From Longimicrobiales bacterium (lineage in GTDB: Bacteria > Gemmatimonadota > Gemmatimonadetes > Longimicrobiales > Gaopeijiaceae): DNA of 64,000 nucleotides. Positions within the stretch are counted from its first letter, which is position 1. The number at the start of each line of letters is the position of its first letter. The notes under the pieces were generated by a model. It saw nothing but the letters and a program-made list of their open reading frames with translations. It was not told the DNA's origin and did no database searches. Of the stretch, positions 1 through 64,000 are shown piece by piece. The translations under genes were made by a program, and so were the position numbers. The stretch covers positions 1-64,000 of the forward strand of contig JANQDZ010000040.1 in assembly GCA_028278645.1 (NCBI GenBank), given 5' to 3'.

Positions 1-1
1 T

Positions 2-253
2 CTGACGGACCCGGACCCCATCACACAGATCCTGGCCCACATCGGCGAGCCTACCTCACCCCCCCTCATCCACCCCGCCAGGGGACCGCCCCAAACTGAG
101 ATCGCCATGGGACTCATCGGGCCCGACGGGGGGAACCACAACGAGGCCGCCCAGGAATCCTTCCCCGACGACCTCGACCAATCCTCCGAGTTCGATCCCA
201 CCGACCCCGAACCCGTTCCAGAAGACGACTTCGATCAGAGCGGCGGCGTTTGA
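2..253 (+). mobile_element. IS91-family transposase, C-terminal fragment (cut by window edge)
   Basis: An open frame enters from the left edge and stops with TGA at 251-253. Its first residues (LTDPDPITQILAHIGEPTS, then PPLIHPARGPPQTE) look like the C-terminal tail of IS91/Y2-type transposases, where a line such as ITDP-x-xI-x-xIL-x-HLG-x-PT-x-PP follows the zinc-binding CPxC region. A decayed copy of the same tail lies on the minus strand near 30.85-31.0 kb, which supports the assignment. The upstream catalytic part is outside the window, so I cannot tell whether the element is intact. Bases 254-413, between this stop and the truncated TolC-type gene, contain no gene I recognise and probably hold the element's end. 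Confidence 0.72.
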
Positions 254-413
254 CCCCTGAGGCCCGTCGGACCCACCGCAGGTGCGCGCGAAAACCGCAG
301 GTCAGCACCCGCAGCACCCGGGATCCCGCCCCCTCCACCGTTCTTGACCCCTCCCGTTCGCTCCGCCCTCATTCTCCGAGGAGGCCCTGGACGTCGTAGG
401 GTGCTTAAATTGC

Positions 414-1802
414 CTATCCTCCGTTGAAATAAGCGTTGCCCGCATCCAGGATCAGGTCCAGCTCCGCTGCCCGAAACTCCTGGCCTCGAGCCCGGGCCAA
501 GCTTCGTTGGATCGAGATGGATGCGTTCGCCGCCGGGGAAAAGAGAGCCTGGCTCAGGGAAAGCTGACCCTGAGCCGAATACTGAGGGTTCTGGCCGGCC
601 GATAGCTGGGCGAGGTCGGGATCTACCATGTTTCCCGCGACGCTCGAGGAGAGGCTCGGAAGGTAGCTGCTCCAGGCGGTCCTGGTGTCTTGCTCCGCAA
701 GGCTCAGGTCTTTCCGGGCGGACTCCAGGGCCAGGTTCTCCCGCAACACTTCGCCGATCAACTCTGAAAGGGAGTACGTCTCCACGGCCAGAGGGTTCTC
801 GTAGTCGCCTACGAATGCGGTGGTGGTGAGAAGGCTGAACCGAGGGGATATCCCCAGGGCGTGGGCCGTCCGGAGATTGATGGTCAAGGTTTGGCTTAGC
901 TCAACCAGGACGGGAAGAGAAGACAGATTCTCCCCATTCAGAACCGCTTCCACGTTGAGCGCTATTCGCCGGAAGAACCGCCCGACCTCTTCGGCCCCCT
1001 GGTTGGTCGCCAGGAGCCCGGCCTCGACATCCTGCGTTCGGACGCCGGAAAATGACGGGAGTCCCTCTCGAAGCAACCTCTCCGCCATTTGGCGAAGATC
1101 CCCCTCAGGAATCGCGAAGGTTTCGGCGAAGTAAACCGCGTCGATCCTTCCCAGGAACGGATCCAGGCTGGCCGGAGACTCGAAGGGGATCAGCTCGTAG
1201 GTTGCGCCCAGGTCAGCAAGGGATGCGTCTAAAGCGTCGAGGACCGGGAGCAGCTCCACCAGTTCCGTGGGGAGGACGATCCCCACGTTTTGGAAACCCA
1301 CCAAGTCCCGGAAGCTGGCCAGGTCCCGTTCGTAAGACCGGGAGGTAACCACGTAGGTGAAGTTGTGGATCCCGGATGTAGGTCGGTCCGGTGGGTGACC
1401 GGTCAAGTCTTGATTCAACCCGCCGAAGACCATGGTCGGCTTCGGGTATTCCGGCCGCCCCGCCACCACCTCATTGCTCACCGGACCAAAAGCGAGGATG
1501 ATGTCGGGTTCACCCCGAACCATGGCTTCGTACGCTTCGGCGGCCCTATCCAGGTCGAAGTCCACGGAGTAGAGGTTCTGCTCCGAGAAGCTGATTTCCG
1601 CCTCCGCGTTGACCAGGTTCGTGATTTCTTCCAGAAGGCCCTCGATCAGGGGACGAACTTCGGGCGTGATCCGATCACCCATGATCCCGATCTGGAGCGT
1701 GTCTGGCTGCTGTGCCAGGATGGGCCCGGGACCGAACGAGAAGCCTAGCAGAGCGAACGGGATGATCCTGACGGCTCTGGTATTCGGCGGGGTGCTGGGC
1801 AT
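414..1802 (-). CDS. ABC substrate-binding / TolC-type fusion protein, C-terminally truncated
   Basis: A 462-residue protein. The N-terminus has a signal peptide (hydrophobic IIPFALLGFSFGPG, then ILAQQ). Residues about 35-320 resemble the periplasmic ABC-type substrate-binding fold that looks like TrpX (QIGIMGDRITPEV; DIILAFGPVSNEV; KPTMVFGGLNQ). From about residue 344 the chain becomes the start of a TolC/OEP outer-membrane efflux domain (LSELIGEVLRENLALESA, then AWSSYLPSLSSS, and LDAGNAYFN). A TolC domain should continue for some 300 more residues, but this one ends as NAYFN-GG-stop. The break lies within 170 bp of an IS91 transposase tail, so I infer insertion or recombination removed the 3' end. 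The start has a GGAGAG ribosome site 4 nt upstream. Without the rest of its barrel and tunnel it is probably non-functional as an exit duct. Confidence 0.75.
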   Translation of the reverse strand: MPSTPPNTRAVRIIPFALLGFSFGPGPILAQQPDTLQIGIMGDRITPEVRPLIEGLLEEITNLVNAEAEISFSEQNLYSVDFDLDRAAEAYEAMVRGEPDIILAFGPVSNEVVAGRPEYPKPTMVFGGLNQDLTGHPPDRPTSGIHNFTYVVTSRSYERDLASFRDLVGFQNVGIVLPTELVELLPVLDALDASLADLGATYELIPFESPASLDPFLGRIDAVYFAETFAIPEGDLRQMAERLLREGLPSFSGVRTQDVEAGLLATNQGAEEVGRFFRRIALNVEAVLNGENLSSLPVLVELSQTLTINLRTAHALGISPRFSLLTTTAFVGDYENPLAVETYSLSELIGEVLRENLALESARKDLSLAEQDTRTAWSSYLPSLSSSVAGNMVDPDLAQLSAGQNPQYSAQGQLSLSQALFSPAANASISIQRSLARARGQEFRAAELDLILDAGNAYFNGG

Positions 1803-1883
1803 GGTGCTCTCCGATTTGGTGTCGTGCCTTACGGTAGTCTCGGCCGGGCACTTCGCGAAAGAAGTGGGGGTAGGCCGAAGTCC

Positions 1884-1926
1884 TTGACGCCAGTTAGCGC
1901 ACCTACTACTATGTCGGTTCCCGACA
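1884..1926 (+). promoter_or_regulatory. Promoter and dyad operator of module 1
   Basis: TTGACG at 1884-1889 and TACTAT at 1907-1912 are separated by exactly 17 nt. Directly downstream, overlapping the last base of the -10 box, is a perfect dyad TGTCGG-TTC-CCGACA (1912-1926). A repressor bound there would cover the transcription start. The permease start at 1954 has AGGA 4 nt upstream. That the dyad binds the module's PadR is inference. Confidence 0.65.
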
Positions 1927-1953
1927 GTCGTTCGTCGATATAGTTAGGAATCC

Positions 1954-4659
1954 ATGGCCAGCTTTGATCCGGGCCGGAGTCTCTTCCGCCGCCTCCTCCG
2001 ATTGTACCCTCGAAACTTCCGGGAACGCTTCATGGAGGAGATGCTCGAGTTCTTCCGAGAGGAACGGGCCGAGGCGAGTTCCAGGGGATTCCTCGGCCTG
2101 TGCCGGTTCTGGCTGTGTACACTGACGGACCTCCTCTTTTCCGCGTTTAGAATGCGCACCGGCGGGAAGCCTAACCTCCATACTCAGCCCCGACGGTTCG
2201 GCCCTGGTGGAGCTCACCTCACATCCCAGGCCCGAAGACCGGGAGGCGGAATGATGCTCGACCTCAAGCAGGGCGCCACAAGCCTTCGGCGCTCTCCGGG
2301 ATTCGTCGCATTTGTTGTTTCGACTCTGGCGCTTGGCGTCGGTGCCACCACGGCAGTGTTTAGCGTCCTCGATGCCGTATTGCTTCGACCGCTGCCGTAC
2401 CCGGCCTCGAGCCGGATGATGCTCATCGGCACGCTGATTCGGGGGCAGGAACCCGGCGGGTCCCCGGGACCGTATTCCTCCGCGGACTTCCTCGACCTTC
2501 GAGCCGACCCAGGACCCTTCGAGGTCCTGGTTGCCCAGGAAGGATCTCGGGCCGTTTTGACGGGCCAGGGCGACCCGGAACGGATTCACCTGGCCAGGAT
2601 CAGCGAAGGCTACTTCGAGATGTTCGGCGCCCGACCCGCCCTGGGGCGGCTTCTCCTTCCCGAGGACGACGGTCTCCGGGTGATGGTCCTCAGCCACGGA
2701 TTCTGGCAGGACCGGTATGGAGGCGATCCGTCGGTCCTAGGCCGCACTCTCACCCTGGACGGGGAAGCTTTCCAGGTCATCGGCGCCCTGTCCCCGGAGT
2801 TCATCCCCCCCGAGGTCCTTCCTGGATCGGGCGCCGCAGCCTGGCTCCCCATGGGCCTTTCGGTAGGGGAACCGGACCGAAGCTCTTTTGGCATGGGGGT
2901 AGTGGGGCGTAGACAAATCCAGTCAACGCCCGATGACGGCAGGGCCCACGTGGGCCGGGTTCTTTCCGATGATTACGGTCCCGATAAGGGGGCCAACTTC
3001 ATCCAGGGCAGCGTCGTCGTGGACCTGAAGGAGGCCACGGTTGGAGCCATGGGCAGAACCCTGAGCGTTGCCCTAGCCTCGGTGTTCTTCCTCCTCATCA
3101 TCGGTTGCGTAAACGTTGCGGGACTCCTTCTGACCCGAGGCGCGACGAGGCAGGCGGAGCTGGCCATACGCTCGGCCCTGGGGGCAGGGCGATGCCGGTT
3201 GGTGGGCCAACTCATGGGTGAAAGCCTAATCCTGGGCCTGGCAGGAGGGGCCCTTGGAGCCTGCGTGGCGTACGGCGCCGTCGATGTCTTTCGGAAGGTC
3301 ACGCCTGGCGGGCTTCCTCGCCTGACTGAAGTCACCGTGGACCACAGGGCCCTGGCGTTCACCTTGTCGGTTTCCCTTGCCGCGGCCATCCTCTTCGGCC
3401 TCGTCCCGGCAGTCCGAGCCGCCCGGAGCGCCGGAAACTCGGTTTCGGGCATGGCCCGCCGTGCCACTCAGGGTCAGCGGGCAGCCCGCCTCCGGGGCGC
3501 TCTCATCCTGGCGGAGACGGCTCTGGCCGTCATCCTCACGGTGGGATCGGGGCTCATGGTTCACGAGCTGGTTCGCCTGACTACGGCTGACCCCGGATTC
3601 AGGCCGGGCGGTCTGGTGGGTATCAGCTTCCGACTCCCCCGCAGCATGGAGAGAGAGGAGTGGCAATCCTTCTATGGTACCTTCCTGGAGCGAACCCAGG
3701 GACTCCCGGGGATTCAGTCGTCGGCCGTCACAACCCACCTGCCCTATGGACAGTATGCCCTGGTCCAGATCATGACCCCCAGGGATGCCCGGTACGAGGG
3801 GGAGGGAGCCTGGCTCCCCACGGTCCTGGTAAGCCGGGACTACTTTTCTACCATGGGTATCAGGCTCGCCTCCGGACGGTGGTTTTCCGAAGCCGACCTC
3901 CGGGGCGAGACCGACGGGATCATCGTCAACCAGGCTCTCGCCAGCCGTTATTGGCCCAGTCAGGGTGCCATTGGGAAGTGGATCAAGTCAGGGGCACCCG
4001 ACCTGGAAGAAGACGAGGGTTCGTTTGAGATTGTTGGCGTCATCGCCGATGTCACGGCCCAACCCGGGCAGGCTGTCCCCGAAGAGATCTACCGGCCGTA
4101 TCGGGCGGAGTCATGGAGGAATATGACCGTGGTGGCCAGAACCGACCCCGAGACCCTGGACGGGGTCACCGCCGGCCTCCGGTCCTTGGCCCGGGAGAGT
4201 CTACCCGACCTTCCGGTCACCATCACCACCGTCCAGAGTCTTTTCCGGGAAGCCATGGCCAGACCACGGTTCTACACCGTCCTCTTCGCGTCCTTCGGTG
4301 CACTTGCCCTTGTCCTGGCGGCCGTGGGGATCTACGGAACCACGGCCTTCGCAACCCGAAGCCGCACCCGGGAGATCGGTATCCGCCTGGCTCTGGGAGC
4401 CGATCGGAGCAGGGTGATACGCAGGATGGTCACGCGGAGCGGTATTCCAGTTGGCATAGGTGTGATCATCGGGCTCGCTTGCGCCTTCGGGTTGTCTCAG
4501 CTCCTTTCGAGTTTCCTGTATCACGTCCCTTCCCGGGACGGCGCCACCTACGTCGCCGTTGGCCTTTTCGTCCTGATAGTCGGCCTTACGGCAGCCCTCT
4601 TTCCGGCGGCCAGCGCCAGTCGCATCGATCCCGCCACCACCCTTCGAGAGGAGGGTTGA
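1954..4659 (+). CDS. ADOP permease, module 1 (N-terminal YP-FR-EM domain)
   Basis: A 901-residue duplicated MacB/FtsX-type permease (ADOP family). Order: a cytosolic N-terminal helix-rich domain with LLRLYPRNFRERFMEEM (about 15-32); TM1 at about 115-145 (VGATTAVFSVLDAVLLRPLPY); a MacB-like extracytoplasmic domain; TM2-4 with the coupling segment NVAGLLLTRGATRQAELAIR and SALGAGR (about 385-412); then a second TM/MacB/FtsX half with TREIGIRLALGADRSRVIR near 804. In known MacB the permease works with an ATPase and moves substrates across the envelope mechanically; no ATPase is present here. The chain ends with the usual IDPATTLREEG. Its PadR partner lies 3 nt downstream, the reverse of the other modules. 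Substrate unknown. Confidence 0.92.
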   Translation: MASFDPGRSLFRRLLRLYPRNFRERFMEEMLEFFREERAEASSRGFLGLCRFWLCTLTDLLFSAFRMRTGGKPNLHTQPRRFGPGGAHLTSQARRPGGGMMLDLKQGATSLRRSPGFVAFVVSTLALGVGATTAVFSVLDAVLLRPLPYPASSRMMLIGTLIRGQEPGGSPGPYSSADFLDLRADPGPFEVLVAQEGSRAVLTGQGDPERIHLARISEGYFEMFGARPALGRLLLPEDDGLRVMVLSHGFWQDRYGGDPSVLGRTLTLDGEAFQVIGALSPEFIPPEVLPGSGAAAWLPMGLSVGEPDRSSFGMGVVGRRQIQSTPDDGRAHVGRVLSDDYGPDKGANFIQGSVVVDLKEATVGAMGRTLSVALASVFFLLIIGCVNVAGLLLTRGATRQAELAIRSALGAGRCRLVGQLMGESLILGLAGGALGACVAYGAVDVFRKVTPGGLPRLTEVTVDHRALAFTLSVSLAAAILFGLVPAVRAARSAGNSVSGMARRATQGQRAARLRGALILAETALAVILTVGSGLMVHELVRLTTADPGFRPGGLVGISFRLPRSMEREEWQSFYGTFLERTQGLPGIQSSAVTTHLPYGQYALVQIMTPRDARYEGEGAWLPTVLVSRDYFSTMGIRLASGRWFSEADLRGETDGIIVNQALASRYWPSQGAIGKWIKSGAPDLEEDEGSFEIVGVIADVTAQPGQAVPEEIYRPYRAESWRNMTVVARTDPETLDGVTAGLRSLARESLPDLPVTITTVQSLFREAMARPRFYTVLFASFGALALVLAAVGIYGTTAFATRSRTREIGIRLALGADRSRVIRRMVTRSGIPVGIGVIIGLACAFGLSQLLSSFLYHVPSRDGATYVAVGLFVLIVGLTAALFPAASASRIDPATTLREEG

Positions 4660-4662
4660 TCC

Positions 4663-4992
4663 ATGGACAGGATGACCAAACGCACCCTCCAGATCCTCCT
4701 CTCCCTGGCCGAGGGGCCATTGCACGGCTACGGCATCAAACAGAACATCGCCCGGCGGACGGGTGGAGCGGTGAACTTGGGGTCCGGGACCCTGTACGAG
4801 GCGATCCAACGGATGGAGATCTGGAGTTGGATCGAAGAGGTCCCTCCTCCCGACCGTGAACCTCCTTCCGGTGGTCCGCCTCGCCGCTTTTTTGCCCTGA
4901 CAGCCGCTGGCCAGGATGCGTTATCAGAGGAACTGCAGCGCATGGACGAGATCGTCCGATACGCCAGGGGACGGGACCTCCTGGAGGCTTGA
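4663..4992 (+). CDS. PadR-family transcriptional regulator, module 1 (class A)
   Basis: A 109-residue winged-helix protein. The core LSLAEGPLHGYGIKQNIARR, then GTLYEAIQRM and a basic wing RRFFALTAAGQ, is the PadR DNA-binding fold; the C-terminal helix ends at RDLLEA. The start is 3 nt after the permease stop, so it is in the same transcript and probably translationally coupled. It belongs with the class A PadRs of modules 3, 9 and 13 (HGYGIxxxI, then GTLYxAI). As the only regulator here downstream of its permease, it could alternatively be the surviving regulator of a second permease that has been lost. Confidence 0.9.
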   Translation: MDRMTKRTLQILLSLAEGPLHGYGIKQNIARRTGGAVNLGSGTLYEAIQRMEIWSWIEEVPPPDREPPSGGPPRRFFALTAAGQDALSEELQRMDEIVRYARGRDLLEA

Positions 4993-5324
4993 AGAGCCCT
5001 ACCTGCCGAGATTCCTAAACGTGAAGCTCCGGATCGGTACCGGGGCTGACCACGATCCCTTGCATCGGGTGGTTGTCGGCTTCCGGCGTGGGAGCCCAGG
5101 GAGTCATCACCGGGATGGGGTATGACGTGCTCCTGGTCACGGTGCCACCTGCTGCCTCACACCTCTCCAGATGCGTCTAGTCTAGATAGACACGTTTTCG
5201 GGGAGGAGACCAATCGTCAGGTGAGTTTGCCGACCACGGGCTTAACTTTACAGTACTGGAGGCTGCGTTGAAGGTCTGGGGCAGGAAGGGACCGGAAGAG
5301 TGACCTTCCTCCCCAGCTCGCCTC
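4993..5324 (+). other. Intergenic region between convergent genes
   Basis: About 330 bp between the stops of the module 1 PadR and the minus-strand beta-propeller gene. I see no credible gene. It holds a dyad (5175-5191) followed by a purine-rich GGGGAGGAG at 5200-5208 that looks like a ribosome site, but the only following frame is short. This may be the leftover front end of another PadR/ADOP unit. Confidence 0.5.
5175..5191. promoter_or_regulatory. Orphan dyad GTCTA-N7-TAGAC
   Basis: Perfect 5-bp arms GTCTA and TAGAC flank GTCTAGA, which contains its own TCTAGA palindrome. It resembles the dyads in front of PadR genes in this window, especially GTCT-N7-AGAC before module 2, but no regulator gene follows. 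Confidence 0.35.
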
Positions 5325-6623
5325 CTACCCTTCCTCCCTCAGGATTCGGTGGCGCTCCAGCCAGACCAATCCCACCTCATCCGTCCGGGTGAGGTAGGCC
5401 ATATCCTCCGTCTCGGGCCGGGTCCCGAAACCGATGATGCGAGAGTCGACATCGAGCTCCACGAATCCCCTCCTAATCCCCCGGGAATCGAAGACCTCGT
5501 ATCGGGACGAGGCGCCGTGGGGAAGGTGCCGAAAGACCCAAGCTTCCCCTAAGGGAGAGACGAGGGTAGAGCCCCCCCGGAAGAGAGGAAGGTCCTCCGT
5601 GGACCAGAACTCGTCCATTTCCGGCCCGGATCCAGAGGGGACGCCTCTCCTGAGTTGCCGGGAAGACACGGACCCATCGGCTCCGTAAGCTCCGAAGGTC
5701 ATGATGGCGCTGGAAGCGAAGAGCTGCAGCTGGGCTAGCTTTTCTGCTTCCCCTACGGGGTACAGCTCTGCGTCGTGAGGGGAGCCTACCACGGTCCGGC
5801 CATCCGGGAAGTACCAGTCCACTGAGTACCCGTTGGCCCTCACCACCGCCACTCTGCCGTCGGGGCCCACGGCCCAGTCGTCCGTGGAGGTGAAGAGGGG
5901 CCGCTTGCCTCCACGACGGAGGGCCCTCCAGTCGGGGTGCCAGCTCCAACCGACCACCGTCTCTGTCCCCGAAGCCCGATCCAAACGGTTGATGGATGTG
6001 GAGTCCTCAGGAATCCCGTCCGCATCGGAGGGGCCCACGACGTACAGGAATCCCGCCGAATCGGCGAACCGAGGATGAATGGACCGGGCTCGGCCGTCCT
6101 TCGTCTGCCGAGCCATGGGGATCCACTCTCGGAAGACCCCTTCGGGGTCCACCATCGTCAAGCGACCGTTTCCAAGGTCCACCAACAGGGTGGAATCGCC
6201 TCGTAGGGGAAGAACGTGATCGGGGCCCCGATATTCCTGGGGCCCCTCCCCCGGCCCGCCCAGGGTGTCGGCAGTTCCTGTCCCGAGATCCAAGAGAAGG
6301 AGGACCTCGCTCATGGGATCCGCGGCAAGGAGCCTTCCGTCCGGGAGCTCCCTTACCCCGCTCAGGTAGCTGAAGGGTTCCGGGAAGTCCTGGTCCACCT
6401 CGAGGGTCGCGAAGGGTCTGTCCGCGACTCCCGTCCCGACTGCCTCCGCTTCTCCCGCCGGTCCACATGCTTCCGCTGAAAACAGAAAAATAGAGAAGAC
6501 GGCGAGGGCTTTGATCCGACCGGAAGTGACGGGTAAAGAAGGACCGATCAGGGAGAAAAGTGAAGCGGACAAACCGATCGGGCCGGTGATATCGCTCTCA
6601 ACGAGTCGTGCCATGATTCTCAT
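5325..6623 (-). CDS. 6-bladed beta-propeller exported protein
   Basis: A 432-residue protein with an N-terminal hydrophobic export signal (about residues 36-52, ALAVFSIFLFSAEAC), which may be a weak lipobox ending at the Cys. The rest is the repetitive WxxD/G-rich pattern of 6-bladed beta-propellers (DGRLLAADPMSEVLLLLDL; GGPGEGPQEYRGPD; STDDWAVGPDGRVAVV). GGxGEGPxEF is a recurring signature in such lipoproteins and is shared with the 21.9 kb gene. The ATG at 6623 has GGGAGG 4 nt upstream; the n-region before the hydrophobic stretch is unusually long. Probably periplasmic or surface-anchored; ligand unknown. It sits beside module 1, as the other two propeller genes sit beside modules 2 and 5. 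Confidence 0.8.
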   Translation of the reverse strand: MRIMARLVESDITGPIGLSASLFSLIGPSLPVTSGRIKALAVFSIFLFSAEACGPAGEAEAVGTGVADRPFATLEVDQDFPEPFSYLSGVRELPDGRLLAADPMSEVLLLLDLGTGTADTLGGPGEGPQEYRGPDHVLPLRGDSTLLVDLGNGRLTMVDPEGVFREWIPMARQTKDGRARSIHPRFADSAGFLYVVGPSDADGIPEDSTSINRLDRASGTETVVGWSWHPDWRALRRGGKRPLFTSTDDWAVGPDGRVAVVRANGYSVDWYFPDGRTVVGSPHDAELYPVGEAEKLAQLQLFASSAIMTFGAYGADGSVSSRQLRRGVPSGSGPEMDEFWSTEDLPLFRGGSTLVSPLGEAWVFRHLPHGASSRYEVFDSRGIRRGFVELDVDSRIIGFGTRPETEDMAYLTRTDEVGLVWLERHRILREEG

Positions 6624-6714
6624 CCTGCCTCCCCCTGGAGAAGGTGACCATGTTTCGTTCTCGTCCCTATCCCATCCTCCTCAGCTGTTTCCGCGCCGAG
6701 CGACGGGATGTTCT

Positions 6715-7105
6715 TATGGAACCAGTTGTTTTCCATCGAACTGTCGGCGTGGCCGAACCAACCTTTCGCCAGCCTCCGGTACGGTGGCCGGCGGTCCATG
6801 CTCCGCGAATAGCCTGGTCAACGTCTCCAGGACATCGTCCGAGCTCAGCTTCCGATCCACCTCGATGCCCAGGTATTCCCGGCTGTGCTCGTCGAGAACC
6901 GTCAGCATTCCAAAGGGCTAGCCATAATGGGTCCGGACTGCCACGTCGTCATCGGACCACACGTGGTCCCGGTATTAGGGCCTCAGACGGATGCAGGATC
7001 CGGCATTCAACCAAACAATGCTCCGTTTCGGCTGCTTCGTCGGCACATTCGGACCCTCCTGCAGCCAGATACGTTCGACCCGTTCCCGTATTATCCCAGG
7101 AAGCA
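6715..7105 (-). mobile_element. Decayed IS3-family transposase (OrfB) fragment
   Basis: The minus strand reads RVERIWLQEGPNVPTKQPKR, then VWLNAGSCIRLRP-stop-YRDHVWSDD, then a stop, then MLTVLDEHSREYLGIEVDRK and LSSDDVLETLTRLFAEHGPP. This matches the HTH-linker and the beginning of the DDE integrase core of IS3-type OrfB proteins, in which the first catalytic Asp is followed by the TxxDExSRE line. At least two in-frame stops and loss of the rest of the DDE core make it a relic. It sits between the propeller gene and module 2. Confidence 0.75.
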
Positions 7106-7208
7106 GCCAGGGATCGTCTCCAAATCGGGGTCCGGAGTTCTGAGCACCGTCGTTGGGATCGGTTTTTTTTGAACGTAGTAGGCTGCGGATATTTGCAGCC
7201 CAGCTTCC

Positions 7209-9887
7209 CTAGACACGCAACGCCTCCAAAGGATCAACATCCGTCGCGACCCGTGCTGGGGCGAAGCTCGCAACCACGCAGGTCACCGTAACCCAAAGTG
7301 CGACGCCGACGTAGGTCAGGGGGTCCCAGGCCCGAACTCCGAACAGGAATCCGGAGAGGAGTTGGGATACCGCGAGAGCGCCTGTCAGACCTAAAGCCGT
7401 GCCGATGAGTGCGGACCGGAGACTTCCCCCGATCACCAGTCCCATCACGGCGGTTTTTTGTGCACCCAGAGCCAAACGGACCCCCATCTCCCGCCTCCTC
7501 AGCGCCACGCTCCGGGCGGTGACCCCAAAAACCCCACCTGCGGCGAGGATCGCGGCTGCGCCGGCGAACGCTACCATGAAGAAGGCCCTGAAGCGCTCGG
7601 CTGCGGCCGAATCGGCAACCAATCTCGCCAGGGTCGACGTGCGGGTGACGGGCAGGTCGCTCCTGATGGCCCATACCGCCTGACGCATCCGGTGCAGGAC
7701 CCGAGCAGGGTCACCCGTGGTTTGAGCCACAAAATCGACTTCCGACCGAGGAATCTGGGCAAGAGGTACGTAAAAAGAAGACTCGTGGTCCATCCCCAGC
7801 TCTTCCAGCTTCACGTCCCCGACGATGCCGACGACTGTTCGTGGCTCACCCCAGTGGCGAACGGTTTCCCCAACCGCAGAACGATTCGGCCAACTCCTTT
7901 GGGCGAAGGATTCGCTGACAACCATCACGGCGGGCGTTTCCGGCCCATCGGAATACGTGATACCCCTTCCAGCCAGAAGGGGAATGCCCAAGGTTTCATG
8001 GAATTCCGGAAGCACATGAATCCTCCGAGCAAACGCTTGATCTGGGGATTCCGGGTCCCCGGCCCCCAGGGTCAGGCCGTCTCCTCCGATCATCCCTGCG
8101 CCGAAGGGCAGGCCTCCCGCGGCGCTCGCCCGGATGACTTCCGGGTCCGACTCCATCTCTCGCACAACGCTTCGAGCGAAGGCGAAGAACTCCTCCGGAT
8201 CTTGAGCTGAGGCCGGGAGGGAAACCCTTACCGTAGCGACCTTCTGGGCTCGGAACCCGGTGTCGACGGCCTGGAGCTTGATGAGGCTTCTCGTGAGCAA
8301 ACCCCCGAACACGAGGAGCAGAACCGTGAGCGCCATCTCGCTAGCGACCAGACCGCTTTGGAAAAGTTCGCTCCTGCCGGTGGTAGTCCGGTTGGCTGCG
8401 GTGGTGATGGACGCCGACCTAACTCCCTCCGATTGGCTGAATACAGGGAGGGTCCCAACTACGATGGCACCCACGAGTCCAAGGAGGATCGCACATAGTA
8501 GAGCGGGGCTTTCCACAGCCAGCTCGTCGATCCTTGGTATGGGCGGAGCCAAGGCTACAAGGGCTCTTGTTCCCGCAACGGCAGATAGGATTCCGAGTCC
8601 ACTGCCCATCAATCCCAAGACCGCACCCTCGGTCATGAGTTGCCGGAAGATTCTTGACCGTCCGGCCCCAAGTGCCACGCGCGTGGCTATCTCCTGTCTT
8701 CGGCCATGGAACTCACCCAGAAAGAGGATGGCCACGTTCAAGAACACAATGAGTAGGAGGATACCAGCGCCGCCAGTCATCAGAGCAGTCCGGGGATCCA
8801 ACGTCAGGCTTTCGTCCGCCGCTCTGGGGACCACCCGGATTTCGGTCTCGGAGCCCTGATAGACTCCTGCCAACAGCACCTTGGCCTCGGCCTCGGCTTC
8901 TTCGAGAGTAACGCCCGGGGCCAATCGTCCCACGACCTCCCAATCCAAGGCCGAATCGTTCAGCCCCCGACCCGGCTGGCCGATCGGGATCCAGAGGTTT
9001 GCCCTCCCCTTACCCGAACCGGGCTCATCACGCGAGCGAAGCCGAAATCTTGGACCTAATACACCCACCACATGGAACGTCCGGCCGTCGAGCATCAGGG
9101 ACTTGCCGATCACATCCCTTTCGCCGCCGAATCGGGACATCCAGAAGCCATGATCCAGGACCGCGACATTCGCCGCCTGACCCGGAGTACCGGCCGCTTC
9201 TCCCAGTTGAAAGCTACGGCCGACAGCGGGCTCCAATCCCAGGACTGAGAAAAGGGAGGCGCTCGCGACACCCACGCCCACCCTCAGGGGTTGATCCCCG
9301 CCGGTAAGGATCATGGATGGTCCACGGTGGAAGGCGGCCACGTTCTCGAACGATCTACTCCCTTCACTCAACCGGTTGAACTGAGGGTAGGTCAGTTGAA
9401 TCCTCCCCCAACGGTTTCCCGACTCGTCCCCCCCCTCTTCGGTGTTCCGGCTGGTTTGCCAGATCGATACCAACCGGTCAGCGTTCCGGTAGGGTAGATC
9501 GTTTCGGAGGATCGTATGAACCACGCTGTACATCGTGGTCATTGCGCCAATCCCCAGTCCCAGTGTGCCCACGGAAATGACCGTGAACAGCGGTCGTTTC
9601 CTCAGTGTGCGCAAGCAAAAACCAATGTCCTGGAGAATCTGCTCGGCCTTTCCCCCACGATTCCTGACCACCGCCCTGACGGCGGCGGGGATGCCGATTC
9701 CTAGGACTTGAACCCAGTACCAGAGAACGGCCAGAAGCCGGCCCCGTCGGTCGGAGATGTCCCTGAACTCCTCCCTCAGGTCGCCCAAAATGTACGGGCC
9801 ATGGGCAGTGTTTCTTGTAAGAAGGCGGAGCAAGCCTTCGGGATTGGAACTCGGTGAGTCAGATTTGTTAGTTCCCGGTTTCTCCAT
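7209..9887 (-). CDS. ADOP permease, module 2 (N-terminal GDL-EEF domain)
   Basis: An 892-residue ADOP permease. The N-terminal domain is YILGDLREEFRDISDRRGR followed by LWYWVQVLG (about 30-65), the domain type seen also in modules 5, 6 and 12. TM1 is at about 90-125 (FTVISVGTLGLGIGAMTTM). The first coupling segment is divergent: LNVAILFLGEFHGRRQEIAT then VALGAGRSRI near 392, where NVANLL is usual. The second is LRRREMGVRLALGAQ near 799. It ends ATDVDPLEALRV. Its ATG shares one base with the stop of the PadR gene (TAATG), so translation is coupled. Confidence 0.92.
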   Translation of the reverse strand: MEKPGTNKSDSPSSNPEGLLRLLTRNTAHGPYILGDLREEFRDISDRRGRLLAVLWYWVQVLGIGIPAAVRAVVRNRGGKAEQILQDIGFCLRTLRKRPLFTVISVGTLGLGIGAMTTMYSVVHTILRNDLPYRNADRLVSIWQTSRNTEEGGDESGNRWGRIQLTYPQFNRLSEGSRSFENVAAFHRGPSMILTGGDQPLRVGVGVASASLFSVLGLEPAVGRSFQLGEAAGTPGQAANVAVLDHGFWMSRFGGERDVIGKSLMLDGRTFHVVGVLGPRFRLRSRDEPGSGKGRANLWIPIGQPGRGLNDSALDWEVVGRLAPGVTLEEAEAEAKVLLAGVYQGSETEIRVVPRAADESLTLDPRTALMTGGAGILLLIVFLNVAILFLGEFHGRRQEIATRVALGAGRSRIFRQLMTEGAVLGLMGSGLGILSAVAGTRALVALAPPIPRIDELAVESPALLCAILLGLVGAIVVGTLPVFSQSEGVRSASITTAANRTTTGRSELFQSGLVASEMALTVLLLVFGGLLTRSLIKLQAVDTGFRAQKVATVRVSLPASAQDPEEFFAFARSVVREMESDPEVIRASAAGGLPFGAGMIGGDGLTLGAGDPESPDQAFARRIHVLPEFHETLGIPLLAGRGITYSDGPETPAVMVVSESFAQRSWPNRSAVGETVRHWGEPRTVVGIVGDVKLEELGMDHESSFYVPLAQIPRSEVDFVAQTTGDPARVLHRMRQAVWAIRSDLPVTRTSTLARLVADSAAAERFRAFFMVAFAGAAAILAAGGVFGVTARSVALRRREMGVRLALGAQKTAVMGLVIGGSLRSALIGTALGLTGALAVSQLLSGFLFGVRAWDPLTYVGVALWVTVTCVVASFAPARVATDVDPLEALRV

Positions 9888-10213
9888 TAGCCCAAGACCT
9901 CCCCCAGCCCATCGGACAGGATCGAGATGGCGCGGAGGGAGTTGCGCACAGCCTCCAGGCCAGGCTCCGTTACGAAGAACCGTCTCCGCGGGATTCCCCC
10001 CCTTTCAGGTGTTGTGTCCTCAACTTCCCAGGAAAGGAACCCTTTCTTTTCTAGCCGCTCCAGAGAAGAATAGAGCGCTCCCCTCGAGACCGATCGACCC
10101 ACTTGTTCAAGTATGTGGGCTCGAATGTCGATGGCCCTGGCGTCCGCTTTGAGCTGGAGAACGGCGAGAAGGACCAGATGTTCGAATTCACCTAACGATT
10201 TAGAGCCGGGCAT
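9887..10213 (-). CDS. PadR-family transcriptional regulator, module 2 (class C)
   Basis: A 108-residue PadR protein: LGEFEHLVLLAVLQL (helix 1), RSVSRGALYSSLERLEKKGF (recognition helix and start of wing), RRRFFVTEPGLEAV (wing and helix 4). The G-x-FExLVLLAxL start and the R-x-VxRG-x-LY line define the class C PadRs of modules 2, 5, 6 and 12, all of which precede permeases with the GDL-EEF-type N-terminal domain. The stop codon overlaps the permease start. GAGGC precedes the ATG by 6 nt. Confidence 0.92.
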   Translation of the reverse strand: MPGSKSLGEFEHLVLLAVLQLKADARAIDIRAHILEQVGRSVSRGALYSSLERLEKKGFLSWEVEDTTPERGGIPRRRFFVTEPGLEAVRNSLRAISILSDGLGEVLG

Positions 10214-10229
10214 CGGGCTGCCTCTATCA

Positions 10230-10247
10230 GTAGTCTACAAAACAGAC
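10230..10247. promoter_or_regulatory. Candidate operator upstream of module 2 PadR
   Basis: GTAG-T-CTAC (10230-10238) is a perfect 9-bp dyad, and GTCT-N7-AGAC (10233-10247) overlaps it, about 20 nt before the PadR start. It is weaker than the dyads of the other modules, and I see no convincing -35/-10 pair around it. Confidence 0.35.
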
Positions 10248-10254
10248 ACCGCCT

Positions 10255-11160
10255 ATGATGAAGACATCGATGGAAGGTGTCAAGGGTCGGAGTGGACGAG
10301 AGCAAAGGACGGCTCCGAATCATCGGAGTCGTCCGATGGCGGTGTTTGATGGCGGCCGTGACGGCTTTTCTGGCGTCCCCGAGATAGCAGACGGTGATCC
10401 ATTCGCTGTAGTTGTTTCACCCCCGGTATTCGTCCACGAGATCCTTCCCCTACCGGACGGCTCGGTAATAGCCAGTGCTTTTCCCTACCGCTCTCAATCA
10501 GAACAGGTGGAGGGTGGAATCAGCCGAGACACTACGACGGTGGTCCTGTGTACTCCACAGGGGGAACTGATCGACACCGTCGGCCGGTTTCCGGTTGGAG
10601 AATTCTTCACCGGACCGGATGTGCCCAGGTGGGATGTGCCCTTTGCCAGAGGATCATCCTTTGCCCTCAGCACCGAGGGATTGGTATTCGGAGACAACGA
10701 GACTCCCGGATTTGAAGTGGTTGGATTCGGCGATGGCCCCCGAAGGGTGATCCGCTGGGATCGGGTCCTCCGGCGGGTTACCAATGACGACGTGGCGCGG
10801 TGGAGACAGGGGGTCCTGAATGAAGCTTCGGATGAAGAGATGCGACGTTTTTTGGAGGGCTTAACTGAGTAGACAATTCCCCCGGAGACTATGCCAGCAT
10901 ATCGAAGAGTCCTCGTAGATTCCGAGGGATACTTCTGGATTCAGGAATACGAACCATTTCCTGCGGGAACCGGTGCATGGAAAGTGTTCGATCCAGAGGG
11001 TCGGATGTTGGGGGAGGTCGCTACCCCCGAAGGTTTCCAGGTACATCAAGTTGGGGAGGACTTTGTTCTTGGAGTGTGGCGGAGTGAGTTCGACGTCGAG
11101 CACGTGCAGATGTATACCTTGAACAGGACCCAATCCCCGGGTATGTCCACCCCGCCTTGA
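10255..11160 (+). pseudogene. Beta-propeller protein pseudogene with in-frame stop
   Basis: One reading frame runs from about 10255 to 11160 but is interrupted by TAG at 10870-10872. The upstream part (LPLPDGSVIASAFPYRSQSE; FALSTEGLVFGDNETPGFEV; RRVTNDDVARWRQGVLNEAS) and downstream part (PPETMPAYRRVLVDSEGYFW; VGEDFVLGVWRSEFDVEHVQ) together make the second half of a 6-bladed beta-propeller. The end matches the intact gene at 21888-23141 (IGADYLLGLVRDELDVEYVQ). There is no signal peptide and the N-terminal blades are missing, so it is both truncated and nonsense-mutated. The true left boundary is uncertain; recognisable sequence begins near 10370. Confidence 0.75.
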
Positions 11161-11606
11161 AAAGCCCGCCGGCTCTGAATCGAATCTTCCTGATGGCCAC
11201 CAGGTCTGGGCCCAGTCTCCGCTCGACCATCTAGCGAGAGGATCCCGAGGGGGATGGAACTGGTCGCCTCATACAGGCCACCTTGTTCCTGCTGGCGCCG
11301 GCCCAAAATCGCACACTCTGCGTCTCGATCTGAGAGACGGTAAGACCTTCACGGGTGAGGACCAATAGCCTTAAGAGTCACCCTGGTTGGTATTCCTCGA
11401 TCCCGCCTGCGAAGTTCTCGCCCAAATGGAGAATCCCCTCTTCCGCTTTTCCAGGAGAGAGTCGGCGGTTCGACTCCCGATCCGCAAAATAGACCACCCG
11501 GCTTTCGGTATGCTCCCCGTTTACCTCTCTGGGTCCACTGAGACCGACCCTTTCCGGCTTGAGGGCCTCACCTCCTCCGAGATCCAAAATGGCCCCCCAA
11601 GCTGTA
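11161..11606 (+). other. Intergenic region, no gene recognised
   Basis: About 450 bp between the propeller relic and the module 3 promoter. Short open frames on both strands give no recognisable domain. It may be further decayed sequence. Confidence 0.45.
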
Positions 11607-11636
11607 TTGACACACTACTAGATGAATCATTACTAT
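11607..11636 (+). promoter_or_regulatory. Promoter of module 3
   Basis: TTGACA (11607-11612) and TACTAT (11631-11636) are 18 nt apart. The palindrome ATGA-A-TCAT (11622-11630) lies in the spacer and abuts the -10 box, so a bound repressor would compete with polymerase. The predicted start near 11643 leaves a leader of about 36 nt before the GTG start at 11679, which argues against using the upstream ATG at 11622. Confidence 0.65.
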
Positions 11637-11678
11637 AGGAACCATACACTTATTTCCTTCCACCAACGGAAGCCCGCG

Positions 11679-12032
11679 GTGAACGACCCTCGAGAAGCGC
11701 TCCCGCTCACAGCCCTCACCTACCACATTCTTTTGACCCTGGCCGACGGGGATCGCCACGGCTACGGCATCATCAAGGAAGTAGAAAGGCGAACCGGTGG
11801 CGAAGTAGTGATTGAGACCGGGACCCTCTACCACGCAATCAAGAGGATGTTGGACGAGGGGCTCCTCGAGTCGGTTCCGAGTTCAGAACGCCCTGAGGGA
11901 GAGGATCAACGGAGGAGGGTGTACCGATTAAACCCCTGGGGCCGGAAAGTCCTGGTCGCTGAGTCGCTTCGTCTTCGCAAGCTTCTGCGGGTCGCCGAGG
12001 AGAAGAACGTGATTCCTGGCGAAGCTTCATGA
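11679..12032 (+). CDS. PadR-family transcriptional regulator, module 3 (class A)
   Basis: A 117-residue PadR from a GTG start with GGAAG 6 nt upstream; an in-frame ATG at 11622 lies inside the promoter spacer and is unlikely. Core: ALTYHILLTLADGDRHGYGI, IKEVERRTGGEVVIETGTLY, then HAIKRMLDEGLLESV and a basic wing RRRVYRLNPWGRKVL. The stop overlaps the permease ATG by 4 nt (ATGA). Very like the PadR of module 13 (NGDRHGYGIVKEIE). Confidence 0.9.
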   Translation: MNDPREALPLTALTYHILLTLADGDRHGYGIIKEVERRTGGEVVIETGTLYHAIKRMLDEGLLESVPSSERPEGEDQRRRVYRLNPWGRKVLVAESLRLRKLLRVAEEKNVIPGEAS

Positions 12033-14833
12033 CCTTCCACGAGCCGTATTCTCCCCCCCGTTTTTTGTCAGGCCTCCTATGGGTGTCCCTCCGCTTCTAT
12101 CCCCGAGAATTCAGGGATTCCTGGTCCGAAGAGATGGAAGAGACCTTTTTCAGGCGTGCGGCAGACGTTGTGATGGACCGGTCCACGAAGGGGCTTCTCC
12201 AGTTCTCGGTTCGTGAGTTCTGGGCCATGTTCCGAGCGGGTATCCGCTTGCGTATGGAAGGGGTCAGCCTATTGGGTTCAGGGCACAATCCCGGGCCGAT
12301 CCGGGGGGATCATGAGAGGGGGATTCGATGCCTAGCCGGAGTCCCGGCGGACCTGAAGGTAGCTGCCAGGGGGTTGGGAAAGGCGCCGGGGTTCACGGTC
12401 GCCGCTATCCTGGTGCTGGCCCTGGGGATCGGGATCAACGCGACAGCCTTCAGCGTTGTGAAGATGGCAGTCCTTGCGCCGCCTCCTTTCCCGGAAGCCC
12501 ACCGGGTGGTGATGGTGGACATGCTCCGGAAAGACGGAGAGGAAGACGCGGGTCGGTCGGGGAGGTGGCCCTATCCCATGCTTCTGGCGGTGGAGGAGCT
12601 GGAAAATCGGTTCATTGAACCGTTGGCGGGATTCGACGACGGGACGGTGACGCTGACTGGGATGGGACCTGCAACCGAGATCGGGATGGAGATCGTGTCC
12701 CCCGGCTACTTCGAAGTGATCGGCATTCCCTTTCCTCTCGGTCGGGGTTTCACTGCCGACGAAGCGGAGGAGGGAGGCCCATTCCGGGTTGCCGTGGTTT
12801 CATATTCTTTCTGGCGGGGTCGATTGGGAGGAGACTCATCAGCCCTAGGCCGGGTCCTCGAGCTCAGTGGTGAATCCTTCGAGATCGTCGGAGTAGCACC
12901 TCAAGGCTTTGCGGGGCTCGGAGGAGATGCGGAACTGTGGCTACCTCTGGGCGCCACAGCGGTATTCCGCCCGGGTAGGCGTGCCCAGGATTTTAACCAT
13001 CAGATTTGGGTGGTAGGGCGGCTTCGGCCCGACGCCACTATTGAAGCGGCTCGGGATCAGATGGGTGTTATCGCCGAGGGCCTGTCGGACAGATGGCCGG
13101 GATCTCGTTACGGGATGTCAGCCCGTTCTCTCCCTGAGGTTTGGGTCAACCCCAGGGCAGAAACCTCCGCAAAGCTCCTTGCCATAGCAGCAGCCATGGT
13201 CCTCCTTGTGGCGTGCGCCAACCTTTCGGGCCTCCTTATCACTCGGGCCCGCCGGAGGGTAAGGGACGGGGCGGTTCGAATGGCCTTAGGGGCTGCGAGG
13301 TGGCGTCTCATTCGGCTCTACCTGGTGGAGAGTCTGGTCCTTTCCACTTTGGGAGGGATTCTGGGAATCGGCCTGGCATTTCTGGGCAACCGGGGGCTCT
13401 CCTCCGCCTGGCCCGATGGATTCCTGAATGGGGCGGGCTTGGGCCTTCGGGTAAACGATCCCCGAAACCTCGCACTCGACGGGACAGTGCTGGGTTTCGC
13501 ATTCCTAATTGTGTTCCTCACAGCTGTTCTCGTGGGGATGGCACCGGCACTCCGAGTTTCGAAAGGGGACTTCGCCCGAGACTTAAAGGAAGGCACCGGT
13601 GCGACAAGGAGTGGGAAGCGCGTTTGGGGTTTGGATACTCGGGCGACCTTGGTGGGCGGGCAAGTCTCCCTGGCTCTCATCCTCCTTATCGGTTCTGGAT
13701 TGGTGAGTAAGAGCCTCAGGCGGCTCATGACTGTGGACGAAGGGTTTCGGACTGAGCGAGTTCTGACGTTTGAGTATTCTCTTTCCCAGAGTACTCCCCC
13801 TATCGACTACGTTGACAACTCCACTCTTCCCGACCGTATCACTTCGGCGGCTGATTTCGATGACCGTCTCATCCGACGCCTGGATGCCCTACCAGAGGTA
13901 GAGGCTGCCACTGTTGGGTGTGGAGTCCTGCAGGGATACTGCGCCGTGGTGGGGGTAATGGGAGTGGATGGGCGTCGGCTTGAAGAGCCTCCCTCCATCG
14001 CTGTCATCACAGTCCACGACCGGTACTTTGAGGTCCTCGAGATTCCCGTCTTGAGGGGACGGGGATTCACGCCGCAGGATGGATTAAGCTCCAACCCCGT
14101 GGTGGTCTTGAGTGCTTCAGCCGCCGAAACCTACTTCCCTGGAGTTAACCCGGTAGGCCACCTGATGACCATCGAGTTCGCTGTTAGAGGCCGTGAGCAG
14201 GCGGAGGTCATCGGAGTTGTCGGTGATGTACTTTACGGGCCTCCTGATGCCACTGGGGTCCCTGTGGCCTACTTCTCCACTCAGGAAAGACGGTTTGCCA
14301 ATCACGCCCTGATACGTACCTCCGTAAGACCGAACGTTGCGGTGCGGGCAATACGAAGTGAGATCCATGCGATGGATCCCACAGTGGCTATGAGTGGGAT
14401 AGCCTCTGCGGAAGAACTCGTCTCTCGTTCCGCTGGAGATAGAAGGATTGTCTTTGGCCTTCTTGGTCTTTTCGCAGGGGTCTCGGTGCTCCTGGCGGCC
14501 ATCGGAACATGGGGAATCGTAGCGTCTTCAGTGACAAACCAGCGGAGAGAGTTGAGCCTTCGCATTGCCCTGGGAGCGGACCGGCGAGTAATCCTTGGAC
14601 AGGTTGCCAGGGACTCTGCAACGGCTGCATTTTTTGGTTTGGCCGGTGGATTCGGTGGCGCCCTCGCTGGGACCAGGCTCCTGGATACTTTCCTCTGGGA
14701 AACCAGCGCCCAGGACCCCCAGACCTATTTCTTTGGGGTTTCTTTCCTGTTTGTCGTAATCCTTGCTGCGAGCTACTTCCCGGGACGACGGGCCACTCGT
14801 TTGGATCCGGCGCAGGCGTTGAAAGCTGAGTAA
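12029..14833 (+). CDS. ADOP permease, module 3 (N-terminal YP-FR-EM domain)
   Basis: A 934-residue ADOP permease, the longest here. The N-terminal domain begins VSLRFYPREFRDSWSEEMEE (about 18-37), the type seen in modules 1 and 9. TM1 is near 125-155 (VLALGIGINATAFSVVKMAV). The first coupling segment is NLSGLLITRARRRVRDGAVR then MALGAARWR (about 397-425); the second is NQRRELSLRIALGADRRVIL near 837. The first extracytoplasmic loop is standard, while the second carries a Cys pair (VGCGVLQGYCAVVG) not seen in its neighbours, a possible disulfide. It ends TRLDPAQALKAE. Confidence 0.92.
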   Translation: MTFHEPYSPPRFLSGLLWVSLRFYPREFRDSWSEEMEETFFRRAADVVMDRSTKGLLQFSVREFWAMFRAGIRLRMEGVSLLGSGHNPGPIRGDHERGIRCLAGVPADLKVAARGLGKAPGFTVAAILVLALGIGINATAFSVVKMAVLAPPPFPEAHRVVMVDMLRKDGEEDAGRSGRWPYPMLLAVEELENRFIEPLAGFDDGTVTLTGMGPATEIGMEIVSPGYFEVIGIPFPLGRGFTADEAEEGGPFRVAVVSYSFWRGRLGGDSSALGRVLELSGESFEIVGVAPQGFAGLGGDAELWLPLGATAVFRPGRRAQDFNHQIWVVGRLRPDATIEAARDQMGVIAEGLSDRWPGSRYGMSARSLPEVWVNPRAETSAKLLAIAAAMVLLVACANLSGLLITRARRRVRDGAVRMALGAARWRLIRLYLVESLVLSTLGGILGIGLAFLGNRGLSSAWPDGFLNGAGLGLRVNDPRNLALDGTVLGFAFLIVFLTAVLVGMAPALRVSKGDFARDLKEGTGATRSGKRVWGLDTRATLVGGQVSLALILLIGSGLVSKSLRRLMTVDEGFRTERVLTFEYSLSQSTPPIDYVDNSTLPDRITSAADFDDRLIRRLDALPEVEAATVGCGVLQGYCAVVGVMGVDGRRLEEPPSIAVITVHDRYFEVLEIPVLRGRGFTPQDGLSSNPVVVLSASAAETYFPGVNPVGHLMTIEFAVRGREQAEVIGVVGDVLYGPPDATGVPVAYFSTQERRFANHALIRTSVRPNVAVRAIRSEIHAMDPTVAMSGIASAEELVSRSAGDRRIVFGLLGLFAGVSVLLAAIGTWGIVASSVTNQRRELSLRIALGADRRVILGQVARDSATAAFFGLAGGFGGALAGTRLLDTFLWETSAQDPQTYFFGVSFLFVVILAASYFPGRRATRLDPAQALKAE

Positions 14834-15232
14834 GCAAAAGGAGAAAACCTACCGGCCCTCTCGGGCCCCTCTCGGTGTTTCTTCTTCTCGAATTCCACGG
14901 CCTGAGCCACGTTCCTTCTGCGGGATTCCCGCTGACACTGGCGGAAGGTAGGCTCTTTAATCCGCGGCCATCTGCACATCTTCCGGACCGGTTTTCCGAT
15001 GCCCCCCTTCGGAGTTGCGAAGTCCGTTGGCGGCCTGGGCTGGCGTATGCTCTTCACTCGAGGTCTGGACTCAGGCGTCGAAACTTGCACCCATAGTGGA
15101 TCAGAATCGCGGACAGACGTTCCTCTCTTCTCCTATCGATTAGGGAGGGGTATGGAGTGAAAAGGATTTCATAAAGTCTTTGTTTTTAGGGTCGTTTTCT
15201 TCTGGGACTGGCATTTTACCCCTAGATCTTCG
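14834..15232 (+). other. Intergenic region between modules 3 and 4
   Basis: About 400 bp with no recognisable gene. The right part (about 15165-15260) is clearly more AT-rich than its surroundings and leads into the module 4 operators. I see no clear terminator hairpin after module 3. Confidence 0.45.
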
Positions 15233-15261
15233 ATATGAAATGGCATATTATTCCCAATAAT
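15233..15261 (+). promoter_or_regulatory. Two overlapping dyad operators of module 4
   Basis: ATATG-AAATGG-CATAT (15233-15248) is followed, sharing two bases, by ATTATT-CCC-AATAAT (15247-15261). Both have perfect arms. TATTAT at 15246-15251 could be a -10 box under the dyads, though a matching -35 is poor. The PadR start is about 78 nt downstream. Confidence 0.55.
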
Positions 15262-15338
15262 CTGGAAGGCACTTCCCACCTCCTCACCTCAAGATTTTGG
15301 AACGAAGAACCCGAGCACATGAGAAAGTAGAGGCCCAA

Positions 15339-15671
15339 GTGGGAAATACCCGAACCGAATTCCTCCCCGGAACCCTCGACCTCCTGGTCCTGCGGACGCT
15401 CTCACTTGGTCCAAGCCACGGATGGTCTGTGGCACAGCGCATTCGAGAGACATCGCGGGATACGCTCCAAGTGAATGATGGCTCACTCTATCCTGCTCTC
15501 CAGCGCCTCGAACGACGGGGATTGATCGAGTCCGAATGGGGGACCTCCGAGAACAATCGGAAAGCGAAGTTCTACACCCTGACTCCAGTAGGTCGAGCAG
15601 AACTCGAGAAGGAATCTCAAGAGTGGCGTCGATTCGCTGTGGCGGTGGAGTTAGTCCTTCAGATGAGTTGA
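15339..15671 (+). CDS. PadR-family transcriptional regulator, module 4 (class B)
   Basis: A PadR protein of 110 residues from GTG 15339 (AGAGG about 6 nt upstream); a TTG at 15297 would add 14 poorly conserved residues. Core: TEFLPGTLDLLVLRTLSLGP, then HGWSVAQRI, NDGSLYPALQRLERRGLIES and the wing ENNRKAKFYTLTPVGR. The F/LxGTLDLLxLKxL start and NNRxAKxY wing mark class B, shared with modules 7 and 8. The permease begins 11 nt after its stop. Confidence 0.9.
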   Translation: MGNTRTEFLPGTLDLLVLRTLSLGPSHGWSVAQRIRETSRDTLQVNDGSLYPALQRLERRGLIESEWGTSENNRKAKFYTLTPVGRAELEKESQEWRRFAVAVELVLQMS

Positions 15672-15682
15672 AGAGGTGGAGA

Positions 15683-18385
15683 ATGCTCTGGTTCCAGCGT
15701 GTTTGGTACCGAATTAAGGGGATTCGGGGGCCACTCAAAGCTCTTTTCCGGAGAAAGGAGCTGGAAGGCGAACTCGACAAAGAGATCCGATTCCATCTCG
15801 AAGAGGCTGTCTCTGCAAACATCAGATCAGGATACGACCCAAAGGAGGCAAAACGCCGTGCGTATATTGCCTTCGGGGGCGTGGACCGGTACAAGGAGCA
15901 AGTCCGAGAAGCTAGGGGCGGACAGTGGATATTGACGCTCATCCTCGATTTCCGGCTCGCTTTCAGGCACATACGAAAGCATAGAGGCCTCTCCTTTGTC
16001 GCAATCGTCTCCCTGACTTTGGGGATCGGCGCGAATAGCGCCTTGTTCAGCGTCGTGAAGTCCGTGTTGCTGGATCCTCTTCCGTATCCCCAGCCTGAAG
16101 AACTCGTCTATGTCTGGGAGACAAGGAATCAGGGCGATGTAGTCGAGAGCGCCGTCTCACCAGGGAACTTCCACGCATGGCGGGAGAGCACCTCGTCGAT
16201 GGTCGGGATGGCGGCGGTCCAGCGCCGCCCCTACAACCTCACCGGCCTGGAACAACCCATCAGGGTGGATGGCCTAAATGTTTCCCCTGGCCTCTTGGCC
16301 ACCCTTGGCGTGTCCCTCCTCCGAGGACGAACCTTCCTACCCGCTGAGGAGATTCCCGGGTCAACACCAGTTTGCCTCGTAGGTGAAGCTTTCTGGATGA
16401 GACACTTTGGTGAAGAGGCCGATCTTCGGGAGAAATCGGTGACGCTGGATGGAGTGGTCCACGAGGTTGTCGGTATCCTTCCAGTAGGCTTTTCGATCCC
16501 TGGCCGGCAAAACTCACCTGCTGTGCTGACGCCTCTCATTCTAGATCCCAACGACCCAGGCTATCGAAGTAACCACAACCTTACCGTGATTGCCCGGCTG
16601 GGCTCTAGCGCGACCGTCGAGCAGGCAGCCGCTGAGTTGGATCGGGTTGCAGCCGTTCTTCGGGAAACCCTTCCACAATCGAACCAAGGGATAGGAGCAC
16701 GCCTCAAACCCATCCACGAGCAGACCGTCGAGCCGGTCAAGCAGAATCTCTGGTTCCTTTTCGGTGCGGTTGGATTAGTGCTGGTCATGACGTGTGTGAA
16801 CCTTATGAGTCTCTTTCTGGCACGAACTACGCTAGCCGAAAAGGAGATGGTCGTTCGGAAAGCGCTGGGAGCTCAAAGGTACCGCCTCATGCAGCCACTG
16901 CTCATGGAGGCACTCCTCCTATCTTTCATCGGTGGCGGATTCGGCTTGCTCCTATGCGGACTAAGTGTGGAAGCCATGAGAGTGTATGGGCCGGTGTCGA
17001 GCATCCCCCGGCTTTCCACAGCATCAGTAGACCTTTTCGTCTTAGGATTCACTGTGGTTTCCGCACTGGCAGCCGCCTTCCTTTTCGGCCTACTACCCGC
17101 TTACCGATCATCGAAGGCCGACGTTTTGGGTGCTCTCCAGAACCTGGGCCGTCAGCCAGGGCTGTCAGGTCAGCACCGCATCCAGAGAATGTTCGTGATC
17201 GGCCAGATAACCCTTTCGGTGGGACTTCTAGTTGCATCGGGGCTTCTCCTCAGGACCTACCAGAACCTCCTTGGGGCAGACCTAGGGTTCGACCTGGAAG
17301 GGCGGATAGCGATGATGGTAAGCCTCCCGGAACAGAGGTACGGCGAGATCCCAAGGGTGGAGATGTTCTTGGAAGAAACCCTTCAGAGGATGGAGGCTAT
17401 TCCCGGAGTAAGTTCTGTCGGAGCGTCGATTGGTCTGCCTCTCTACTCACTGTTCTGGCGACAGTTCGCAACCGTGGAAGGGCGTCCGGCCTCGACCCTG
17501 CCGGAGGTTCCGGTTGTGGACCTTTCGGTTGTCTCTCCAGGTTTCCTTGAGACGTTGGGTATCCGGATTGTGGGGGGCAGGTCCATCCTCCCCTCCGATG
17601 GAGCGCGGGACCTTCCGGTGGCCCTGGTCAATGAGGAGCTTGCCCGGGCCCATTTTGACGGTTTGGATCCCATTGGACACCGTATTCGCCTGGCCCCCCC
17701 AGATGATCTCATCCAGTCTGACCGAATGGCTGAACGACCTTGGCGCACGATCGTCGGCGTGGTCAAGGACGTAAAGCGCAGAACTCTTGGTTCGGATGCC
17801 CTTCCAGAGGTCTTCATCCCCCAACCTCAGGATCGAGCGAACGCCCGCGAGTTCTTCTTGGTCGCGAGAGCGAATGGTGAAGTCAGAGACCTTATCGATC
17901 CTCTCAGGGATGCCGTTTGGCAGACCGACCCCGATCAGCCCGTTGCTTGGGTAGGGCCAATGGCTGAGCTCTATTCGGAATCACTGTCTCAACCAAGATT
18001 CAACCTAGTGTTGGTCGGTGGGTTTGGACTCGCGGGGCTTATCTTAGCCCTGGTGGGCGTTTATGGCCTAATGGCCAACGCCGTTTCCCTCCGCACTCGG
18101 GAGATCGGGGTGAGGTTGGCGCTGGGGGCCGAGCCCGGGAGGATCTTAGGAGAAATGGTGGGTTGGGGGGCCAGAATCACCGGGATTGGGCTGACGTTGG
18201 GTGTGGGTGTATCGCTTCTCATCAGTAATCTCATGGAGACTTTGGTTTTCGGAGTCAGCGCGACTGATCCCTTGACCTATCTCCTGACAGCGGTCGTCCT
18301 CGGGGGAACAGCAACCACGGCATCCTTGGTGCCTGCTCTGAGGGGTGCGAGGACCACCCCCCAACAAGTGCTGGGGAGAGAATGA
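15683..18385 (+). CDS. ADOP permease, module 4 (N-terminal EIRFHLE domain)
   Basis: About 900 residues from ATG 15683 (AGGTGGAG just upstream). The N-terminal domain reads ELDKEIRFHLEEAVSANIRS then AKRRAYIAFGGVDRYKEQVR (about 30-75), the domain type of modules 7 and 8. TM1 is near 100-130 (LTLGIGANSALFSVVKSVLL). The first coupling segment is NLMSLFLARTTLAEKEMVVR then KALGAQRYR near 372; the second is LRTREIGVRLALGAEPGRIL near 802. It ends ARTTPQQVLGRE. It shares a transcript with the PadR gene just upstream. Confidence 0.92.
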   Translation: MLWFQRVWYRIKGIRGPLKALFRRKELEGELDKEIRFHLEEAVSANIRSGYDPKEAKRRAYIAFGGVDRYKEQVREARGGQWILTLILDFRLAFRHIRKHRGLSFVAIVSLTLGIGANSALFSVVKSVLLDPLPYPQPEELVYVWETRNQGDVVESAVSPGNFHAWRESTSSMVGMAAVQRRPYNLTGLEQPIRVDGLNVSPGLLATLGVSLLRGRTFLPAEEIPGSTPVCLVGEAFWMRHFGEEADLREKSVTLDGVVHEVVGILPVGFSIPGRQNSPAVLTPLILDPNDPGYRSNHNLTVIARLGSSATVEQAAAELDRVAAVLRETLPQSNQGIGARLKPIHEQTVEPVKQNLWFLFGAVGLVLVMTCVNLMSLFLARTTLAEKEMVVRKALGAQRYRLMQPLLMEALLLSFIGGGFGLLLCGLSVEAMRVYGPVSSIPRLSTASVDLFVLGFTVVSALAAAFLFGLLPAYRSSKADVLGALQNLGRQPGLSGQHRIQRMFVIGQITLSVGLLVASGLLLRTYQNLLGADLGFDLEGRIAMMVSLPEQRYGEIPRVEMFLEETLQRMEAIPGVSSVGASIGLPLYSLFWRQFATVEGRPASTLPEVPVVDLSVVSPGFLETLGIRIVGGRSILPSDGARDLPVALVNEELARAHFDGLDPIGHRIRLAPPDDLIQSDRMAERPWRTIVGVVKDVKRRTLGSDALPEVFIPQPQDRANAREFFLVARANGEVRDLIDPLRDAVWQTDPDQPVAWVGPMAELYSESLSQPRFNLVLVGGFGLAGLILALVGVYGLMANAVSLRTREIGVRLALGAEPGRILGEMVGWGARITGIGLTLGVGVSLLISNLMETLVFGVSATDPLTYLLTAVVLGGTATTASLVPALRGARTTPQQVLGRE

Positions 18386-18598
18386 ACCGGGCCACACCAG
18401 CGAGGGAGCCCAAGGAGTACTCTTCGGGGATTCGCCTTCCTCCGTCTCGAAAGCTCAAGCGAGGGCCGAAACACCCCTGGATCATCGGAGGCTGATTTCG
18501 GGGGGTCCTACCGTTTCGGTTGATCCTTCCTGACTCTGAAATTACACCTCTTCATACTCCCTGGGGGCAGGAGGGACCGAGGAAGGCCTGCCAACGCC

Positions 18599-21241
18599 CT
18601 ACTCTTCCCGGAGCGTGTGAACCGGATCGATCCGCGACGCTCTAACGGCAGGGACAACGCAAGCGGCGACCGACAGAAGTCCGAGAGAGACGACAGCTCC
18701 GAGGTAAACGGTGGGATCGGACAGGCTCACGCCGTATACCTGAGACGCCAACAACTGGACAGCTCCGATGCTGACAATCGTCCCGAGCGCTATTCCGATT
18801 CCGACTCTCCCCAGACCGCTCATGATCACCTGGCGGAGGATGAGTGGGGTGGGAGCACCCAGAGCGCGGAAAATGCCAATCTCGCGCATTCTGCGGGAGA
18901 CCGAATAGCTGACAACGCCGAACAGACCGACTGCCGCCATCGCAACCGCCGCACCCGCGAATACAGTGAGAAGGACCATCCTGAACCGGCGGGAGGCTAG
19001 AGACATGGAGACAATCTCGTCAAAACGGACAACGTCGAACAGCGGCACGAGTGGGTCAATGGAGCGGATCACGCGGCGAACGTCGGGGATTATCAGCTCT
19101 GGATTTCCTTCTGTGCGAACCACGAACGTTGCCTGCCGCATGGGTGCCTGCCGTTGCGGAATAAAGACCTCGGCCACCGGAGGTCGGTCAAGACCCTCCT
19201 TCGCCGCATCAGCTGCCACGCCGATGATGGTCGCCCATGCGGTCTCGGGATCGTCCGGATCTCCCCAGAAAGTCAACCTCCTTCCAATCACTTCCTGCTC
19301 TGGGCTGAACTGCCGTACGAACCGGTCATTCACAACGACCACTAGGCCTGATTCCCTGGTATCGGATTCGTAAAAGTCCCGACCGCGTAGGATCGGAATT
19401 CGAAGGGTTCTGAAATAGTCCGTCCCAGTGATTTGATACCCTGCGGCTTTGACCTCCTCGGTATCGATCTGGTTTTCGAGGGAAAATCCAAAAGTACCAC
19501 GTAATGCCCAGTCAATGGGGAGCGTGAGGATCGTCGACGCCAAAGCGACCCCCCTTAACCCTCGTATCCGGTCCAGCGCCTCGGCGTAGAACGCACCGGC
19601 ATCATCGTCGGAATAGGTGGACTCTGGGAGCGAGAGGCTCGCCACCAGCACACCTTCAGACACGAAACCAGGATCCGTAGATTCAAGATTCTGAATCGTG
19701 CGGATCATGAGGCCGGCACTTACGAGGAGCAGGAGGGACAACCCAACCTCTGAGACGACGGCCGCATCTCTTAGCCGACCGTGGAGGTGGTCCCCCTGCC
19801 TGACACTCCGTAGAGAGTTCTCGAGCCGAGAACCCTTCCTTCTCGCCAGACCGAGGGAAGGGAGGAGTCCGACCACAGCACCTGAGACCAGTGCCAGCAC
19901 CACCGAGAAGGCGAACACCCTCAAGTTCACGTCTACTCGGTCAAAGAGCACAAGTCCAGGCGGAGCCAACGCCAGAAGCCCCCGTGTACTCCACGCGGCG
20001 AGCGCGATGCCAGGGCCGATCCCTAGCGCCGCAAGCAGTAGGCTCTCAGTGAGCAGCTGTCGTCGAATCCTCCCAGTTCGGGCGCCGATGGCGAGGCGGA
20101 GGGCTAACTCATGTCCGCGTTTGGACGTTCGAACCGAAGCTAGATTCGCGACGTTCGCGCAAGCGATCGCCATTACCAATGCCGAAGCGGCCAGGAGAAG
20201 GTACAGCGTCCCACGCGTTTCTCCGACGAAGTCTCCGTGCAGCGGTACGATTCGGATCCCCTCCCCTTCTTGAGTCTCAGGGTACTCCGAAGCCAATGCC
20301 AGCGCGACCGATCCCATTGCGGATTGGGCTGCTTCGATGCTGATACCATCCGAAAGACGGCCAACCACAGACATGAACTGGGCTGATCGATCTGAGCTCA
20401 GATCTTGGTGTTCGACCGGCGATACCGGGACGCGAAAGGGGGAAACCACGAAGACCTTGGGATCACCAGGGAAAGAGAACTCCGCAGCGAGTACCGCTGC
20501 CACAGAGTATTCGCTTCCGTCCAGCCGAACGGGGATCCCGACAATGTCAGGGGATTTTCCGAAACGTCCCACCCAATAGTCATAGGAAATCACCACGGTG
20601 TTGGGGCTGGTCGACGTCCCAACTGGAAGCCCCCCGATCACGGTTTTCGGCTCGAGGATAGCGAAGAAGTTGGCCGTGACGGAAAGACCATCAACTCGCT
20701 CTGGGAAATCTCCGTCAAGAGAATTGAAGCTGAAGGAACGAAAACCGGCGAGGTCCTCAAAAACCTCGTTGTGGTCCTTCCAATCCAGGTAGGTCGCACC
20801 AGCCGTCGGGTTGTCGAATTCGGACCGGAGCGAGTTTGTTGAATAGAGGCGGGCCAAACGGTCCGGATCCCGGAATGGCAACGGTCGAAGAAGCGTAGCG
20901 TCGGCGACACTGAAGATCGAAGTAGTCGCACCGATACCTACAGCGAGGGTGATGACGACTGACGCCGTGAAGCCAGGGTTCTTCGAGAAGCTACGCAAGG
21001 CAATGCGTATATCCTGCAGAAGATCCGCAACAACTGCTCGACCACCTTCAAGAGTGAAAGCAAACATGATCTGCGCGACCCCCATCCAATATTCCCGTCT
21101 CGCCGCCACCAAACCACGCGCGATCGTGGTCGTGCCGAAATCTTCAGCCAGATCACCGAGGATCAATGCTCGACGCTGATCCCCTTTGAGAAAGAGGCCC
21201 AAGAGGAGCCTGGCAAGTCTCGGCGTCCGCGGCACCTTCAA
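18599..21241 (-). CDS. ADOP permease, module 5 (N-terminal GDL-EDF domain)
   Basis: About 880 residues. The N-terminal domain is LILGDLAEDFGTTTIARGLV then AARREYWMGVAQ (about 25-60). TM1 is near 90-115 (ITLAVGIGATTSIFSVADAT). The first coupling segment is NVANLASVRTSKRGHELALR then LAIGARTGR near 365; the second is SRRMREIGIFRALGAPTPLI near 779, with FRALGA in place of xxALGA. The start is not clear: TTG 21241 overlaps the PadR stop (TTGA) and has AGAGGG about 6 nt upstream; GTG 21235 is an alternative. It ends SRIDPVHTLREE. Confidence 0.9.
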   Translation of the reverse strand: MKVPRTPRLARLLLGLFLKGDQRRALILGDLAEDFGTTTIARGLVAARREYWMGVAQIMFAFTLEGGRAVVADLLQDIRIALRSFSKNPGFTASVVITLAVGIGATTSIFSVADATLLRPLPFRDPDRLARLYSTNSLRSEFDNPTAGATYLDWKDHNEVFEDLAGFRSFSFNSLDGDFPERVDGLSVTANFFAILEPKTVIGGLPVGTSTSPNTVVISYDYWVGRFGKSPDIVGIPVRLDGSEYSVAAVLAAEFSFPGDPKVFVVSPFRVPVSPVEHQDLSSDRSAQFMSVVGRLSDGISIEAAQSAMGSVALALASEYPETQEGEGIRIVPLHGDFVGETRGTLYLLLAASALVMAIACANVANLASVRTSKRGHELALRLAIGARTGRIRRQLLTESLLLAALGIGPGIALAAWSTRGLLALAPPGLVLFDRVDVNLRVFAFSVVLALVSGAVVGLLPSLGLARRKGSRLENSLRSVRQGDHLHGRLRDAAVVSEVGLSLLLLVSAGLMIRTIQNLESTDPGFVSEGVLVASLSLPESTYSDDDAGAFYAEALDRIRGLRGVALASTILTLPIDWALRGTFGFSLENQIDTEEVKAAGYQITGTDYFRTLRIPILRGRDFYESDTRESGLVVVVNDRFVRQFSPEQEVIGRRLTFWGDPDDPETAWATIIGVAADAAKEGLDRPPVAEVFIPQRQAPMRQATFVVRTEGNPELIIPDVRRVIRSIDPLVPLFDVVRFDEIVSMSLASRRFRMVLLTVFAGAAVAMAAVGLFGVVSYSVSRRMREIGIFRALGAPTPLILRQVIMSGLGRVGIGIALGTIVSIGAVQLLASQVYGVSLSDPTVYLGAVVSLGLLSVAACVVPAVRASRIDPVHTLREE

Positions 21242-21573
21242 GTCCGGCCCTCTAACACCTCGCCCAAGTCCTCCCAAGCGGAAAGGAAAACCTCGCGAAC
21301 GCTTCGGATGGCATCCACGCCCTCGGACGTAATCTTCAGACGCCGAAGTGGACGGCCTTCGCGGGCAGAGTCGCCACGTTCAAGACGAGATGCGACCAGT
21401 CCCTTCCGTTCAAGTCGGTCGATGGTCACATAGAGGGATCCTCGGTTCACTGGTCGACCAGTCAGATCCTCGATTGTCGCTCGGACGTTGGGCGCGTACG
21501 CCTTGGCTCCGGCGTGTAGGATCGCCAACAACACGAGATGTTCAAAAGTGCCGATGTATCTTTGCGTGGACAT
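21238..21573 (-). CDS. PadR-family transcriptional regulator, module 5 (class C)
   Basis: A 111-residue PadR from ATG 21573. Core: IGTFEHLVLLAILHAGAKAY, IEDLTGRPVNRGSLYVTIDR, then LERKGLVASRLERGD and the wing RPLRRLKITSEGVDAI. ATG 21573 lies exactly 7 nt after a -10 box, at the expected transcription start, so the message may be leaderless; an upstream in-frame start (21591) would lie within the promoter. The gene overlaps the permease start at its 3' end. Confidence 0.9.
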   Translation of the reverse strand: MSTQRYIGTFEHLVLLAILHAGAKAYAPNVRATIEDLTGRPVNRGSLYVTIDRLERKGLVASRLERGDSAREGRPLRRLKITSEGVDAIRSVREVFLSAWEDLGEVLEGRT

Positions 21574-21608
21574 GTTTACATTGTAAGCCAAGGCCGCCCT
21601 TTTGACAA
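21574..21608 (-). promoter_or_regulatory. Promoter and operator of module 5 PadR
   Basis: On the minus strand TTGTCA (21603-21608) and TACAAT (21580-21585) are 17 nt apart, and the ATG begins 7 nt after the -10 box. The dyad TTACA-A-TGTAA (21576-21586) covers the whole -10 box. The layout is nearly identical to that of module 12 (61992-62026). Confidence 0.65.
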
Positions 21609-21887
21609 GACCGATTAGTTGGTATCGGCCGGTCCAGACCGGGCGAGGGATTCGAAAATGGCGGAACCGGAATGGGCAACTTCAGGCCCGGTCGTCAAAG
21701 ACCACCGTGAGGTCGAAGTCTCTTCTCTATCCCCCCGATTTCCGGAAGGTAGATCGCCAGAGGCAAGAGGGTTTGGAGGTATCCGCTATCGGAATTGGGG
21801 CAGGACCCCGGCTGGCCCAGGCGCGCGCGGTCGCCACAGGCTACCTCGGTCTCCTCGGGAAGGAAAGGCTTGTGTCAAGGGGCGATC

Positions 21888-23141
21888 TCATCGCCCTCGA
21901 CGGAGGTGGAAAGATTGAACGTATTCCACATCCAGCTCATCGCGCACGAGTCCGAGTAGGTAGTCGGCTCCGATGTCCAGCACCTCAACTCCGGAAGGCA
22001 TCTGAACCATACCGAGGAGGTCTCCGGATTCCGAGAAGACACTCCACGATGCATTGGGTCCGCCGGGTCGGCGGGACTCCTTGATCCAAAGGTTCAGATC
22101 ACTGTCGATCTGAATTTTCGGTTCAAAAGCGGGATAGGTCGGCGGAGCTGGAGGTAAGTTGGCGAATAGCGTCCGCATCTGACGCCGAGCCGAGGTTTCC
22201 ACGGCCGAAAGCACCGAATCCTCATATGCCTTGATATCAGGGAGTTCAAGTGGAAACAGCGGAGCCTGTTTTCGAACTACCTGGAGAAGCTCCCCATTTG
22301 CGGAGAAGATGCGGACCTCAAAGCTTTCGTTGTCGGCAACGTAGAATCGGTCTCTTGCAGCAGCAAAGGCCGTTTCCCGTCCGAAGGGTCTCGACCGCCG
22401 TTCCAAGCGCCCTCCGGGACCGGTAGGAACGATAGCCCATTCCTGCCCGGGGAAGTATCCAAGGATCGTGGCGTTCCGCCCGTCGGAGGAAATGTGGAAG
22501 AGGGGTTCTAGATCCCGCACCACTCGGCCCGCCGGGGGTTCCCCTCCCAAGGAGAAGGTGCCCTTTGTGCCGAGGAAGCTACCATCGGAGAAGAACGCCA
22601 CTGGCCGCGGAAACGGAAGCTGAGCATTCGGTTCAAGGCGGACCGAGCGGGCAAAGTTCCCATCGACGTCGAAATAGGAAACGCGTTGGCCCCGAACATC
22701 CAGAGCCAAGATGGAATCGGGCCCGAACCGGGAGAGCCACTCCAACGACTGGAATTCACCGGGCCCCTCCCCACGCCCCCCGACCCTGCGGTGGAACGAA
22801 CCATCCCTGTCATAGATGAGCAGTTCCATTCGCCCGCCATTCGCAATCACGATCCGTCCGTCCGGAAACCCAATGGCTCCAGTGACCTGGTCTAATTCAT
22901 AGCGCTCATCCCCCCCGACGCTGCCGATGGACATCCGCGGCTGCGGATCGACCTGCCACGGGGCTGCCCAGGTGCCCCTGAGGTTCTCCACGATGCTAAC
23001 ACCTGCACTGTCCCTCCTCGATACACCAGCCTCCTGCGGGGAGGGGTGATATTCGCATCCTAAGCCGCTGAAGATCACAACAAGGAAGGAAGGTGTGGAG
23101 AGAATTCGGTTTCTCGGACAGTCGACTGCGCGAAACCTCAT
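21888..23141 (-). CDS. 6-bladed beta-propeller lipoprotein
   Basis: A 417-residue protein from ATG 23141 (GAGG 5 nt upstream). The N-terminus is a signal peptide ending in a probable lipobox (FLVVIFSGLGC, Cys near residue 29), so it is likely a lipid-anchored periplasmic or outer-membrane protein. The body is a 6-bladed propeller: GAIGFPDGRIVIANGGRMEL, then RRVGGRGEGPGEFQSLEWLS, DGSFLGTKGTFSLGG, and DSDLNLWIKESRRPGG. The last blades match the broken gene at 10.3-11.2 kb. The gene is divergent from nothing obvious and is transcribed toward nothing; it lies next to the module 5 PadR promoter. Ligand unknown. Confidence 0.82.
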   Translation of the reverse strand: MRFRAVDCPRNRILSTPSFLVVIFSGLGCEYHPSPQEAGVSRRDSAGVSIVENLRGTWAAPWQVDPQPRMSIGSVGGDERYELDQVTGAIGFPDGRIVIANGGRMELLIYDRDGSFHRRVGGRGEGPGEFQSLEWLSRFGPDSILALDVRGQRVSYFDVDGNFARSVRLEPNAQLPFPRPVAFFSDGSFLGTKGTFSLGGEPPAGRVVRDLEPLFHISSDGRNATILGYFPGQEWAIVPTGPGGRLERRSRPFGRETAFAAARDRFYVADNESFEVRIFSANGELLQVVRKQAPLFPLELPDIKAYEDSVLSAVETSARRQMRTLFANLPPAPPTYPAFEPKIQIDSDLNLWIKESRRPGGPNASWSVFSESGDLLGMVQMPSGVEVLDIGADYLLGLVRDELDVEYVQSFHLRRGR

Positions 23142-23519
23142 TTTCGCCTCAAGGGTTGTTGACGCAAAGGGACCCTTTCTTTCTTGTTTGTGGCCTTTGG
23201 AGTCGGAACGGTTGTATTGGAGGTCAGTTCTTGCTTGTGGGGGTGGGCCTGGGCAGCGATCATCCCGACTGTCGCTCAGAGAGATCTCGGCCCTGCTGCG
23301 CATCTGATCAGAAGGGCGGATTCCCTCTCCACAAAAAGGGGGCATCCTCAGTCAGTTGACTCCCCCACATCAGCCACGGTGAAGGACCTTGCCTCCGATG
23401 TGGTCGTGCCCGCCGTGGCGATTGCGCGATTCCAGGTCTTTCATTAGGACCGCACCCTTAAATTTGACCCACCCGGCGTGCTAATGCCAAGGTAACTGCG
23501 GTTGCCCCCAAAGCGAGTC
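23142..23519 (-). other. Intergenic region upstream of the propeller gene
   Basis: About 380 bp. No gene is recognised. The short stretch TTAAATTTGACC at 23459-23470 resembles the TTAAATTG-CC near the left-edge transposase tail (about 405-416) and may mark an element end. Confidence 0.35.
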
Positions 23520-23850
23520 CACCCGATAGGTTAGATTTGGAGCCTTTCTGGGCCGGGGGTGAAGGAGCCATCGACCACGCACACGTGGTAGTGAAAATGG
23601 GGGCTCAAAGACGAGCCGAAGCGATGCAGGAAGCTGACCGTGCCCATGGAGGACGTTGCCGGAGCGGTGGGACAAGCCTCCTTCAACGTAGCCTGGAGGG
23701 CCCGGAGGAGGATGTGGAGGGCTGAGCACGAGGGACAGCAACCTCGTTGGCCAGGGCGAGGTAGGTCCCGAGATTTTCTCCGACGATGCGGTGGAGCGTG
23801 GTGGTCTCGGGGCGCCGCCGGCGATAGGGCTGGGCATGGGTGCCGACCGA
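23520..23850 (-). mobile_element. Decayed IS91-family transposase (N-terminal and central parts)
   Basis: The minus strand shows RRRRPETTTLHRIVGENLGT then YLALANE, the start of IS91 transposases (RxPxxTxLHxxVxExLxTFL). It jumps directly to a frame with ALHILLRALQATLKEACPTA then MGTVSFLHRFGSSLSPHFHY and HVCVVDGSF, the central segment up to the catalytic HxHxH region. Residues between the two blocks, including the zinc-finger region, are deleted, the reading frame shifts, and a stop follows at about 23534. A relic. Confidence 0.75.
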
Positions 23851-24118
23851 TGGTCTGGGTGGTGGTGTGGACCACCGGGTCTTCCGGCGAGTAGGGTGGG
23901 CCTGAACCGGCACCAGCGACCCCCGGCGTCGAGAGGAGTGGAGCTGGGCGTCTCGACGTCAAGGACGGCAGAGGGTTGGGGCGGAGGAATGGGAGAAGGG
24001 GCCCCGGGCCAGGCGAACGAGCCAGCCGCCTCTCTAGCCTCCAATAGTATTGGAAGCGAGTCACCCGGAAACCGTCACGGCCGAGGGCGGCCCCTCGCAC
24101 TGGCGTTCCCGGCTCCAC

Positions 24119-26791
24119 CTACTCCTGGTTCAACACTTCGACCGGATCAGCCCGGCTGGCCCGGAGAGCAGGGCCCACCTGTGCGATCAGGGCCACGCCT
24201 GTCAGGATCCCGGCTACCGCCAGAAGCGTAGTCGGATCACGAGCCGGAATGCCGTACACCAGCGACTCGATGGCACCACCTGCCATCCAAGCCGAGGCAA
24301 CCCCTACACCGACCCCGACCTGGACCGGAAGAAGGCCCCGGACCACGACCCCCCGTACGATCCTGGTGGACCGGGCGCCGAGGGCCACACGGACCCCTAC
24401 CTCACGCATCTGCGTCGAGACCTGGAATGAGGTGACGCCATAGATTCCCACCGCACCCAACAGCAGGCCGAAGAGGGCGAAGGCTCCGGCACCCAACGCC
24501 GACACTTCACGCATGGTGACCGACCGGCGAACCGTCGCGGTCAGAGCTTCAGCGTGGGGGATGGGGATCCGGGGATCCAGATCCAGCAGGGCCTGGCGCG
24601 CGGCCAGGAGAACCGGCTCCGCTTCACCCGCCGCCTTGACCGTCAGGTAGAGCCCGCCCCTCACCTGCTCGGCCGTGAGAGGATGATACATCTCCGGCAA
24701 CGGGTCCGCGTCCAGACCTCCCTGCCGGACGTCCTCCACCACCCCGACGATCCGGCGGGGCGGGAGTTCAGAGTCACGGGTCACTTCCCTGCCTACGACG
24801 TCGTCCTCACCGAACAGGAGGCGAGCTGCCGCCTGGTTCACCACGGTGACCTGGTTCTCGGCCAGGTCTTCCCTTGTCAGCGACCGTCCGTGCAGGACGC
24901 GCATCCCCATGGACTCGAAATAGCCGGGAAGGACGGTCCGGTTCGAGATCCCTTTCCATGACTCTTCGTCCTCGAGGTCCGTACCGATGACAGCCCATAA
25001 ACCCCTCCACCCGCCCGACGTCATGGGAAGAAAGAGGATTCCCCCCACTTCCTCCACACCTGGGAGGGCGGCAAGTCGCTCCTGAGCGTCCATGAAGAAT
25101 TGGGCCCGATCCTGGTCGGTCGGATAACGGGCCCGGGCCAGGCTCGGACGCACGGCCACCACGTTCTGGGGATTGAATCCAGGATCCTCCGATAGGGCGG
25201 CGTTGAAGCTTCGGAGCATTAATCCAGCTCCCACGGCGACCACCACGGCCAAGGCCGATTCCAGGATAATCAGGCCCGTGTGGGTCCGCCGGGTGACCCT
25301 CGTCACACCGCTCCGACCCGATCCCTGGAGAGCCACCCCGGGGTCATTTCGAGATTGCAGGTAGGCGGGCAGGGCACCGGCAAGGGCCCCGGAGACGAGA
25401 GCGAGGCCCACACCGACGATCAGGACCGTGAAGCTGATGCCAATCTCATCGGTCCGAGGCATATCGGGTGGGAGCAACCTGACCGCCGCCGGCAGGGCGA
25501 CATGAGCGAGGGCCATTCCGCCCGTCCCACCCAGGACAGCCAACACCATACTTTCCGTAAACAACTGCCTGACGATTTGCCCGCGATCGGCTCCCAGCGC
25601 CCTGCGAACGGCCAACTCCCGTTGCCGGGCGCTGGCCAGGGCCATCAGGAGGTTTCCTACGTTGGCACACGCGATCAGGAGCAGGAGTCCGACTCCGATC
25701 ACCAGAGCCCAGATCCCCTGCCGGACCGGCCCAACGATCACTTCTTCCAACGGAACAACGCGGGCTTCAGCCAGGTCCTCGATCCGGAACGCGGTACCCG
25801 GCACCCGGGTCACGTACTCTTCGATGATCTGGGCGACCTCCCCATTCACGCCGTCGGGAGTCGAGCCGTCGGCCATGCGGCCGATAGCGTAGGCACTCCT
25901 CCAGAAATCCCATCCTTCGGAAGCCGGATCGAGCCTCAACGGGACCCAGGCGGCCCAGTCCTCTTCGATGGGCCGGTGACCGGGGCCCATGATCCCGACG
26001 ACCGTGTAGGGAACCGGGAGGCCAAGATCGACAGTCCTGCCCACGATCCCAGGATCGGAGCCATATCGGGAAGCCCAGAGAGCATGACTGAGGATGATGA
26101 CGTTTCCCCCATCCGGCTGGCTCTCTTCGGGGAGGAAGCCTCGGCCTAGAACAGGCCCGGACCCCAGCATGTCGAAGTGGTTCGCCGTCACCGCGGCGCC
26201 CCTGACCTGCTCAGGGTCCTGGTTTCCGTCAAGGAAGTTGAGGAGGCGCCGCTCGAACCCGCCGACCTCCGTGAGGGAGCGAGCATTGGCTCGGATTGCA
26301 TCGATGTGGGCCGGCGCCAGCGGCCAATCAGGGTGGACCCAAACCAGCTTTTGCGGCGCCTCATAGGGCAGGCTCCTCAGAAGAACAGCCTCCAATACCC
26401 CGTAGGCCGCCGTCGAAAAACCCAATGCGAGAGCCAGCGTCAGGACCGCTGCACCGGAAAGGACGGGTCGGCGACGAAGGACCCGAAAAGCGAACCTGGT
26501 GGAGCGGAGGATCCGACGAACCCGACCGTCACCCGGCCCTTCCGGCCCGGGACCTCCGAACCCTGAAGCGCCGCCCACGCCGTTCGGGGCCTCACTTTCG
26601 CCCCGGACCCTCAAACGCAGGAAATGCGGCGTCGATCGCAGTACCTGGCCACCGTACCAGAGTCGAGCCCGTAGGGTCCCACGCTCCGGAAGGATGAACG
26701 TCCGAAACTCCTCGTCCAATTCAGTTGCCGCTGAAGGGCCCAGACTCCGCCCCGCCACCAACCTCAGGATCCTCTCACCCAACCAGGTCAT
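24119..26791 (-). CDS. ADOP permease, module 6 (N-terminal DEEF domain)
   Basis: 890 residues from ATG 26791, which shares one base with the PadR stop (TGATG). The N-terminal domain is LGERILRLVAGRSLGPSAAT then ELDEEFRTF (a shortened relative of the GDL-EEF type), with LWYGGQVL following. TM1 is near 115-145 (LTLALALGFSTAAYGVLEAV). The first coupling segment is NVGNLLMALASARQRELAVR then RALGADRGQ near 377; the second is STQMREVGVRVALGARSTRI near 790. It ends SRADPVEVLNQE. The gene is bounded on its 3' side by the IS91 relic. Confidence 0.92.
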   Translation of the reverse strand: MTWLGERILRLVAGRSLGPSAATELDEEFRTFILPERGTLRARLWYGGQVLRSTPHFLRLRVRGESEAPNGVGGASGFGGPGPEGPGDGRVRRILRSTRFAFRVLRRRPVLSGAAVLTLALALGFSTAAYGVLEAVLLRSLPYEAPQKLVWVHPDWPLAPAHIDAIRANARSLTEVGGFERRLLNFLDGNQDPEQVRGAAVTANHFDMLGSGPVLGRGFLPEESQPDGGNVIILSHALWASRYGSDPGIVGRTVDLGLPVPYTVVGIMGPGHRPIEEDWAAWVPLRLDPASEGWDFWRSAYAIGRMADGSTPDGVNGEVAQIIEEYVTRVPGTAFRIEDLAEARVVPLEEVIVGPVRQGIWALVIGVGLLLLIACANVGNLLMALASARQRELAVRRALGADRGQIVRQLFTESMVLAVLGGTGGMALAHVALPAAVRLLPPDMPRTDEIGISFTVLIVGVGLALVSGALAGALPAYLQSRNDPGVALQGSGRSGVTRVTRRTHTGLIILESALAVVVAVGAGLMLRSFNAALSEDPGFNPQNVVAVRPSLARARYPTDQDRAQFFMDAQERLAALPGVEEVGGILFLPMTSGGWRGLWAVIGTDLEDEESWKGISNRTVLPGYFESMGMRVLHGRSLTREDLAENQVTVVNQAAARLLFGEDDVVGREVTRDSELPPRRIVGVVEDVRQGGLDADPLPEMYHPLTAEQVRGGLYLTVKAAGEAEPVLLAARQALLDLDPRIPIPHAEALTATVRRSVTMREVSALGAGAFALFGLLLGAVGIYGVTSFQVSTQMREVGVRVALGARSTRIVRGVVVRGLLPVQVGVGVGVASAWMAGGAIESLVYGIPARDPTTLLAVAGILTGVALIAQVGPALRASRADPVEVLNQE

Positions 26792-27126
26792 CACGATCCA
26801 CCTCCGCCACCCAAGGCCGACACGTCCACCCCTTCCCACATCCGGGCGCGAAGCTCTTGGGTACGGGCAAGGACCTCACGCCCAAACGGCAACAGACGGT
26901 AGGTCCGCCGTGGCCGGCCACCCGGCGCCTCTTGGAGTGTCGACTCCAAATAGCCTTTTTTCTCAAGACGGGTCAGGGTGGCGTAGACAGCCCCGATGGA
27001 GACATCCCGGCCGCTTCGCTGCGCAATCTCCCTGCGGAGGGCCATACCGTAAGCTTCGTCTTCAACGTGGATCAAAGCCAGGAGGACCAACTCTTCGAAA
27101 GCCCCAAGGACGCCCGAATCACTCAT
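26791..27126 (-). CDS. PadR-family transcriptional regulator, module 6 (class C)
   Basis: A 111-residue PadR: LGAFEELVLLALIHVEDEAY, then RSGRDVSIGAVYATLTRLEK, KGYLES and the wing RRTYRLLPFGREVLART; a Gly-rich tail (GGGGS) runs into the permease start. The ATG has a G-rich GGGGGGTGG just upstream. A 29-bp palindrome lies 14 nt before the ATG. Confidence 0.92.
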   Translation of the reverse strand: MSDSGVLGAFEELVLLALIHVEDEAYGMALRREIAQRSGRDVSIGAVYATLTRLEKKGYLESTLQEAPGGRPRRTYRLLPFGREVLARTQELRARMWEGVDVSALGGGGGS

Positions 27127-27140
27127 GCCACCCCCCCTTA

Positions 27141-27169
27141 TACAATGTAGAATCGGATTCTACAATGTA
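27141..27169 (-). promoter_or_regulatory. 29-bp palindromic operator of module 6
   Basis: Two TACAATGTA units flank AGAATC/GATTCT arms around a central G; 13 of 14 base pairs across the centre are complementary. On the minus strand TTGTAG and TATAAG are 17 nt apart with the palindrome between them, so the operator fills the promoter spacer. TACA-x-TGTA is shared with the operators of modules 5 and 12, all class C. Confidence 0.65.
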
Positions 27170-27326
27170 TGGATCTTTTGAGGAGATGGAAGGGGGCGTT
27201 GAAATCGGAGTCAGGACCCATACCGACCTCAAGGACTTCAACCCCACCGCCGAAATCTCGTCTTCCCGGTCGTCGGGGAGTTTTCGAACGGCCGGAAGAA
27301 CGCACCACCTGCCCCCTCTCTTCCTA

Positions 27327-27373
27327 TTGACGGTCAGGAGGAAACACGGTATCCTTCTCCTGATCATCAGGAG
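27327..27373 (+). promoter_or_regulatory. Promoter and operator of module 7
   Basis: TTGACG (27327-27332) and TATCCT (27350-27355) are 17 nt apart. The perfect 17-bp palindrome CTCCTGAT-C-ATCAGGAG (27357-27373) covers the expected start site. A third TCAGGAG half-site lies in the spacer (27334-27340), so two overlapping dyads are possible. Confidence 0.7.
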
Positions 27374-27415
27374 TAAGCTGCAGACCGCCGCCTGAAGCGT
27401 GAAGAGGACCTATCC

Positions 27416-27763
27416 ATGGCGAGGAAGGCCCGAGAGAAAAAGACGCCCGATATGATCCAGGGCACCCTGGACATGCTGATTTTGAAGGTGATTCACGTCG
27501 AACCCATGCACGGATGGGGCATCACCAAACGAATCCAACAGGTATCCGACGGCGCTCTCAAGGTGAACCAGGGATCGCTGTACACGAGCCTCCTGCGCAT
27601 GACGAGGGCCGGATGGGTGAAGGCTGAGTGGCGGGTCACGGAAAACAATCGCAAGGCGAAGTACTACCGAATCACCGGCGCTGGGGTGAAACAGTTGGGT
27701 GCGGAAGAAGAACGTTGGACCAGGCTGACGGTTGCGGTCGACCAGATCCTGGGGATGGCGTGA
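27416..27763 (+). CDS. PadR-family transcriptional regulator, module 7 (class B)
   Basis: A 115-residue PadR: MIQGTLDMLILKVIHVEPMH then GWGITKRIQQ, NQGSLYTSLLRMTRAGWVKA and the wing ENNRKAKYYRITGAGVKQLG. Close to the module 4 PadR over its whole length. GAGG lies 8 nt before the ATG. The permease starts 10 nt after its stop with TGAGGA as ribosome site. Confidence 0.92.
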   Translation: MARKAREKKTPDMIQGTLDMLILKVIHVEPMHGWGITKRIQQVSDGALKVNQGSLYTSLLRMTRAGWVKAEWRVTENNRKAKYYRITGAGVKQLGAEEERWTRLTVAVDQILGMA

Positions 27764-27773
27764 GGAACGATTC

Positions 27774-30416
27774 ATGGGACGGTTGACCGATCTCTGGTTC
27801 CGAGTCAGAGCCCTCTTCGGTGGGCACCGGATGGACCGTGAGTTCCAGGATGAAATCGCCTTCCATCTTGAGATGGCGGCGGATGAGATGATCCGGGAAG
27901 GGGTGGAACCGGCGGAAGCGCATCGCCGGGCTCGGATCGCTTTCGGCGGTGTGGACCGATACCGGGAAAGAGCTCGGGATGAGAGGGGTGTGAGGCCGGT
28001 GCAGGACATCGTTCGGGATTCGCGGTATGCCATACGTCAGATCCGGAGGAGCCCCGGTTTCGCCACTCTGGCCATCATCACCATGGCCCTGGGGATCGGG
28101 GCTACCACCACCATCTTCAGCGTGGTCGACGGAATCCTCCTGAGCCCGCTCTCGTTCGAGGAACCCGACCGCCTGGTCCAGGTTTGGCCTGAGCGCACCT
28201 TCACCAAGCGCATGCTCGTCCAATTCCAGGCCGAGGCAAGTGCTCTCGAGGATGTGTCGGCCATCAACATTCGCTTCTTCACATTTCCGGGTGACGCCTC
28301 GGTTGAACCGGAGGAGCTACGTGGCGCTTCCGTTTCCCACAACCACTTCCAGGTCCTCGGTGCCGCACCGGTCATGGGGCGCGGTTTCACCGAGGACGAC
28401 CAGGAGCCGGGCCAGGGACAAGTCGTGGTGCTGAGCCATGGGATCTGGGAACGACGGTTCGGGTCCGATCCGGATATCCTGGGCCGGAACGTATCCGTGG
28501 GTGAGGGTGAAGCGGCCTCCCGGACCGTGGTCGGCGTCATGGGCAGGGACTATCGACCCGTCTACGAGGGGAGCCAGGTCTGGGTGCCGTTCCAGGTCGA
28601 CCCTTCCAACTTCTCCGACTATGAAGGAACGGCCTCCCTCCGGCTTCTTGGGCGTTTGACCGAAGGAACGTCTCTGGAGGTAGCCGATTCTCGGTTCAAC
28701 GAGTTGGCGGGTCGCCTCACCGCCAACCTGGATTTCATCACCGACGAGGAGCGGGCCGCCGCGGGACTCCATCCGTTGAAGGAGGCCCTCCTGGGAGACG
28801 TCCGGCTTCGGTTGTTGATCCTCATGGGCTCTGTGGGGTTGGTCCTCCTTCTGGCCTGCATCAACGTGGCCAATCTTCTGCTGGCCCGGGGGCAGGGACG
28901 GGAGCGGGAACTGGGAATCCGGCTGGCTGTGGGCGCTGGCCGCGGCAGGGTGATCCGGCAACTCGTCACCGAGAGCCTCATCCTTGGCTTGGCCGGGGGA
29001 GGCGTCGGCGTTCTTCTCGCTTTCTGGTTCCTGCCGGCCCTCGTCGGAATCCTCCCGGCGTCGGTTCCTCGGACCGATCTCATTGGCCTCGACGGCAAGG
29101 TTCTGACCTTCTCGTTCTTCGTCTCGGTGATCTCGGCCCTTCTCTTCGGTTTACTCCCAGCCTTCCGGACGGCGAGGCGAGACGTTCAAGCGTCTCTGAA
29201 AGACGGCGGCCTTGGGCGAAAGCAGGGCCCATCCGGTCACAAGCTCCGGAGCGGGCTCGTCGTGGCGGAACTGGCCCTGGCTGTGGTCGTGGTCGTGGGT
29301 GCCAGCCTCCTCTTCAGGAGCTTCTGGCTGCTCCAGCACAAGGACCTTGGATTCGACGCGAACCGGGTGGCCACCCTTCGCATCAATCTCCCCGTCGATC
29401 GGTATCCCGACGAGGCCGGACGACTTCTGTTCTACCAGGAAGTGGCTAGACAGGTGGGAAGTCTGCCGGGAGTCACCCGGGTGGGCTTGACCAACTTCCT
29501 TCCCTTTGGCGGCGGAGGGATGGGGATCCGCTATCGCTCCGACGACAGCCCCGTCTCGACGGACTACCTGACGGCCTACGCCGGGGTGAGAGCCGTGTCT
29601 CCCGACTTTTTCTCCTCCCTCCGGGTCCCCGTAACCGACGGAGGGTATCCCGATGGACTCGCCGTCGGCGACACCGTGGAGCAGGTGCTGGTGAATCGAG
29701 CGCTGGCCGTCTCGCTTTGGCCCGACGGTGACACGCCTGTCGGCAAGACGGTCTGGCTGCCTTTCGGGTCCGAGACGCCGGCTCGGATCATGGGCGTGGT
29801 GGAAGACTTCGCCCAAAGCTCTGTCGAGCGGGCCGTCCAGCCGGACATCTATATCCCTTGGGAGTTGTGGAGCCCCCATCAAATGTACCTCCTCGTTCGC
29901 ACGGAGGGTGATGCCGAAACCCTTTTCTCGGGGGTGCGCTCCGCAATCTGGTTGGTCGACGAGGATATCCCCATGACGTTCGTTCGAACGATGGAAGACG
30001 TTGTCAACGGGACCATGGCCGACTCCCGCCTCTCCACCCTTCTCCTCATGGTGTTCGGGGGGCTCGCCTTGTCGCTCGGAGCCGTAGGTGTCTATGGGGT
30101 GGCATCGTATGCCGTGACCCAAAGCACGTTCGAGATCGGCGTTCGGATGGCCCTGGGTGCGGGCGGAAAAGGTGTCATGGCCGGCGTGGTTCGACGGTTC
30201 CTCACCGTCTCTGGTGTGGGCATCCTCCTGGGCATCGTGGTAGCCCTAGGCGTAAGCAGGGTCCTCTCCAGCATCCTCTACGAGGTGTCGGCGACCGACC
30301 CGGCCACCTTCCTCGGTGTCGGTGCACTCCTCACCATGGTGGCATTCGTGGCCATTGTGTTTCCGGCGTACCGGGCCAGTCGGGTCGATCCCGCCCAAGT
30401 GCTGAAAGGAGAGTAG
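27774..30416 (+). CDS. ADOP permease, module 7 (N-terminal EI-FHLE domain)
   Basis: 880 residues. The N-terminal domain is FQDEIAFHLEMAADEMIREG then AHRRARIAFGGVDRYRERAR (about 22-68), like module 4. TM1 is near 95-125 (MALGIGATTTIFSVVDGILL). The first coupling segment is canonical: NVANLLLARGQGRERELGIR then LAVGAGRGR near 363. The second is TQSTFEIGVRMALGAGGKGV near 781, where the usual R-TRE is replaced by STFE. It ends SRVDPAQVLKGE. Modules 6 and 7 are divergent and together fill the interval between the two IS91 relics. Confidence 0.92.
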   Translation: MGRLTDLWFRVRALFGGHRMDREFQDEIAFHLEMAADEMIREGVEPAEAHRRARIAFGGVDRYRERARDERGVRPVQDIVRDSRYAIRQIRRSPGFATLAIITMALGIGATTTIFSVVDGILLSPLSFEEPDRLVQVWPERTFTKRMLVQFQAEASALEDVSAINIRFFTFPGDASVEPEELRGASVSHNHFQVLGAAPVMGRGFTEDDQEPGQGQVVVLSHGIWERRFGSDPDILGRNVSVGEGEAASRTVVGVMGRDYRPVYEGSQVWVPFQVDPSNFSDYEGTASLRLLGRLTEGTSLEVADSRFNELAGRLTANLDFITDEERAAAGLHPLKEALLGDVRLRLLILMGSVGLVLLLACINVANLLLARGQGRERELGIRLAVGAGRGRVIRQLVTESLILGLAGGGVGVLLAFWFLPALVGILPASVPRTDLIGLDGKVLTFSFFVSVISALLFGLLPAFRTARRDVQASLKDGGLGRKQGPSGHKLRSGLVVAELALAVVVVVGASLLFRSFWLLQHKDLGFDANRVATLRINLPVDRYPDEAGRLLFYQEVARQVGSLPGVTRVGLTNFLPFGGGGMGIRYRSDDSPVSTDYLTAYAGVRAVSPDFFSSLRVPVTDGGYPDGLAVGDTVEQVLVNRALAVSLWPDGDTPVGKTVWLPFGSETPARIMGVVEDFAQSSVERAVQPDIYIPWELWSPHQMYLLVRTEGDAETLFSGVRSAIWLVDEDIPMTFVRTMEDVVNGTMADSRLSTLLLMVFGGLALSLGAVGVYGVASYAVTQSTFEIGVRMALGAGGKGVMAGVVRRFLTVSGVGILLGIVVALGVSRVLSSILYEVSATDPATFLGVGALLTMVAFVAIVFPAYRASRVDPAQVLKGE

Positions 30417-30759
30417 ACCAGCGAAACCGCGATTCCGGTGGTCCCGGCGGTGCACTTTGGCCCAGCATCGGTGTAATGTTACAGGTTATACCTCTTGCAC
30501 CGACCGAAGGGCTCGACCAACGTCACCAGGGATAGGAAATTCAAGGGCCCTACGACGACCAGAGGGTGCTGAGGGAAGGTGAGCGAGACGGACGGGTCGG
30601 GTCAGCCGGGTCAAGCCCGGCGGGCGGGGTAGGTTTCTCGGGGGTGGGGAGAGGCGGTGCGGGAATTCCGGGCGTGCCTCCGGCAGGCCCGGGGGTCCTT
30701 GGTGCTCGGGAACAGGCGCCCCAACTCTGGTCGAAGTCGCGGGCACCGCGCGAAGCGTG

Positions 30760-31122
30760 GTCGGGGATGGGCTCAGGCTCTGCAGATCGAACTCGGGGCT
30801 CAGGTCGAGGTCGTCGATTGAGGATTCCTGAGCGGCCCTCCTGACCCTCCACCTGCAAACCCGATATCGAACTCAGTTTGGGGTGGCCCCCTTGGGGGGT
30901 GGATGAGTGGGGGCGAAGTGGGCTTGCCAATGGAGGCCAGAATACGGGTGATGGCCTCTGGATCTGTCGGGAACGCGATGAACGTGAGAGGCACCTGACA
31001 GGTAGGACAGACCAGGGGGAAGACTTCATAGATCCGAGCCAGAAGGGTGGCCCATTTGGAGAGCCGGGTGGGGGTGGTGTCAGGAGCCGAAGCTGTGCAG
31101 AAAACTCACGGCGCCCATTTCG
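30760..31122 (-). mobile_element. Decayed IS91-family transposase (central and C-terminal parts)
   Basis: The minus strand reads EMGAVSFLHSFGS, then after a deletion RLSKWATLLARIYEVFPLVC, PTCQVPLTFIAFPTDPEAIT, RILASIGKPTSPPLIHPPRG; a frameshift leads to AAQESSIDDLDLSPEFDLQ. This is the end of an IS91 transposase (WAxLLARxxEVFPLxCPxC) and is clearly related to the tail at the left window edge (NEAAQESFPDDLDQSSEFD). The catalytic tyrosine region is missing. A relic; bases 30417-30759 hold nothing else I recognise. Confidence 0.78.
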
Positions 31123-31142
31123 GGTGCCCCGGTTCTCTTTTC

Positions 31143-33809
31143 TTACTCTTCGTTCAGCGCGGTCATGGGTGCGATTCGGCTGGCGCGTAGGGCGGGCCAG
31201 GCAGCGGCCACCGCGACCACCATGAGAAGTAGGACGGTGGCGCTCAGGTATGAGAACCCATCGGTGGGCTCCACCTCGAAGAGAAGGGCCTCGAGGGTCC
31301 GGGAGCCTGCGAAGGCGATCCCAAGTCCCACCAGGATGCCGGCCAACGCCGGACGAACCCCCTGACTGAGGATCATCCGGACCACGTTGCCGCTGGCTGC
31401 CCCCAGGGCCATCCGGACGGCAATCTCCCGCGTGCGTTGGGATACGAGATAAGCCACCACCCCGTATAGGCCGACCGCTGCCATTACCACGGCCAGGGTG
31501 GAGAATATCCCCAGCAGGAGAAGATTGAAACGGGCTGGTCCCAGGGTCCGGTCAACGACTGCCGTCATGGACTCCATGTCCCGGATGGGGAGATCCGGAT
31601 CCATGCCTTTGAGGATGTCCTGGACCACGACCCTCGTGAAAGTCCCTTCCTGAGCTCGGACCATGATGGTGAGAAAATCTGCACCGACCTGGGCTTGTGG
31701 AACGTAGTACGAGGGGACGGGCTCATTGCTGAGGTCATCGAAACGGACATCCCCGACCACTCCGATGACGGTGCGAGGCATCTCCTCGGGAAGCTGGAAG
31801 CTGACCCGTGGAAGAATGGGTTTTCCGATGGGATCCTCACCCGGGAAGTAGCGCTCAGCGAATCGCTGACTCACTACGACCACGGGTTGGGTTCCCAGGC
31901 GGTCCTGGGCCTGGAAGGACCGCCCCGTGAGGACCGGGATGCCCATGGTTCCGAAGAACCCAGGGGTGGCGACGTGCCAATCCGCTGAGGGATCCTGCCC
32001 CGGGGGCGGCGGCGGTCGGTCCGGTTGTTCGAAACTCGCGTTGATGTCCGTCCGGCCCATGGGCGCGCCAAGAACGCTTCCAACCGAACGGACCCCAGGT
32101 ACTCGTCTCAGCTCCTCCTCCAGAGCTTCGAAGAACCCGATCCACTCCTCAGGACTTTCATACTGTGCGTTGGGGAGGGAGACCGTGAATCGGTGTACGT
32201 CCTCGGAAATGAACCCAGGGTCGACCTCGGAGAGGCGTGAAAAGCTCCGAAGCAGGAGTCCCGACCCCAGGAGGAGAACGAGAGAGAGCGCCATCTCGGC
32301 CATGAGCATGATGGACCGGGACCGATCCCGACCCGCTCCGCTGAGTTGGGCCCGGCCTCCTTCCCGCATGGTGTTCGAAAGGGAAGATCTGGAAAGTCGA
32401 AGAGCCGGGACGAGTCCAAAGAGGATGGCGACGAGGCTGACCGTTCCGAAGGTGAAAAGGAGGACCGGCCCGTCTACAGACACCTGATCGAGCCGGGGAA
32501 GGGAGCTTGGGGCAAGGCTCAGGAGGGCGTCCAACCCGAAGTAGGCCAGAAGAAGACCCAGGCCTCCACCCATGGCGGCAAGCATTCCGTTCTCGACCAT
32601 GAGTTGGGTCAGGACCCGTCCTCGTCCGGCTCCAAGAGCTGAACGGATGGCCATTTCCCCCCGGCGCCTGGTCCCGCGAACCAGGAGGAGGTTCGCCACG
32701 TTGGCACAGGCAATGAGGAGGACCATGGACACGCTGCCGAGCAAGACCAGAAGAGCTGTGCGGCTGTCCTCGACCTGGGCCGCGGCCAACGGGATCAGGT
32801 GAAAACCCCGATCGTGGTTCGAGTCCACATAGGCTTCTTCCAGACGGCTGGCGATGGCTGAGGCTTCCAGTCTTGCGGTCTCCAGTGACCCGCTGGACGT
32901 CAAACGACTCACCGCTTCCAGAACATGACAACCCCGGCCGCACTCTTCCGTGTTGGTGTAGTTCGGGACCCAGAACTGGGCGCCCCGTGGGAAGTCGAAC
33001 CCTTCCGGGGCGACACCAACGACTTCGAAACTCACTCCGCTCAGGATCAGGCTTTGGCCGAGAACGTTCGGGTCGCCGGAGAACCTCTCGAGCCAAAAGG
33101 AATGGGAAAGGACCGCTACCCTCGGTCCATCGGGCGCATCCTCTTCGGCCATCAGGTCCCGGCCCAGGGCCGGGGTGGCCCCAAACGTTGCCAGGAGGCC
33201 TTGGGTCACCCGGGCTCCGCGAATGATCTCCGCCTCGCCCGAGCCCGTCAGGGTCCGACGGGTCCCAGTGTACCCCGTCACGAACCGAAGAGAGGACGAT
33301 TCTGCCTGGAGGTCCTGGATATCCGGTTGGGAGAGAGAGTTCGCCGTCTCGCCGGTAGAGTTGAACTGATACCGGACCGCTACCAGGCGATCGGGTTCCG
33401 GGAAGGGAAGGGGCCTCAGGAGAACCCCGTTCACCACGCTGAACATCGATGTCGTGGCGCCGACACCCAATGCCAGTGTGAGGGCCGCGGCGAGGCTGAA
33501 TCCTTTGTTCCGCCAGAGTTGCCGGAACGCGAAGGACAGATCCTGGCGGATTCCTTCCTTCAGGTCGGCTCGGCGAGCCCGGGACACTTTCCGGGACCCG
33601 AGGCTTTCGAGTTGGGCCCGGTATTTGGCGACGTCGCCGAATTCTCTCCGAGCCACGTCCTCCGCCTCCTGCGGGCTGTATCCCTCGCCGATCAGTTCTT
33701 CGGTCCTGACATCGAGATGGAAACGGATCTCCTCGTCGATGTCCTTCTTGACGCCTCGCCTGCCCACGGCCAGACGAAAGACACGGCGGAGGCCGGGAAT
33801 CCTGGTCAT
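31143..33809 (-). CDS. ADOP permease, module 8 (N-terminal EIRFHLD domain)
   Basis: 888 residues from ATG 33809 (ATGA overlap with the PadR stop). The N-terminal domain is IDEEIRFHLDVRTEELIGEG then EAEDVARREFGDVAKYRAQL (about 24-68). TM1 is near 95-125 (LALGVGATTSMFSVVNGVLL). The first extracytoplasmic domain has a Cys pair (NTEECGRGCHVLEA). The first coupling segment is NVANLLLVRGTRRRGEMAIR then SALGAGRGR near 368; the second is SQRTREIAVRMALGAASGNV near 788. It ends SRIAPMTALNEE. Confidence 0.93.
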   Translation of the reverse strand: MTRIPGLRRVFRLAVGRRGVKKDIDEEIRFHLDVRTEELIGEGYSPQEAEDVARREFGDVAKYRAQLESLGSRKVSRARRADLKEGIRQDLSFAFRQLWRNKGFSLAAALTLALGVGATTSMFSVVNGVLLRPLPFPEPDRLVAVRYQFNSTGETANSLSQPDIQDLQAESSSLRFVTGYTGTRRTLTGSGEAEIIRGARVTQGLLATFGATPALGRDLMAEEDAPDGPRVAVLSHSFWLERFSGDPNVLGQSLILSGVSFEVVGVAPEGFDFPRGAQFWVPNYTNTEECGRGCHVLEAVSRLTSSGSLETARLEASAIASRLEEAYVDSNHDRGFHLIPLAAAQVEDSRTALLVLLGSVSMVLLIACANVANLLLVRGTRRRGEMAIRSALGAGRGRVLTQLMVENGMLAAMGGGLGLLLAYFGLDALLSLAPSSLPRLDQVSVDGPVLLFTFGTVSLVAILFGLVPALRLSRSSLSNTMREGGRAQLSGAGRDRSRSIMLMAEMALSLVLLLGSGLLLRSFSRLSEVDPGFISEDVHRFTVSLPNAQYESPEEWIGFFEALEEELRRVPGVRSVGSVLGAPMGRTDINASFEQPDRPPPPPGQDPSADWHVATPGFFGTMGIPVLTGRSFQAQDRLGTQPVVVVSQRFAERYFPGEDPIGKPILPRVSFQLPEEMPRTVIGVVGDVRFDDLSNEPVPSYYVPQAQVGADFLTIMVRAQEGTFTRVVVQDILKGMDPDLPIRDMESMTAVVDRTLGPARFNLLLLGIFSTLAVVMAAVGLYGVVAYLVSQRTREIAVRMALGAASGNVVRMILSQGVRPALAGILVGLGIAFAGSRTLEALLFEVEPTDGFSYLSATVLLLMVVAVAAAWPALRASRIAPMTALNEE

Positions 33810-34219
33810 ACCGTCGCCTCCTGCCGAGAGGCGAACACCTGAGCCACCGCTGCGGCGTAGCGGGACCAAGCCTCCTGCTCCTGCTCGAGGGCGTTTCGAC
33901 CCTTCTCGGTGAGTTGATAGAACTTGGCTCGCCGGTTGTTGGACGAGAGGCCCCAGTCCGATTCCACCCACCCCTTCTGCTCCATGCGATGGAGGGCCGG
34001 GTACAGGGCACCCTCTTCGATCTGGAAGACGTCGGCCGAGGCAGCCCGGATCCAGCGGGCCACGGCGTATCCGTGAAGGGGGCCCCAGCTCAACGCCTTG
34101 AGGACTAGGCCATCCAACGTTCCTTGGAGGAGTTCCATCTTTGCCACGGTATCACCCTTGGTCTTCGGCTGGGCTCGCCTGCTCCGGGGGGCAGGCGGCT
34201 CGTGCCGGTTCAGTGTCAT
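33806..34219 (-). CDS. PadR-family transcriptional regulator, module 8 (class B)
   Basis: Up to 137 residues. Core: MELLQGTLDGLVLKALSWGP then LHGYAVARWI, EEGALYPALHRMEQKGWVES and the wing NNRRAKFYQLTEKGRNALEQ. The ATG at 34219 has GGGGA 5 nt upstream but adds about 27 basic residues before the fold; GTG 34147 or ATG 34138 are alternative starts. The stop overlaps the permease start by 4 nt. Confidence 0.9.
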   Translation of the reverse strand: MTLNRHEPPAPRSRRAQPKTKGDTVAKMELLQGTLDGLVLKALSWGPLHGYAVARWIRAASADVFQIEEGALYPALHRMEQKGWVESDWGLSSNNRRAKFYQLTEKGRNALEQEQEAWSRYAAAVAQVFASRQEATV

Positions 34220-34224
34220 CGTCT

Positions 34225-34280
34225 TCCCCTAAGACGATTATGGGGAGAAGATGGTTGGCTCCCCTAAGATGTCAAGGGGA
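34225..34280 (-). promoter_or_regulatory. Promoter with tandem TCCCC/GGGGA operators, module 8
   Basis: Two imperfect inverted repeats share the left half TCCCCTAAGA: one at 34225-34246 and one at 34260-34280, each closing with GGGGA, with centres about 35 bp apart. On the minus strand a consensus TTGACA (34270-34275) lies inside the upstream repeat; the -10 is weak (CATCTT or ATCTTC around 34247-34253). Such placement suits repression by a dimer pair. Confidence 0.6.
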
Positions 34281-34339
34281 AGAGTGGGATGGGCGACGAA
34301 AGCAGCGTGAAGAGGGTAGGCGCCGAGTCCCTCCTGAGC

Positions 34340-37030
34340 TTAATCCTCCTTCAGGGTCAGAAGAGGGTCCGTTACCGAAGCCCGTTTCGCCGGGGCGTAG
34401 CAGGCTAGAAGGGCCACGGTCGCCGTGAGGAGGGAGACGGCGAGATAGGTCATGGGATCCGTGGACTGGACCTGGAAGAGCATGCCCGCGAGGAGCTTGG
34501 AACCGGCCAGGGCCATGGCCAAACCGGCGGCTAGGCCGAAGGCCACCAACAGTAGGCCTCGCAGAAGGACGTCCCTGAGGATCACCCCCTCCCGGGCTCC
34601 CAGTGCGAGGCGGATGCCTACCTCCCTGGTCCTTCGGTTCACGGCCAGGGCCGTCACGACGTACAGGCCCACCATGGCCAGGAAACAGGACAACCCTCCA
34701 AACGTCAGCAGGAGCAAGGTCTGGAAGCGCTGGACCGCTATCGACTCCTGAACCTGTGCCTCGAGGCTCTGCACGGTCCGGACAGGCACGGTGGAGTCCA
34801 CCTCCCAAACAGTTTCCCGTAGAGTTCCAGCCAGGGACACCGGATCCCCCTCGGTCCGGACCACCAGGTACTGGTACGCCCAGGTGACCTGGGTATGGGG
34901 TCGGTAATACTCCATGGCCGGGGCCTCAGCCAAGGATCTCCGCCGGACATTCCCGGCGACCCCCACCACGGTGTAGTAGTCGTCCGGGAAGAAGGCCTCG
35001 TCAAAGGACTCGGCACTCCCCCCCACCCCTCCGGCGAAGGAAAACCGTTTCCCAAGGGGATCCTCCCCGGGCCATAGATTCTCGGCCATGGCCTGGCTGA
35101 CGATGGCCACGGGGGCCCCTCCAAGCCTGTCTCCTGAGTCAAACTCCCGGCCCTGGAGGAGGGGCACTCCATTAGCCTCGAAGTATCCTTCCCGGATGAT
35201 GACCATCCCGGCCCAGTAGGCTTCCGTGGCCTCCTCGTCTAGGCCTTCGGGCAGGACGGACGTCTGAAAGCCGTTGTCCATGAGGGGTGGGGAATAGGTG
35301 GTGGATGCTGCAGTCACACCGGGGATAGTCCGGATCCGGTCAAGCAGGGCTCTGTAGAATCCGTCCACGGCCTCTGGGGTGTCGTAGCGGTCGGTGCTGG
35401 GATCCACGGTAGCCACCAGCACCGACTCGGCTTCGAAGCCACGATGAACTCCTGTGAGCCTTAGGAAGCTGGAGGTCAAAAGGGTGGCAGCCACCAACAG
35501 TACCACCGCCAGGCTGACCTGGAGGGTGACCAGGAGCTGCTGGGGCCGAAGGGCCCGCGATCCCGCAGATGACCCACGACCGCCGGAAAGGCCCCGGGCG
35601 AGGTTCGTCCGGGAGGCCCCGAGGGCCGGAAGGAAGCCGAAAGCCAGTCCGCTCAGGACCGTCACTACCCCTACGAAAAGGAGGGTCGCCGGGTTGATGG
35701 CCAACCCTTCCAGGTCCACGAAGTCCGGCGGAACCAGCTCCAACAGGGCCCGCTGGACACCCAAAGCCACCAGGATCCCCGCCCCTCCCGCCGAAAGGGA
35801 GAGGAGGAGGTTCTCCGAGAGGAGTTGCCGAAGGAGGCGGCCCTCACGGGCTCCCAAGGCCGAGCGGATGGCCAGCTCCCTTTCCCGAGACACCATACGG
35901 CTGAAAGCCAGGCCCGCAACGTTGGCACAGGCCACGAGGAGCACCAGTGCCGCCGCCCCGAAGAGGAAGGTGAGGAGGGTGTCAACGTCCCCCAGTAGCC
36001 CCTCCTTCAGGGGGATGAAGTGGATGTCGGAGTGGATATCCTCTCCCATTCCCGATTCCACGTCGATGGTATTGGCCAGGGTCCTCAAGCGAGACTCGGC
36101 TTCCTGGATATCGACGTTCGAACGAACCCTTCCCAGGCCCTGGAGGAAATGGAGCGTCCTTACGCCGGTGGGAAGACCCACCTGGGCCAAGAGCTCGTCC
36201 TCGCGGAGTGGGGTCCAGAACCATGTTTCCCGGAGGGGGAAAGAGAATCCCCGGGGCATGACGCCCACGATGGGGACCTCCTCTTCTCCCATAGGCATGG
36301 TTTCCTCAAGGACGTTGGGATCCCTTCCCATGAACTGGTCCCAGTACCGGTAGGAGAGGACCACGGCACGGGGCCCGCCCATCTGATCCTCCTCTGGGGT
36401 AAAGGTCCGTCCCATGAGGGGTTGGACTCCCATTACCGAAAAGAACTCTCGGGCCACCCCAGCCCCGTCCAAGGCTTCGGCACCCCCGTCCAACGGCACG
36501 GTGGTCTGGGTTTCGACGTAGGCCGTGAGGTCCACGTACCCGCCGGCATGCTCCCGGTAGTCACGGTAGTCGGGCCAGCTTAGGGATTGGGTTTTCCCTT
36601 CTTCCATGGTCCGAAGGACCTGTACCAGGCTTTCCGGCTCAGGGAAGGGGAGGGGCTGGAGAAGGACCTTGTCCACCACCGAAAAGCCGGCTCCGGTGGT
36701 CCCGATTCCCAGGGCCAACGTGCCGATGACGACTAGGCTGAAGAGAGGGGAGCCTCTCAGGGACCTCATGGCGTAGGCGAGGTCCGACCTCACGGATCTC
36801 CACATACTCTCCACCCCCTCGCGGCTTTTTTTCCTTGTTCGCCAGTTCACGACCCTGATCCGAATCCCACCCATTACGGCGTCTCTTCCGACGGCTATCG
36901 CCAGACGGAGGCTGCCCAGGAGACCCCGGTAACGGGGCTCAACGGCCTGGAGGCGCCAGAACACCAGGATCTCCGGGCCCCAGTCCCTACGGAATTTGGT
37001 CGGGTAGAAAAGCAGAAGGAGTCGAAGCAT
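34340..37030 (-). CDS. ADOP permease, module 9 (N-terminal YP-FR-E domain)
   Basis: 896 residues from ATG 37030; a TTG at 37036 overlaps the PadR stop (TTGA) and is an alternative. The N-terminal domain begins MLRLLLLFYPTKFRRDWGPE. TM1 is near 95-125 (LALGIGTTGAGFSVVDKVLL). The first coupling segment is NVAGLAFSRMVSRERELAIR then SALGAREGR near 367; the second is NRRTREVGIRLALGAREGVI near 795. It ends SVTDPLLTLKED. Confidence 0.92.
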   Translation of the reverse strand: MLRLLLLFYPTKFRRDWGPEILVFWRLQAVEPRYRGLLGSLRLAIAVGRDAVMGGIRIRVVNWRTRKKSREGVESMWRSVRSDLAYAMRSLRGSPLFSLVVIGTLALGIGTTGAGFSVVDKVLLQPLPFPEPESLVQVLRTMEEGKTQSLSWPDYRDYREHAGGYVDLTAYVETQTTVPLDGGAEALDGAGVAREFFSVMGVQPLMGRTFTPEEDQMGGPRAVVLSYRYWDQFMGRDPNVLEETMPMGEEEVPIVGVMPRGFSFPLRETWFWTPLREDELLAQVGLPTGVRTLHFLQGLGRVRSNVDIQEAESRLRTLANTIDVESGMGEDIHSDIHFIPLKEGLLGDVDTLLTFLFGAAALVLLVACANVAGLAFSRMVSRERELAIRSALGAREGRLLRQLLSENLLLSLSAGGAGILVALGVQRALLELVPPDFVDLEGLAINPATLLFVGVVTVLSGLAFGFLPALGASRTNLARGLSGGRGSSAGSRALRPQQLLVTLQVSLAVVLLVAATLLTSSFLRLTGVHRGFEAESVLVATVDPSTDRYDTPEAVDGFYRALLDRIRTIPGVTAASTTYSPPLMDNGFQTSVLPEGLDEEATEAYWAGMVIIREGYFEANGVPLLQGREFDSGDRLGGAPVAIVSQAMAENLWPGEDPLGKRFSFAGGVGGSAESFDEAFFPDDYYTVVGVAGNVRRRSLAEAPAMEYYRPHTQVTWAYQYLVVRTEGDPVSLAGTLRETVWEVDSTVPVRTVQSLEAQVQESIAVQRFQTLLLLTFGGLSCFLAMVGLYVVTALAVNRRTREVGIRLALGAREGVILRDVLLRGLLLVAFGLAAGLAMALAGSKLLAGMLFQVQSTDPMTYLAVSLLTATVALLACYAPAKRASVTDPLLTLKED

Positions 37031-37032
37031 GG

Positions 37033-37389
37033 TCAACCGGCTGGCAGAATGCTCTTTCGGGCCACAGCCAGGTCCGATTCCAGCCGGGCAATCTCTGCCT
37101 CGAGCACCCGGCGTCCAAACGACGTGGCTCGGTAGAAGCGCCAGCGTGAGCTCACGGGGCCCTCCCGGTCCTTCGGCGGGTCGGTTTCTTCCACCCAGCC
37201 GTCCCGCTCCATTCGCTGGAAGGTCTCGTAGAGGGTTCCGGCCGGAAGCAGGATGCGTCCTTCGGTCCTCTCTTCCACCTGGTGCCGAACTCCGTAGGCG
37301 TGAGTTGGTCCCCTTACCAGGCTCAGAAGGATGTGGAAGTGGGCCGGCTTGAGAGGCAGCGCCGTTTCGATCCTCGGATCGTCGTGCAT
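37033..37389 (-). CDS. PadR-family transcriptional regulator, module 9 (class A)
   Basis: A 118-residue PadR: KPAHFHILLSLVRGPTHAYG then VRHQVEERTEGRILLPAGTL, YETFQRMERDGWVEET, and the wing SRWRFYRATSFGRRVLEAEI. Same class as modules 1, 3 and 13. Its stop lies 2 nt before (or overlaps, depending on start) the permease start. Divergent from the module 10 regulator across a 255-bp control region. Confidence 0.9.
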   Translation of the reverse strand: MHDDPRIETALPLKPAHFHILLSLVRGPTHAYGVRHQVEERTEGRILLPAGTLYETFQRMERDGWVEETDPPKDREGPVSSRWRFYRATSFGRRVLEAEIARLESDLAVARKSILPAG

Positions 37390-37435
37390 GTGTGACGTAC
37401 CCTGTTGGTGGATGGTTCCGGATTATCGCCCATCG

Positions 37436-37454
37436 ATTATCGGAATCCGATAAT
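37436..37454 (-). promoter_or_regulatory. 19-bp perfect palindrome, operator of module 9
   Basis: ATTATCGGA-A-TCCGATAAT, nine perfect pairs. On the minus strand TTTCAA and GATAAT are 16 nt apart with the palindrome lying over the spacer and -10 box. A further GATTATCG half-site lies closer to the gene (37421-37428). Confidence 0.65.
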
Positions 37455-37525
37455 ACCTTGAAACCGCCTTCGGATCAAGAGATCGGATTCCGGGAAATGG
37501 AGTCCTTCTTTTCGATCCGGGTCAG

Positions 37526-37552
37526 GCTGCACCCCCTGCCAGGGGGTGCAGC
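37526..37552. terminator. Strong hairpin between divergent promoters of modules 9 and 10
   Basis: GCTGCACCCCCT and AGGGGGTGCAGC form a perfect 12-bp stem with a 3-nt loop. There is no T-run on either side, so it is not a classical terminator. Sitting midway between two divergent PadR promoters, it could insulate one from the other; it might also be a repeat element. Confidence 0.4.
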
Positions 37553-37598
37553 GCCCTCGATGCAACCCTCTCGGCGCTTGATCCGTCTCAAGGATGGT

Positions 37599-37614
37599 TG
37601 TAAGGTATCTTACA
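37599..37614 (+). promoter_or_regulatory. Dyad operator of module 10
   Basis: TGTAAG-GTAT-CTTACA, perfect 6-bp arms, 30 nt before the PadR start. I cannot place a good -10 box around it. Confidence 0.55.
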
Positions 37615-37644
37615 CTTCTACATCCCTTTGCCAGGAGAGAAATC

Positions 37645-37959
37645 ATGCCCCGTCCCCTCGGACTGTCTTCTCTCAAGATCCTCGCTGCCATCCGGGACGG
37701 AAGCGCATACGGCCTGGACATCATTGCCCATACCCGCCTCCCCTCCGGAACGGTCTATCCCACTCTGGGCCGGCTCCGGAGAAGCGGCCACGTAAGGGCC
37801 CGGTGGGAGGATCAGCGAACGGCTGACCGCGACGGTCGCTCCCGCCGGCGTTACTACGAGCTCAGCGGCGAGGGTGAAAGGGCTTTGGCCGAGGGTGCCG
37901 CACGGTTAGAAGAAGCCGTGGCCGTCATCAGTCTTCCAACGGGCAGGGCAGGGGCATGA
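37645..37959 (+). CDS. PadR-family transcriptional regulator, module 10 (divergent class D)
   Basis: A 104-residue PadR from ATG 37645 with GGAGAG 6 nt upstream. Core: LGLSSLKILAAIRDGSAYGL then DIIAHTRLPSGTVYPTLGRL, RRSGHVRARWEDQ and the wing RSRRRYYELSGEGERALAEG. The region between helix 2 and the recognition helix is shorter than in classes A-C. Its permease also has an N-terminal domain unlike the others. ATGA overlap with the permease. Confidence 0.9.
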   Translation: MPRPLGLSSLKILAAIRDGSAYGLDIIAHTRLPSGTVYPTLGRLRRSGHVRARWEDQRTADRDGRSRRRYYELSGEGERALAEGAARLEEAVAVISLPTGRAGA

Positions 37960-40595
37960 AAGGAGACGCTCCCGGCTGGGGCAGTCTACTCCTGAGGGCC
38001 TGCTCGTTTCTGGTTCCCGGCGATCGTAGGGCAGAGTGGCTGGAGGAATGGACGGGGGAGTTGGAAGCCTTGAGGCATTCGGGCCTCCGGGCACGACGAG
38101 TGGGGTATCCCGGACGGGTGGCATTCCTGGCCGGCGCCCTCCCCCATGCGCTATGGACTCGAAGGGAAGAGTGGACGGTGGAAAGCATCGGACAGGATAT
38201 CCGCTACGGTTTGAGGATCCTCAGGCGGGGCCCAGGCTTCAGCCTCGTGGCCATCTTCACCTTGGTTTTGGGGATAGGGGCCAACGGCGCAATTTTCTCC
38301 CTGGTGAACGGCCTCCTTCTGCGACCGGTTCCGGGAGTGGTGGAGCCGAATGAGCTTGTCCAGCTCGCTCGCAGCTACGACACGGCGCCCCGATGGGACA
38401 ACTTCTCCTGGCCGGCTTTTGAACTCATCGGACGGGAGTCGGAATTCCTGACAGGTGTAGCAGGCTTCTCAGGCTCCAGCTTTTTGGTGGGCCGGGGGGA
38501 GAGCATCGAGCCCGTCCAGGGTGAATACGTCAGCGGTGGGTACTTCAATCTCCTGGGGCTGGTCCCGGCCCATGGGAGACTTCTTGGTCCCATGGACGAG
38601 GTGGCCCCTGGGGCCCATAACGTTGTTGTTCTCAGCCACGGTTTCTGGCAACGGCGCTTCGCCGGTGATCCCGGCGCAGTCGGCCAGGTCCTCCACATTG
38701 GGAATGTACCCTACGAGATCGTGGGCGTGGTTCCGGAAGGCTTCGTAGGTGTGGACGCCATGGGCTCTCCCCCGGAGATCTGGGTCTCGGCCCTCCAACG
38801 TCCGGGGTCCGGCGACTACGATCTGTTCAGCGAGTGGGGCGCGAGCTGGTTCTACGTTTTTGGGCGCCTGGGGCCAGAGGTGGAATACCGGGTCGCCGAG
38901 GCCTCCATGGACCGAGTGAGCCAGATCCTTCGGACCGCCTGGGAAGGACACGAAGACATCCGGGTCCTCATGGCTCCGGGCCTTGGCCTCACTCCGGAGG
39001 AGCGGGAGGAGGGAAGGCAGCTCACCCTCCTCCTGGGAGTGCTCGCCCTCCTCGTCCTCGTTCTGACCTGTGCCAACGTAGGGAACCTCTTTCTTGCTCG
39101 CTCCGCCGGCAGGGGGTTGGAGATGGGCGTGCGCCAGGCCTTGGGTGCCGGACGGGTCCGGCTGGCCCGGCAGGTCCTCACCGAGAGCGTCGCACTTGCT
39201 CTGGCAGCGGTCCTGGTGACAGCCCCCCTGCTGGCTTGGTCCGGGGGGGCCCTGAACGCCCTTCTCCCAATGGCCCTTCGGGTATCCTTGGCTCCCGACC
39301 TCAGAGTTTATCTCTTTCTGGTGTGTGTAGGAGTGGCGGCGGGAATGCTCTTCGGGTTCGCTCCGGCCCTTGGGTTGGCCCGGGGAGATCTGGCTCACGC
39401 GCTCCGGGAGGGAGGGAGCAGCGGAGGCCGCGGGAAGAGCCTCCTGCGGGATGGCTTGGTCGTGGGGCAGTTGGCCATCTCCCTGGGTTTGGTCACCGGT
39501 GCCGCCCTCCTCGGGAAGAGTGTCTTGAATGCGAACCGAGCCGATCCCGGATTTAACCCTGACAACCTCATTGTGGGATTCATCGACCTGGAAGCTACCG
39601 GCCGGCATGAAGGTGAAGAAGTGGTTCGGTTTCAGCAGCGCTTGCTCGAGGAGCTGGAGAGGGTCCCCGGCGTGACCGGAGCCTCCCTGGCCGGCCAGGC
39701 ACCGATTCTGGGTGGCCATGCCCGCTCCACAGTAGCCGACCCGGATCGTCCCGACGATCCCGCTGGTCGCTTCGAGGCCGAGTATATCGTGGTAACACCA
39801 GGGTACTTCGAGACCATGGGGATTCCCCTCCTCCAGGGACGGGTCCTCCGGCCTCCGGCAGAAGAGCCGGAGCCGGTGGTGGTGGTTAACGAAGCCCTGG
39901 CGGGACGCTTCTGGCCCGACGAGAACGCGGTGGGGAAGATTCTGGTAAGGGGGGAAGCACGAATGCGCGTGGTGGGGGTCGTGGGGAACGTTCAGATGCG
40001 GTCCCTCAGGGCCCCGGCCAATCCCGGTGTGTACTATCCCTTCCACCAGGAGATTGACCCGGACCTTGTGGTTCAGGCGCGGGTCCAAGGGTCGCCGGCC
40101 GCCATAATTCCGGCCTTGAAGGGTGCGGTGACCACAGTGGACCCGGAAGTCCCGTTGACGCGGGTGACCGAGCTTCGTAGTGGTCTCTCCCGCTCCATGA
40201 GTGAGACACGGACCTTCGGCCTGGTGGTGGCGGTCTTCGCCGGCTTGGCCCTGGTTCTCTCGGTGGTGGGCTTGTACGGCCTCGTCTCCTACGGAGTGGC
40301 GCAGCGCAGGCGGGAGATGGGCATCCGCATTGCGCTGGGGGCCCCAGGTAGGAACCTGATCGGCCTCGTTTTGACCAGGGGCTTAGTCCTTTCGGGCATC
40401 GGATTGCTACTGGGCCTGGGGGTGGCCTTCGGGATAGGCAGGGCGCTGAAAGGCATCCTCTACGGCGTGGGCTCCTCCAACCTTCCCACCTTCGTTGGCT
40501 GCGGTGTCCTGCTCCTATTGGCCGGCACGGCGGCAGCCTGGCTCCCGGCACAGAGAGCCAGTCGGGTGGACGCGGTGGTGTCGCTGAGGGACTAG
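37956..40595 (+). CDS. ADOP permease, module 10 (N-terminal WLEEW-ELE domain)
   Basis: 879 residues. The N-terminal domain is LLRACSFLVPGDRRAEWLEE then WTGELEALRHSGL (about 10-43), distinct from the other modules. TM1 is near 95-125 (LVLGIGANGAIFSLVNGLLL). The first coupling segment is NVGNLFLARSAGRGLEMGVR then QALGAGRVR near 373; the second is AQRRREMGIRIALGAPGRNL near 781. It ends SRVDAVVSLRD. Confidence 0.92.
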   Translation: MKGDAPGWGSLLLRACSFLVPGDRRAEWLEEWTGELEALRHSGLRARRVGYPGRVAFLAGALPHALWTRREEWTVESIGQDIRYGLRILRRGPGFSLVAIFTLVLGIGANGAIFSLVNGLLLRPVPGVVEPNELVQLARSYDTAPRWDNFSWPAFELIGRESEFLTGVAGFSGSSFLVGRGESIEPVQGEYVSGGYFNLLGLVPAHGRLLGPMDEVAPGAHNVVVLSHGFWQRRFAGDPGAVGQVLHIGNVPYEIVGVVPEGFVGVDAMGSPPEIWVSALQRPGSGDYDLFSEWGASWFYVFGRLGPEVEYRVAEASMDRVSQILRTAWEGHEDIRVLMAPGLGLTPEEREEGRQLTLLLGVLALLVLVLTCANVGNLFLARSAGRGLEMGVRQALGAGRVRLARQVLTESVALALAAVLVTAPLLAWSGGALNALLPMALRVSLAPDLRVYLFLVCVGVAAGMLFGFAPALGLARGDLAHALREGGSSGGRGKSLLRDGLVVGQLAISLGLVTGAALLGKSVLNANRADPGFNPDNLIVGFIDLEATGRHEGEEVVRFQQRLLEELERVPGVTGASLAGQAPILGGHARSTVADPDRPDDPAGRFEAEYIVVTPGYFETMGIPLLQGRVLRPPAEEPEPVVVVNEALAGRFWPDENAVGKILVRGEARMRVVGVVGNVQMRSLRAPANPGVYYPFHQEIDPDLVVQARVQGSPAAIIPALKGAVTTVDPEVPLTRVTELRSGLSRSMSETRTFGLVVAVFAGLALVLSVVGLYGLVSYGVAQRRREMGIRIALGAPGRNLIGLVLTRGLVLSGIGLLLGLGVAFGIGRALKGILYGVGSSNLPTFVGCGVLLLLAGTAAAWLPAQRASRVDAVVSLRD

Positions 40596-40765
40596 AAAGG
40601 GCTTGATAGCAGTCTAAGCCACTCTTGCTAATGTACAGGCCTGCCTCCGGCCGCTCCTCAAGTTGGCTCCGGCCCCGATAGCGACTACCTGCTTCCAAGT
40701 CGGCTGTTTCGTTCTCAAATGGAGCTGTTGGTGCATGGGTGAACCACCATGCTTGGACCTCTAGG

Positions 40766-41689
40766 TTATTTGCCCTCGCGCGTGAACTCGAAGCGCTGCG
40801 GGCGGCCGCCCTTGGCGAAGCCGATTGAGGCGGTCAGGGAATCCCCGGCTGAGAGCTCATACACGATGCGTTGTGGGGAGTCGTGGCGGGGATTTTCGAA
40901 CACGGCGCGCGTGGCATCCAGCTCGGTGAGCACGAACTCGGTTGGCGGAACGCCGCCGGGCTGCGCGACATAGACCAACCCTCCGTTGCGCTCGACGATG
41001 CGCAGGTACTCGAACGCGACCATGGAGCCGCCCCTGACTGTGCGCGACACGCCGAGCATCGTGCCGCCCAACGGCGGGGTCCAACGCTCCTCGATCGACG
41101 ACGAGCCTCTCGTTCCAACCCAAGCGTCGGCCAGCCAAGCCATGTCGGCAATCGTGGCCTTGGCCGGGGCGGGCAGCGCGATGTCCTGCGGATGGCGGTA
41201 AAGCGCCACTGAGGCCAACTGGACCGGGTCACCGACGACAACGTGCACCAGCAGCCCGTCGGGCGTGATCCGAAACTCCCTCCGGATAAGCGAGATGAGC
41301 GAATCGTCCGACAGACGCACGATCTCAATGTCGTACACTAGCGCTCCGTCCTTCCACTCGCCGCGGTAGCGCGTCGCCGTGCTCGTCCCAACCTCCTCAG
41401 TGGTCGAGCCGTCGAGCGCGATGGACTCTTCGCGGCGCCTATCGCCCATGCCGCGCACCATGACGACCGCATCCTCCTCGATGCGCAGCGCGAACCTCAC
41501 GCTCATGGGGGGTTGCTGCTCCTCGCTGGGGCGGCCGTTGGTGCGGTCCTCGACATAGAGCCACTCGCCGCCGAACGCACGCAAGTCGTCGGCTTGAGCC
41601 GAGAGCGTACTAGGGGCAAACGCGGTGATGGCCGCGCCGAAGGCTGCGAGGAGTGCAAGCGCTGGTGCCGGCCAAGTGCGCAAGTGCAT
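40766..41689 (-). CDS. Exported DUF6265-like protein
   Basis: A 307-residue protein with a clear signal peptide (LALLAAFGAAITAFAPSTLS then AQA). The C-terminal half (about 183-303) matches the DUF6265 pattern: MAWLADAWVGTRGSSSIEER then WTPPLGGTMLGVSRTVRGGS and EYLRIVERNGGLVYVAQPGG. Function of the family is unknown. The middle third (about 35-175) looks like a lipocalin-type beta barrel. Its wording favours GCG/CGC codons more than the permease genes beside it, which may point to a separate origin; this is a visual impression. GGGGA lies 7 nt before the ATG. The 170 bp to its left and about 270 bp to its right hold no gene I recognise. Confidence 0.75.
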   Translation of the reverse strand: MHLRTWPAPALALLAAFGAAITAFAPSTLSAQADDLRAFGGEWLYVEDRTNGRPSEEQQPPMSVRFALRIEEDAVVMVRGMGDRRREESIALDGSTTEEVGTSTATRYRGEWKDGALVYDIEIVRLSDDSLISLIRREFRITPDGLLVHVVVGDPVQLASVALYRHPQDIALPAPAKATIADMAWLADAWVGTRGSSSIEERWTPPLGGTMLGVSRTVRGGSMVAFEYLRIVERNGGLVYVAQPGGVPPTEFVLTELDATRAVFENPRHDSPQRIVYELSAGDSLTASIGFAKGGRPQRFEFTREGK

Positions 41690-41957
41690 TCCGGAGTCCC
41701 CTTTCGATACGTGATCAACGAAGAGTAAGTGTCGGCGTGATCGAACACGCCGTCAACAAGCGGGTCATCGCGTAGCCCCAAGGCGCACGCCCGGGCGTCG
41801 GCGAGAGCGGATGAGGTGTGAATCACCCAAGGAACCATGGGAGTGGTGATTCGATCCCCCGACTTCCTCTGTGCCTCCTTTGGGCGTGGGTTGGTTCCAG
41901 ATGTCGATACACCTCGGTAATGTCCTTCGGGGCGGAGAATGCCGTGGGAAGTCCGGG

Positions 41958-42120
41958 CTAGTCAGCGATAGAGATTCGAAGCCCCATCCTTCCTATATCT
42001 TCGATGAAACGATCTGGCTCGACGGCGGTCGCCTGGAACCAAAGGCCGGGTTTTTGGGCAGTGCCATCGAGGTACTGAAGCAGGCAAGCAACAACTTGCT
42101 GGGACTTCTCTGAGCTCATG
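41958..42120 (-). pseudogene. C-terminal relic of a saccharopine-dehydrogenase-like gene
   Basis: 53 codons from ATG 42120, overlapping the stop of the relic upstream. The sequence QQVVACLLQYLDGTAQKPGL then WFQATAVEPDRFIEDIGRMG aligns by eye with the C-terminus of the gene at 45157-46263 (PVALCRQLARGMIKDRGAFV then FLVQLRGGGVNL). The Rossmann domain is absent, so this is a fragment. Confidence 0.5.
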
Positions 42121-42370
42121 GTTGACGGCCTCCTGCTGGATTCAAACCAGCGCGATCCCGGCGGCCAAGCCCAGTCCGATTTGGGACTGCTTCTATCTCG
42201 CTGGGGTGCCGATATCGGAAGCGGCCACGGCTCCACCCTGCGGCCATCCTTCCGATCATTCCCACATCGATCTTCGAGATGATCCCGGCCCGAGAAAAAA
42301 GCAGGTTTCCAAGATCCATAGCCACCGTCCCGAGCACTCCGGCGACGACTCCCGTCATGGCTAGGTCCAT
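42116..42370 (-). pseudogene. Truncated DUF2938-like membrane protein
   Basis: From ATG 42370 (GGGAGG just upstream): MDLAMTGVVAGVLGTVAMDL, then GMIGRMAAGWSRGRFRYRHP. A first TM segment followed by the VGR-x-GRFRY-type line resembles DUF2938 proteins. After SEIEAVPN the expected next helix (IGLGLAAGIALV) continues in another frame, so a frameshift and then a stop destroyed the gene. It follows the operon ending at 42529 and may once have belonged to it. Bases 42383-42528 hold no gene I recognise. Confidence 0.5.
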
Positions 42371-42528
42371 CGAGCCTCCCACTCGCCCATATCAGGTCCC
42401 GCGGGTCTTGTGACAGGTGAAGAGAGGATTGAGCGCCACCGTTTGGGAGCCGCCTATGTTTCTGATCGGTAGTGGTCTTGATCCTTGGCGGGCCGCAGGC
42501 CTTTGCTGAACACGGCCGATCTCGCTCT

Positions 42529-43386
42529 TCATGATTCACCCTCTCTGACCTCGATCCATTCCTCCAGGGTTGTGGTTGGAGCTCCGAGAAGCTGGTTCGC
42601 CTCGGTCGGGTCCCCATGTTGCTCTGTCGTGTCGAAATATGCGATGAGCCTAGCCACTCCAGCCAAGGAGGGATTTCCGGTGAGCCTCGCCACGAATCGG
42701 GCCTGCCAGGGCCTTAGGCGCCTGAGCTTGACCTCAGGAAAACAAGCTTGATGAAAGCTTCCAATCGCTTCCGGCAGGGTCATTCTCTTTGGCCCGTGAA
42801 TAAAGAGCCGTTTTCCCAAGGAGCGATCATTCTCGTAAGAGGCTGCCACCATCCTTCCGAAATCAACCGCGGCGAAGAAATGGAGTCCCGGAGGCCTCTT
42901 TCCTTCGATGACCACAGCCCGTTCCGGCCGGACGAAGTTGGGCAGAACCTCCATGACCCAGGTTGGACAAAAGACGGTGTGCGGAACACCGGAGCGGCCG
43001 AGGAGGTCCTCGGCCCGCATCTTCACATCCACCACATCGAACCAACGGTTCTCCTGTCGAACCGAGGTTCCGGAAACGTAGGAGATCCGGCCTAGGCCCT
43101 CGGTATTTTCGGTTCGGGCCAGGTCGACAAGGTGTTCGACAGCTTTCAACTCCGCCTCCACGGGGAGGCTGACGTGTACCGCGTCACATCCCGCCAGTGC
43201 CTTTCCTAGGTCCGCGCGGCTGGTGGAATCCCCCTGGAGGACTTCCACGCCTACCCCGAAAATGCTTCGAACCTTTTCCTCACTTCGGACCAGGACTCGG
43301 ACTCTACGGTTCCGTTCGAGGAAGGCCTGAACGACCGGCCTTCCGAGAGTGCCAGTGGCGCCCAGGATCAGGATTCGTTTGCCCAT
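42529..43386 (-). CDS. NmrA-like NAD(P)-binding protein
   Basis: A 285-residue atypical short-chain dehydrogenase/NmrA-like protein from ATG 43386 (GAGGAGCG upstream). GATGTLGRPV (about 8-17) is the dinucleotide-binding loop; RVLVRS follows; YVSGTSVRQ and IHGPKRMTLPEAI are typical of the family. No clear YxxxK catalytic pair, so it may be a redox sensor or isomerase rather than a classical dehydrogenase. It lies 34 nt after the methyltransferase and is the last intact gene of the sigma-54 operon. Confidence 0.82.
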   Translation of the reverse strand: MGKRILILGATGTLGRPVVQAFLERNRRVRVLVRSEEKVRSIFGVGVEVLQGDSTSRADLGKALAGCDAVHVSLPVEAELKAVEHLVDLARTENTEGLGRISYVSGTSVRQENRWFDVVDVKMRAEDLLGRSGVPHTVFCPTWVMEVLPNFVRPERAVVIEGKRPPGLHFFAAVDFGRMVAASYENDRSLGKRLFIHGPKRMTLPEAIGSFHQACFPEVKLRRLRPWQARFVARLTGNPSLAGVARLIAYFDTTEQHGDPTEANQLLGAPTTTLEEWIEVREGES

Positions 43387-43420
43387 GGCTCGCTCCTCAA
43401 CCTCATAAGGGCGTGAGTTC

Positions 43421-44263
43421 CTATGCCTTGGGTTCGGCAATCACGGCGAAGAACTGCCCGTTTAGGTCAAAAGGGTCTCCAGCCACATTCCCGAAGGTCT
43501 CCTCCACGCCCCATCCGGCATCCCTCAACTCAACCTCGAGGCCTACGGGGTCATAGCACTGGATCCAGTTGAAAAACTCCCGTTGGTGTCCCGCCTCGAT
43601 GATCAGATATCTGTCCAGATAAGCCATTTCCGGCGAGTATTTGAATCGCTTGGTGAAGACGAAATGGGGATCGGGTGACCAGAACCCTCCCTCGGGGACA
43701 TCTTCGTAGGTGGAGGACTCCTCGAGACTCTCAAATTGAGTTGAAGAAGAGACGTCCAGAACAAACCGTCCCCCTGGGGCCAACCAACTCCTCACCCGGT
43801 CCAGAAGGGACTTCCTACGGTCCGGCCCTAGCGGGCAGAAATCACCGAAGATGAGGAGAATCAGGTCGAAGGTGCCAGCGAGCTCAAGGCCAAGATAATC
43901 CCCATGTCGGTAGGTTACCGGAAGTCCGCGGGAGTCTGCCTCAGAGCGGGCGTATGCCAGCGAGTTCTCGGAAAAATCGACTCCCGTCACCGAGGCTCCC
44001 CGCTCCGCCAATGCGTTGGCATACAGTCCTGGGCCGCAACCCAGATCCAGGACGCGTTTGCCCTCTCCAAGGTTGAACCGAGCCGTCAGCCAGGCCACGG
44101 ACCTTTGGATAAACGCGTGGCTCCGAGAGGCAAGGTCCTGGTCCGGATCGAGATGGAAAGCCAGCATTTGCCCGGCCAGGTGCGGATCGGTCCAGAGCTC
44201 TTCTGTGGTATAGACCGAAAACAGAGGAGGCCGGTGGGTATGCTCGGCCAGGATAGAATACAT
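43421..44263 (-). CDS. Class I SAM-dependent methyltransferase
   Basis: 280 residues from ATG 44263 (AGAAGG 7 nt upstream). Motif I VLDLGCGPGLYA (71-82), the acidic ribose-binding Asp in GVDFS (about 96), motif IV-like FDLILLIFGDFCPL, and a post-motif LAPGGRFVLDV. The N-terminal FSVYTTEELWTDPHLAGQML seems to be a family-specific lid. Substrate unknown; a small-molecule methyltransferase fits its place in a catabolic-looking operon. Confidence 0.85.
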   Translation of the reverse strand: MYSILAEHTHRPPLFSVYTTEELWTDPHLAGQMLAFHLDPDQDLASRSHAFIQRSVAWLTARFNLGEGKRVLDLGCGPGLYANALAERGASVTGVDFSENSLAYARSEADSRGLPVTYRHGDYLGLELAGTFDLILLIFGDFCPLGPDRRKSLLDRVRSWLAPGGRFVLDVSSSTQFESLEESSTYEDVPEGGFWSPDPHFVFTKRFKYSPEMAYLDRYLIIEAGHQREFFNWIQCYDPVGLEVELRDAGWGVEETFGNVAGDPFDLNGQFFAVIAEPKA

Positions 44264-44301
44264 AGCGATACCTTCTCTTCGGTGTGGCATGGATTCCCGC
44301 C

Positions 44302-45117
44302 TTAAAGATAGACCCGGAGATCGATCCCTTCCGACTCCCCTATTCCCACCAGTTTCTCTCTGAGCTCAACCCAGTAGGGGTGTTCTTTGTCCAACACGAT
44401 CCCTTCGACCGTCTCCTTTCTGTCAGGAAAGTGGGTTTCCAGGATAGCCTGCACGTTTCGCCAACTCCGCTCGGACCGGTCTTGAACGCTTAGACCGTAG
44501 ACCCAGATCCTATCCGCTTTGCCAACCAGGGCCTCCAGCAGAGGAAAGACCTTCGTAATTCCGGGAATCACCGGACAGATCAACGCAGCGGTCCCGACAC
44601 CGGATTCCTTGAGTTTTCGCAGGACCTCAATCCTCCGAGAGGTCTCCATCGTGTTGCCTTCAAAGAGCCTCATCACACCGTGGTCATCGAACGCCACAGA
44701 TACGCTGACATTGGAGTCAACCATCTCCTTTAGGATGTCCCGATCCCTGAGGACCATGTCCGATTTGGTGAGAAGACTAGCTGAGAACCCTTTCTCACGA
44801 AGCAACTCCAACGCGGTTCTCGTCTGTCGAAGATCAGACTCACAGGGCTGATAAGGATCGGTGAAGTAGCCCAGGTAGATCTTTTGTGGCCGAACGTCCT
44901 GGAGCTCTTCGCGGAGTCGTTTCTCGAAATCCGGATGGACCAGGATCTCCTCACTCCAGTCGGTCTCTGCCTGGTTGAGCACGTAGCAATAGTGGCAGCG
45001 GTGCCCACATCCGACATAGGGATCGAGCTGATATTCGAAACCCGGCAGACTACAAAAAACCAGGAGCGGCCTTTCTGACGCAACGGAAATCCTTGGGACT
45101 TCGGTGGGGTTGCCCAT
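44302..45117 (-). CDS. Radical SAM protein, SPL-like family
   Basis: 271 residues from ATG 45117 (GAGGAAGG 4 nt upstream; an ATG at 45141 lacks one). The iron-sulfur motif is CGHRCHYC (Cys 37, 41, 44), the CxxxCxxC of radical SAM enzymes, preceded by YVGCGHR as in spore-photoproduct-lyase-like proteins. YLGYFTDPYQPCES and the LTKSDMVLRD line match the SPL/RadSAM family with DPYQPxE. It splits S-adenosylmethionine to a 5'-deoxyadenosyl radical; the target is unknown. It sits between the saccharopine-dehydrogenase-like and methyltransferase genes. Confidence 0.85.
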   Translation of the reverse strand: MGNPTEVPRISVASERPLLVFCSLPGFEYQLDPYVGCGHRCHYCYVLNQAETDWSEEILVHPDFEKRLREELQDVRPQKIYLGYFTDPYQPCESDLRQTRTALELLREKGFSASLLTKSDMVLRDRDILKEMVDSNVSVSVAFDDHGVMRLFEGNTMETSRRIEVLRKLKESGVGTAALICPVIPGITKVFPLLEALVGKADRIWVYGLSVQDRSERSWRNVQAILETHFPDRKETVEGIVLDKEHPYWVELREKLVGIGESEGIDLRVYL

Positions 45118-45156
45118 GAAACCTTCCTCTCGGGTTGCCACTTATCTCCAAGCTCT

Positions 45157-46263
45157 CTAGTTCGGTTCTTCCCTGCCTTCGAGTTCCTCCCAGCGCTCAA
45201 CCAGATTCACCCCTCCTCCGCGGAGTTGCACAAGGAAATCGTCGATTGCCGTCACCTCATGTGGCACGAAGGCTCCCCTGTCTTTGATCATGCCCCGTGC
45301 GAGCTGCCGACAAAGGGCCACTGGCGGGAGTGCCGTAGCGTATTCCTCACTGCAATGCATGGAGAGGAACCGTCGCATTCTGCGGCCATCCGTCTCGCCG
45401 ACGAGTTCGAGTTCCAGGCCGATGTCGTTCGTCGTGTCATCACCCCTCCCCAACCATCGGAGAACCCGCAGAAAGGCCTGAGCACGCCTCTGTCTCGCTG
45501 CCAAGCCGAGCTTCATCCCAAACAGGAAGACCAGCCCTTGGAAGGAGTTCTCCATTCCTGACCAAACTGCTAAGTGCTCTGCTCCAATGGATTCCGGCAC
45601 CCCGTGGAGATCAGCCGTGATCATCCCAGCGCCGAAGTAGACATTCTTGTCGAATGGAGCACCTACGAACCGTTTCCTCCCTCCCGAAGAGGCCTTGCAC
45701 CACTTCTGTTCTCTCCACTGCATCGGTGGGACCTGGAGCATGAGGCTCACCCCACGTAGGGAGAGGGGCGAGAGACCCCCCAACCTTCCGCCCATCGTGA
45801 AGTGGACGTCCACGGATTCGACCCTATCGAACCGTCGGCCTTCGTTAATCGCCAGAAGCCCCGGGATGCCGGGGTTGACGCCGAGGGAGGTGACCAACGT
45901 GGCCCCCGTTGCTTTGGCCTTTTCGTCAAGTGCGAGAAGGCCCTCGACATACCCGACCGGTACCGCTGCAAGGTCAAGGAAGTGTATACCGCGGGAGATG
46001 GCGGTCTCGGGTAGCCTGAGGCCGGGCTCCAGAAGATCGACAAAGCAGTTGATCACGATGTCGATCTCGGCGAGACCGCTCGTGAGAGACTCGATATCGT
46101 TGACGTCGATCAGACGTGCTGAAGTGCCGAGCTCCTTCGCGAGCTTTTCAGCCTTCGCCAGGGTTCTGCCACCGATCAGAACATCGACAGCACTCTCTTG
46201 AGCAAGCAGTCGGCAGATCTCGGTACCTACAGATCCGTAGCCCCCAAAGACCAGTACTCTCAA
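45157..46263 (-). CDS. Saccharopine-dehydrogenase-like NAD(P)-binding oxidoreductase
   Basis: 368 residues. The Rossmann motif is VFGGYGSVGTEICRLL (5-20), followed by the ribose-phosphate binding IGGRTLAKAEKLA, and VINCFVDLLEPGLRL. The family includes saccharopine reductases and plant-type trans-acting enoyl reductases; no lysine-pathway genes are nearby, so amino-acid metabolism is not indicated. Its ATG overlaps the stop of the ketopantoate-reductase-like gene (ATGA). Confidence 0.8.
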   Translation of the reverse strand: MRVLVFGGYGSVGTEICRLLAQESAVDVLIGGRTLAKAEKLAKELGTSARLIDVNDIESLTSGLAEIDIVINCFVDLLEPGLRLPETAISRGIHFLDLAAVPVGYVEGLLALDEKAKATGATLVTSLGVNPGIPGLLAINEGRRFDRVESVDVHFTMGGRLGGLSPLSLRGVSLMLQVPPMQWREQKWCKASSGGRKRFVGAPFDKNVYFGAGMITADLHGVPESIGAEHLAVWSGMENSFQGLVFLFGMKLGLAARQRRAQAFLRVLRWLGRGDDTTNDIGLELELVGETDGRRMRRFLSMHCSEEYATALPPVALCRQLARGMIKDRGAFVPHEVTAIDDFLVQLRGGGVNLVERWEELEGREEPN

Positions 46264-47204
46264 CTCGCCTCCTTCCTCCCGACAAGTCCGTCGAGGCTTG
46301 GAGTAGGTATTGAGGCTTTTTCAACCAGACTCCGGAATTCCCGGTCGAGGGTACTGAACTCGTCACCGCCGGCCGCGGCGTGGCCCGCGAGGGCAAGCTC
46401 GGCGAACTCCGTTTTGAGGAGCTTGCGAACCACGGCCACCGACACCCAGTTCGGCAATCGGAGCATGACCTTCAACCGCGTCGGGGCCAGCGGGAGACCC
46501 GACGCTCTGATCACTCGAAAGCCCTCGCGTTGGGCCTTCACCATCCGCAAGAGGAGGTCTCGTTCGCCTGCTAGTCGGTAGGGGTCGTTCCCAGTCTCGT
46601 TGAGGGCTCCTGTAATGGGCCCTACAAGGGCCCAGTGGGCTTTCAACCATGCGTCCATGTTCGGCTGAGCGTACGCGTCGATCCCGGCCTTTCCAAAGGC
46701 ATTCAGGATCCTCCGGAGCCTCGGGGTGTCGGAACCGTCCACCTCGCCCATGGCGACCTCGAACGAGTGAGAATCTTTCTCGCCCGACGCCCACCGGACT
46801 ACCGCTCCATCCCGGATGCCTCCCATCAGCCCGAAACCCAGGAGCACGCGTTCGGCACCCAGGGCCCGAACGAACTCGTCCGGCCCCGCCACATTGTTCA
46901 TGAAAAACGCGATGGACGGTAGGCCATCGTTGGCCGCCAGGATCGGAAGGACATCCGCCACTTGCCCCTTCTGAAGGGTGACCACGACCAGGTCGTAGAA
47001 ATCGGTAGTTCCCAGGCGCTCCACCACCGGCACCCGGGTCACCTGCCGGTCGGGGGTGCCCAGTCTCTCGAGGACGATTCCATGCTCACGGATATCAGCC
47101 AAGCGCTGGCCGCGAGCCAGGATCTCCACGTCCTGACCAGCCCGGTGAAGAAGGGCCGCGAAAACGCTTCCCTGAACGCCGGCGCCATAAACGAGGATCT
47201 TCAT
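46260..47204 (-). CDS. Ketopantoate-reductase-like protein (ApbA/PanE family)
   Basis: 314 residues. GAGVQGSVFAALL (7-19) is the NADPH loop, then ILARGQRLADI; the long C-terminal helical domain contains NMDAWLKAHWALVGPI, equivalent to the conserved Lys/Asn region. In the family the enzyme reduces 2-dehydropantoate to pantoate, but in this operon a dedicated substrate is more likely. It lacks the typical KxxxN-x-x-x-N pattern in full, so activity on ketopantoate is doubtful. Confidence 0.8.
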   Translation of the reverse strand: MKILVYGAGVQGSVFAALLHRAGQDVEILARGQRLADIREHGIVLERLGTPDRQVTRVPVVERLGTTDFYDLVVVTLQKGQVADVLPILAANDGLPSIAFFMNNVAGPDEFVRALGAERVLLGFGLMGGIRDGAVVRWASGEKDSHSFEVAMGEVDGSDTPRLRRILNAFGKAGIDAYAQPNMDAWLKAHWALVGPITGALNETGNDPYRLAGERDLLLRMVKAQREGFRVIRASGLPLAPTRLKVMLRLPNWVSVAVVRKLLKTEFAELALAGHAAAGGDEFSTLDREFRSLVEKASIPTPSLDGLVGRKEAS

Positions 47205-47219
47205 CGTCTATTCCTTTCC

Positions 47220-48092
47220 TCAACTCTCAGGTGCCTCAGCGGCCAGTTCCCGGAAGTAATCAGCCAACAGTCGAGCCCCTACCTGGGGTGCGGCCCCGTC
47301 GCCTGTCATGGCCTCCGTCATGAAAGCCAAGAGTTCTCCCTGATGCCGGTTGAAGATCCGGCTTAGGGAAACGAGACCACAAATCATCCAGACCGGCACA
47401 GAGGTGATTCGCTCCGGATTCCCGGCTGCTCTCAAGGCGAGTCGGGCAATCTCCCGATGTGTCAGAACCTCAGGTCCCCCGACATCGATCTCCTTCGAGT
47501 CACCCTCCACCGCGTCAACACAAACCTCTGCCAGGTCGGCGCCGTGGATTGGGTTGATCCGGTTGTTTCCATCGCCGAAGAGGTAAACCCTTCCTCTCTT
47601 CGCCATCTTCATGTACTCGCCCAGGTCGGAGAAGAAACCCGTTGGACGAATCACCGTATGGGAGAGCCCCGAGTGCCTGAGTGCCGAGGCGAAGTCTTCG
47701 TGAGCCTTGACGATGTCCAGGTGAAGGAGGCCGGGTCCGCGAAAGACCGATACGTAGATGAACTTCCCGACACCGGCCCTCTGGGCGGTCTCTAGGAGGT
47801 TTTTGTTGCCCTGATAGTCGACATCCTTGAAGGTCAGGTTTCCCTTTTGCTTCGTGATCCCCACGGAGGAAAAGACGATATCCATCCCATCGCAGGCGCC
47901 GTCGAGAGTCTCGGGGCGTGTGATCTCAGCCTGAAAGACCTCATCCAAGGAGTCGCGGATCGGATCAAGCTTCTTGGGTGACCGGGCCATGGCTCGGACG
48001 AAGTAGCCACGGCTCTTGAATTCCCGGGCCACGAATCCACCCAGATACCCGGTGGCACCGGCCACAAGTACTCGCTTCATGTCGGTGCTCAT
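47220..48092 (-). CDS. NmrA/SDR-like NAD(P)H-binding protein
   Basis: 290 residues from ATG 48092, overlapping the previous stop (ATGA). GATGYLGGFVAREF (about 11-24) is the cofactor loop; KFIYVSVFRGPGLLHLDIVK and HTVIRPTGFFSDLGEYMKMA are typical of atypical SDRs; HREIARLALRAAG is the C-terminal helix. About 30 percent-like resemblance by eye to the NmrA-like gene at 42.5 kb in the first half only. Catalytic role unknown. Confidence 0.82.
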   Translation of the reverse strand: MSTDMKRVLVAGATGYLGGFVAREFKSRGYFVRAMARSPKKLDPIRDSLDEVFQAEITRPETLDGACDGMDIVFSSVGITKQKGNLTFKDVDYQGNKNLLETAQRAGVGKFIYVSVFRGPGLLHLDIVKAHEDFASALRHSGLSHTVIRPTGFFSDLGEYMKMAKRGRVYLFGDGNNRINPIHGADLAEVCVDAVEGDSKEIDVGGPEVLTHREIARLALRAAGNPERITSVPVWMICGLVSLSRIFNRHQGELLAFMTEAMTGDGAAPQVGARLLADYFRELAAEAPES

Positions 48093-48694
48093 TCTTCCGT
48101 CTCCCAAGCTTCACGAATCGACGGATTCCGCGCCCAGAACAGCTGCCGGACGGGTTCTGGGACCCCATTCAGCGGACAGGCGAAGTTCATGCACTGCGAA
48201 CAGAGGAATCTCTTGAGCGTCACGGCAAATGCCGCGGTGACGAGGAGGTATGCCGCCAGGAGAAACCAGGATCCCGCGGTTATGAAGAAACCGAGGGGGT
48301 ATCCGAAGACGGCCGCGAGCCCCGCGAAGAACACGACGTTTTCACCCGTGGACATCGGTCCCGGTCGGTACTTCCAGAGTTTTGGTGCCCCGTAGTTCGC
48401 CCAGCATTGCAGGGTGGAGCCCTCCTCGGCGTAATGGGGGCAGTGGGAGCACATGACCCTGATCTCGATGAAACCGAAGAAAGAGATGATGATCCCGATC
48501 CAGATCAGTAACGGCACCACACCGATGGCTAGGGCGCCCGCTCCTCCAACAAGCAAGATCGGGAAGAAGATCAGGTAGAAGTGATAGAGGTCACCGGGGC
48601 CGAAATGACACTGGACGGAGTTGGACACTTTGCACCCTTCACACCCGGTGGCATCGCAGGTTGCGATGGGGACCGATGAATCCAGGAACTTCAT
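48089..48694 (-). CDS. Cys-rich polytopic membrane protein, function unknown
   Basis: 201 residues from ATG 48694 (GGGAG 8 nt upstream). About four TM segments (HFYLIFFPILLVGGAGALAI; VVPLLIWIGIIISFFGFIEI; ENVVFFAGLAAVFGYPLGFF; WFLLAAYLLVTAAFAVTLKR). Three Cys clusters sit at membrane borders: CDATGCEGCKVSNSVQC, CSHCPHYAEEGSTLQC, and CSQCMNFACPL. Together they could bind iron-sulfur or zinc, or form disulfides, suggesting a redox role next to the NAD(P)-dependent enzymes. I do not recognise the family. Both ends overlap neighbouring genes by 4 nt. Confidence 0.75.
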   Translation of the reverse strand: MKFLDSSVPIATCDATGCEGCKVSNSVQCHFGPGDLYHFYLIFFPILLVGGAGALAIGVVPLLIWIGIIISFFGFIEIRVMCSHCPHYAEEGSTLQCWANYGAPKLWKYRPGPMSTGENVVFFAGLAAVFGYPLGFFITAGSWFLLAAYLLVTAAFAVTLKRFLCSQCMNFACPLNGVPEPVRQLFWARNPSIREAWETEE

Positions 48695-49008
48695 GTTCGG
48701 TTCTCCCTTTGAACGAGACTGTGATTCCCCCCGGCCCGTACCTCGGGGCTTTCCCATACCGAATGCTCCACCAGACCGTGCGCACGGAGGAGAGCCGCCA
48801 ACCCAATGCTCAACGCGCTGGGCGCGCCTTTCTGGTTTGGGTCATCTCTGACGACTTGGACCAGTAGATCGCCCTGCACCTTTGAGTGGCGGTAGATGGA
48901 TACGAAGGGGGAGCCCCTTAGGTGGCTGGTAGCTTTCCGAACCTGATCCACGATTTCATCCAGGTCGCCACCGGCCATCCGCAAATGGAGCGTCTCGAGG
49001 ATGTTCAT
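48691..49008 (-). CDS. Small ABM-like protein
   Basis: 105 residues. MNILETLHLRMAGGDLDEIV, then SPFVSIYRHSKVQGDLLVQV and LAALLRAHGLVEHSVWE give a beta-alpha-beta pattern like dimeric ferredoxin-fold ABM (antibiotic-biosynthesis monooxygenase) proteins. The 4-nt overlaps at both ends argue that it is a real, coupled gene. ABM fold is inference. Confidence 0.65.
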   Translation of the reverse strand: MNILETLHLRMAGGDLDEIVDQVRKATSHLRGSPFVSIYRHSKVQGDLLVQVVRDDPNQKGAPSALSIGLAALLRAHGLVEHSVWESPEVRAGGNHSLVQRENRT

Positions 49009-49859
49009 GGCCTTCTCGCTCCGTAGAGTGCTTTGTACATCAATCCTTCCCGGAGGCGTCGGGGAAGCCTCGAAAGGTTTCTCATCTTCCTCGCCCCTGG
49101 CCCGACCAGGTACTGGGCCTTGGGTTTCGGTGTAGTCAGCGCCTCTGCAACCACCTTCGCCACCTCTTCAGGTGGGATCCCCGGCAGGTCCTTCACTTCC
49201 CGATCGAAGAACTCGAAGAGGGGTGAGTACAGCTCCAGGACGGCAGGGTCCGCGGCCTTCGCAACCCGCTCCCTTTCATCGAGGATTTTCTCGAGGACCG
49301 CCGTGTCCACCTTTCCGACCACCAGGTTGGAGACCGAGACCCCGAACGGGCGGAGCTCGAGTCGAAGCGAGTCGCTGATGGCTTGGACAGCGAACTTGGA
49401 TGCGGCATAAACGCTCTTATCGGGGACGGCGAGGAGGCCGTGGCCGGAGCTCACGTTGACCAGCCGCCCCTGGGCCTTTCGCAGCAGTGGGATGAACGGT
49501 CGGGTGACGGCCAAGAGGCCGAGTACATTCACCTCGAACAACCTTCGGATCTCGGAATCCGGAATGATCTCCAAGGGCCCGTTCAGGGACAGCCCGGCAT
49601 TGTTCACTAAACCGAACAGATTCCCTTCCGTTTCCTCTCCGACCCTGGCCGCTGCGCCGGCGACGGCATCACCGTCGGTCACGTCCAGCAGGAGTGGCGC
49701 AAGGGCGTCGGATGCTTCAGCCTTCAGCGCCAGACCGTCTTCAACCTTCCGCACGCCTGCAAATACTTGGTAGCCGGCGGCGTCGAGGCCCAGAGCCGTG
49801 GCTCGGCCGATTCCGGAAGAAGCCCCAGTGATCAGGACCGCCTTGTCTTGCTTCGTCAT
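49005..49859 (-). CDS. Short-chain dehydrogenase/reductase
   Basis: 284 residues from ATG 49859, overlapping the amidohydrolase stop. TGASSGIG (10-17), NNAG near 91, the catalytic Ser in NVSSGHGLL, and YAASK (about 155-159) form the complete classical SDR set. Probably an NAD(P)-dependent alcohol/ketone oxidoreductase. Confidence 0.9.
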   Translation of the reverse strand: MTKQDKAVLITGASSGIGRATALGLDAAGYQVFAGVRKVEDGLALKAEASDALAPLLLDVTDGDAVAGAAARVGEETEGNLFGLVNNAGLSLNGPLEIIPDSEIRRLFEVNVLGLLAVTRPFIPLLRKAQGRLVNVSSGHGLLAVPDKSVYAASKFAVQAISDSLRLELRPFGVSVSNLVVGKVDTAVLEKILDERERVAKAADPAVLELYSPLFEFFDREVKDLPGIPPEEVAKVVAEALTTPKPKAQYLVGPGARKMRNLSRLPRRLREGLMYKALYGARRP

Positions 49860-50827
49860 GACGCTGCCTTTCCGACGAGATTCGGGTTCTTTTCCTGTTG
49901 CCGACCCGTGGCTTCCGTCAGATAACGAATGGAGGAGTAGACACTCTCCGTCGAATCCCACGGGAAGTTGCTTCCGAACAGGATTTGTTCCGGGCCCACC
50001 AGGCTCCGGAGTGAGGGGAGAGTGACAGGGTTCGCGGCGCCCACAGTGTCGTAGCACAGGCCTTTGGCCAGATCCAGACCTCGATGGCGCTTCAAGGCCA
50101 GGTCCCGGAGGATTCGGCCCCATCGCAAACCGCCGTCTTTGGCGTAATGTGCTTTGCCCAACCGCTCGGCATGGAAGGGAACGACTCCCCCGGCGTGAGA
50201 GAGGACCCAGCGAATGCTCGGGTACCTGACCAGGACGTCGCGGTAGACCATTCGGGTATAGGCCCGAGCCAGGTCGACGGGATACTCCGCCCATGGGTAA
50301 AGGGGGGCGTTGACGTCCTCCCCCGGCACTGTGTTCGGGTGAAGCAGGACGCTGGTGTGGCGTCGGTGGAGCTCGGCCATGAGAGGATCGAACTCAGGAT
50401 CCCCGACGTACCTACCCTGGACATTGGAATAGAGGATCACCCCGCCCATGCCCAGGGTGTCTGTGGCGTAGGCCAGTTCCTGGAGACTTCCCTCTGTGTC
50501 GGGGAAGGGGAGAACGGCAAGGGCCTCGAACCGCTCCGGGTACGATTGGACGATGGAAGCCGCATATTGATTGCATTCCCGGGCCAATTCTCGCGCCTTG
50601 GCGTCGTCCCCGAACCACACCCCCGGCGAGGAGATGGAAAGGGACGCCCTTTCGATTCCCAGGCGATCCATCATCTCCAAGGACCGCTGGGGAGACCACT
50701 CCGGAAATCCCTTGGTTTCCAAACCGGCGGTCTTCAACGCCGCTAGGTAGGCCGGCGGGATCAGATGGTGGTGCACGTCCGTCAAAGGCCGAGCAAGCGG
50801 GGTATCTTCCTGGTTGGACATGGTCAT
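49856..50827 (-). CDS. ACMSD-like amidohydrolase with Asp-to-Asn change
   Basis: 323 residues of the amidohydrolase-2/ACMSD-type TIM barrel. DVHHHLIPP gives the HxH metal pair (His19, His21), LLHPN His163 and SHAGG His211. The last metal/catalytic Asp, which lies in a FGSD(Y/F)P line, is Asn287 here (ILFGSNFPW). The tandem paralogue just upstream keeps Asp. The enzyme may be inactive, have another role, or be a partner subunit. It lies 5 nt after the first amidohydrolase. Confidence 0.85.
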   Translation of the reverse strand: MTMSNQEDTPLARPLTDVHHHLIPPAYLAALKTAGLETKGFPEWSPQRSLEMMDRLGIERASLSISSPGVWFGDDAKARELARECNQYAASIVQSYPERFEALAVLPFPDTEGSLQELAYATDTLGMGGVILYSNVQGRYVGDPEFDPLMAELHRRHTSVLLHPNTVPGEDVNAPLYPWAEYPVDLARAYTRMVYRDVLVRYPSIRWVLSHAGGVVPFHAERLGKAHYAKDGGLRWGRILRDLALKRHRGLDLAKGLCYDTVGAANPVTLPSLRSLVGPEQILFGSNFPWDSTESVYSSIRYLTEATGRQQEKNPNLVGKAAS

Positions 50828-50832
50828 GGTCT

Positions 50833-51858
50833 CTAAGCCTCCTGAGTCGCCAAGGGCGGCTTGGCCGGCCCCAGACTGGGGAACAGGTCAAGCACGTTTT
50901 CCACTTCGATTTGCCGAAGCTGAGACGGGCCGAAACCGTCGTGAGTCAGGAGAGCGTTGATGGTCTGGGATGTTTGAACCGGAGGGGTCCAACCCCCATC
51001 GGTTCCGAATACGAGGCGATCTGCTCCGACGAACTCTTCGAGTGCGGTCAGGTGAGCCACACCCGGCGCCGCTGTGTCGTAGTAGAGGTTCTTCAGGATC
51101 CCGAGCCCCTGTTTCAGACCGTTCTGGGGGCTGGGCGGAGAAACCAGATCGCAGCCCAGATCCCCTGAATGCCGGGGGCGTTCACGCCCGAGGCCAGCGG
51201 CAATCCGGTGCCCCAAGTACGGTATCGTCCCACCGCCGTGGGCCAGGATGTATCGGATGTTCGGGTACCGGGCTAGCCGTCCGCTGTAGAGCAGATCGAT
51301 GACGGCCCTGGTGGTATGAATGGGCCACTCCAGCAACGGGCTGAAGAGATCGTAGCGACGATCCTGGGTCGGATCATCATGAGGGTGGATGAAGACGATG
51401 GCCGAACGGCGATGGAGCTCCGCGAAAAGCTCTTCGTACTCCGGATCGCCGAGATAGCGCCCCTCGGTATCGCTCAGCAGGACCACCCCGTCGTGCTTCA
51501 GCTCATCCAGAGCGTACTCCATCTCGGCCAAGGCTCCCTCCACATCCGGCAGAGGCAAGAAAGCCAGAGATCCGAACCGCCCAGGAGAGTCTGCCATCAT
51601 CCGAGCCTGGAACTCGTTGCAGAGGCGACTCAACCGTCTGGCGAAGGCCGCGTCGCCGAACCACACCCCGGGCGATGAAAGAGAGGTGACGGCCGTCCGG
51701 ACTCCGGTCCTATCCAGATGCTTGAGAGCCTTCTGCGGTGTCCAATCCGGGAACGGAACGTAGGTCGATCCGGTGATCCCCAACTCTGCCAACGCCTCCA
51801 CGTAGGGCTCAGGAATGATGTGGTAGTGCAGGTCGATACGGTGGTTCTTCCGATTCAT
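50833..51858 (-). CDS. ACMSD-like amidohydrolase
   Basis: 341 residues from ATG 51858 (GGGGGAAG just upstream). DLHYHIIP (His11, His13), FIHPHDDP, LAHGGGTIPY and VFGTDGGW supply all expected metal ligands of the ACMSD/amidohydrolase-2 family, whose members decarboxylate or hydrolyse. First gene of the operon behind the sigma-54 promoter. Related to its downstream neighbour over the whole length (SSPGVWFGD shared). Confidence 0.87.
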   Translation of the reverse strand: MNRKNHRIDLHYHIIPEPYVEALAELGITGSTYVPFPDWTPQKALKHLDRTGVRTAVTSLSSPGVWFGDAAFARRLSRLCNEFQARMMADSPGRFGSLAFLPLPDVEGALAEMEYALDELKHDGVVLLSDTEGRYLGDPEYEELFAELHRRSAIVFIHPHDDPTQDRRYDLFSPLLEWPIHTTRAVIDLLYSGRLARYPNIRYILAHGGGTIPYLGHRIAAGLGRERPRHSGDLGCDLVSPPSPQNGLKQGLGILKNLYYDTAAPGVAHLTALEEFVGADRLVFGTDGGWTPPVQTSQTINALLTHDGFGPSQLRQIEVENVLDLFPSLGPAKPPLATQEA

Positions 51859-51887
51859 GGCTTCCCCCTTTTTGAACCGTCCTCTTA

Positions 51888-51903
51888 GCCAAGAGTATGC
51901 CAT
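51888..51903 (-). promoter_or_regulatory. Sigma-54 (-24/-12) promoter of the amidohydrolase operon
   Basis: Minus strand TGGCATACTCTTGGCT: TGGCA at -24 and T-GCT at -12 with the GG and GC dinucleotides at the canonical spacing (consensus TGGCAC-N5-TTGCW; two mismatches). It lies 30 nt before the first start codon, and a sigma-54 activator gene is divergent next door. Confidence 0.7.
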
Positions 51904-52042
51904 AATCCCAAACCGTTTAGTGACAACGAGTTAGGTGAAATCCCGTCCTGGTAGTTGTGATTATTGATAAAAGCTGTTGCGGTATTTAACAAAATGGAGC
52001 AGCTTTACGAATAACCACAAGAAGATGACTCAGGTGAAAACC

Positions 52043-53608
52043 ATGGTCGACGAGAACGAATTCTTCCGGGAAGCGACACTCCGCATCTGCGGGAACCTCC
52101 GCATCGAAGAGGGCCTCCACGCCTGCTATGAATACATCTCACGACACATCCCTGCCGACCGCCTCTACCTGGAGCGAAACGAACCGGATCTGGGGGCTAT
52201 GCGGCTCATGGTCAGGGCCGATGCAGGAGGGGGTGAGAGGATGGACATGCTCCTCCCCTATTCGGAAGAGGCCAGGGGGGCCATGGAGGAGATGGCTGAT
52301 GTGTGGAGGGCCGGCCACCTCCCTCCCGTCCTGGTCATCAACAACTCACAGGAAGAGCCCGTCACGCGCGGCATTCTCGCAGCCCTTGGTGAGCCGGTGT
52401 CGTCGGCCATGAGTCTTCCCCTGATCATCGAGGACCGAGTTGCAGGTGCACTCGCCGTGATCGCGGAAGGCGACGAACGATACAACCCAGACCATGCTCG
52501 GCTCTATGCCACGCTCAAGGAACCCTTCTTCGTAGCCATGGCCAACACCATGGAGCACGAGGAGGTCGTGCGCCTGAAGAACCGCTTGGCCGAGGAAAAC
52601 CGGTACTTGAACCGGGAGCTACTACGGGTCTCAGGGGACGAGATCGTGGGTGCCGATTTCGGGCTTCGGGATGTGATGAAACAGGTCCGGCATGTTGCTC
52701 CAACCGAGAGCCCGGTGCTGTTGACCGGGGAGACGGGTGTTGGGAAGGACGTAATCGCCAATGCCATCCACCTCGGCTCCCAGAGAAAGGATGGGCCGTT
52801 CATTCCCGTGAACTGCGGTGCGATTCCCGACTCCCTTATCGACAGCGAGCTCTTCGGCCACGAGAAAGGTGCGTTCACCGGGGCTTTGGCCCGGAAGCGC
52901 GGTCGGTTTGAGCGAGCCAACGGAGGGACCATCCTCCTGGACGAGATCGGCGAGATGCCTTTGGACGCTCAGGTTCGGTTGCTCCGGGTGTTACAGCACC
53001 GAGAGGTGGAACGGGTGGGAGGGACGGAACGCATCCCCGTCGATATCCGTGTGATCGCGGCTACCAACCAGGACCTGGCCGGCCTGGTCGAAAGTGGCCG
53101 CTTCAGGGAGGACCTCTGGTTTCGGTTGAACGTCTTCCCGATCCTGGTGCCACCGTTGAGGGAGCGTACCTCCGACATCCCGGCACTCGTCCAGCACTTC
53201 ATCGAAAGAAAGGCCGAGGAGTTGAAGGTGGGCGAGACGCCGCGATTGGTCCCGGGGTCTATTGAATCACTGATGGCCTATGGTTGGCCCGGAAACGTGC
53301 GTGAGTTGGAGAACGTGGTGGAGCGAGCCATGATCCTCCATCGCGGCGAGTCGCTTCGGTTCGACGGCCTTGGCGGCTCGTTCTCCAGACTGCCCCCACT
53401 CGGTGGGTCGGGAGCCGTTGAAAGCCAGGACCTTGATGACCTGGAATTGGACGCCGTCACCGCGAACCACATCCGAAGAGTACTCCGCATCACCGGAGGG
53501 AAAATCCACGGACCGGGGGGAGCCGGAGAGCTCCTGGGAGTGAACCCCAATACGCTCCGGTACCGGATGAAGAAGCTGGGGATCCCTTTCCGGAAGGACC
53601 GGGAATAG
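52043..53608 (+). CDS. Sigma-54-dependent transcriptional activator (GAF-AAA-Fis)
   Basis: 521 residues from ATG 52043 (AGGTGA 5 nt upstream; ATG 52025 is possible). N-terminal GAF-type sensor (about 1-175), then a helical linker, AAA+ domain with Walker A GETGVGKD (229-236), the sigma-54 contact GAFTGA (276-281), Walker B GGTILLDE (294-301) and R-finger region, and a C-terminal Fis-type HTH (about 475-515, LLGVNPNTLRYRMKKLGIP). Similar layout to FhlA/NorR-type activators. It is divergent from the amidohydrolase operon and probably activates it in response to a small ligand sensed by the GAF domain; this is inference from position. Confidence 0.9.
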   Translation: MVDENEFFREATLRICGNLRIEEGLHACYEYISRHIPADRLYLERNEPDLGAMRLMVRADAGGGERMDMLLPYSEEARGAMEEMADVWRAGHLPPVLVINNSQEEPVTRGILAALGEPVSSAMSLPLIIEDRVAGALAVIAEGDERYNPDHARLYATLKEPFFVAMANTMEHEEVVRLKNRLAEENRYLNRELLRVSGDEIVGADFGLRDVMKQVRHVAPTESPVLLTGETGVGKDVIANAIHLGSQRKDGPFIPVNCGAIPDSLIDSELFGHEKGAFTGALARKRGRFERANGGTILLDEIGEMPLDAQVRLLRVLQHREVERVGGTERIPVDIRVIAATNQDLAGLVESGRFREDLWFRLNVFPILVPPLRERTSDIPALVQHFIERKAEELKVGETPRLVPGSIESLMAYGWPGNVRELENVVERAMILHRGESLRFDGLGGSFSRLPPLGGSGAVESQDLDDLELDAVTANHIRRVLRITGGKIHGPGGAGELLGVNPNTLRYRMKKLGIPFRKDRE

Positions 53609-53656
53609 GGCCGACCCGCCCCGGACGCCACAACCCCGGCTGCTTGGTCTCTCCAC

Positions 53657-54847
53657 CTAGGTATGGACCCGGAGATCGGTTCCTTGGGCCTCCGCCTGCA
53701 CTTCCCGAACCGAGAGAACAATTTTGTAGAGAATGGTGAGTACCAAAGCACCGAAGGAGTAGAGGCCGACACCGATGAATATCTCGGTGAGGGAGGGGAA
53801 ATACCCCGGAACGCGCCCAAGTGGGGTGGGCACAAATCCGCCCGTCAGCATGCCGGCACCTTTGTCCAGCCAAATGGCCACAAACACCATCCCGCAGATC
53901 AACGGGAGGATCCGGAAGTCGTTCCTGATGCTCGGCTTTAATAAGAGGATGGCTGCCACGACGGAAAGTACGATAGAAAGCCACATGAAGGGGAAGATGG
54001 CACTGCCCTGTCCATCAAGACCGAAGAAGAGGTATTCGAGATGGACTGTATGATGCTCCATTCCGCTGTAGGCCACGGTGAAGATCTCGGCGCCGAAGAG
54101 GAATAGGTTTACGACCAAGGCATAGGTGACGATCTGCGCCAGTTTCCGGATGGCTTCATCCCCAGGATCGAACCGGCTCACCCGTCGGACCACGAAGCTC
54201 AAGAGGATGAGAAGTGCCGGCCCTGACGCAAACGCGGAGGCCAAGAACCGGGGGGCGAGGACCGCCGTGAACCAGAACGGGCGCGCCGGGAGTCCGGCGT
54301 AGAGGAAGGCTGTAACGGTGTGGATGCTCACGGCCCATGGGATGGAGAGGATCACCAAACCCCGTAGCCACCCTGGCGGCGAGGTGGAAGTGCGTTCCGC
54401 CTCCAAGGTTTTCCAGCCGATAACAAGGTTCAGGAGGAGATAGCCGGAGAGGGCTATCGTGTCCCAGAAGAGCATCGAGTTGAGGCGAGGGTGTAGGAAT
54501 AGGTTGATCACCCGGCTTGGTTGACCCAGGTCCACCAAAACGAAGAGGGGACAGAGGAGTACGGCGGGAACCGCCAGGAATTCTCCCAGAATGGTGATCC
54601 GTCCGAAGACCTTGAAGTCATGGAGATAGTAGGGGAGGACCACCATGACCGCAGAGGCCGCCACCCCTACCAGGAATGTGAGCTGAGCGATATAGAAACC
54701 CCACGGGACGTCCTGACTCATGGCGGTGATGGTGAGCCCCTGCCTGAGTTGGAGCGTGAACAGGAAGACCGCCATGGAGCTCAGGGCGAAAAGGAACAGG
54801 AGCCAGAGATGATAGCGGGTGCTTCCCTGGAAGGCTTTTTCGATCAT
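53657..54847 (-). CDS. NrfD/DsrP-like quinone-interacting membrane protein
   Basis: 396 residues with about ten TM helices. MSQDVPWGFYIAQLTFLVGV, VVLPYYLHDFKVFGRITILG, and CPLFVLVDLGQPSRVINLFL match the DsrP/HmeB branch of the NrfD family, integral subunits that exchange electrons with the quinone pool. Usually such a subunit is encoded with an iron-sulfur protein and a cytochrome; none is present here. Its ATG overlaps the TetR stop, so TetR controls it. Convergent with the sigma-54 activator, with 48 bp between stops. Confidence 0.85.
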   Translation of the reverse strand: MIEKAFQGSTRYHLWLLFLFALSSMAVFLFTLQLRQGLTITAMSQDVPWGFYIAQLTFLVGVAASAVMVVLPYYLHDFKVFGRITILGEFLAVPAVLLCPLFVLVDLGQPSRVINLFLHPRLNSMLFWDTIALSGYLLLNLVIGWKTLEAERTSTSPPGWLRGLVILSIPWAVSIHTVTAFLYAGLPARPFWFTAVLAPRFLASAFASGPALLILLSFVVRRVSRFDPGDEAIRKLAQIVTYALVVNLFLFGAEIFTVAYSGMEHHTVHLEYLFFGLDGQGSAIFPFMWLSIVLSVVAAILLLKPSIRNDFRILPLICGMVFVAIWLDKGAGMLTGGFVPTPLGRVPGYFPSLTEIFIGVGLYSFGALVLTILYKIVLSVREVQAEAQGTDLRVHT

Positions 54848-55548
54848 CTCTCTGCCCCCCCTTCACCTCCGATCCCCGTGAAAAGGAGATCAAGGAAGTC
54901 ACGGGCCTCGTCCATCAGGGGTTCCAGAGCCCCTTCCGAGAGGGCGGGACCCCCCTCTCGGCCCGGCTCCGATGGGCCGTCCGTCTTTAGTCCTCCTAGC
55001 CAGTTCAGGCTCGAGGTGAGGTAGAAAGAGAAGATGGCTTTTGTGGTTAGTGCGGGATCGGCATCGCTTCTGATCTCCCCACGTTCCTTCGCATCTTCCA
55101 ACAGCCCCGTGATGCGCCGGCTCACGTCGGCGTCAAGGGCCCTCAGGCGGTCCAATTCCGGGCGCTGGCTGAGCACCATCTGTCGGAGGAGGACCCTGGA
55201 GAGAGAAGGTCGCCGGGTCCAACCCAGATAAGCCTCTCGAACAAGGTGAAGAAGCTGGCCCCGGATTGGCGCACCTTCCGGAAGAGAACTCCAGGAGCGT
55301 CGATCGTTCTCGGCCAGGTCGTCGATTAGGCATTCCACGAGGAGGCTCTCTTTGTCATTGAAGTGGAGGTGGACCGTGCCCACGCCCACTCCTGCCTTCG
55401 ATGCGATGGCCCTGATGGTAGTAGCCTCGAACCCCTGTGATTCAAACAAAGAATAGGCTGCGGTCTGAATCGCGTCCCGAGTCTCTCGCTTCTGGTGGTC
55501 CCGTCTGGTCCCGCTCCGGGTTCCGTCACCTCTCCTGGAATCCGCCAT
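54844..55548 (-). CDS. TetR-family transcriptional regulator
   Basis: 234 residues from ATG 55548 (GGGG about 7 nt upstream); ATG 55575 lies inside the operator and is unlikely. The HTH is TRDAIQTAAYSLFESQGFEA then TTIRAIASKAGVGVGTVHLH and FNDKESLL, the classic TetR pattern. The ligand-binding domain ends in an acidic Gly-rich tail (GGEGGAER). First gene of the TetR-NrfD operon. Confidence 0.9.
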   Translation of the reverse strand: MADSRRGDGTRSGTRRDHQKRETRDAIQTAAYSLFESQGFEATTIRAIASKAGVGVGTVHLHFNDKESLLVECLIDDLAENDRRSWSSLPEGAPIRGQLLHLVREAYLGWTRRPSLSRVLLRQMVLSQRPELDRLRALDADVSRRITGLLEDAKERGEIRSDADPALTTKAIFSFYLTSSLNWLGGLKTDGPSEPGREGGPALSEGALEPLMDEARDFLDLLFTGIGGEGGAER

Positions 55549-55568
55549 ACCAGTACCCCGTGGAACAA

Positions 55569-55597
55569 TGAACATGTTCAGTTAATGAACATGTTCA
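55569..55597. promoter_or_regulatory. Tandem TetR operators
   Basis: Two identical 12-bp palindromes TGAACATGTTCA (55569-55580 and 55586-55597) with centres 17 bp apart, directly upstream of the TetR start. The direct repetition of a perfect palindrome at this spacing suits two TetR dimers. Confidence 0.75.
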
Positions 55598-55677
55598 TTA
55601 TACTTGATTGTGCCGTAGGTGGAAAGTGGTCTGGACGTCAACGACGGCAGACCGCTCGTATCGACAAATCTTTAGTA

Positions 55678-55714
55678 TTGCATCACATATTATGTTGTAC
55701 ATATTATGTGATGC
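55678..55714 (+). promoter_or_regulatory. 35-bp palindromic operator and promoter of module 11
   Basis: Outer arms GCATCACATA and TATGTGATGC enclose inner ATGT/ACAT half-sites; 15 of 17 pairs across the centre (55680-55714) are complementary. TTGCAT (55678-55683) and TATTAT (55702-55707), 18 nt apart, form a promoter inside the palindrome. ATGT/ACAT is the typical PadR half-site. Confidence 0.75.
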
Positions 55715-55742
55715 CTATGCCTTCAACGGGAACACGAAAGAA

Positions 55743-56093
55743 ATGACGCTTGAGCGTGAATGGATGCGGGGAGCGGCGCCCTTGGCCGTTCTCACCCTTT
55801 TGGACCGCCGGGAGATGTACGGCTACGAACTGGTAGAGGCCCTGGATCGAGCTTCAAAAGGGATCTTGGCCATGGGTCAATCTACCGTCTATCCCCTCCT
55901 CTATAACCTCGAGGGTCGGGGCCACGTCACGACCTCTTGGCGCACCTCGGAGAGCGGCAGGCGACGGAAGTACTACCGCATCACCCCCGAGGGAGTCCGG
56001 TGGCTGGAGGGCCAGCGTTCCCAGTGGACCAAGCTGGTGACGGCCATGGGGTGCCTCGGCCTGGTGAAGCATCCAGCGGCGCCGGACGGATGA
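55743..56093 (+). CDS. PadR-family transcriptional regulator, module 11 (class E)
   Basis: 116 residues from ATG 55743. Core: LAVLTLLDRREMYGYELVEA, then GILAMGQSTVYPLLYNLEGR and the wing ESGRRRKYYRITPEGVRWLE. The MGQSTVYPLLYNLE line places it in the widespread PadR group with MGQGTLYPLLYNLE, different from the others here. Its stop overlaps the permease start (ATGA). Confidence 0.92.
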   Translation: MTLEREWMRGAAPLAVLTLLDRREMYGYELVEALDRASKGILAMGQSTVYPLLYNLEGRGHVTTSWRTSESGRRRKYYRITPEGVRWLEGQRSQWTKLVTAMGCLGLVKHPAAPDG

Positions 56094-58837
56094 GGAACGC
56101 TAAGGGGCGGGGGCCCGGCCTTGGAAAAGGACCACAGCTCCCGGCGGAGATCGAATCGGTGATCCACCGCGTCCTGGCGGCGGCAGGTTTGGATTTCCTG
56201 GACGGGCAGGCTGAGGTGGAGGAAGAACTCAGAGCCCACTTCGAGGACGGCCTAGCCGGTGGGAAATCCGCCGAGGAGCTCTTGAATCGCTTCGGGAACC
56301 CGGAGGAGGTAGGACGCAGGATCGCGAGGACGCGGCCCGGTGCCGCAGCTCGGAACCGCGGAGTGCATCGGAGGTGGTGGATGTCGGCTAACGAATGGTG
56401 GACCGAACTGACCAAAGCAGCGAGTAGGCTACGACGAGCCCCGGGTTTCTCGCTGGTGGTGATTCTGACGCTGGGACTGGGGGTGGGTGCAAACACGGCC
56501 ATCTTCACCGTTCTGAATGCCGTGATCCTTGAAGAGCTGCCCTACGCCGAGCCCCACCGATTGGTAAGGGTTTACGAGACCAACGAAGAACAGCCGGGTT
56601 GGAAGGGGTTTCTACGGGCCCCGATGTTCCGGGAATTCCGGGAATGGGAAGAGGTGTTCGAATCGATGGCCGCCATCTATACCTACCGAGAAGTCGGCGC
56701 GGACCTCACAGATGGCGAGGTGCCGGTCAGGGTGACGGTGCTGCGTGTTACCGCAGGATACTTCGAGGCTCTCGGGGTGACGCCCCATCCGGGCCGCGCC
56801 TTCTTGGAAGAGGAGAGCTTCGGGCCCGGGGAGGCCGGGAGTACCCGGGGCGTCATCACACCGGTCGCCATCATCAGCGAACGCCTGTGGCGGGACCACT
56901 ACGGTGGCGGCCAGGACATCGTCGGGCGAGTAATTCAGCTTGATGGAGCCTCGTTCGAGGTCGTGGGGGTCCTGCCGCCGGGCTTCACGAACCCTTTCGG
57001 ACCCCAGGGCGATATCTGGATACCGCAAGACGCCCGGCTGGGTGGATCGAACAGTTGGAGGAATTCCTACCTTTCGGCCGTGGCTCGCCTTCGGGACGGC
57101 GTCACGCTGGAGGCCGCCAGGCAGCGGGTGCGAACACTGGCTACCGCCCTCACCGAAGAGCAACCTGAAGCAGACGGGAACTTCCCCTATCTCCTCGCCT
57201 TGCAGAACGACGTGGTAGGTGAAACACGAGCCCGGATGCTTTGGATCCTGGCCGCAGCCGCAGCACTGGTGCTCATCACAGCCTGCGTGAACGTCGCGAA
57301 CCTCCTCATCGCCAGGGGACTCGGTCAGGATCGGCAGCTTGCCCTTCGCTCTGCCCTCGGCTCGGGTCGACTGCGTCTAATCGCCGGAATCCTTACCGAG
57401 AATGGGATTCTTGCGGTCCTGGGCGGAGGGCTGGGAATCGGGATGGGCTGGCTGGTTCTAAACGGTCTGGTAACCGCTGTTCCCAACGCGCTGCCGTCAG
57501 GGGTGGAGTTGGAGATGGGAGGACGGGTATTCGCCTTTGCTTTGGGGCTCACCGCCGCGGCCCTGCTGATATTCGGGCTCACCCCAGCGGTGCGTATGTC
57601 CCGAACCTCACCCGCCGAGGTCCTTCGCTCCGGCGACCGGGCCAGCACGACTGGCCGGGCCGCCAAACGCCTCCGGGAGGGGTTGGTCGTGGCACAGGTG
57701 GCCGCAGCCCTCGTTCTCGTAGCCAGTGCGACCCTCTTGGCTCGTTCTTTCGGCGTCCTTACAAACGTACCCCTTGGGGTGGATCCGGAGGGCGTCCTCA
57801 CTTTCGAGGTGCACCTACCGACGGCCAGGTATCCGGACGGACCGACGCGGCACGCGTTCCATGAGGCTTTTCACGAGCGCCTTCGGGACCTGCCAGGCGT
57901 TGAGGTGGTGGGCGCCGTCTCGTGGCTTCCGGTGAACGGCCGGTACCATGAGTGGGGGTTCGGCTGGAATTCCGCCGAGGCACGGGCCGACCCGGAGGCC
58001 TGGAGCCAGAGTGAAGTCCGTATCATCGCCGGAGACTACTTCGGCGCCATGGGCATCGACCTCCTGCGTGGCCGGAGGCCGTCAGAGGTGGACTTCGGAG
58101 CGGAGCCTGTACTGTGGGTAAACGAACGGATCCAGGAGCAGGTTTTCGGAGAGACTGAGGCTCTTGGGAAGCAGGTTTGGATGAACGGGGCGGTGCGCCG
58201 CGTGGTGGGAGTGGTAGAAGAGATCCCGTGGAACGCCGGTGGTGACCACCTCCCTCGGCTCTATCTTCCCCACGCCCAGTACAACGACGACCGCAATTGG
58301 GCCCTCATCCAGACGATTCGGAGCCGGAGGGATCTCAATAGCCTCCAGGCGGACATCCGGCGTGAGCTTGCCGGGATGGACCCCCAACTCATCTTGTACA
58401 GACCCGCCAGCTATTCATCGGTCCTGAGTACACTGCGAGCGCAGGACCGGTTTGCCACGCTGCTTATGGGCGGTTTTGCAGGCCTGGCGATGCTCCTTTC
58501 TCTCCTGGGCACCTACGGTGTCCTTGCCGGAACGGTTGCGAACCGGACCAGGGAGATCGGTATAAGGATGGCTCTCGGCGCCGATGCCCGCAGCGTTCGA
58601 GGAATGGTGTTGCGCTACGCCGCGGCCATCACCTTAGGGGGGGTCCTCCTCGGCCTTGCCGGTGTATGGCTGGCGGGGCGGTGGGTCGAAGCGCTCCTGT
58701 TCGGAGTAGAAGCAGGCGACCCGCTAGCCCTGGTGACGGCGGTGTCAGTGTTTGTGCTGGTGGGGCTCATCTCCGGGTGGATCCCTGCTCGAAGGGCCAC
58801 CCGTGTGGACACCGTGGAGGCACTGGCGGCGGAATAG
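56090..58837 (+). CDS. ADOP permease, module 11 (N-terminal EVEEELRAHFED domain)
   Basis: 915 residues from ATG 56090. The N-terminal domain is LDFLDGQAEVEEELRAHFED then ELLNRFGNPEEVGRRIARTR (about 30-80), as in HAAS-type domains, linked to TM1 near 120-150 (LTLGLGVGANTAIFTVLNAV). The first coupling segment is NVANLLIARGLGQDRQLALR then SALGSGRLR near 400; the second is ANRTREIGIRMALGADARSV near 816. It ends TRVDTVEALAAE and runs into a strong hairpin. Confidence 0.92.
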   Translation: MRNAKGRGPGLGKGPQLPAEIESVIHRVLAAAGLDFLDGQAEVEEELRAHFEDGLAGGKSAEELLNRFGNPEEVGRRIARTRPGAAARNRGVHRRWWMSANEWWTELTKAASRLRRAPGFSLVVILTLGLGVGANTAIFTVLNAVILEELPYAEPHRLVRVYETNEEQPGWKGFLRAPMFREFREWEEVFESMAAIYTYREVGADLTDGEVPVRVTVLRVTAGYFEALGVTPHPGRAFLEEESFGPGEAGSTRGVITPVAIISERLWRDHYGGGQDIVGRVIQLDGASFEVVGVLPPGFTNPFGPQGDIWIPQDARLGGSNSWRNSYLSAVARLRDGVTLEAARQRVRTLATALTEEQPEADGNFPYLLALQNDVVGETRARMLWILAAAAALVLITACVNVANLLIARGLGQDRQLALRSALGSGRLRLIAGILTENGILAVLGGGLGIGMGWLVLNGLVTAVPNALPSGVELEMGGRVFAFALGLTAAALLIFGLTPAVRMSRTSPAEVLRSGDRASTTGRAAKRLREGLVVAQVAAALVLVASATLLARSFGVLTNVPLGVDPEGVLTFEVHLPTARYPDGPTRHAFHEAFHERLRDLPGVEVVGAVSWLPVNGRYHEWGFGWNSAEARADPEAWSQSEVRIIAGDYFGAMGIDLLRGRRPSEVDFGAEPVLWVNERIQEQVFGETEALGKQVWMNGAVRRVVGVVEEIPWNAGGDHLPRLYLPHAQYNDDRNWALIQTIRSRRDLNSLQADIRRELAGMDPQLILYRPASYSSVLSTLRAQDRFATLLMGGFAGLAMLLSLLGTYGVLAGTVANRTREIGIRMALGADARSVRGMVLRYAAAITLGGVLLGLAGVWLAGRWVEALLFGVEAGDPLALVTAVSVFVLVGLISGWIPARRATRVDTVEALAAE

Positions 58838-58846
58838 GGCACCTGG

Positions 58847-58897
58847 AAGGGTGTTGGGAAACGGGGGGCCGCACCCCCCGTTTCCCAACACCCTTTT
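58847..58897. terminator. Bidirectional terminator between modules 11 and 12
   Basis: A perfect 22-bp stem (58847-58868 with 58874-58895; arms begin AAGGGTGTTGGGAAACGGGG) and a 5-nt loop CCGCA, followed by T residues in the + direction. It lies between convergent permease stops. The AAGGG/CCCTT ends give A- and T-runs on both strands, so it should work in both directions. Confidence 0.85.
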
Positions 58898-58911
58898 AGC
58901 TCTCCGCCACT

Positions 58912-61650
58912 TCACTCCGACCTCAGCGCAAGGAGTGGATCCGTCCGGGCCGCACGAAACGCCGGCACCAGACAGGCGACCAGGGACGCTCCAGAAAGGA
59001 GGGATACAGCCAAGATCAGTGTGGTTGGATCGTGGGGCCCCACGCCGAAAAGAAAACCCTCCAGTAGGCCCGTCAGGAGGAACACACCCACCAATCCCAG
59101 GCCAACCCCGAAGAGGGTCAGTCGGAATCCGTGGGCCGCCACCCGTCCCACGATGCGACTCGATTCCGCGCCCAGGGCGCGACGAATGCCCATCTCCCGG
59201 GTCCGCCGGGTCACTGCGTAGGCCATCACCCCGTAAATCCCGACCACTGAAAGGAGGGCAGAGAGGAGGCCGAACGCTCCCACCAGGAACGCCTGAAACC
59301 GTGGACCGGCCACGGCCCTTCCCAGCCGAGCCTCCAAGGGCATGAGGCTGAAGAGTGTCACGTCGGGGTCCATATCCGCCAGAATCCGCTGGATCGGGAG
59401 GGCCAGGACGCCCGGATCCCCCTCAACCTTCAGGGCCACATCCAAACCGCCCCGATAGGAGTAGTAAGGAAAGAACACTGTCGGTACATCCCGTTCGGCG
59501 CCCCGGTGTCGCACGTCGGCCACCACGCCTACCACGGTCCACCACTCGTCTTCACCGGTGTTGATTCGGCGCCCGATGGGGCTCTCCCCGGCAAGGTGCC
59601 GCCGGCCGAGGCTCTCGGTGACCACGACCTCCTTGGCATCGGACCAAACCCACTCAGCCCGAAAAGGCCTCCCCTCGAGAAGGTCCATGCCCAATACATC
59701 GAAGTATGTTGGGGTCACCTCCTTTTGCTCCACCCGGACCTCCTGACCCGGGGCCGGAGAATGCCCCTCCATCTCGATATCACCCCAGTGAAACTGCCCA
59801 CCGGCCGGAAGATAGATGGTCATGCCGGCCTCTCGAACACCCGGAAGGGACAGCACCCGATCATTCAGCTCCTGGTAGAACGCCCTCCTGGCGCTGGCCT
59901 CAGCGTATTCGTCCCCGGGTAGGGAAGTCTCGAATGTGAGAACCGACACGGGGTCGAACCCGGTTTCCTCGTTCAGGAGGGCGGCGAAGCTTCGGATCAG
60001 GAGGCTCCCGCTCACCAGGAGCACCAGAGCCAGGCCGAGCTGAACGACCACCAGCCCGTCGCGGAGGCGCCTTTCAACCGATCCCCAGGAGGACCACCGG
60101 AATCCGGGTATGAGGCGGGTCCCGGACCGGAGGCGCACCGCGTGTAGTGCCGGCACAAGCCCCACGGCGAGGCCCACCACCACAGCTACCGCCCCGGTAA
60201 AAACCAGCACCGCTCCGTCCAATCGGACCGAGGCCTTCCTGGGCACGGCCTCCGGAGCAAAGCCCGGTACCGCATTCACGATGATCCATGTCAGGCCAAG
60301 GCCCAGAACCGCCCCGAGGATGCTTACAAGGACACTTTCTGTGAGAAGAAGGCGGGCCAGCCGGCCTGGGCCAGCGCCCAAGGCCGCTCTGAGGCCGTGC
60401 TCCTGTTCCTTTCTGGTGGCCCGCGTGAGAGCGAGATTCATCACGTTGACGCAGGCAATCAGCAGGAGTGTGGACACGGCGCAAAAAAGGAGAGCCAGGG
60501 CAGGGCGTACCTCTCCAACCAAGGAACTTTGAAGAGGGGTCACGGAGGGACGCATCTCCCAATCCGGGCCTCCTGTGCGGATCAGGCCCACCCGCTGGGA
60601 TGCCAGCGCCCCATCAACCTGACGCTCGTCGGGGCCCGGCACGACCCGTCCCACGACCTCGTAATTCGTGGACCCGAGTCCGCGGCTCGCGTGGCTCAAC
60701 GAGATCCACAGATCCACAGTCTCGGACGGGAAGCCGAAGTTTGGTGGCATGACACCGACCACGGTGTACGGGATCCCGTTGACCGTGGCTTGAACTCCGT
60801 CCAAATCCCGCCTTGACCCTAGGCGATCTTGCCAGAGGCGGTAGCTCAAGAGGACGGCTCCCCGGGTGTCAGGTTGATCCTCTTCCTCCGATGTCCACCG
60901 GCCGACCAAAGGTGGGATCCCCAGTACTTGGAAGAGGCTGGCCGACGCCAGGACCCCGCCCAGTCGCTGCGTCCCGCCCTCCTCACCGAGGCTCACGTCA
61001 TAGCTCCAGGTGGCGTCGAACGCCCCGAGACCCCAGAAGGGCCTGTGGTCATTGCCGGCCCCCGGCCCCCGCCGCGTCCGGACCACGCCGCGGGCAAGGG
61101 ATTCATACGCGGGAAAGGTGATACTGCGGCGGTAGTGGCGCCTCATCCGGTCGTCCCACGACGACGCCTCCTCCAGTGTGGCTTGGCTCGAAGGTGTAAA
61201 TTCCAGGCTAACCAGGCGGCCCGGATCCGGATACGGAAGGGGCCGAAGGAGGATGCCGTAAACCACGGCGAATATCCCAGAGGTCGCTCCAATAGCCAGA
61301 CCCAGAGTCCCCAGGGTGGCGAGACTCCACCCCGGCTCCCGCTTCATACCCCGGAATCCGAAGCGTATATCGAAGGCCAGGTCTCGCATCCATGAGGTGC
61401 GGGAAGCGCGATCCAGTCGACTCCCTGGAGTGGGACGCCCTGGGCCGTTGAACACCGGAACACGACGGGATCCCACATACCGGAATCCGACCCTCAGCGC
61501 CTCGACCCAATACCAGATCGCCGCCCTTCTTCGGCTCTTCCTCGCCCGCTCCGTGTACTCCTCGAAGAGGTCCCCTCGAACGGAATCTCCCCGGTATCCC
61601 TCCGGAAGAAGGACGGTGAGCAGAGTTTCCGCCAGACGCGGAGGCCTCAT
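58912..61650 (-). CDS. ADOP permease, module 12 (N-terminal GDL-EEY domain)
   Basis: 912 residues from ATG 61650 (ATGA overlap). The N-terminal domain is ETLLTVLLPEGYRGDSVRGD then LFEEYTERARKSRRRAAIWY (about 8-50), the same type as modules 2 and 5. TM1 is near 115-145 (LGLAIGATSGIFAVVYGILL). The first coupling segment is NVMNLALTRATRKEQEHGLR then AALGAGPGR near 403; the second is TRRTREMGIRRALGAESSRI near 811. It ends ARTDPLLALRSE. Confidence 0.92.
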   Translation of the reverse strand: MRPPRLAETLLTVLLPEGYRGDSVRGDLFEEYTERARKSRRRAAIWYWVEALRVGFRYVGSRRVPVFNGPGRPTPGSRLDRASRTSWMRDLAFDIRFGFRGMKREPGWSLATLGTLGLAIGATSGIFAVVYGILLRPLPYPDPGRLVSLEFTPSSQATLEEASSWDDRMRRHYRRSITFPAYESLARGVVRTRRGPGAGNDHRPFWGLGAFDATWSYDVSLGEEGGTQRLGGVLASASLFQVLGIPPLVGRWTSEEEDQPDTRGAVLLSYRLWQDRLGSRRDLDGVQATVNGIPYTVVGVMPPNFGFPSETVDLWISLSHASRGLGSTNYEVVGRVVPGPDERQVDGALASQRVGLIRTGGPDWEMRPSVTPLQSSLVGEVRPALALLFCAVSTLLLIACVNVMNLALTRATRKEQEHGLRAALGAGPGRLARLLLTESVLVSILGAVLGLGLTWIIVNAVPGFAPEAVPRKASVRLDGAVLVFTGAVAVVVGLAVGLVPALHAVRLRSGTRLIPGFRWSSWGSVERRLRDGLVVVQLGLALVLLVSGSLLIRSFAALLNEETGFDPVSVLTFETSLPGDEYAEASARRAFYQELNDRVLSLPGVREAGMTIYLPAGGQFHWGDIEMEGHSPAPGQEVRVEQKEVTPTYFDVLGMDLLEGRPFRAEWVWSDAKEVVVTESLGRRHLAGESPIGRRINTGEDEWWTVVGVVADVRHRGAERDVPTVFFPYYSYRGGLDVALKVEGDPGVLALPIQRILADMDPDVTLFSLMPLEARLGRAVAGPRFQAFLVGAFGLLSALLSVVGIYGVMAYAVTRRTREMGIRRALGAESSRIVGRVAAHGFRLTLFGVGLGLVGVFLLTGLLEGFLFGVGPHDPTTLILAVSLLSGASLVACLVPAFRAARTDPLLALRSE

Positions 61651-61991
61651 GTCTCGACCTCAGCGTCCAGAACCGGACCCAAATCCTCCCAGAATATCCG
61701 CAGGGTGTTCCGGACCTCCCGAAGGGCGACGGCCCCTTCCTCCGTCACGGCCAGGTATCGCTTTGGGTGACCACTCCGTCCCGGCTCCCGCTCCCCCTGG
61801 GTGGATTCCAGAAACCCCTTTTCCTCGAGTCGGTCCAGGGTTACATAAACCGATCCTCGGGAGACGGACCGCCCCAAGCCTTCCTCCAGCGCTTCTCTCA
61901 CCAGAGGGGGGTAGGCTCCCTTCCCGACTCGGAGGATCGCCAGAAGAACGACCTGCTCGAACGTACCCAGTAGCCCGCTGCGATTTCCCAT
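61647..61991 (-). CDS. PadR-family transcriptional regulator, module 12 (class C)
   Basis: 114 residues. LLGTFEQVVLLAILRVGKGA, then GLGRSVSRGSVYVTLDRLEE, KGFLEST and the wing HPKRYLAVTEEGAVALREVR. Close to the module 5 PadR. The ATG lies 7 nt after the -10 box at the expected transcription start, so the message may be leaderless. Confidence 0.92.
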   Translation of the reverse strand: MGNRSGLLGTFEQVVLLAILRVGKGAYPPLVREALEEGLGRSVSRGSVYVTLDRLEEKGFLESTQGEREPGRSGHPKRYLAVTEEGAVALREVRNTLRIFWEDLGPVLDAEVET

Positions 61992-62026
61992 GCTGACACT
62001 GTAAGCATGGGAAGGAAAAAGGACAA
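61987..62026 (-). promoter_or_regulatory. 25-bp palindrome over the start codon and -10 box of module 12 PadR
   Basis: CCCATGCT and AGCATGGG (61987-62011) enclose a TGACACTGTAA centre; 11 of 12 pairs are complementary. It contains the ATG and the -10 box TACAGT (61998-62003); TTGTCC (62021-62026) lies 17 nt further upstream. The promoter layout matches module 5 base for base in spacing. Confidence 0.7.
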
Positions 62027-62074
62027 GGGAAACGGGACGGGGTCCCCTTCGGAGCCGAATGGGGATATGGTCGC

Positions 62075-62103
62075 TTGACTAATGGTCATTCGACAACTAC
62101 CGT
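62075..62103 (+). promoter_or_regulatory. Candidate promoter of module 13
   Basis: TTGACT (62075-62080) and TACCGT (62098-62103) are 17 nt apart. TGAC-TAATG-GTCA (62076-62088) overlaps the -35 box and is the only dyad nearby; it is short. Confidence 0.35.
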
Positions 62104-62166
62104 CAGTATCGTCGAGTTCCGGATGATCTACCTCCCGGGCGACCGGGTTACCACCGAGAGCAACCC

Positions 62167-62520
62167 ATGACGCACGACGACCGCGACGGCTACGATTTCC
62201 TACCCATGAACCCTCGAGACTACCTCGTCCTCTTCTCCCTGCTCAACGGGGACCGGCATGGCTACGGCATCGTCAAAGAGATCGAGGCGAGTTCCGGAGG
62301 GACCGTCCGCATGGATCCCTCCAACCTGCACCGGAGCCTCAAACGTTTGATCCGCGATGGACTGGTCGAGGATGCCAGATTAGACGAGGAGGCGGGTTCG
62401 CAGAGCCGCCGTCGTTACTACCGAATCACGGCATTCGGTGTTCGTGTGGTCCGAGCCGAAGCCACCCGTTTAGCGGAGCTTACGCGTCTGGCCGAACAGC
62501 GGGCGGTGATCGGATCGTGA
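62167..62520 (+). CDS. PadR-family transcriptional regulator, module 13 (class A)
   Basis: 117 residues. DYLVLFSLLNGDRHGYGIVK, then GTVRMDPSNLHRSLKRLIRD and the wing SRRRYYRITAFGVRVVRAEA. An alternative start is ATG 62206 (MNPRDYLVLF). The class A GTLYxAI line is varied to SNLHRSL. The stop overlaps the permease GTG by 4 nt (GTGA). Confidence 0.9.
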   Translation: MTHDDRDGYDFLPMNPRDYLVLFSLLNGDRHGYGIVKEIEASSGGTVRMDPSNLHRSLKRLIRDGLVEDARLDEEAGSQSRRRYYRITAFGVRVVRAEATRLAELTRLAEQRAVIGS

Positions 62521-64000
62521 GCGCTCCGAGTGGAGAGGGTCCCCGACCTGGGAGGAAAGAGGGAAGTGACCGGCTCTTGATCCGGATCTCGGCCCGATTC
62601 TACAGCACCCTGGTCCTCCTGCTGCCTCCTAGTCTGCGTTCCGGCTCCGAGGAAGAGCTGGTGGACACCTTTGTGGACCTCTGCCGCGACGCCAGGCGTG
62701 ATCGGGGCGTGATCGGAATCGCAGGGATGTGGTGGCGCGCGGTCGTGGCAGTACTCGGTGACGCAATTGGCGCCCGCCGAGAGGAAAGGCGGCATTCCCA
62801 CTCCGCCCCTCGCCCCGAGCGTTCAGTTGCGTCGGCGCTCGAAACCTCGTGCTACCAGCTACGCCAAGCTGTGCGGACGCTCGCCCGGCACCGGGGTTTT
62901 TCGACCACGGTAATCTTGATCCTCGCGATAGGAATCGGCGCGACCACGACGATCTTCTCCGTAGTAGACGGTCTCGTGCTCAAAGGAATCGACGCCCCGG
63001 AGGCGGACCGACTCGTATACTTCGACCAAGGCTCGCACACCGTACCCGAATACCTCGAATGGAAAAGCTCCGTCCTCACCGTCGAGACCCTCGTCGGCAT
63101 CCACGCCGAGAGTCGAGACCTCTCAGGCATCGGGAATCCCGAGCGGGTCAGAGTCAGTTCAGTGACGCCGGAGTACTTCAGCCTACTGGGCACAGCCCCG
63201 CACCACGGTAGGCTCGTCGACCAATCGGATATTGACCTTGAACGCAAGGTTGCCGTGCTCGCCTATCATCTCTGGGCTGGGCGCTTCGGCGCTGATTCGG
63301 CCGTGGTCGGGCGGGTGGCACGGCTCAACGGGGAGCCTCACGAGATCATCGGGGTGATGCGCCCGGGTTTTCGGCCCCCGGTTCGGCTCAACGTTGGAAA
63401 CGTGGACATCTGGACGCCGCTGATCCTCGCGCCAGAGCAGTTGAGCGACGCGTACTCCTCATACCTTCGGGTTTTCGGAAAACTCCAGGACGGCGCCACG
63501 ATCACCGGGGTGCAAGGAGAGGTCGATCGATCGATCATAGAATTGGAGGCCCGCTACCCCGAGGAGTACGCCACTTACGGTAGCCGGGGACGCTTCGTCC
63601 CAATCTCAACGCTACACCGGGCCGAGGTCGTCACGCATCAGGCCCCGGTTCTCACACTCTTCGGGGCCGTGAGCTTCATGCTTCTCATCGCCTGCACCAC
63701 CGTGGCGAGCCTCTTCCTAGCATGGGTTCGCGAGAGGGCGCCCGAGGTCCGGCTCCGAGTGGCGCTGGGAGCTTCGCGCAGGTGGCTGGTCTCCCAGCTC
63801 CTCACCGAGAGTGTTCTCCTCTCAGGCATCGGCGGTTTCATCGGTGTCGGACTTGCCTACGTGGGTGTGAGTGCTCTGGTGGGCGCAGTCGCCGTCGATC
63901 TCCCCGGCATAGCGACGCCCCAGGTCGACGGCCGTGTGCTGTTCTTCGCGACGCTCCTAGTCACGGCGACCGGCGTTGGATTCGGCTTCGTGCCGGCGGC
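62517..64000 (+). CDS. ADOP permease, module 13 (cut by window edge)
   Basis: 494 codons open to the right edge from GTG 62517. N-terminal domain ISARFYSTLVLLLPPSLRSG then EEELVDTFVDLCRDARRDRG, a relative of the YP-FR-EM type. TM1 is near 125-155 (LAIGIGATTTIFSVVDGLVL). First extracytoplasmic domain is complete; the first coupling segment is ASLFLAWVRERAPEVRLRVA then LGASRRWLV near 393. The second half lies outside the window. The GTG overlaps the PadR stop (GTGA). Confidence 0.9.
   Translation, partial: MSAPSGEGPRPGRKEGSDRLLIRISARFYSTLVLLLPPSLRSGSEEELVDTFVDLCRDARRDRGVIGIAGMWWRAVVAVLGDAIGARREERRHSHSAPRPERSVASALETSCYQLRQAVRTLARHRGFSTTVILILAIGIGATTTIFSVVDGLVLKGIDAPEADRLVYFDQGSHTVPEYLEWKSSVLTVETLVGIHAESRDLSGIGNPERVRVSSVTPEYFSLLGTAPHHGRLVDQSDIDLERKVAVLAYHLWAGRFGADSAVVGRVARLNGEPHEIIGVMRPGFRPPVRLNVGNVDIWTPLILAPEQLSDAYSSYLRVFGKLQDGATITGVQGEVDRSIIELEARYPEEYATYGSRGRFVPISTLHRAEVVTHQAPVLTLFGAVSFMLLIACTTVASLFLAWVRERAPEVRLRVALGASRRWLVSQLLTESVLLSGIGGFIGVGLAYVGVSALVGAVAVDLPGIATPQVDGRVLFFATLLVTATGVGFGFVPA

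Follow-up and report, generated by a model that had tools for sequence, protein, structure and literature searches.

A putative sigma-54 operon of eleven genes and its divergent activator in a Longimicrobiales bacterium

The stretch of DNA analysed here (the window, 64,000 nucleotides from a Longimicrobiales bacterium) carries a run of minus-strand genes, mostly for enzymes, that faces a divergently encoded activator. This arrangement raises the question of whether the genes form one pathway under sigma-54 control, and on what kind of compound such a pathway would act. To our knowledge, many sigma-54 activators in such bacteria have no known signal. A sequence-only reading had proposed an undescribed sigma-54 operon that could break down or modify an aromatic or quinone-like compound.

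Operon anatomy and predicted sigma-54 control

ORF coordinates and Pfam matches bear out eleven tightly packed genes on the minus strand at 42529-51858, all of them present. The locus comprises the following features:

52043..53608, plus strand: activator, a one-component bEBP with GAF-like N-terminus, AAA+ domain with GAFTGA, and Fis-type HTH
52005..52020, minus strand: enhancer-like site 1 (-118), TTGTGGTTATTCGTAA, TTGY-N8-RCAA
51977..51992, minus strand: enhancer-like site 2 (-90), TTGTTAAATACCGCAA, TTGY-N8-RCAA
51955..51970, minus strand: enhancer-like site 3 (-68), TTATCAATAATCACAA, TTGY-N8-RCAA
51887..51902, minus strand: sigma-54 (-24/-12) promoter, TGGCATACTCTTGGCT, GG-N10-GC, upstream of gene 1
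50833..51858, minus strand: gene 1 (AH1), amidohydrolase, PF04909, similar to ACMSD and 5-carboxyvanillate decarboxylase, with HxH, H, H and D motifs
49856..50827, minus strand: gene 2 (AH2), amidohydrolase, PF04909
49005..49874, minus strand: gene 3, short-chain dehydrogenase (SDR), PF00106
48691..49008, minus strand: gene 4, ABM-like small protein, 105 aa, ferredoxin-like ABM fold, no Pfam match
48089..48694, minus strand: gene 5, Cys-rich four-helix membrane protein with ten conserved Cys
47220..48092, minus strand: gene 6 (NmrA1), NmrA-like NAD(P)-binding protein, NmrA/NAD_binding_10
46260..47204, minus strand: gene 7, ketopantoate-reductase-like protein (KPR), PF02558 (ApbA)
45157..46263, minus strand: gene 8, saccharopine-dehydrogenase-like protein, PF03435 (Sacchrp_dh_NADP)
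44302..45117, minus strand: gene 9, radical SAM protein, PF04055, CxxxCxxC present
43421..44266, minus strand: gene 10, class I methyltransferase, Methyltransf_25
42529..43386, minus strand: gene 11 (NmrA2), NmrA-like protein, NmrA/NAD_binding_10
about 42149-42370, minus strand: remnant of a twelfth gene, DUF2938 membrane protein, with internal deletion and frameshift

Pfam largely supports the identities first given to the genes, except that the ABM-like and Cys-rich proteins match neither a Pfam nor an NCBIfam model. The radical SAM protein is related to the PA0069 and mobile-pair-B models, with scores under their cut-offs, and an identity as spore photoproduct lyase was rejected (Pfam SPL, 19.2 against a cut-off of 27). 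A known anti-phage defence system was likewise rejected, as the sole match was a partial methyltransferase-domain match to mad2. The description of the junctions as mostly 4-nt overlaps was overstated, because such overlaps account for four of the ten; the ORF coordinates give one further overlap of 19 nt and five gaps of 5-39 nt. The start of gene 1, previously placed at 51903, is most likely the ATG at 51858, since the ATG at 51903 lies in the -24 box. The DUF2938 remnant at the far end is 66% identical over 65 aa to the DUF2938 protein of the congener locus L076, after which the internal deletion and frameshift follow, and its PF11158 match covers the first 61 positions only.

The predicted -24/-12 promoter before the operon (51902-51887) holds up and is conserved in relatives. 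It is the top-scoring sigma-54 site on both strands of the 64 kb, where only three sites score at least 18, and a site scoring at least 18 is found in 21 of 27 homologous divergent regions (chance, 0.029 per shuffled region). A sigma-70-type scan of the region returned one promoter-like site, on the other strand and below the shuffle mean. The genome also encodes RpoN (PF04552, 216.9 bits, at G000:C50).

Upstream of this promoter, the enhancer-like sites form an array that is preserved in position. Across relatives, 14 promoters are preceded by a total of 23 sites matching 7/8 or better, where 4.2 would be expected, and these sites fall into three tight clusters at -116/-121, -88/-91 and -65/-69. 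Within the window's sub-group, 29 of 33 slots score at least 6 of 8, compared with 30 of 176 control slots. The combination of site and promoter is found once in the whole 4.9-Mb genome, at the studied operon, and five of the six matches to it in 11 genomes adjoin a bEBP of the same type. The motif allows target prediction. The motif is not general, because TTGY-N8-RCAA sites were not seen in the homologous divergent regions outside the window's sub-group. A study of the Desulfovibrio sigma-54 regulome (PMC4641369) offered nothing useful on efflux, RND or the site sequence. Taken together, the conserved promoter, the three enhancer-like sites, rpoN, the adjacent GAFTGA bEBP and the recurrence of operon genes with the same activator make predicted sigma-54 control of a single operon well supported.

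The activator and the conserved ABM-like gene

The GAF-AAA-Fis activator described as divergent from the operon is indeed present, and its AAA+ domain matches Sigma54_activat (PF00158) with 232.7 bits, with GAFTGA read in the sequence. In a tree, the close bEBPs cluster together, separate from seven paralogs in the genome (support 100/100), and the window's activator nests among Desulfobacterota sequences, which suggests its transfer. The locus resembles NorR-norVW in its sequence features, with a one-component GAF-AAA+-HTH activator, a sigma-54 promoter, three upstream enhancer sites and a local target operon. In NorR, the three enhancer sites are essential (PMC2941729). However, the target operon here is not norVW and the site is TTGY-N8-RCAA. 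Among relatives, a single Cys but no His is conserved in the N-terminus, and the conserved residues give no evident iron centre of the kind with which NorR senses NO, a non-haem iron centre in its GAF domain. NorR itself was rejected as the activator's identity (NCBIfam score 332.4, below the cut-off of 476). The top NCBIfam match is NifA at 344.3 bits, which was also rejected, as it falls below the cut-off of 528.85 and the operon contains no nif genes.

Opposite the activator, the most constant gene is that of the ABM-like protein, which lies in the facing operon for 21 of the 25 close bEBPs (14 genomes, mostly Desulfobacterota); this proportion is inflated because the genomes were picked for having the gene. 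The earlier guess of an ABM protein agrees with the predicted fold: the AlphaFold model (pLDDT 89) has SnoaB, a cofactor-independent oxygenase, as its top Foldseek match (E 1.1e-4, prob 1.00, TM about 0.6), and shares the small beta-alpha-beta-beta-alpha-beta fold of that family. In contrast, identity to SnoaB is only 13%, and none of 24 members of the ABM-like family has a Pfam match at 0.01, to ABM or otherwise. Desulfobacterota are typically anaerobes. Since the protein occurs mainly in this phylum, an oxygenase role is less likely. A tentative suggestion is that it might serve as a dedicated partner of the activator, binding the inducer or its product and tuning the GAF-bEBP. This would be a new control mode for a sigma-54 activator, shared by a wide family of inducible operons among anaerobes; a literature search returned no relevant paper on a bEBP paired with an ABM protein.

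Judged by comparison of loci, the conserved unit is the bEBP with the ABM-like protein, not the eleven enzymes. The remaining genes behave as cargo, which differs strongly between loci, so comparison does not fix the window's own pathway. NmrA1 is the commonest recurring enzyme (46-72% in six other bEBP loci, L016, L076, L101, L103, L145 and L155), followed by the methyltransferase in three (43-45% in L103, L105 and L155) and the SDR in two (65% in L076, 52-54% in the L145 operon). AH1 also recurs in two bEBP loci, with 67% identity in L076 and 41-42% beside a bEBP relative in L158, the Cys-rich gene in three, and NmrA2 in L076 (62%). None of NmrA1, the methyltransferase, the SDR or AH1 was found in 52 loci without this bEBP, a comparison that excluded the Cys-rich protein because it was the bait for collecting the loci. 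NmrA reductase, methyltransferase, SDR, amidohydrolase and Cys-rich membrane protein thus recur across phyla, and several of the window's genes accompany this activator elsewhere too, contrary to the possibility that they co-occur nowhere else. KPR, the saccharopine-dehydrogenase-like protein and the radical SAM protein recur neither in the bEBP loci nor in the 52 loci without it. Since L076 is a reshuffled version in which gene order and content differ within the genus, and since these three genes recur nowhere, one pathway of eleven enzymes is doubtful on comparative grounds.

The association proposed between the two amidohydrolases and the Cys-rich protein fails. Within the material searched, AH1 and AH2 occur together only in this genus, and in the congener they come without the Cys-rich gene. 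The Cys-rich protein, in turn, is found widely and usually without the two amidohydrolases. It has no PDB match by fold or profile search, and represents a widespread family described in none of the libraries searched. AH1 and AH2 both exceed the cut-off of PF04909 (Amidohydro_2), the family of ACMSD and 5-carboxyvanillate decarboxylase, and AH1 keeps the complete metal-ligand set. AH2 differs in having Asn for the usual late Asp (FGSNFPW), also in the congener, and the operon lacks the ACMSD pathway genes. The nearest solved relatives of the pair are an uncharacterised metal-dependent hydrolase, then 5-carboxyvanillate, ACMS and uracil-5-carboxylate decarboxylases.

Possible functions of the operon

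On balance, the locus is probably a self-contained inducible sigma-54 unit, in which a NorR-like bEBP switch would respond to a small compound, either toxic or hydrophobic, by inducing the local operon. The GAF-like N-terminus would receive the signal, presumably the compound itself, and the bEBP may bind the three putative enhancer sites (-118, -90 and -68) that precede the divergent operon. Powered by ATP hydrolysis, it would then remodel sigma-54 RNA polymerase at the -24/-12 promoter and so switch on the expression of all eleven genes when they are needed. The bEBP, site array and ABM-like protein constitute the conserved core, with the ABM-like protein perhaps in a ligand-binding or feedback role. 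Cultured relatives that share this core include Desulfosarcina widdelii PP31 (L102) and Desulfopila sp. IMCC35008 (L012). The cargo comprises two amidohydrolases of decarboxylase type, five reductase-type proteins that use NAD(P), a methyltransferase, a radical SAM protein and the Cys-rich membrane protein. Together these would most likely modify or detoxify a small hydrophobic compound, probably one with a carboxyl or carbonyl group, which would double as the inducer. Regulation is the well-supported part of this scheme, and the substrate is what we infer. In L105, L106, L137, L139 and L141, genes for RND pumps follow that of the ABM-like protein, and in L154 an ArsP-type permease is encoded close to the bEBP; both observations suggest detoxification.

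Catabolism fits as well as detoxification where L140, L142 and L157 adjoin acyl-CoA ligase/dehydrogenase genes, and the operon may act in breaking down an aromatic or quinone-like substance. A catabolic operon, in which the bEBP would respond to an aromatic or fatty acid that is degraded for carbon through decarboxylation by the amidohydrolases and processing of the product by the reductases, would also suit the decarboxylases among the solved relatives of AH1 and AH2. It is nonetheless rather unlikely: the operon lacks a CoA ligase, any enzyme for ring cleavage or ring reduction, and an uptake transporter, AH2 does not have the usual Asp, and five of the sister loci encode efflux pumps instead. 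The adjacency of the radical SAM and methyltransferase genes, the fold shared by the ABM-like protein with polyketide-tailoring oxygenases and the weak likeness of NmrA1 to the polyketide ketoreductase SimC7 would agree with synthesis of a small metabolite or cofactor by the radical SAM protein, methyltransferase and reductases under sigma-54 control. Such a biosynthetic role is distinctly improbable, however, as the eleven genes include no scaffold-building enzyme or carrier protein, the radical SAM gene is missing from all related operons, and the sister operons consist of pumps and hydrolases, including an S15 hydrolase as the cargo of another bEBP relative.

It may also be that the system is limited to the bEBP, promoter and ABM-like gene, and that the regulated promoter gathered the other genes piecemeal without a common pathway. 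The differing order and content in L076, the three genes without recurrence, the decayed DUF2938 gene at the operon end and the suggested transfer of the activator are all consistent with such accretion. This explanation is likewise considered rather unlikely, since NmrA1, SDR, AH1, methyltransferase, DUF2938 and Cys-rich genes recur with the activator in unrelated genomes, beyond random pick-up. For the favoured inducible unit, the activator and ABM-like protein adjoin many enzyme and pump operons in distant bacteria, which points to an inducible response not described before, and not to one isolated odd cluster. An activator subfamily, the ABM-like protein and a three-site enhancer array define a recurrent regulatory unit over several kinds of cargo, RND pumps among them, and identifying a single inducer would open a way into all the sister operons.

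Behind the activator lie two further genes:

53657..54847, minus strand: DsrP/NrfD-like quinol-interacting membrane protein, passing the DsrP cut-off (431.9 > 350)
54844..55575, minus strand: TetR-family regulator, with a 4-nt overlap with the DsrP-like gene

Membership of DsrMKJOP was rejected for the first, whose neighbours at the locus are the TetR gene and the activator, not DsrM, K, J or O. The TetR and DsrP-like pair is also present in L108, and the operon of L076 ends with an 80-82% relative of the DsrP-like protein.

Anatomy of the operon and its promoter

Eleven minus-strand genes occupy 42529-51858, and coordinates and family scans bear out the families named in the sequence-only reading: two PF04909 amidohydrolases (AH1 and AH2), one SDR, two NmrA-like proteins (NmrA1 and NmrA2), an ApbA-type reductase, a saccharopine-dehydrogenase-like protein, a radical SAM protein, and a methyltransferase. 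The remaining two products, the ABM-like protein (105 aa) and the Cys-rich membrane protein (201 aa), matched no Pfam or NCBIfam family. The genes are tightly packed, as had been noted, but not mostly through 4-nt overlaps, which by coordinates account for four junctions, the others being one 19-nt overlap and five gaps of 5-39 nt. Scanning for sigma-70 promoters found none inside the operon on its own strand. AH1 carries a complete metal-ligand set. In AH2, the late Asp is replaced by Asn in both the window and its congener, thus AH2 may either be an altered enzyme or serve as a partner subunit.

Features at the two ends of the operon
51902-51887, minus strand: sigma-54 -24/-12 promoter, TGGCATACTCTTGGCT
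42149-42370, minus strand: DUF2938 gene remnant after gene 11, first 65 codons, 66% identity to the congener

The -24/-12 promoter proposed from the sequence is the top-scoring sigma-54 site in the window, and rpoN was found in the source genome. The ATG at 51903, formerly taken as the first start codon, overlaps the -24 box and is set aside; gene 1 likely starts at the ATG at 51858, after AAAGGGGGAAGCC. The best operon-strand sigma-54 site scores at least 18 in 21 of 27 divergent regions, a score reached by chance at 0.029 per shuffled region.

In the window's sub-group, three palindromic, enhancer-like TTGY-N8-RCAA sites lie at -118, -90, and -68 relative to the -24 box. The sub-group holds 23 such sites vs. 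4.2 expected, with 29/33 slots filled vs. 30/176 control slots, though these counts describe a pattern within the very regions from which the motif was derived. More independent support for the array comes from its fixed positions and from the genome-wide scan. Site and promoter combine once in the 4.9-Mb source genome, and across 11 genomes five of six matches fall at an activator of the window's type (reversed control, two matches). The motif is absent in relatives beyond the sub-group. The array architecture, known here from sequence, parallels that of NorR, whose three enhancer sites are essential (PMC2941729). As identities for the activator itself, NorR and NifA were rejected, their model cut-offs being missed.

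A conserved core with variable cargo

The ABM-like profile matches in 8 of 36 genomes holding Cys-rich relatives, 14 of 395 sampled Desulfobacterota, and 2 of 395 genomes sampled from the window's own phylum (the congener lying outside this sample), and almost all matches adjoin a relative of the window's activator, mostly divergently. The gene stands in the divergent operon of 21 of 25 activators (E <= 1e-130, 14 genomes), which is an upper estimate since these genomes were picked for having it; at locus L154, site, promoter, and activator occur and the ABM gene is absent. Judged by these neighborhoods, the conserved core is the activator plus the ABM-like gene, not the eleven enzymes. The ABM-like protein has an ABM fold without the Pfam signature, so a binding or regulatory role is as likely as catalysis. 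In a tree, the activators form one group separate from seven paralogs of the source genome. The window's activator groups with two own-phylum relatives, and their position within Desulfobacterota sequences points to horizontal transfer.

Cargo was compared at equal thresholds between loci with the activator and 52 loci that lack it. Beyond the window, NmrA1 turns up in six activator loci, the methyltransferase and the Cys-rich gene in three each, and SDR, AH1, and DUF2938 in two each. Among the 52 loci, NmrA1, the methyltransferase, SDR, AH1, and DUF2938 are all absent; these loci were selected by their Cys-rich gene, whose presence there reflects that selection. Beside an activator of this type at L105, L106, L137, L139, and L141, the ABM-like gene is followed by RND pump genes, possibly a so far undescribed way of regulating pumps in Desulfobacterota. 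Other cargo includes an S15-type hydrolase (L136), an acyl-CoA dehydrogenase or ligase (L140, L142, L157), a flavin oxidoreductase (L104), and an ArsP-type permease (L154). L155 (G406:C1:6258000-6277999), carrying the methyltransferase and NmrA1, is broken by two copies of apparently the same 371-aa transposase gene.

The second genome of the genus (G395; activator 77%) has the divergent operon order AH1-AH2-NmrA1-PEMT/ICMT-SDR-NmrA2-ABM-DUF2938-ATC hydrolase-DsrP-like. It has no relatives of the Cys-rich, ApbA-type, saccharopine-like, radical SAM, and methyltransferase (gene 10) products in this operon, so content is judged fluid around a constant activator and several genes. In the window, the DUF2938 remnant, a decayed twelfth gene, runs for 65 codons, followed by the apparent family C-terminus in a different frame; it therefore appears to have lost an internal stretch and to be frameshifted, although the break may be an assembly error. 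The gene is intact in the congener (L076) and at L016.

Added to the anatomy, promoter, site array, core, and cargo recurrence, all read from the sequence itself, is a proposed circuit in which the activator would bind the three-site array, its poorly conserved N-terminal domain would receive a small-molecule signal, and the operon products would modify or remove that molecule. A toxic inducer is favoured because some sister operons include pumps, while the acyl-CoA genes of others would also fit catabolism. The original observation is sound as a whole and its interpretation right in part: what is of interest is now less a pathway of eleven enzymes than an inducible regulatory unit, so far undescribed, whose cargo varies.

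The Cys-rich protein and other genes of the window

One scan of a species-genome collection found Cys-rich relatives at 56 loci in Desulfobacterota, Chloroflexota, Spirochaetes, Clostridia, and Asgard archaea, mostly away from other window-operon genes; four (L011, L012, L016, L035) have a relative of the window's activator nearby. Ten Cys are conserved, and the model contains four long helices (33-57, 59-80, 116-140, 143-167), whose count would place all ten Cys on the same membrane side. No PDB relative was found by profile or fold, and no library family of substance matched. The family motif is CSHCPHYAEEG..CWANYGxPKLWKYRPGPM (window 48089-48694 and L010-L065). At several Chloroflexota loci, the gene adjoins a TetR gene and a PEMT/ICMT-type methyltransferase.

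At 53657-55575, a DsrP-like protein exceeds the NCBIfam DsrP cut-off (431.9 vs. 350) and is paired with a TetR gene; other Dsr subunits are not adjacent. L108 has the same pairing, and the congener operon is closed by the DsrP-like gene. The window also contains about twelve ORFs of 880-970 aa.

ORFs of 880-970 aa, both strands
1954-4659
7209-9887
12029-14833
15536-18385
18599-21277
24119-26839
27732-30416
31143-33971
34340-37036
37956-40595
55937-58837
58912-61650

Since both ORFs read, of about twelve (37956 and 55937), resemble FtsX/MacB-type permeases, paralogs of this kind may be unusually numerous in the window.
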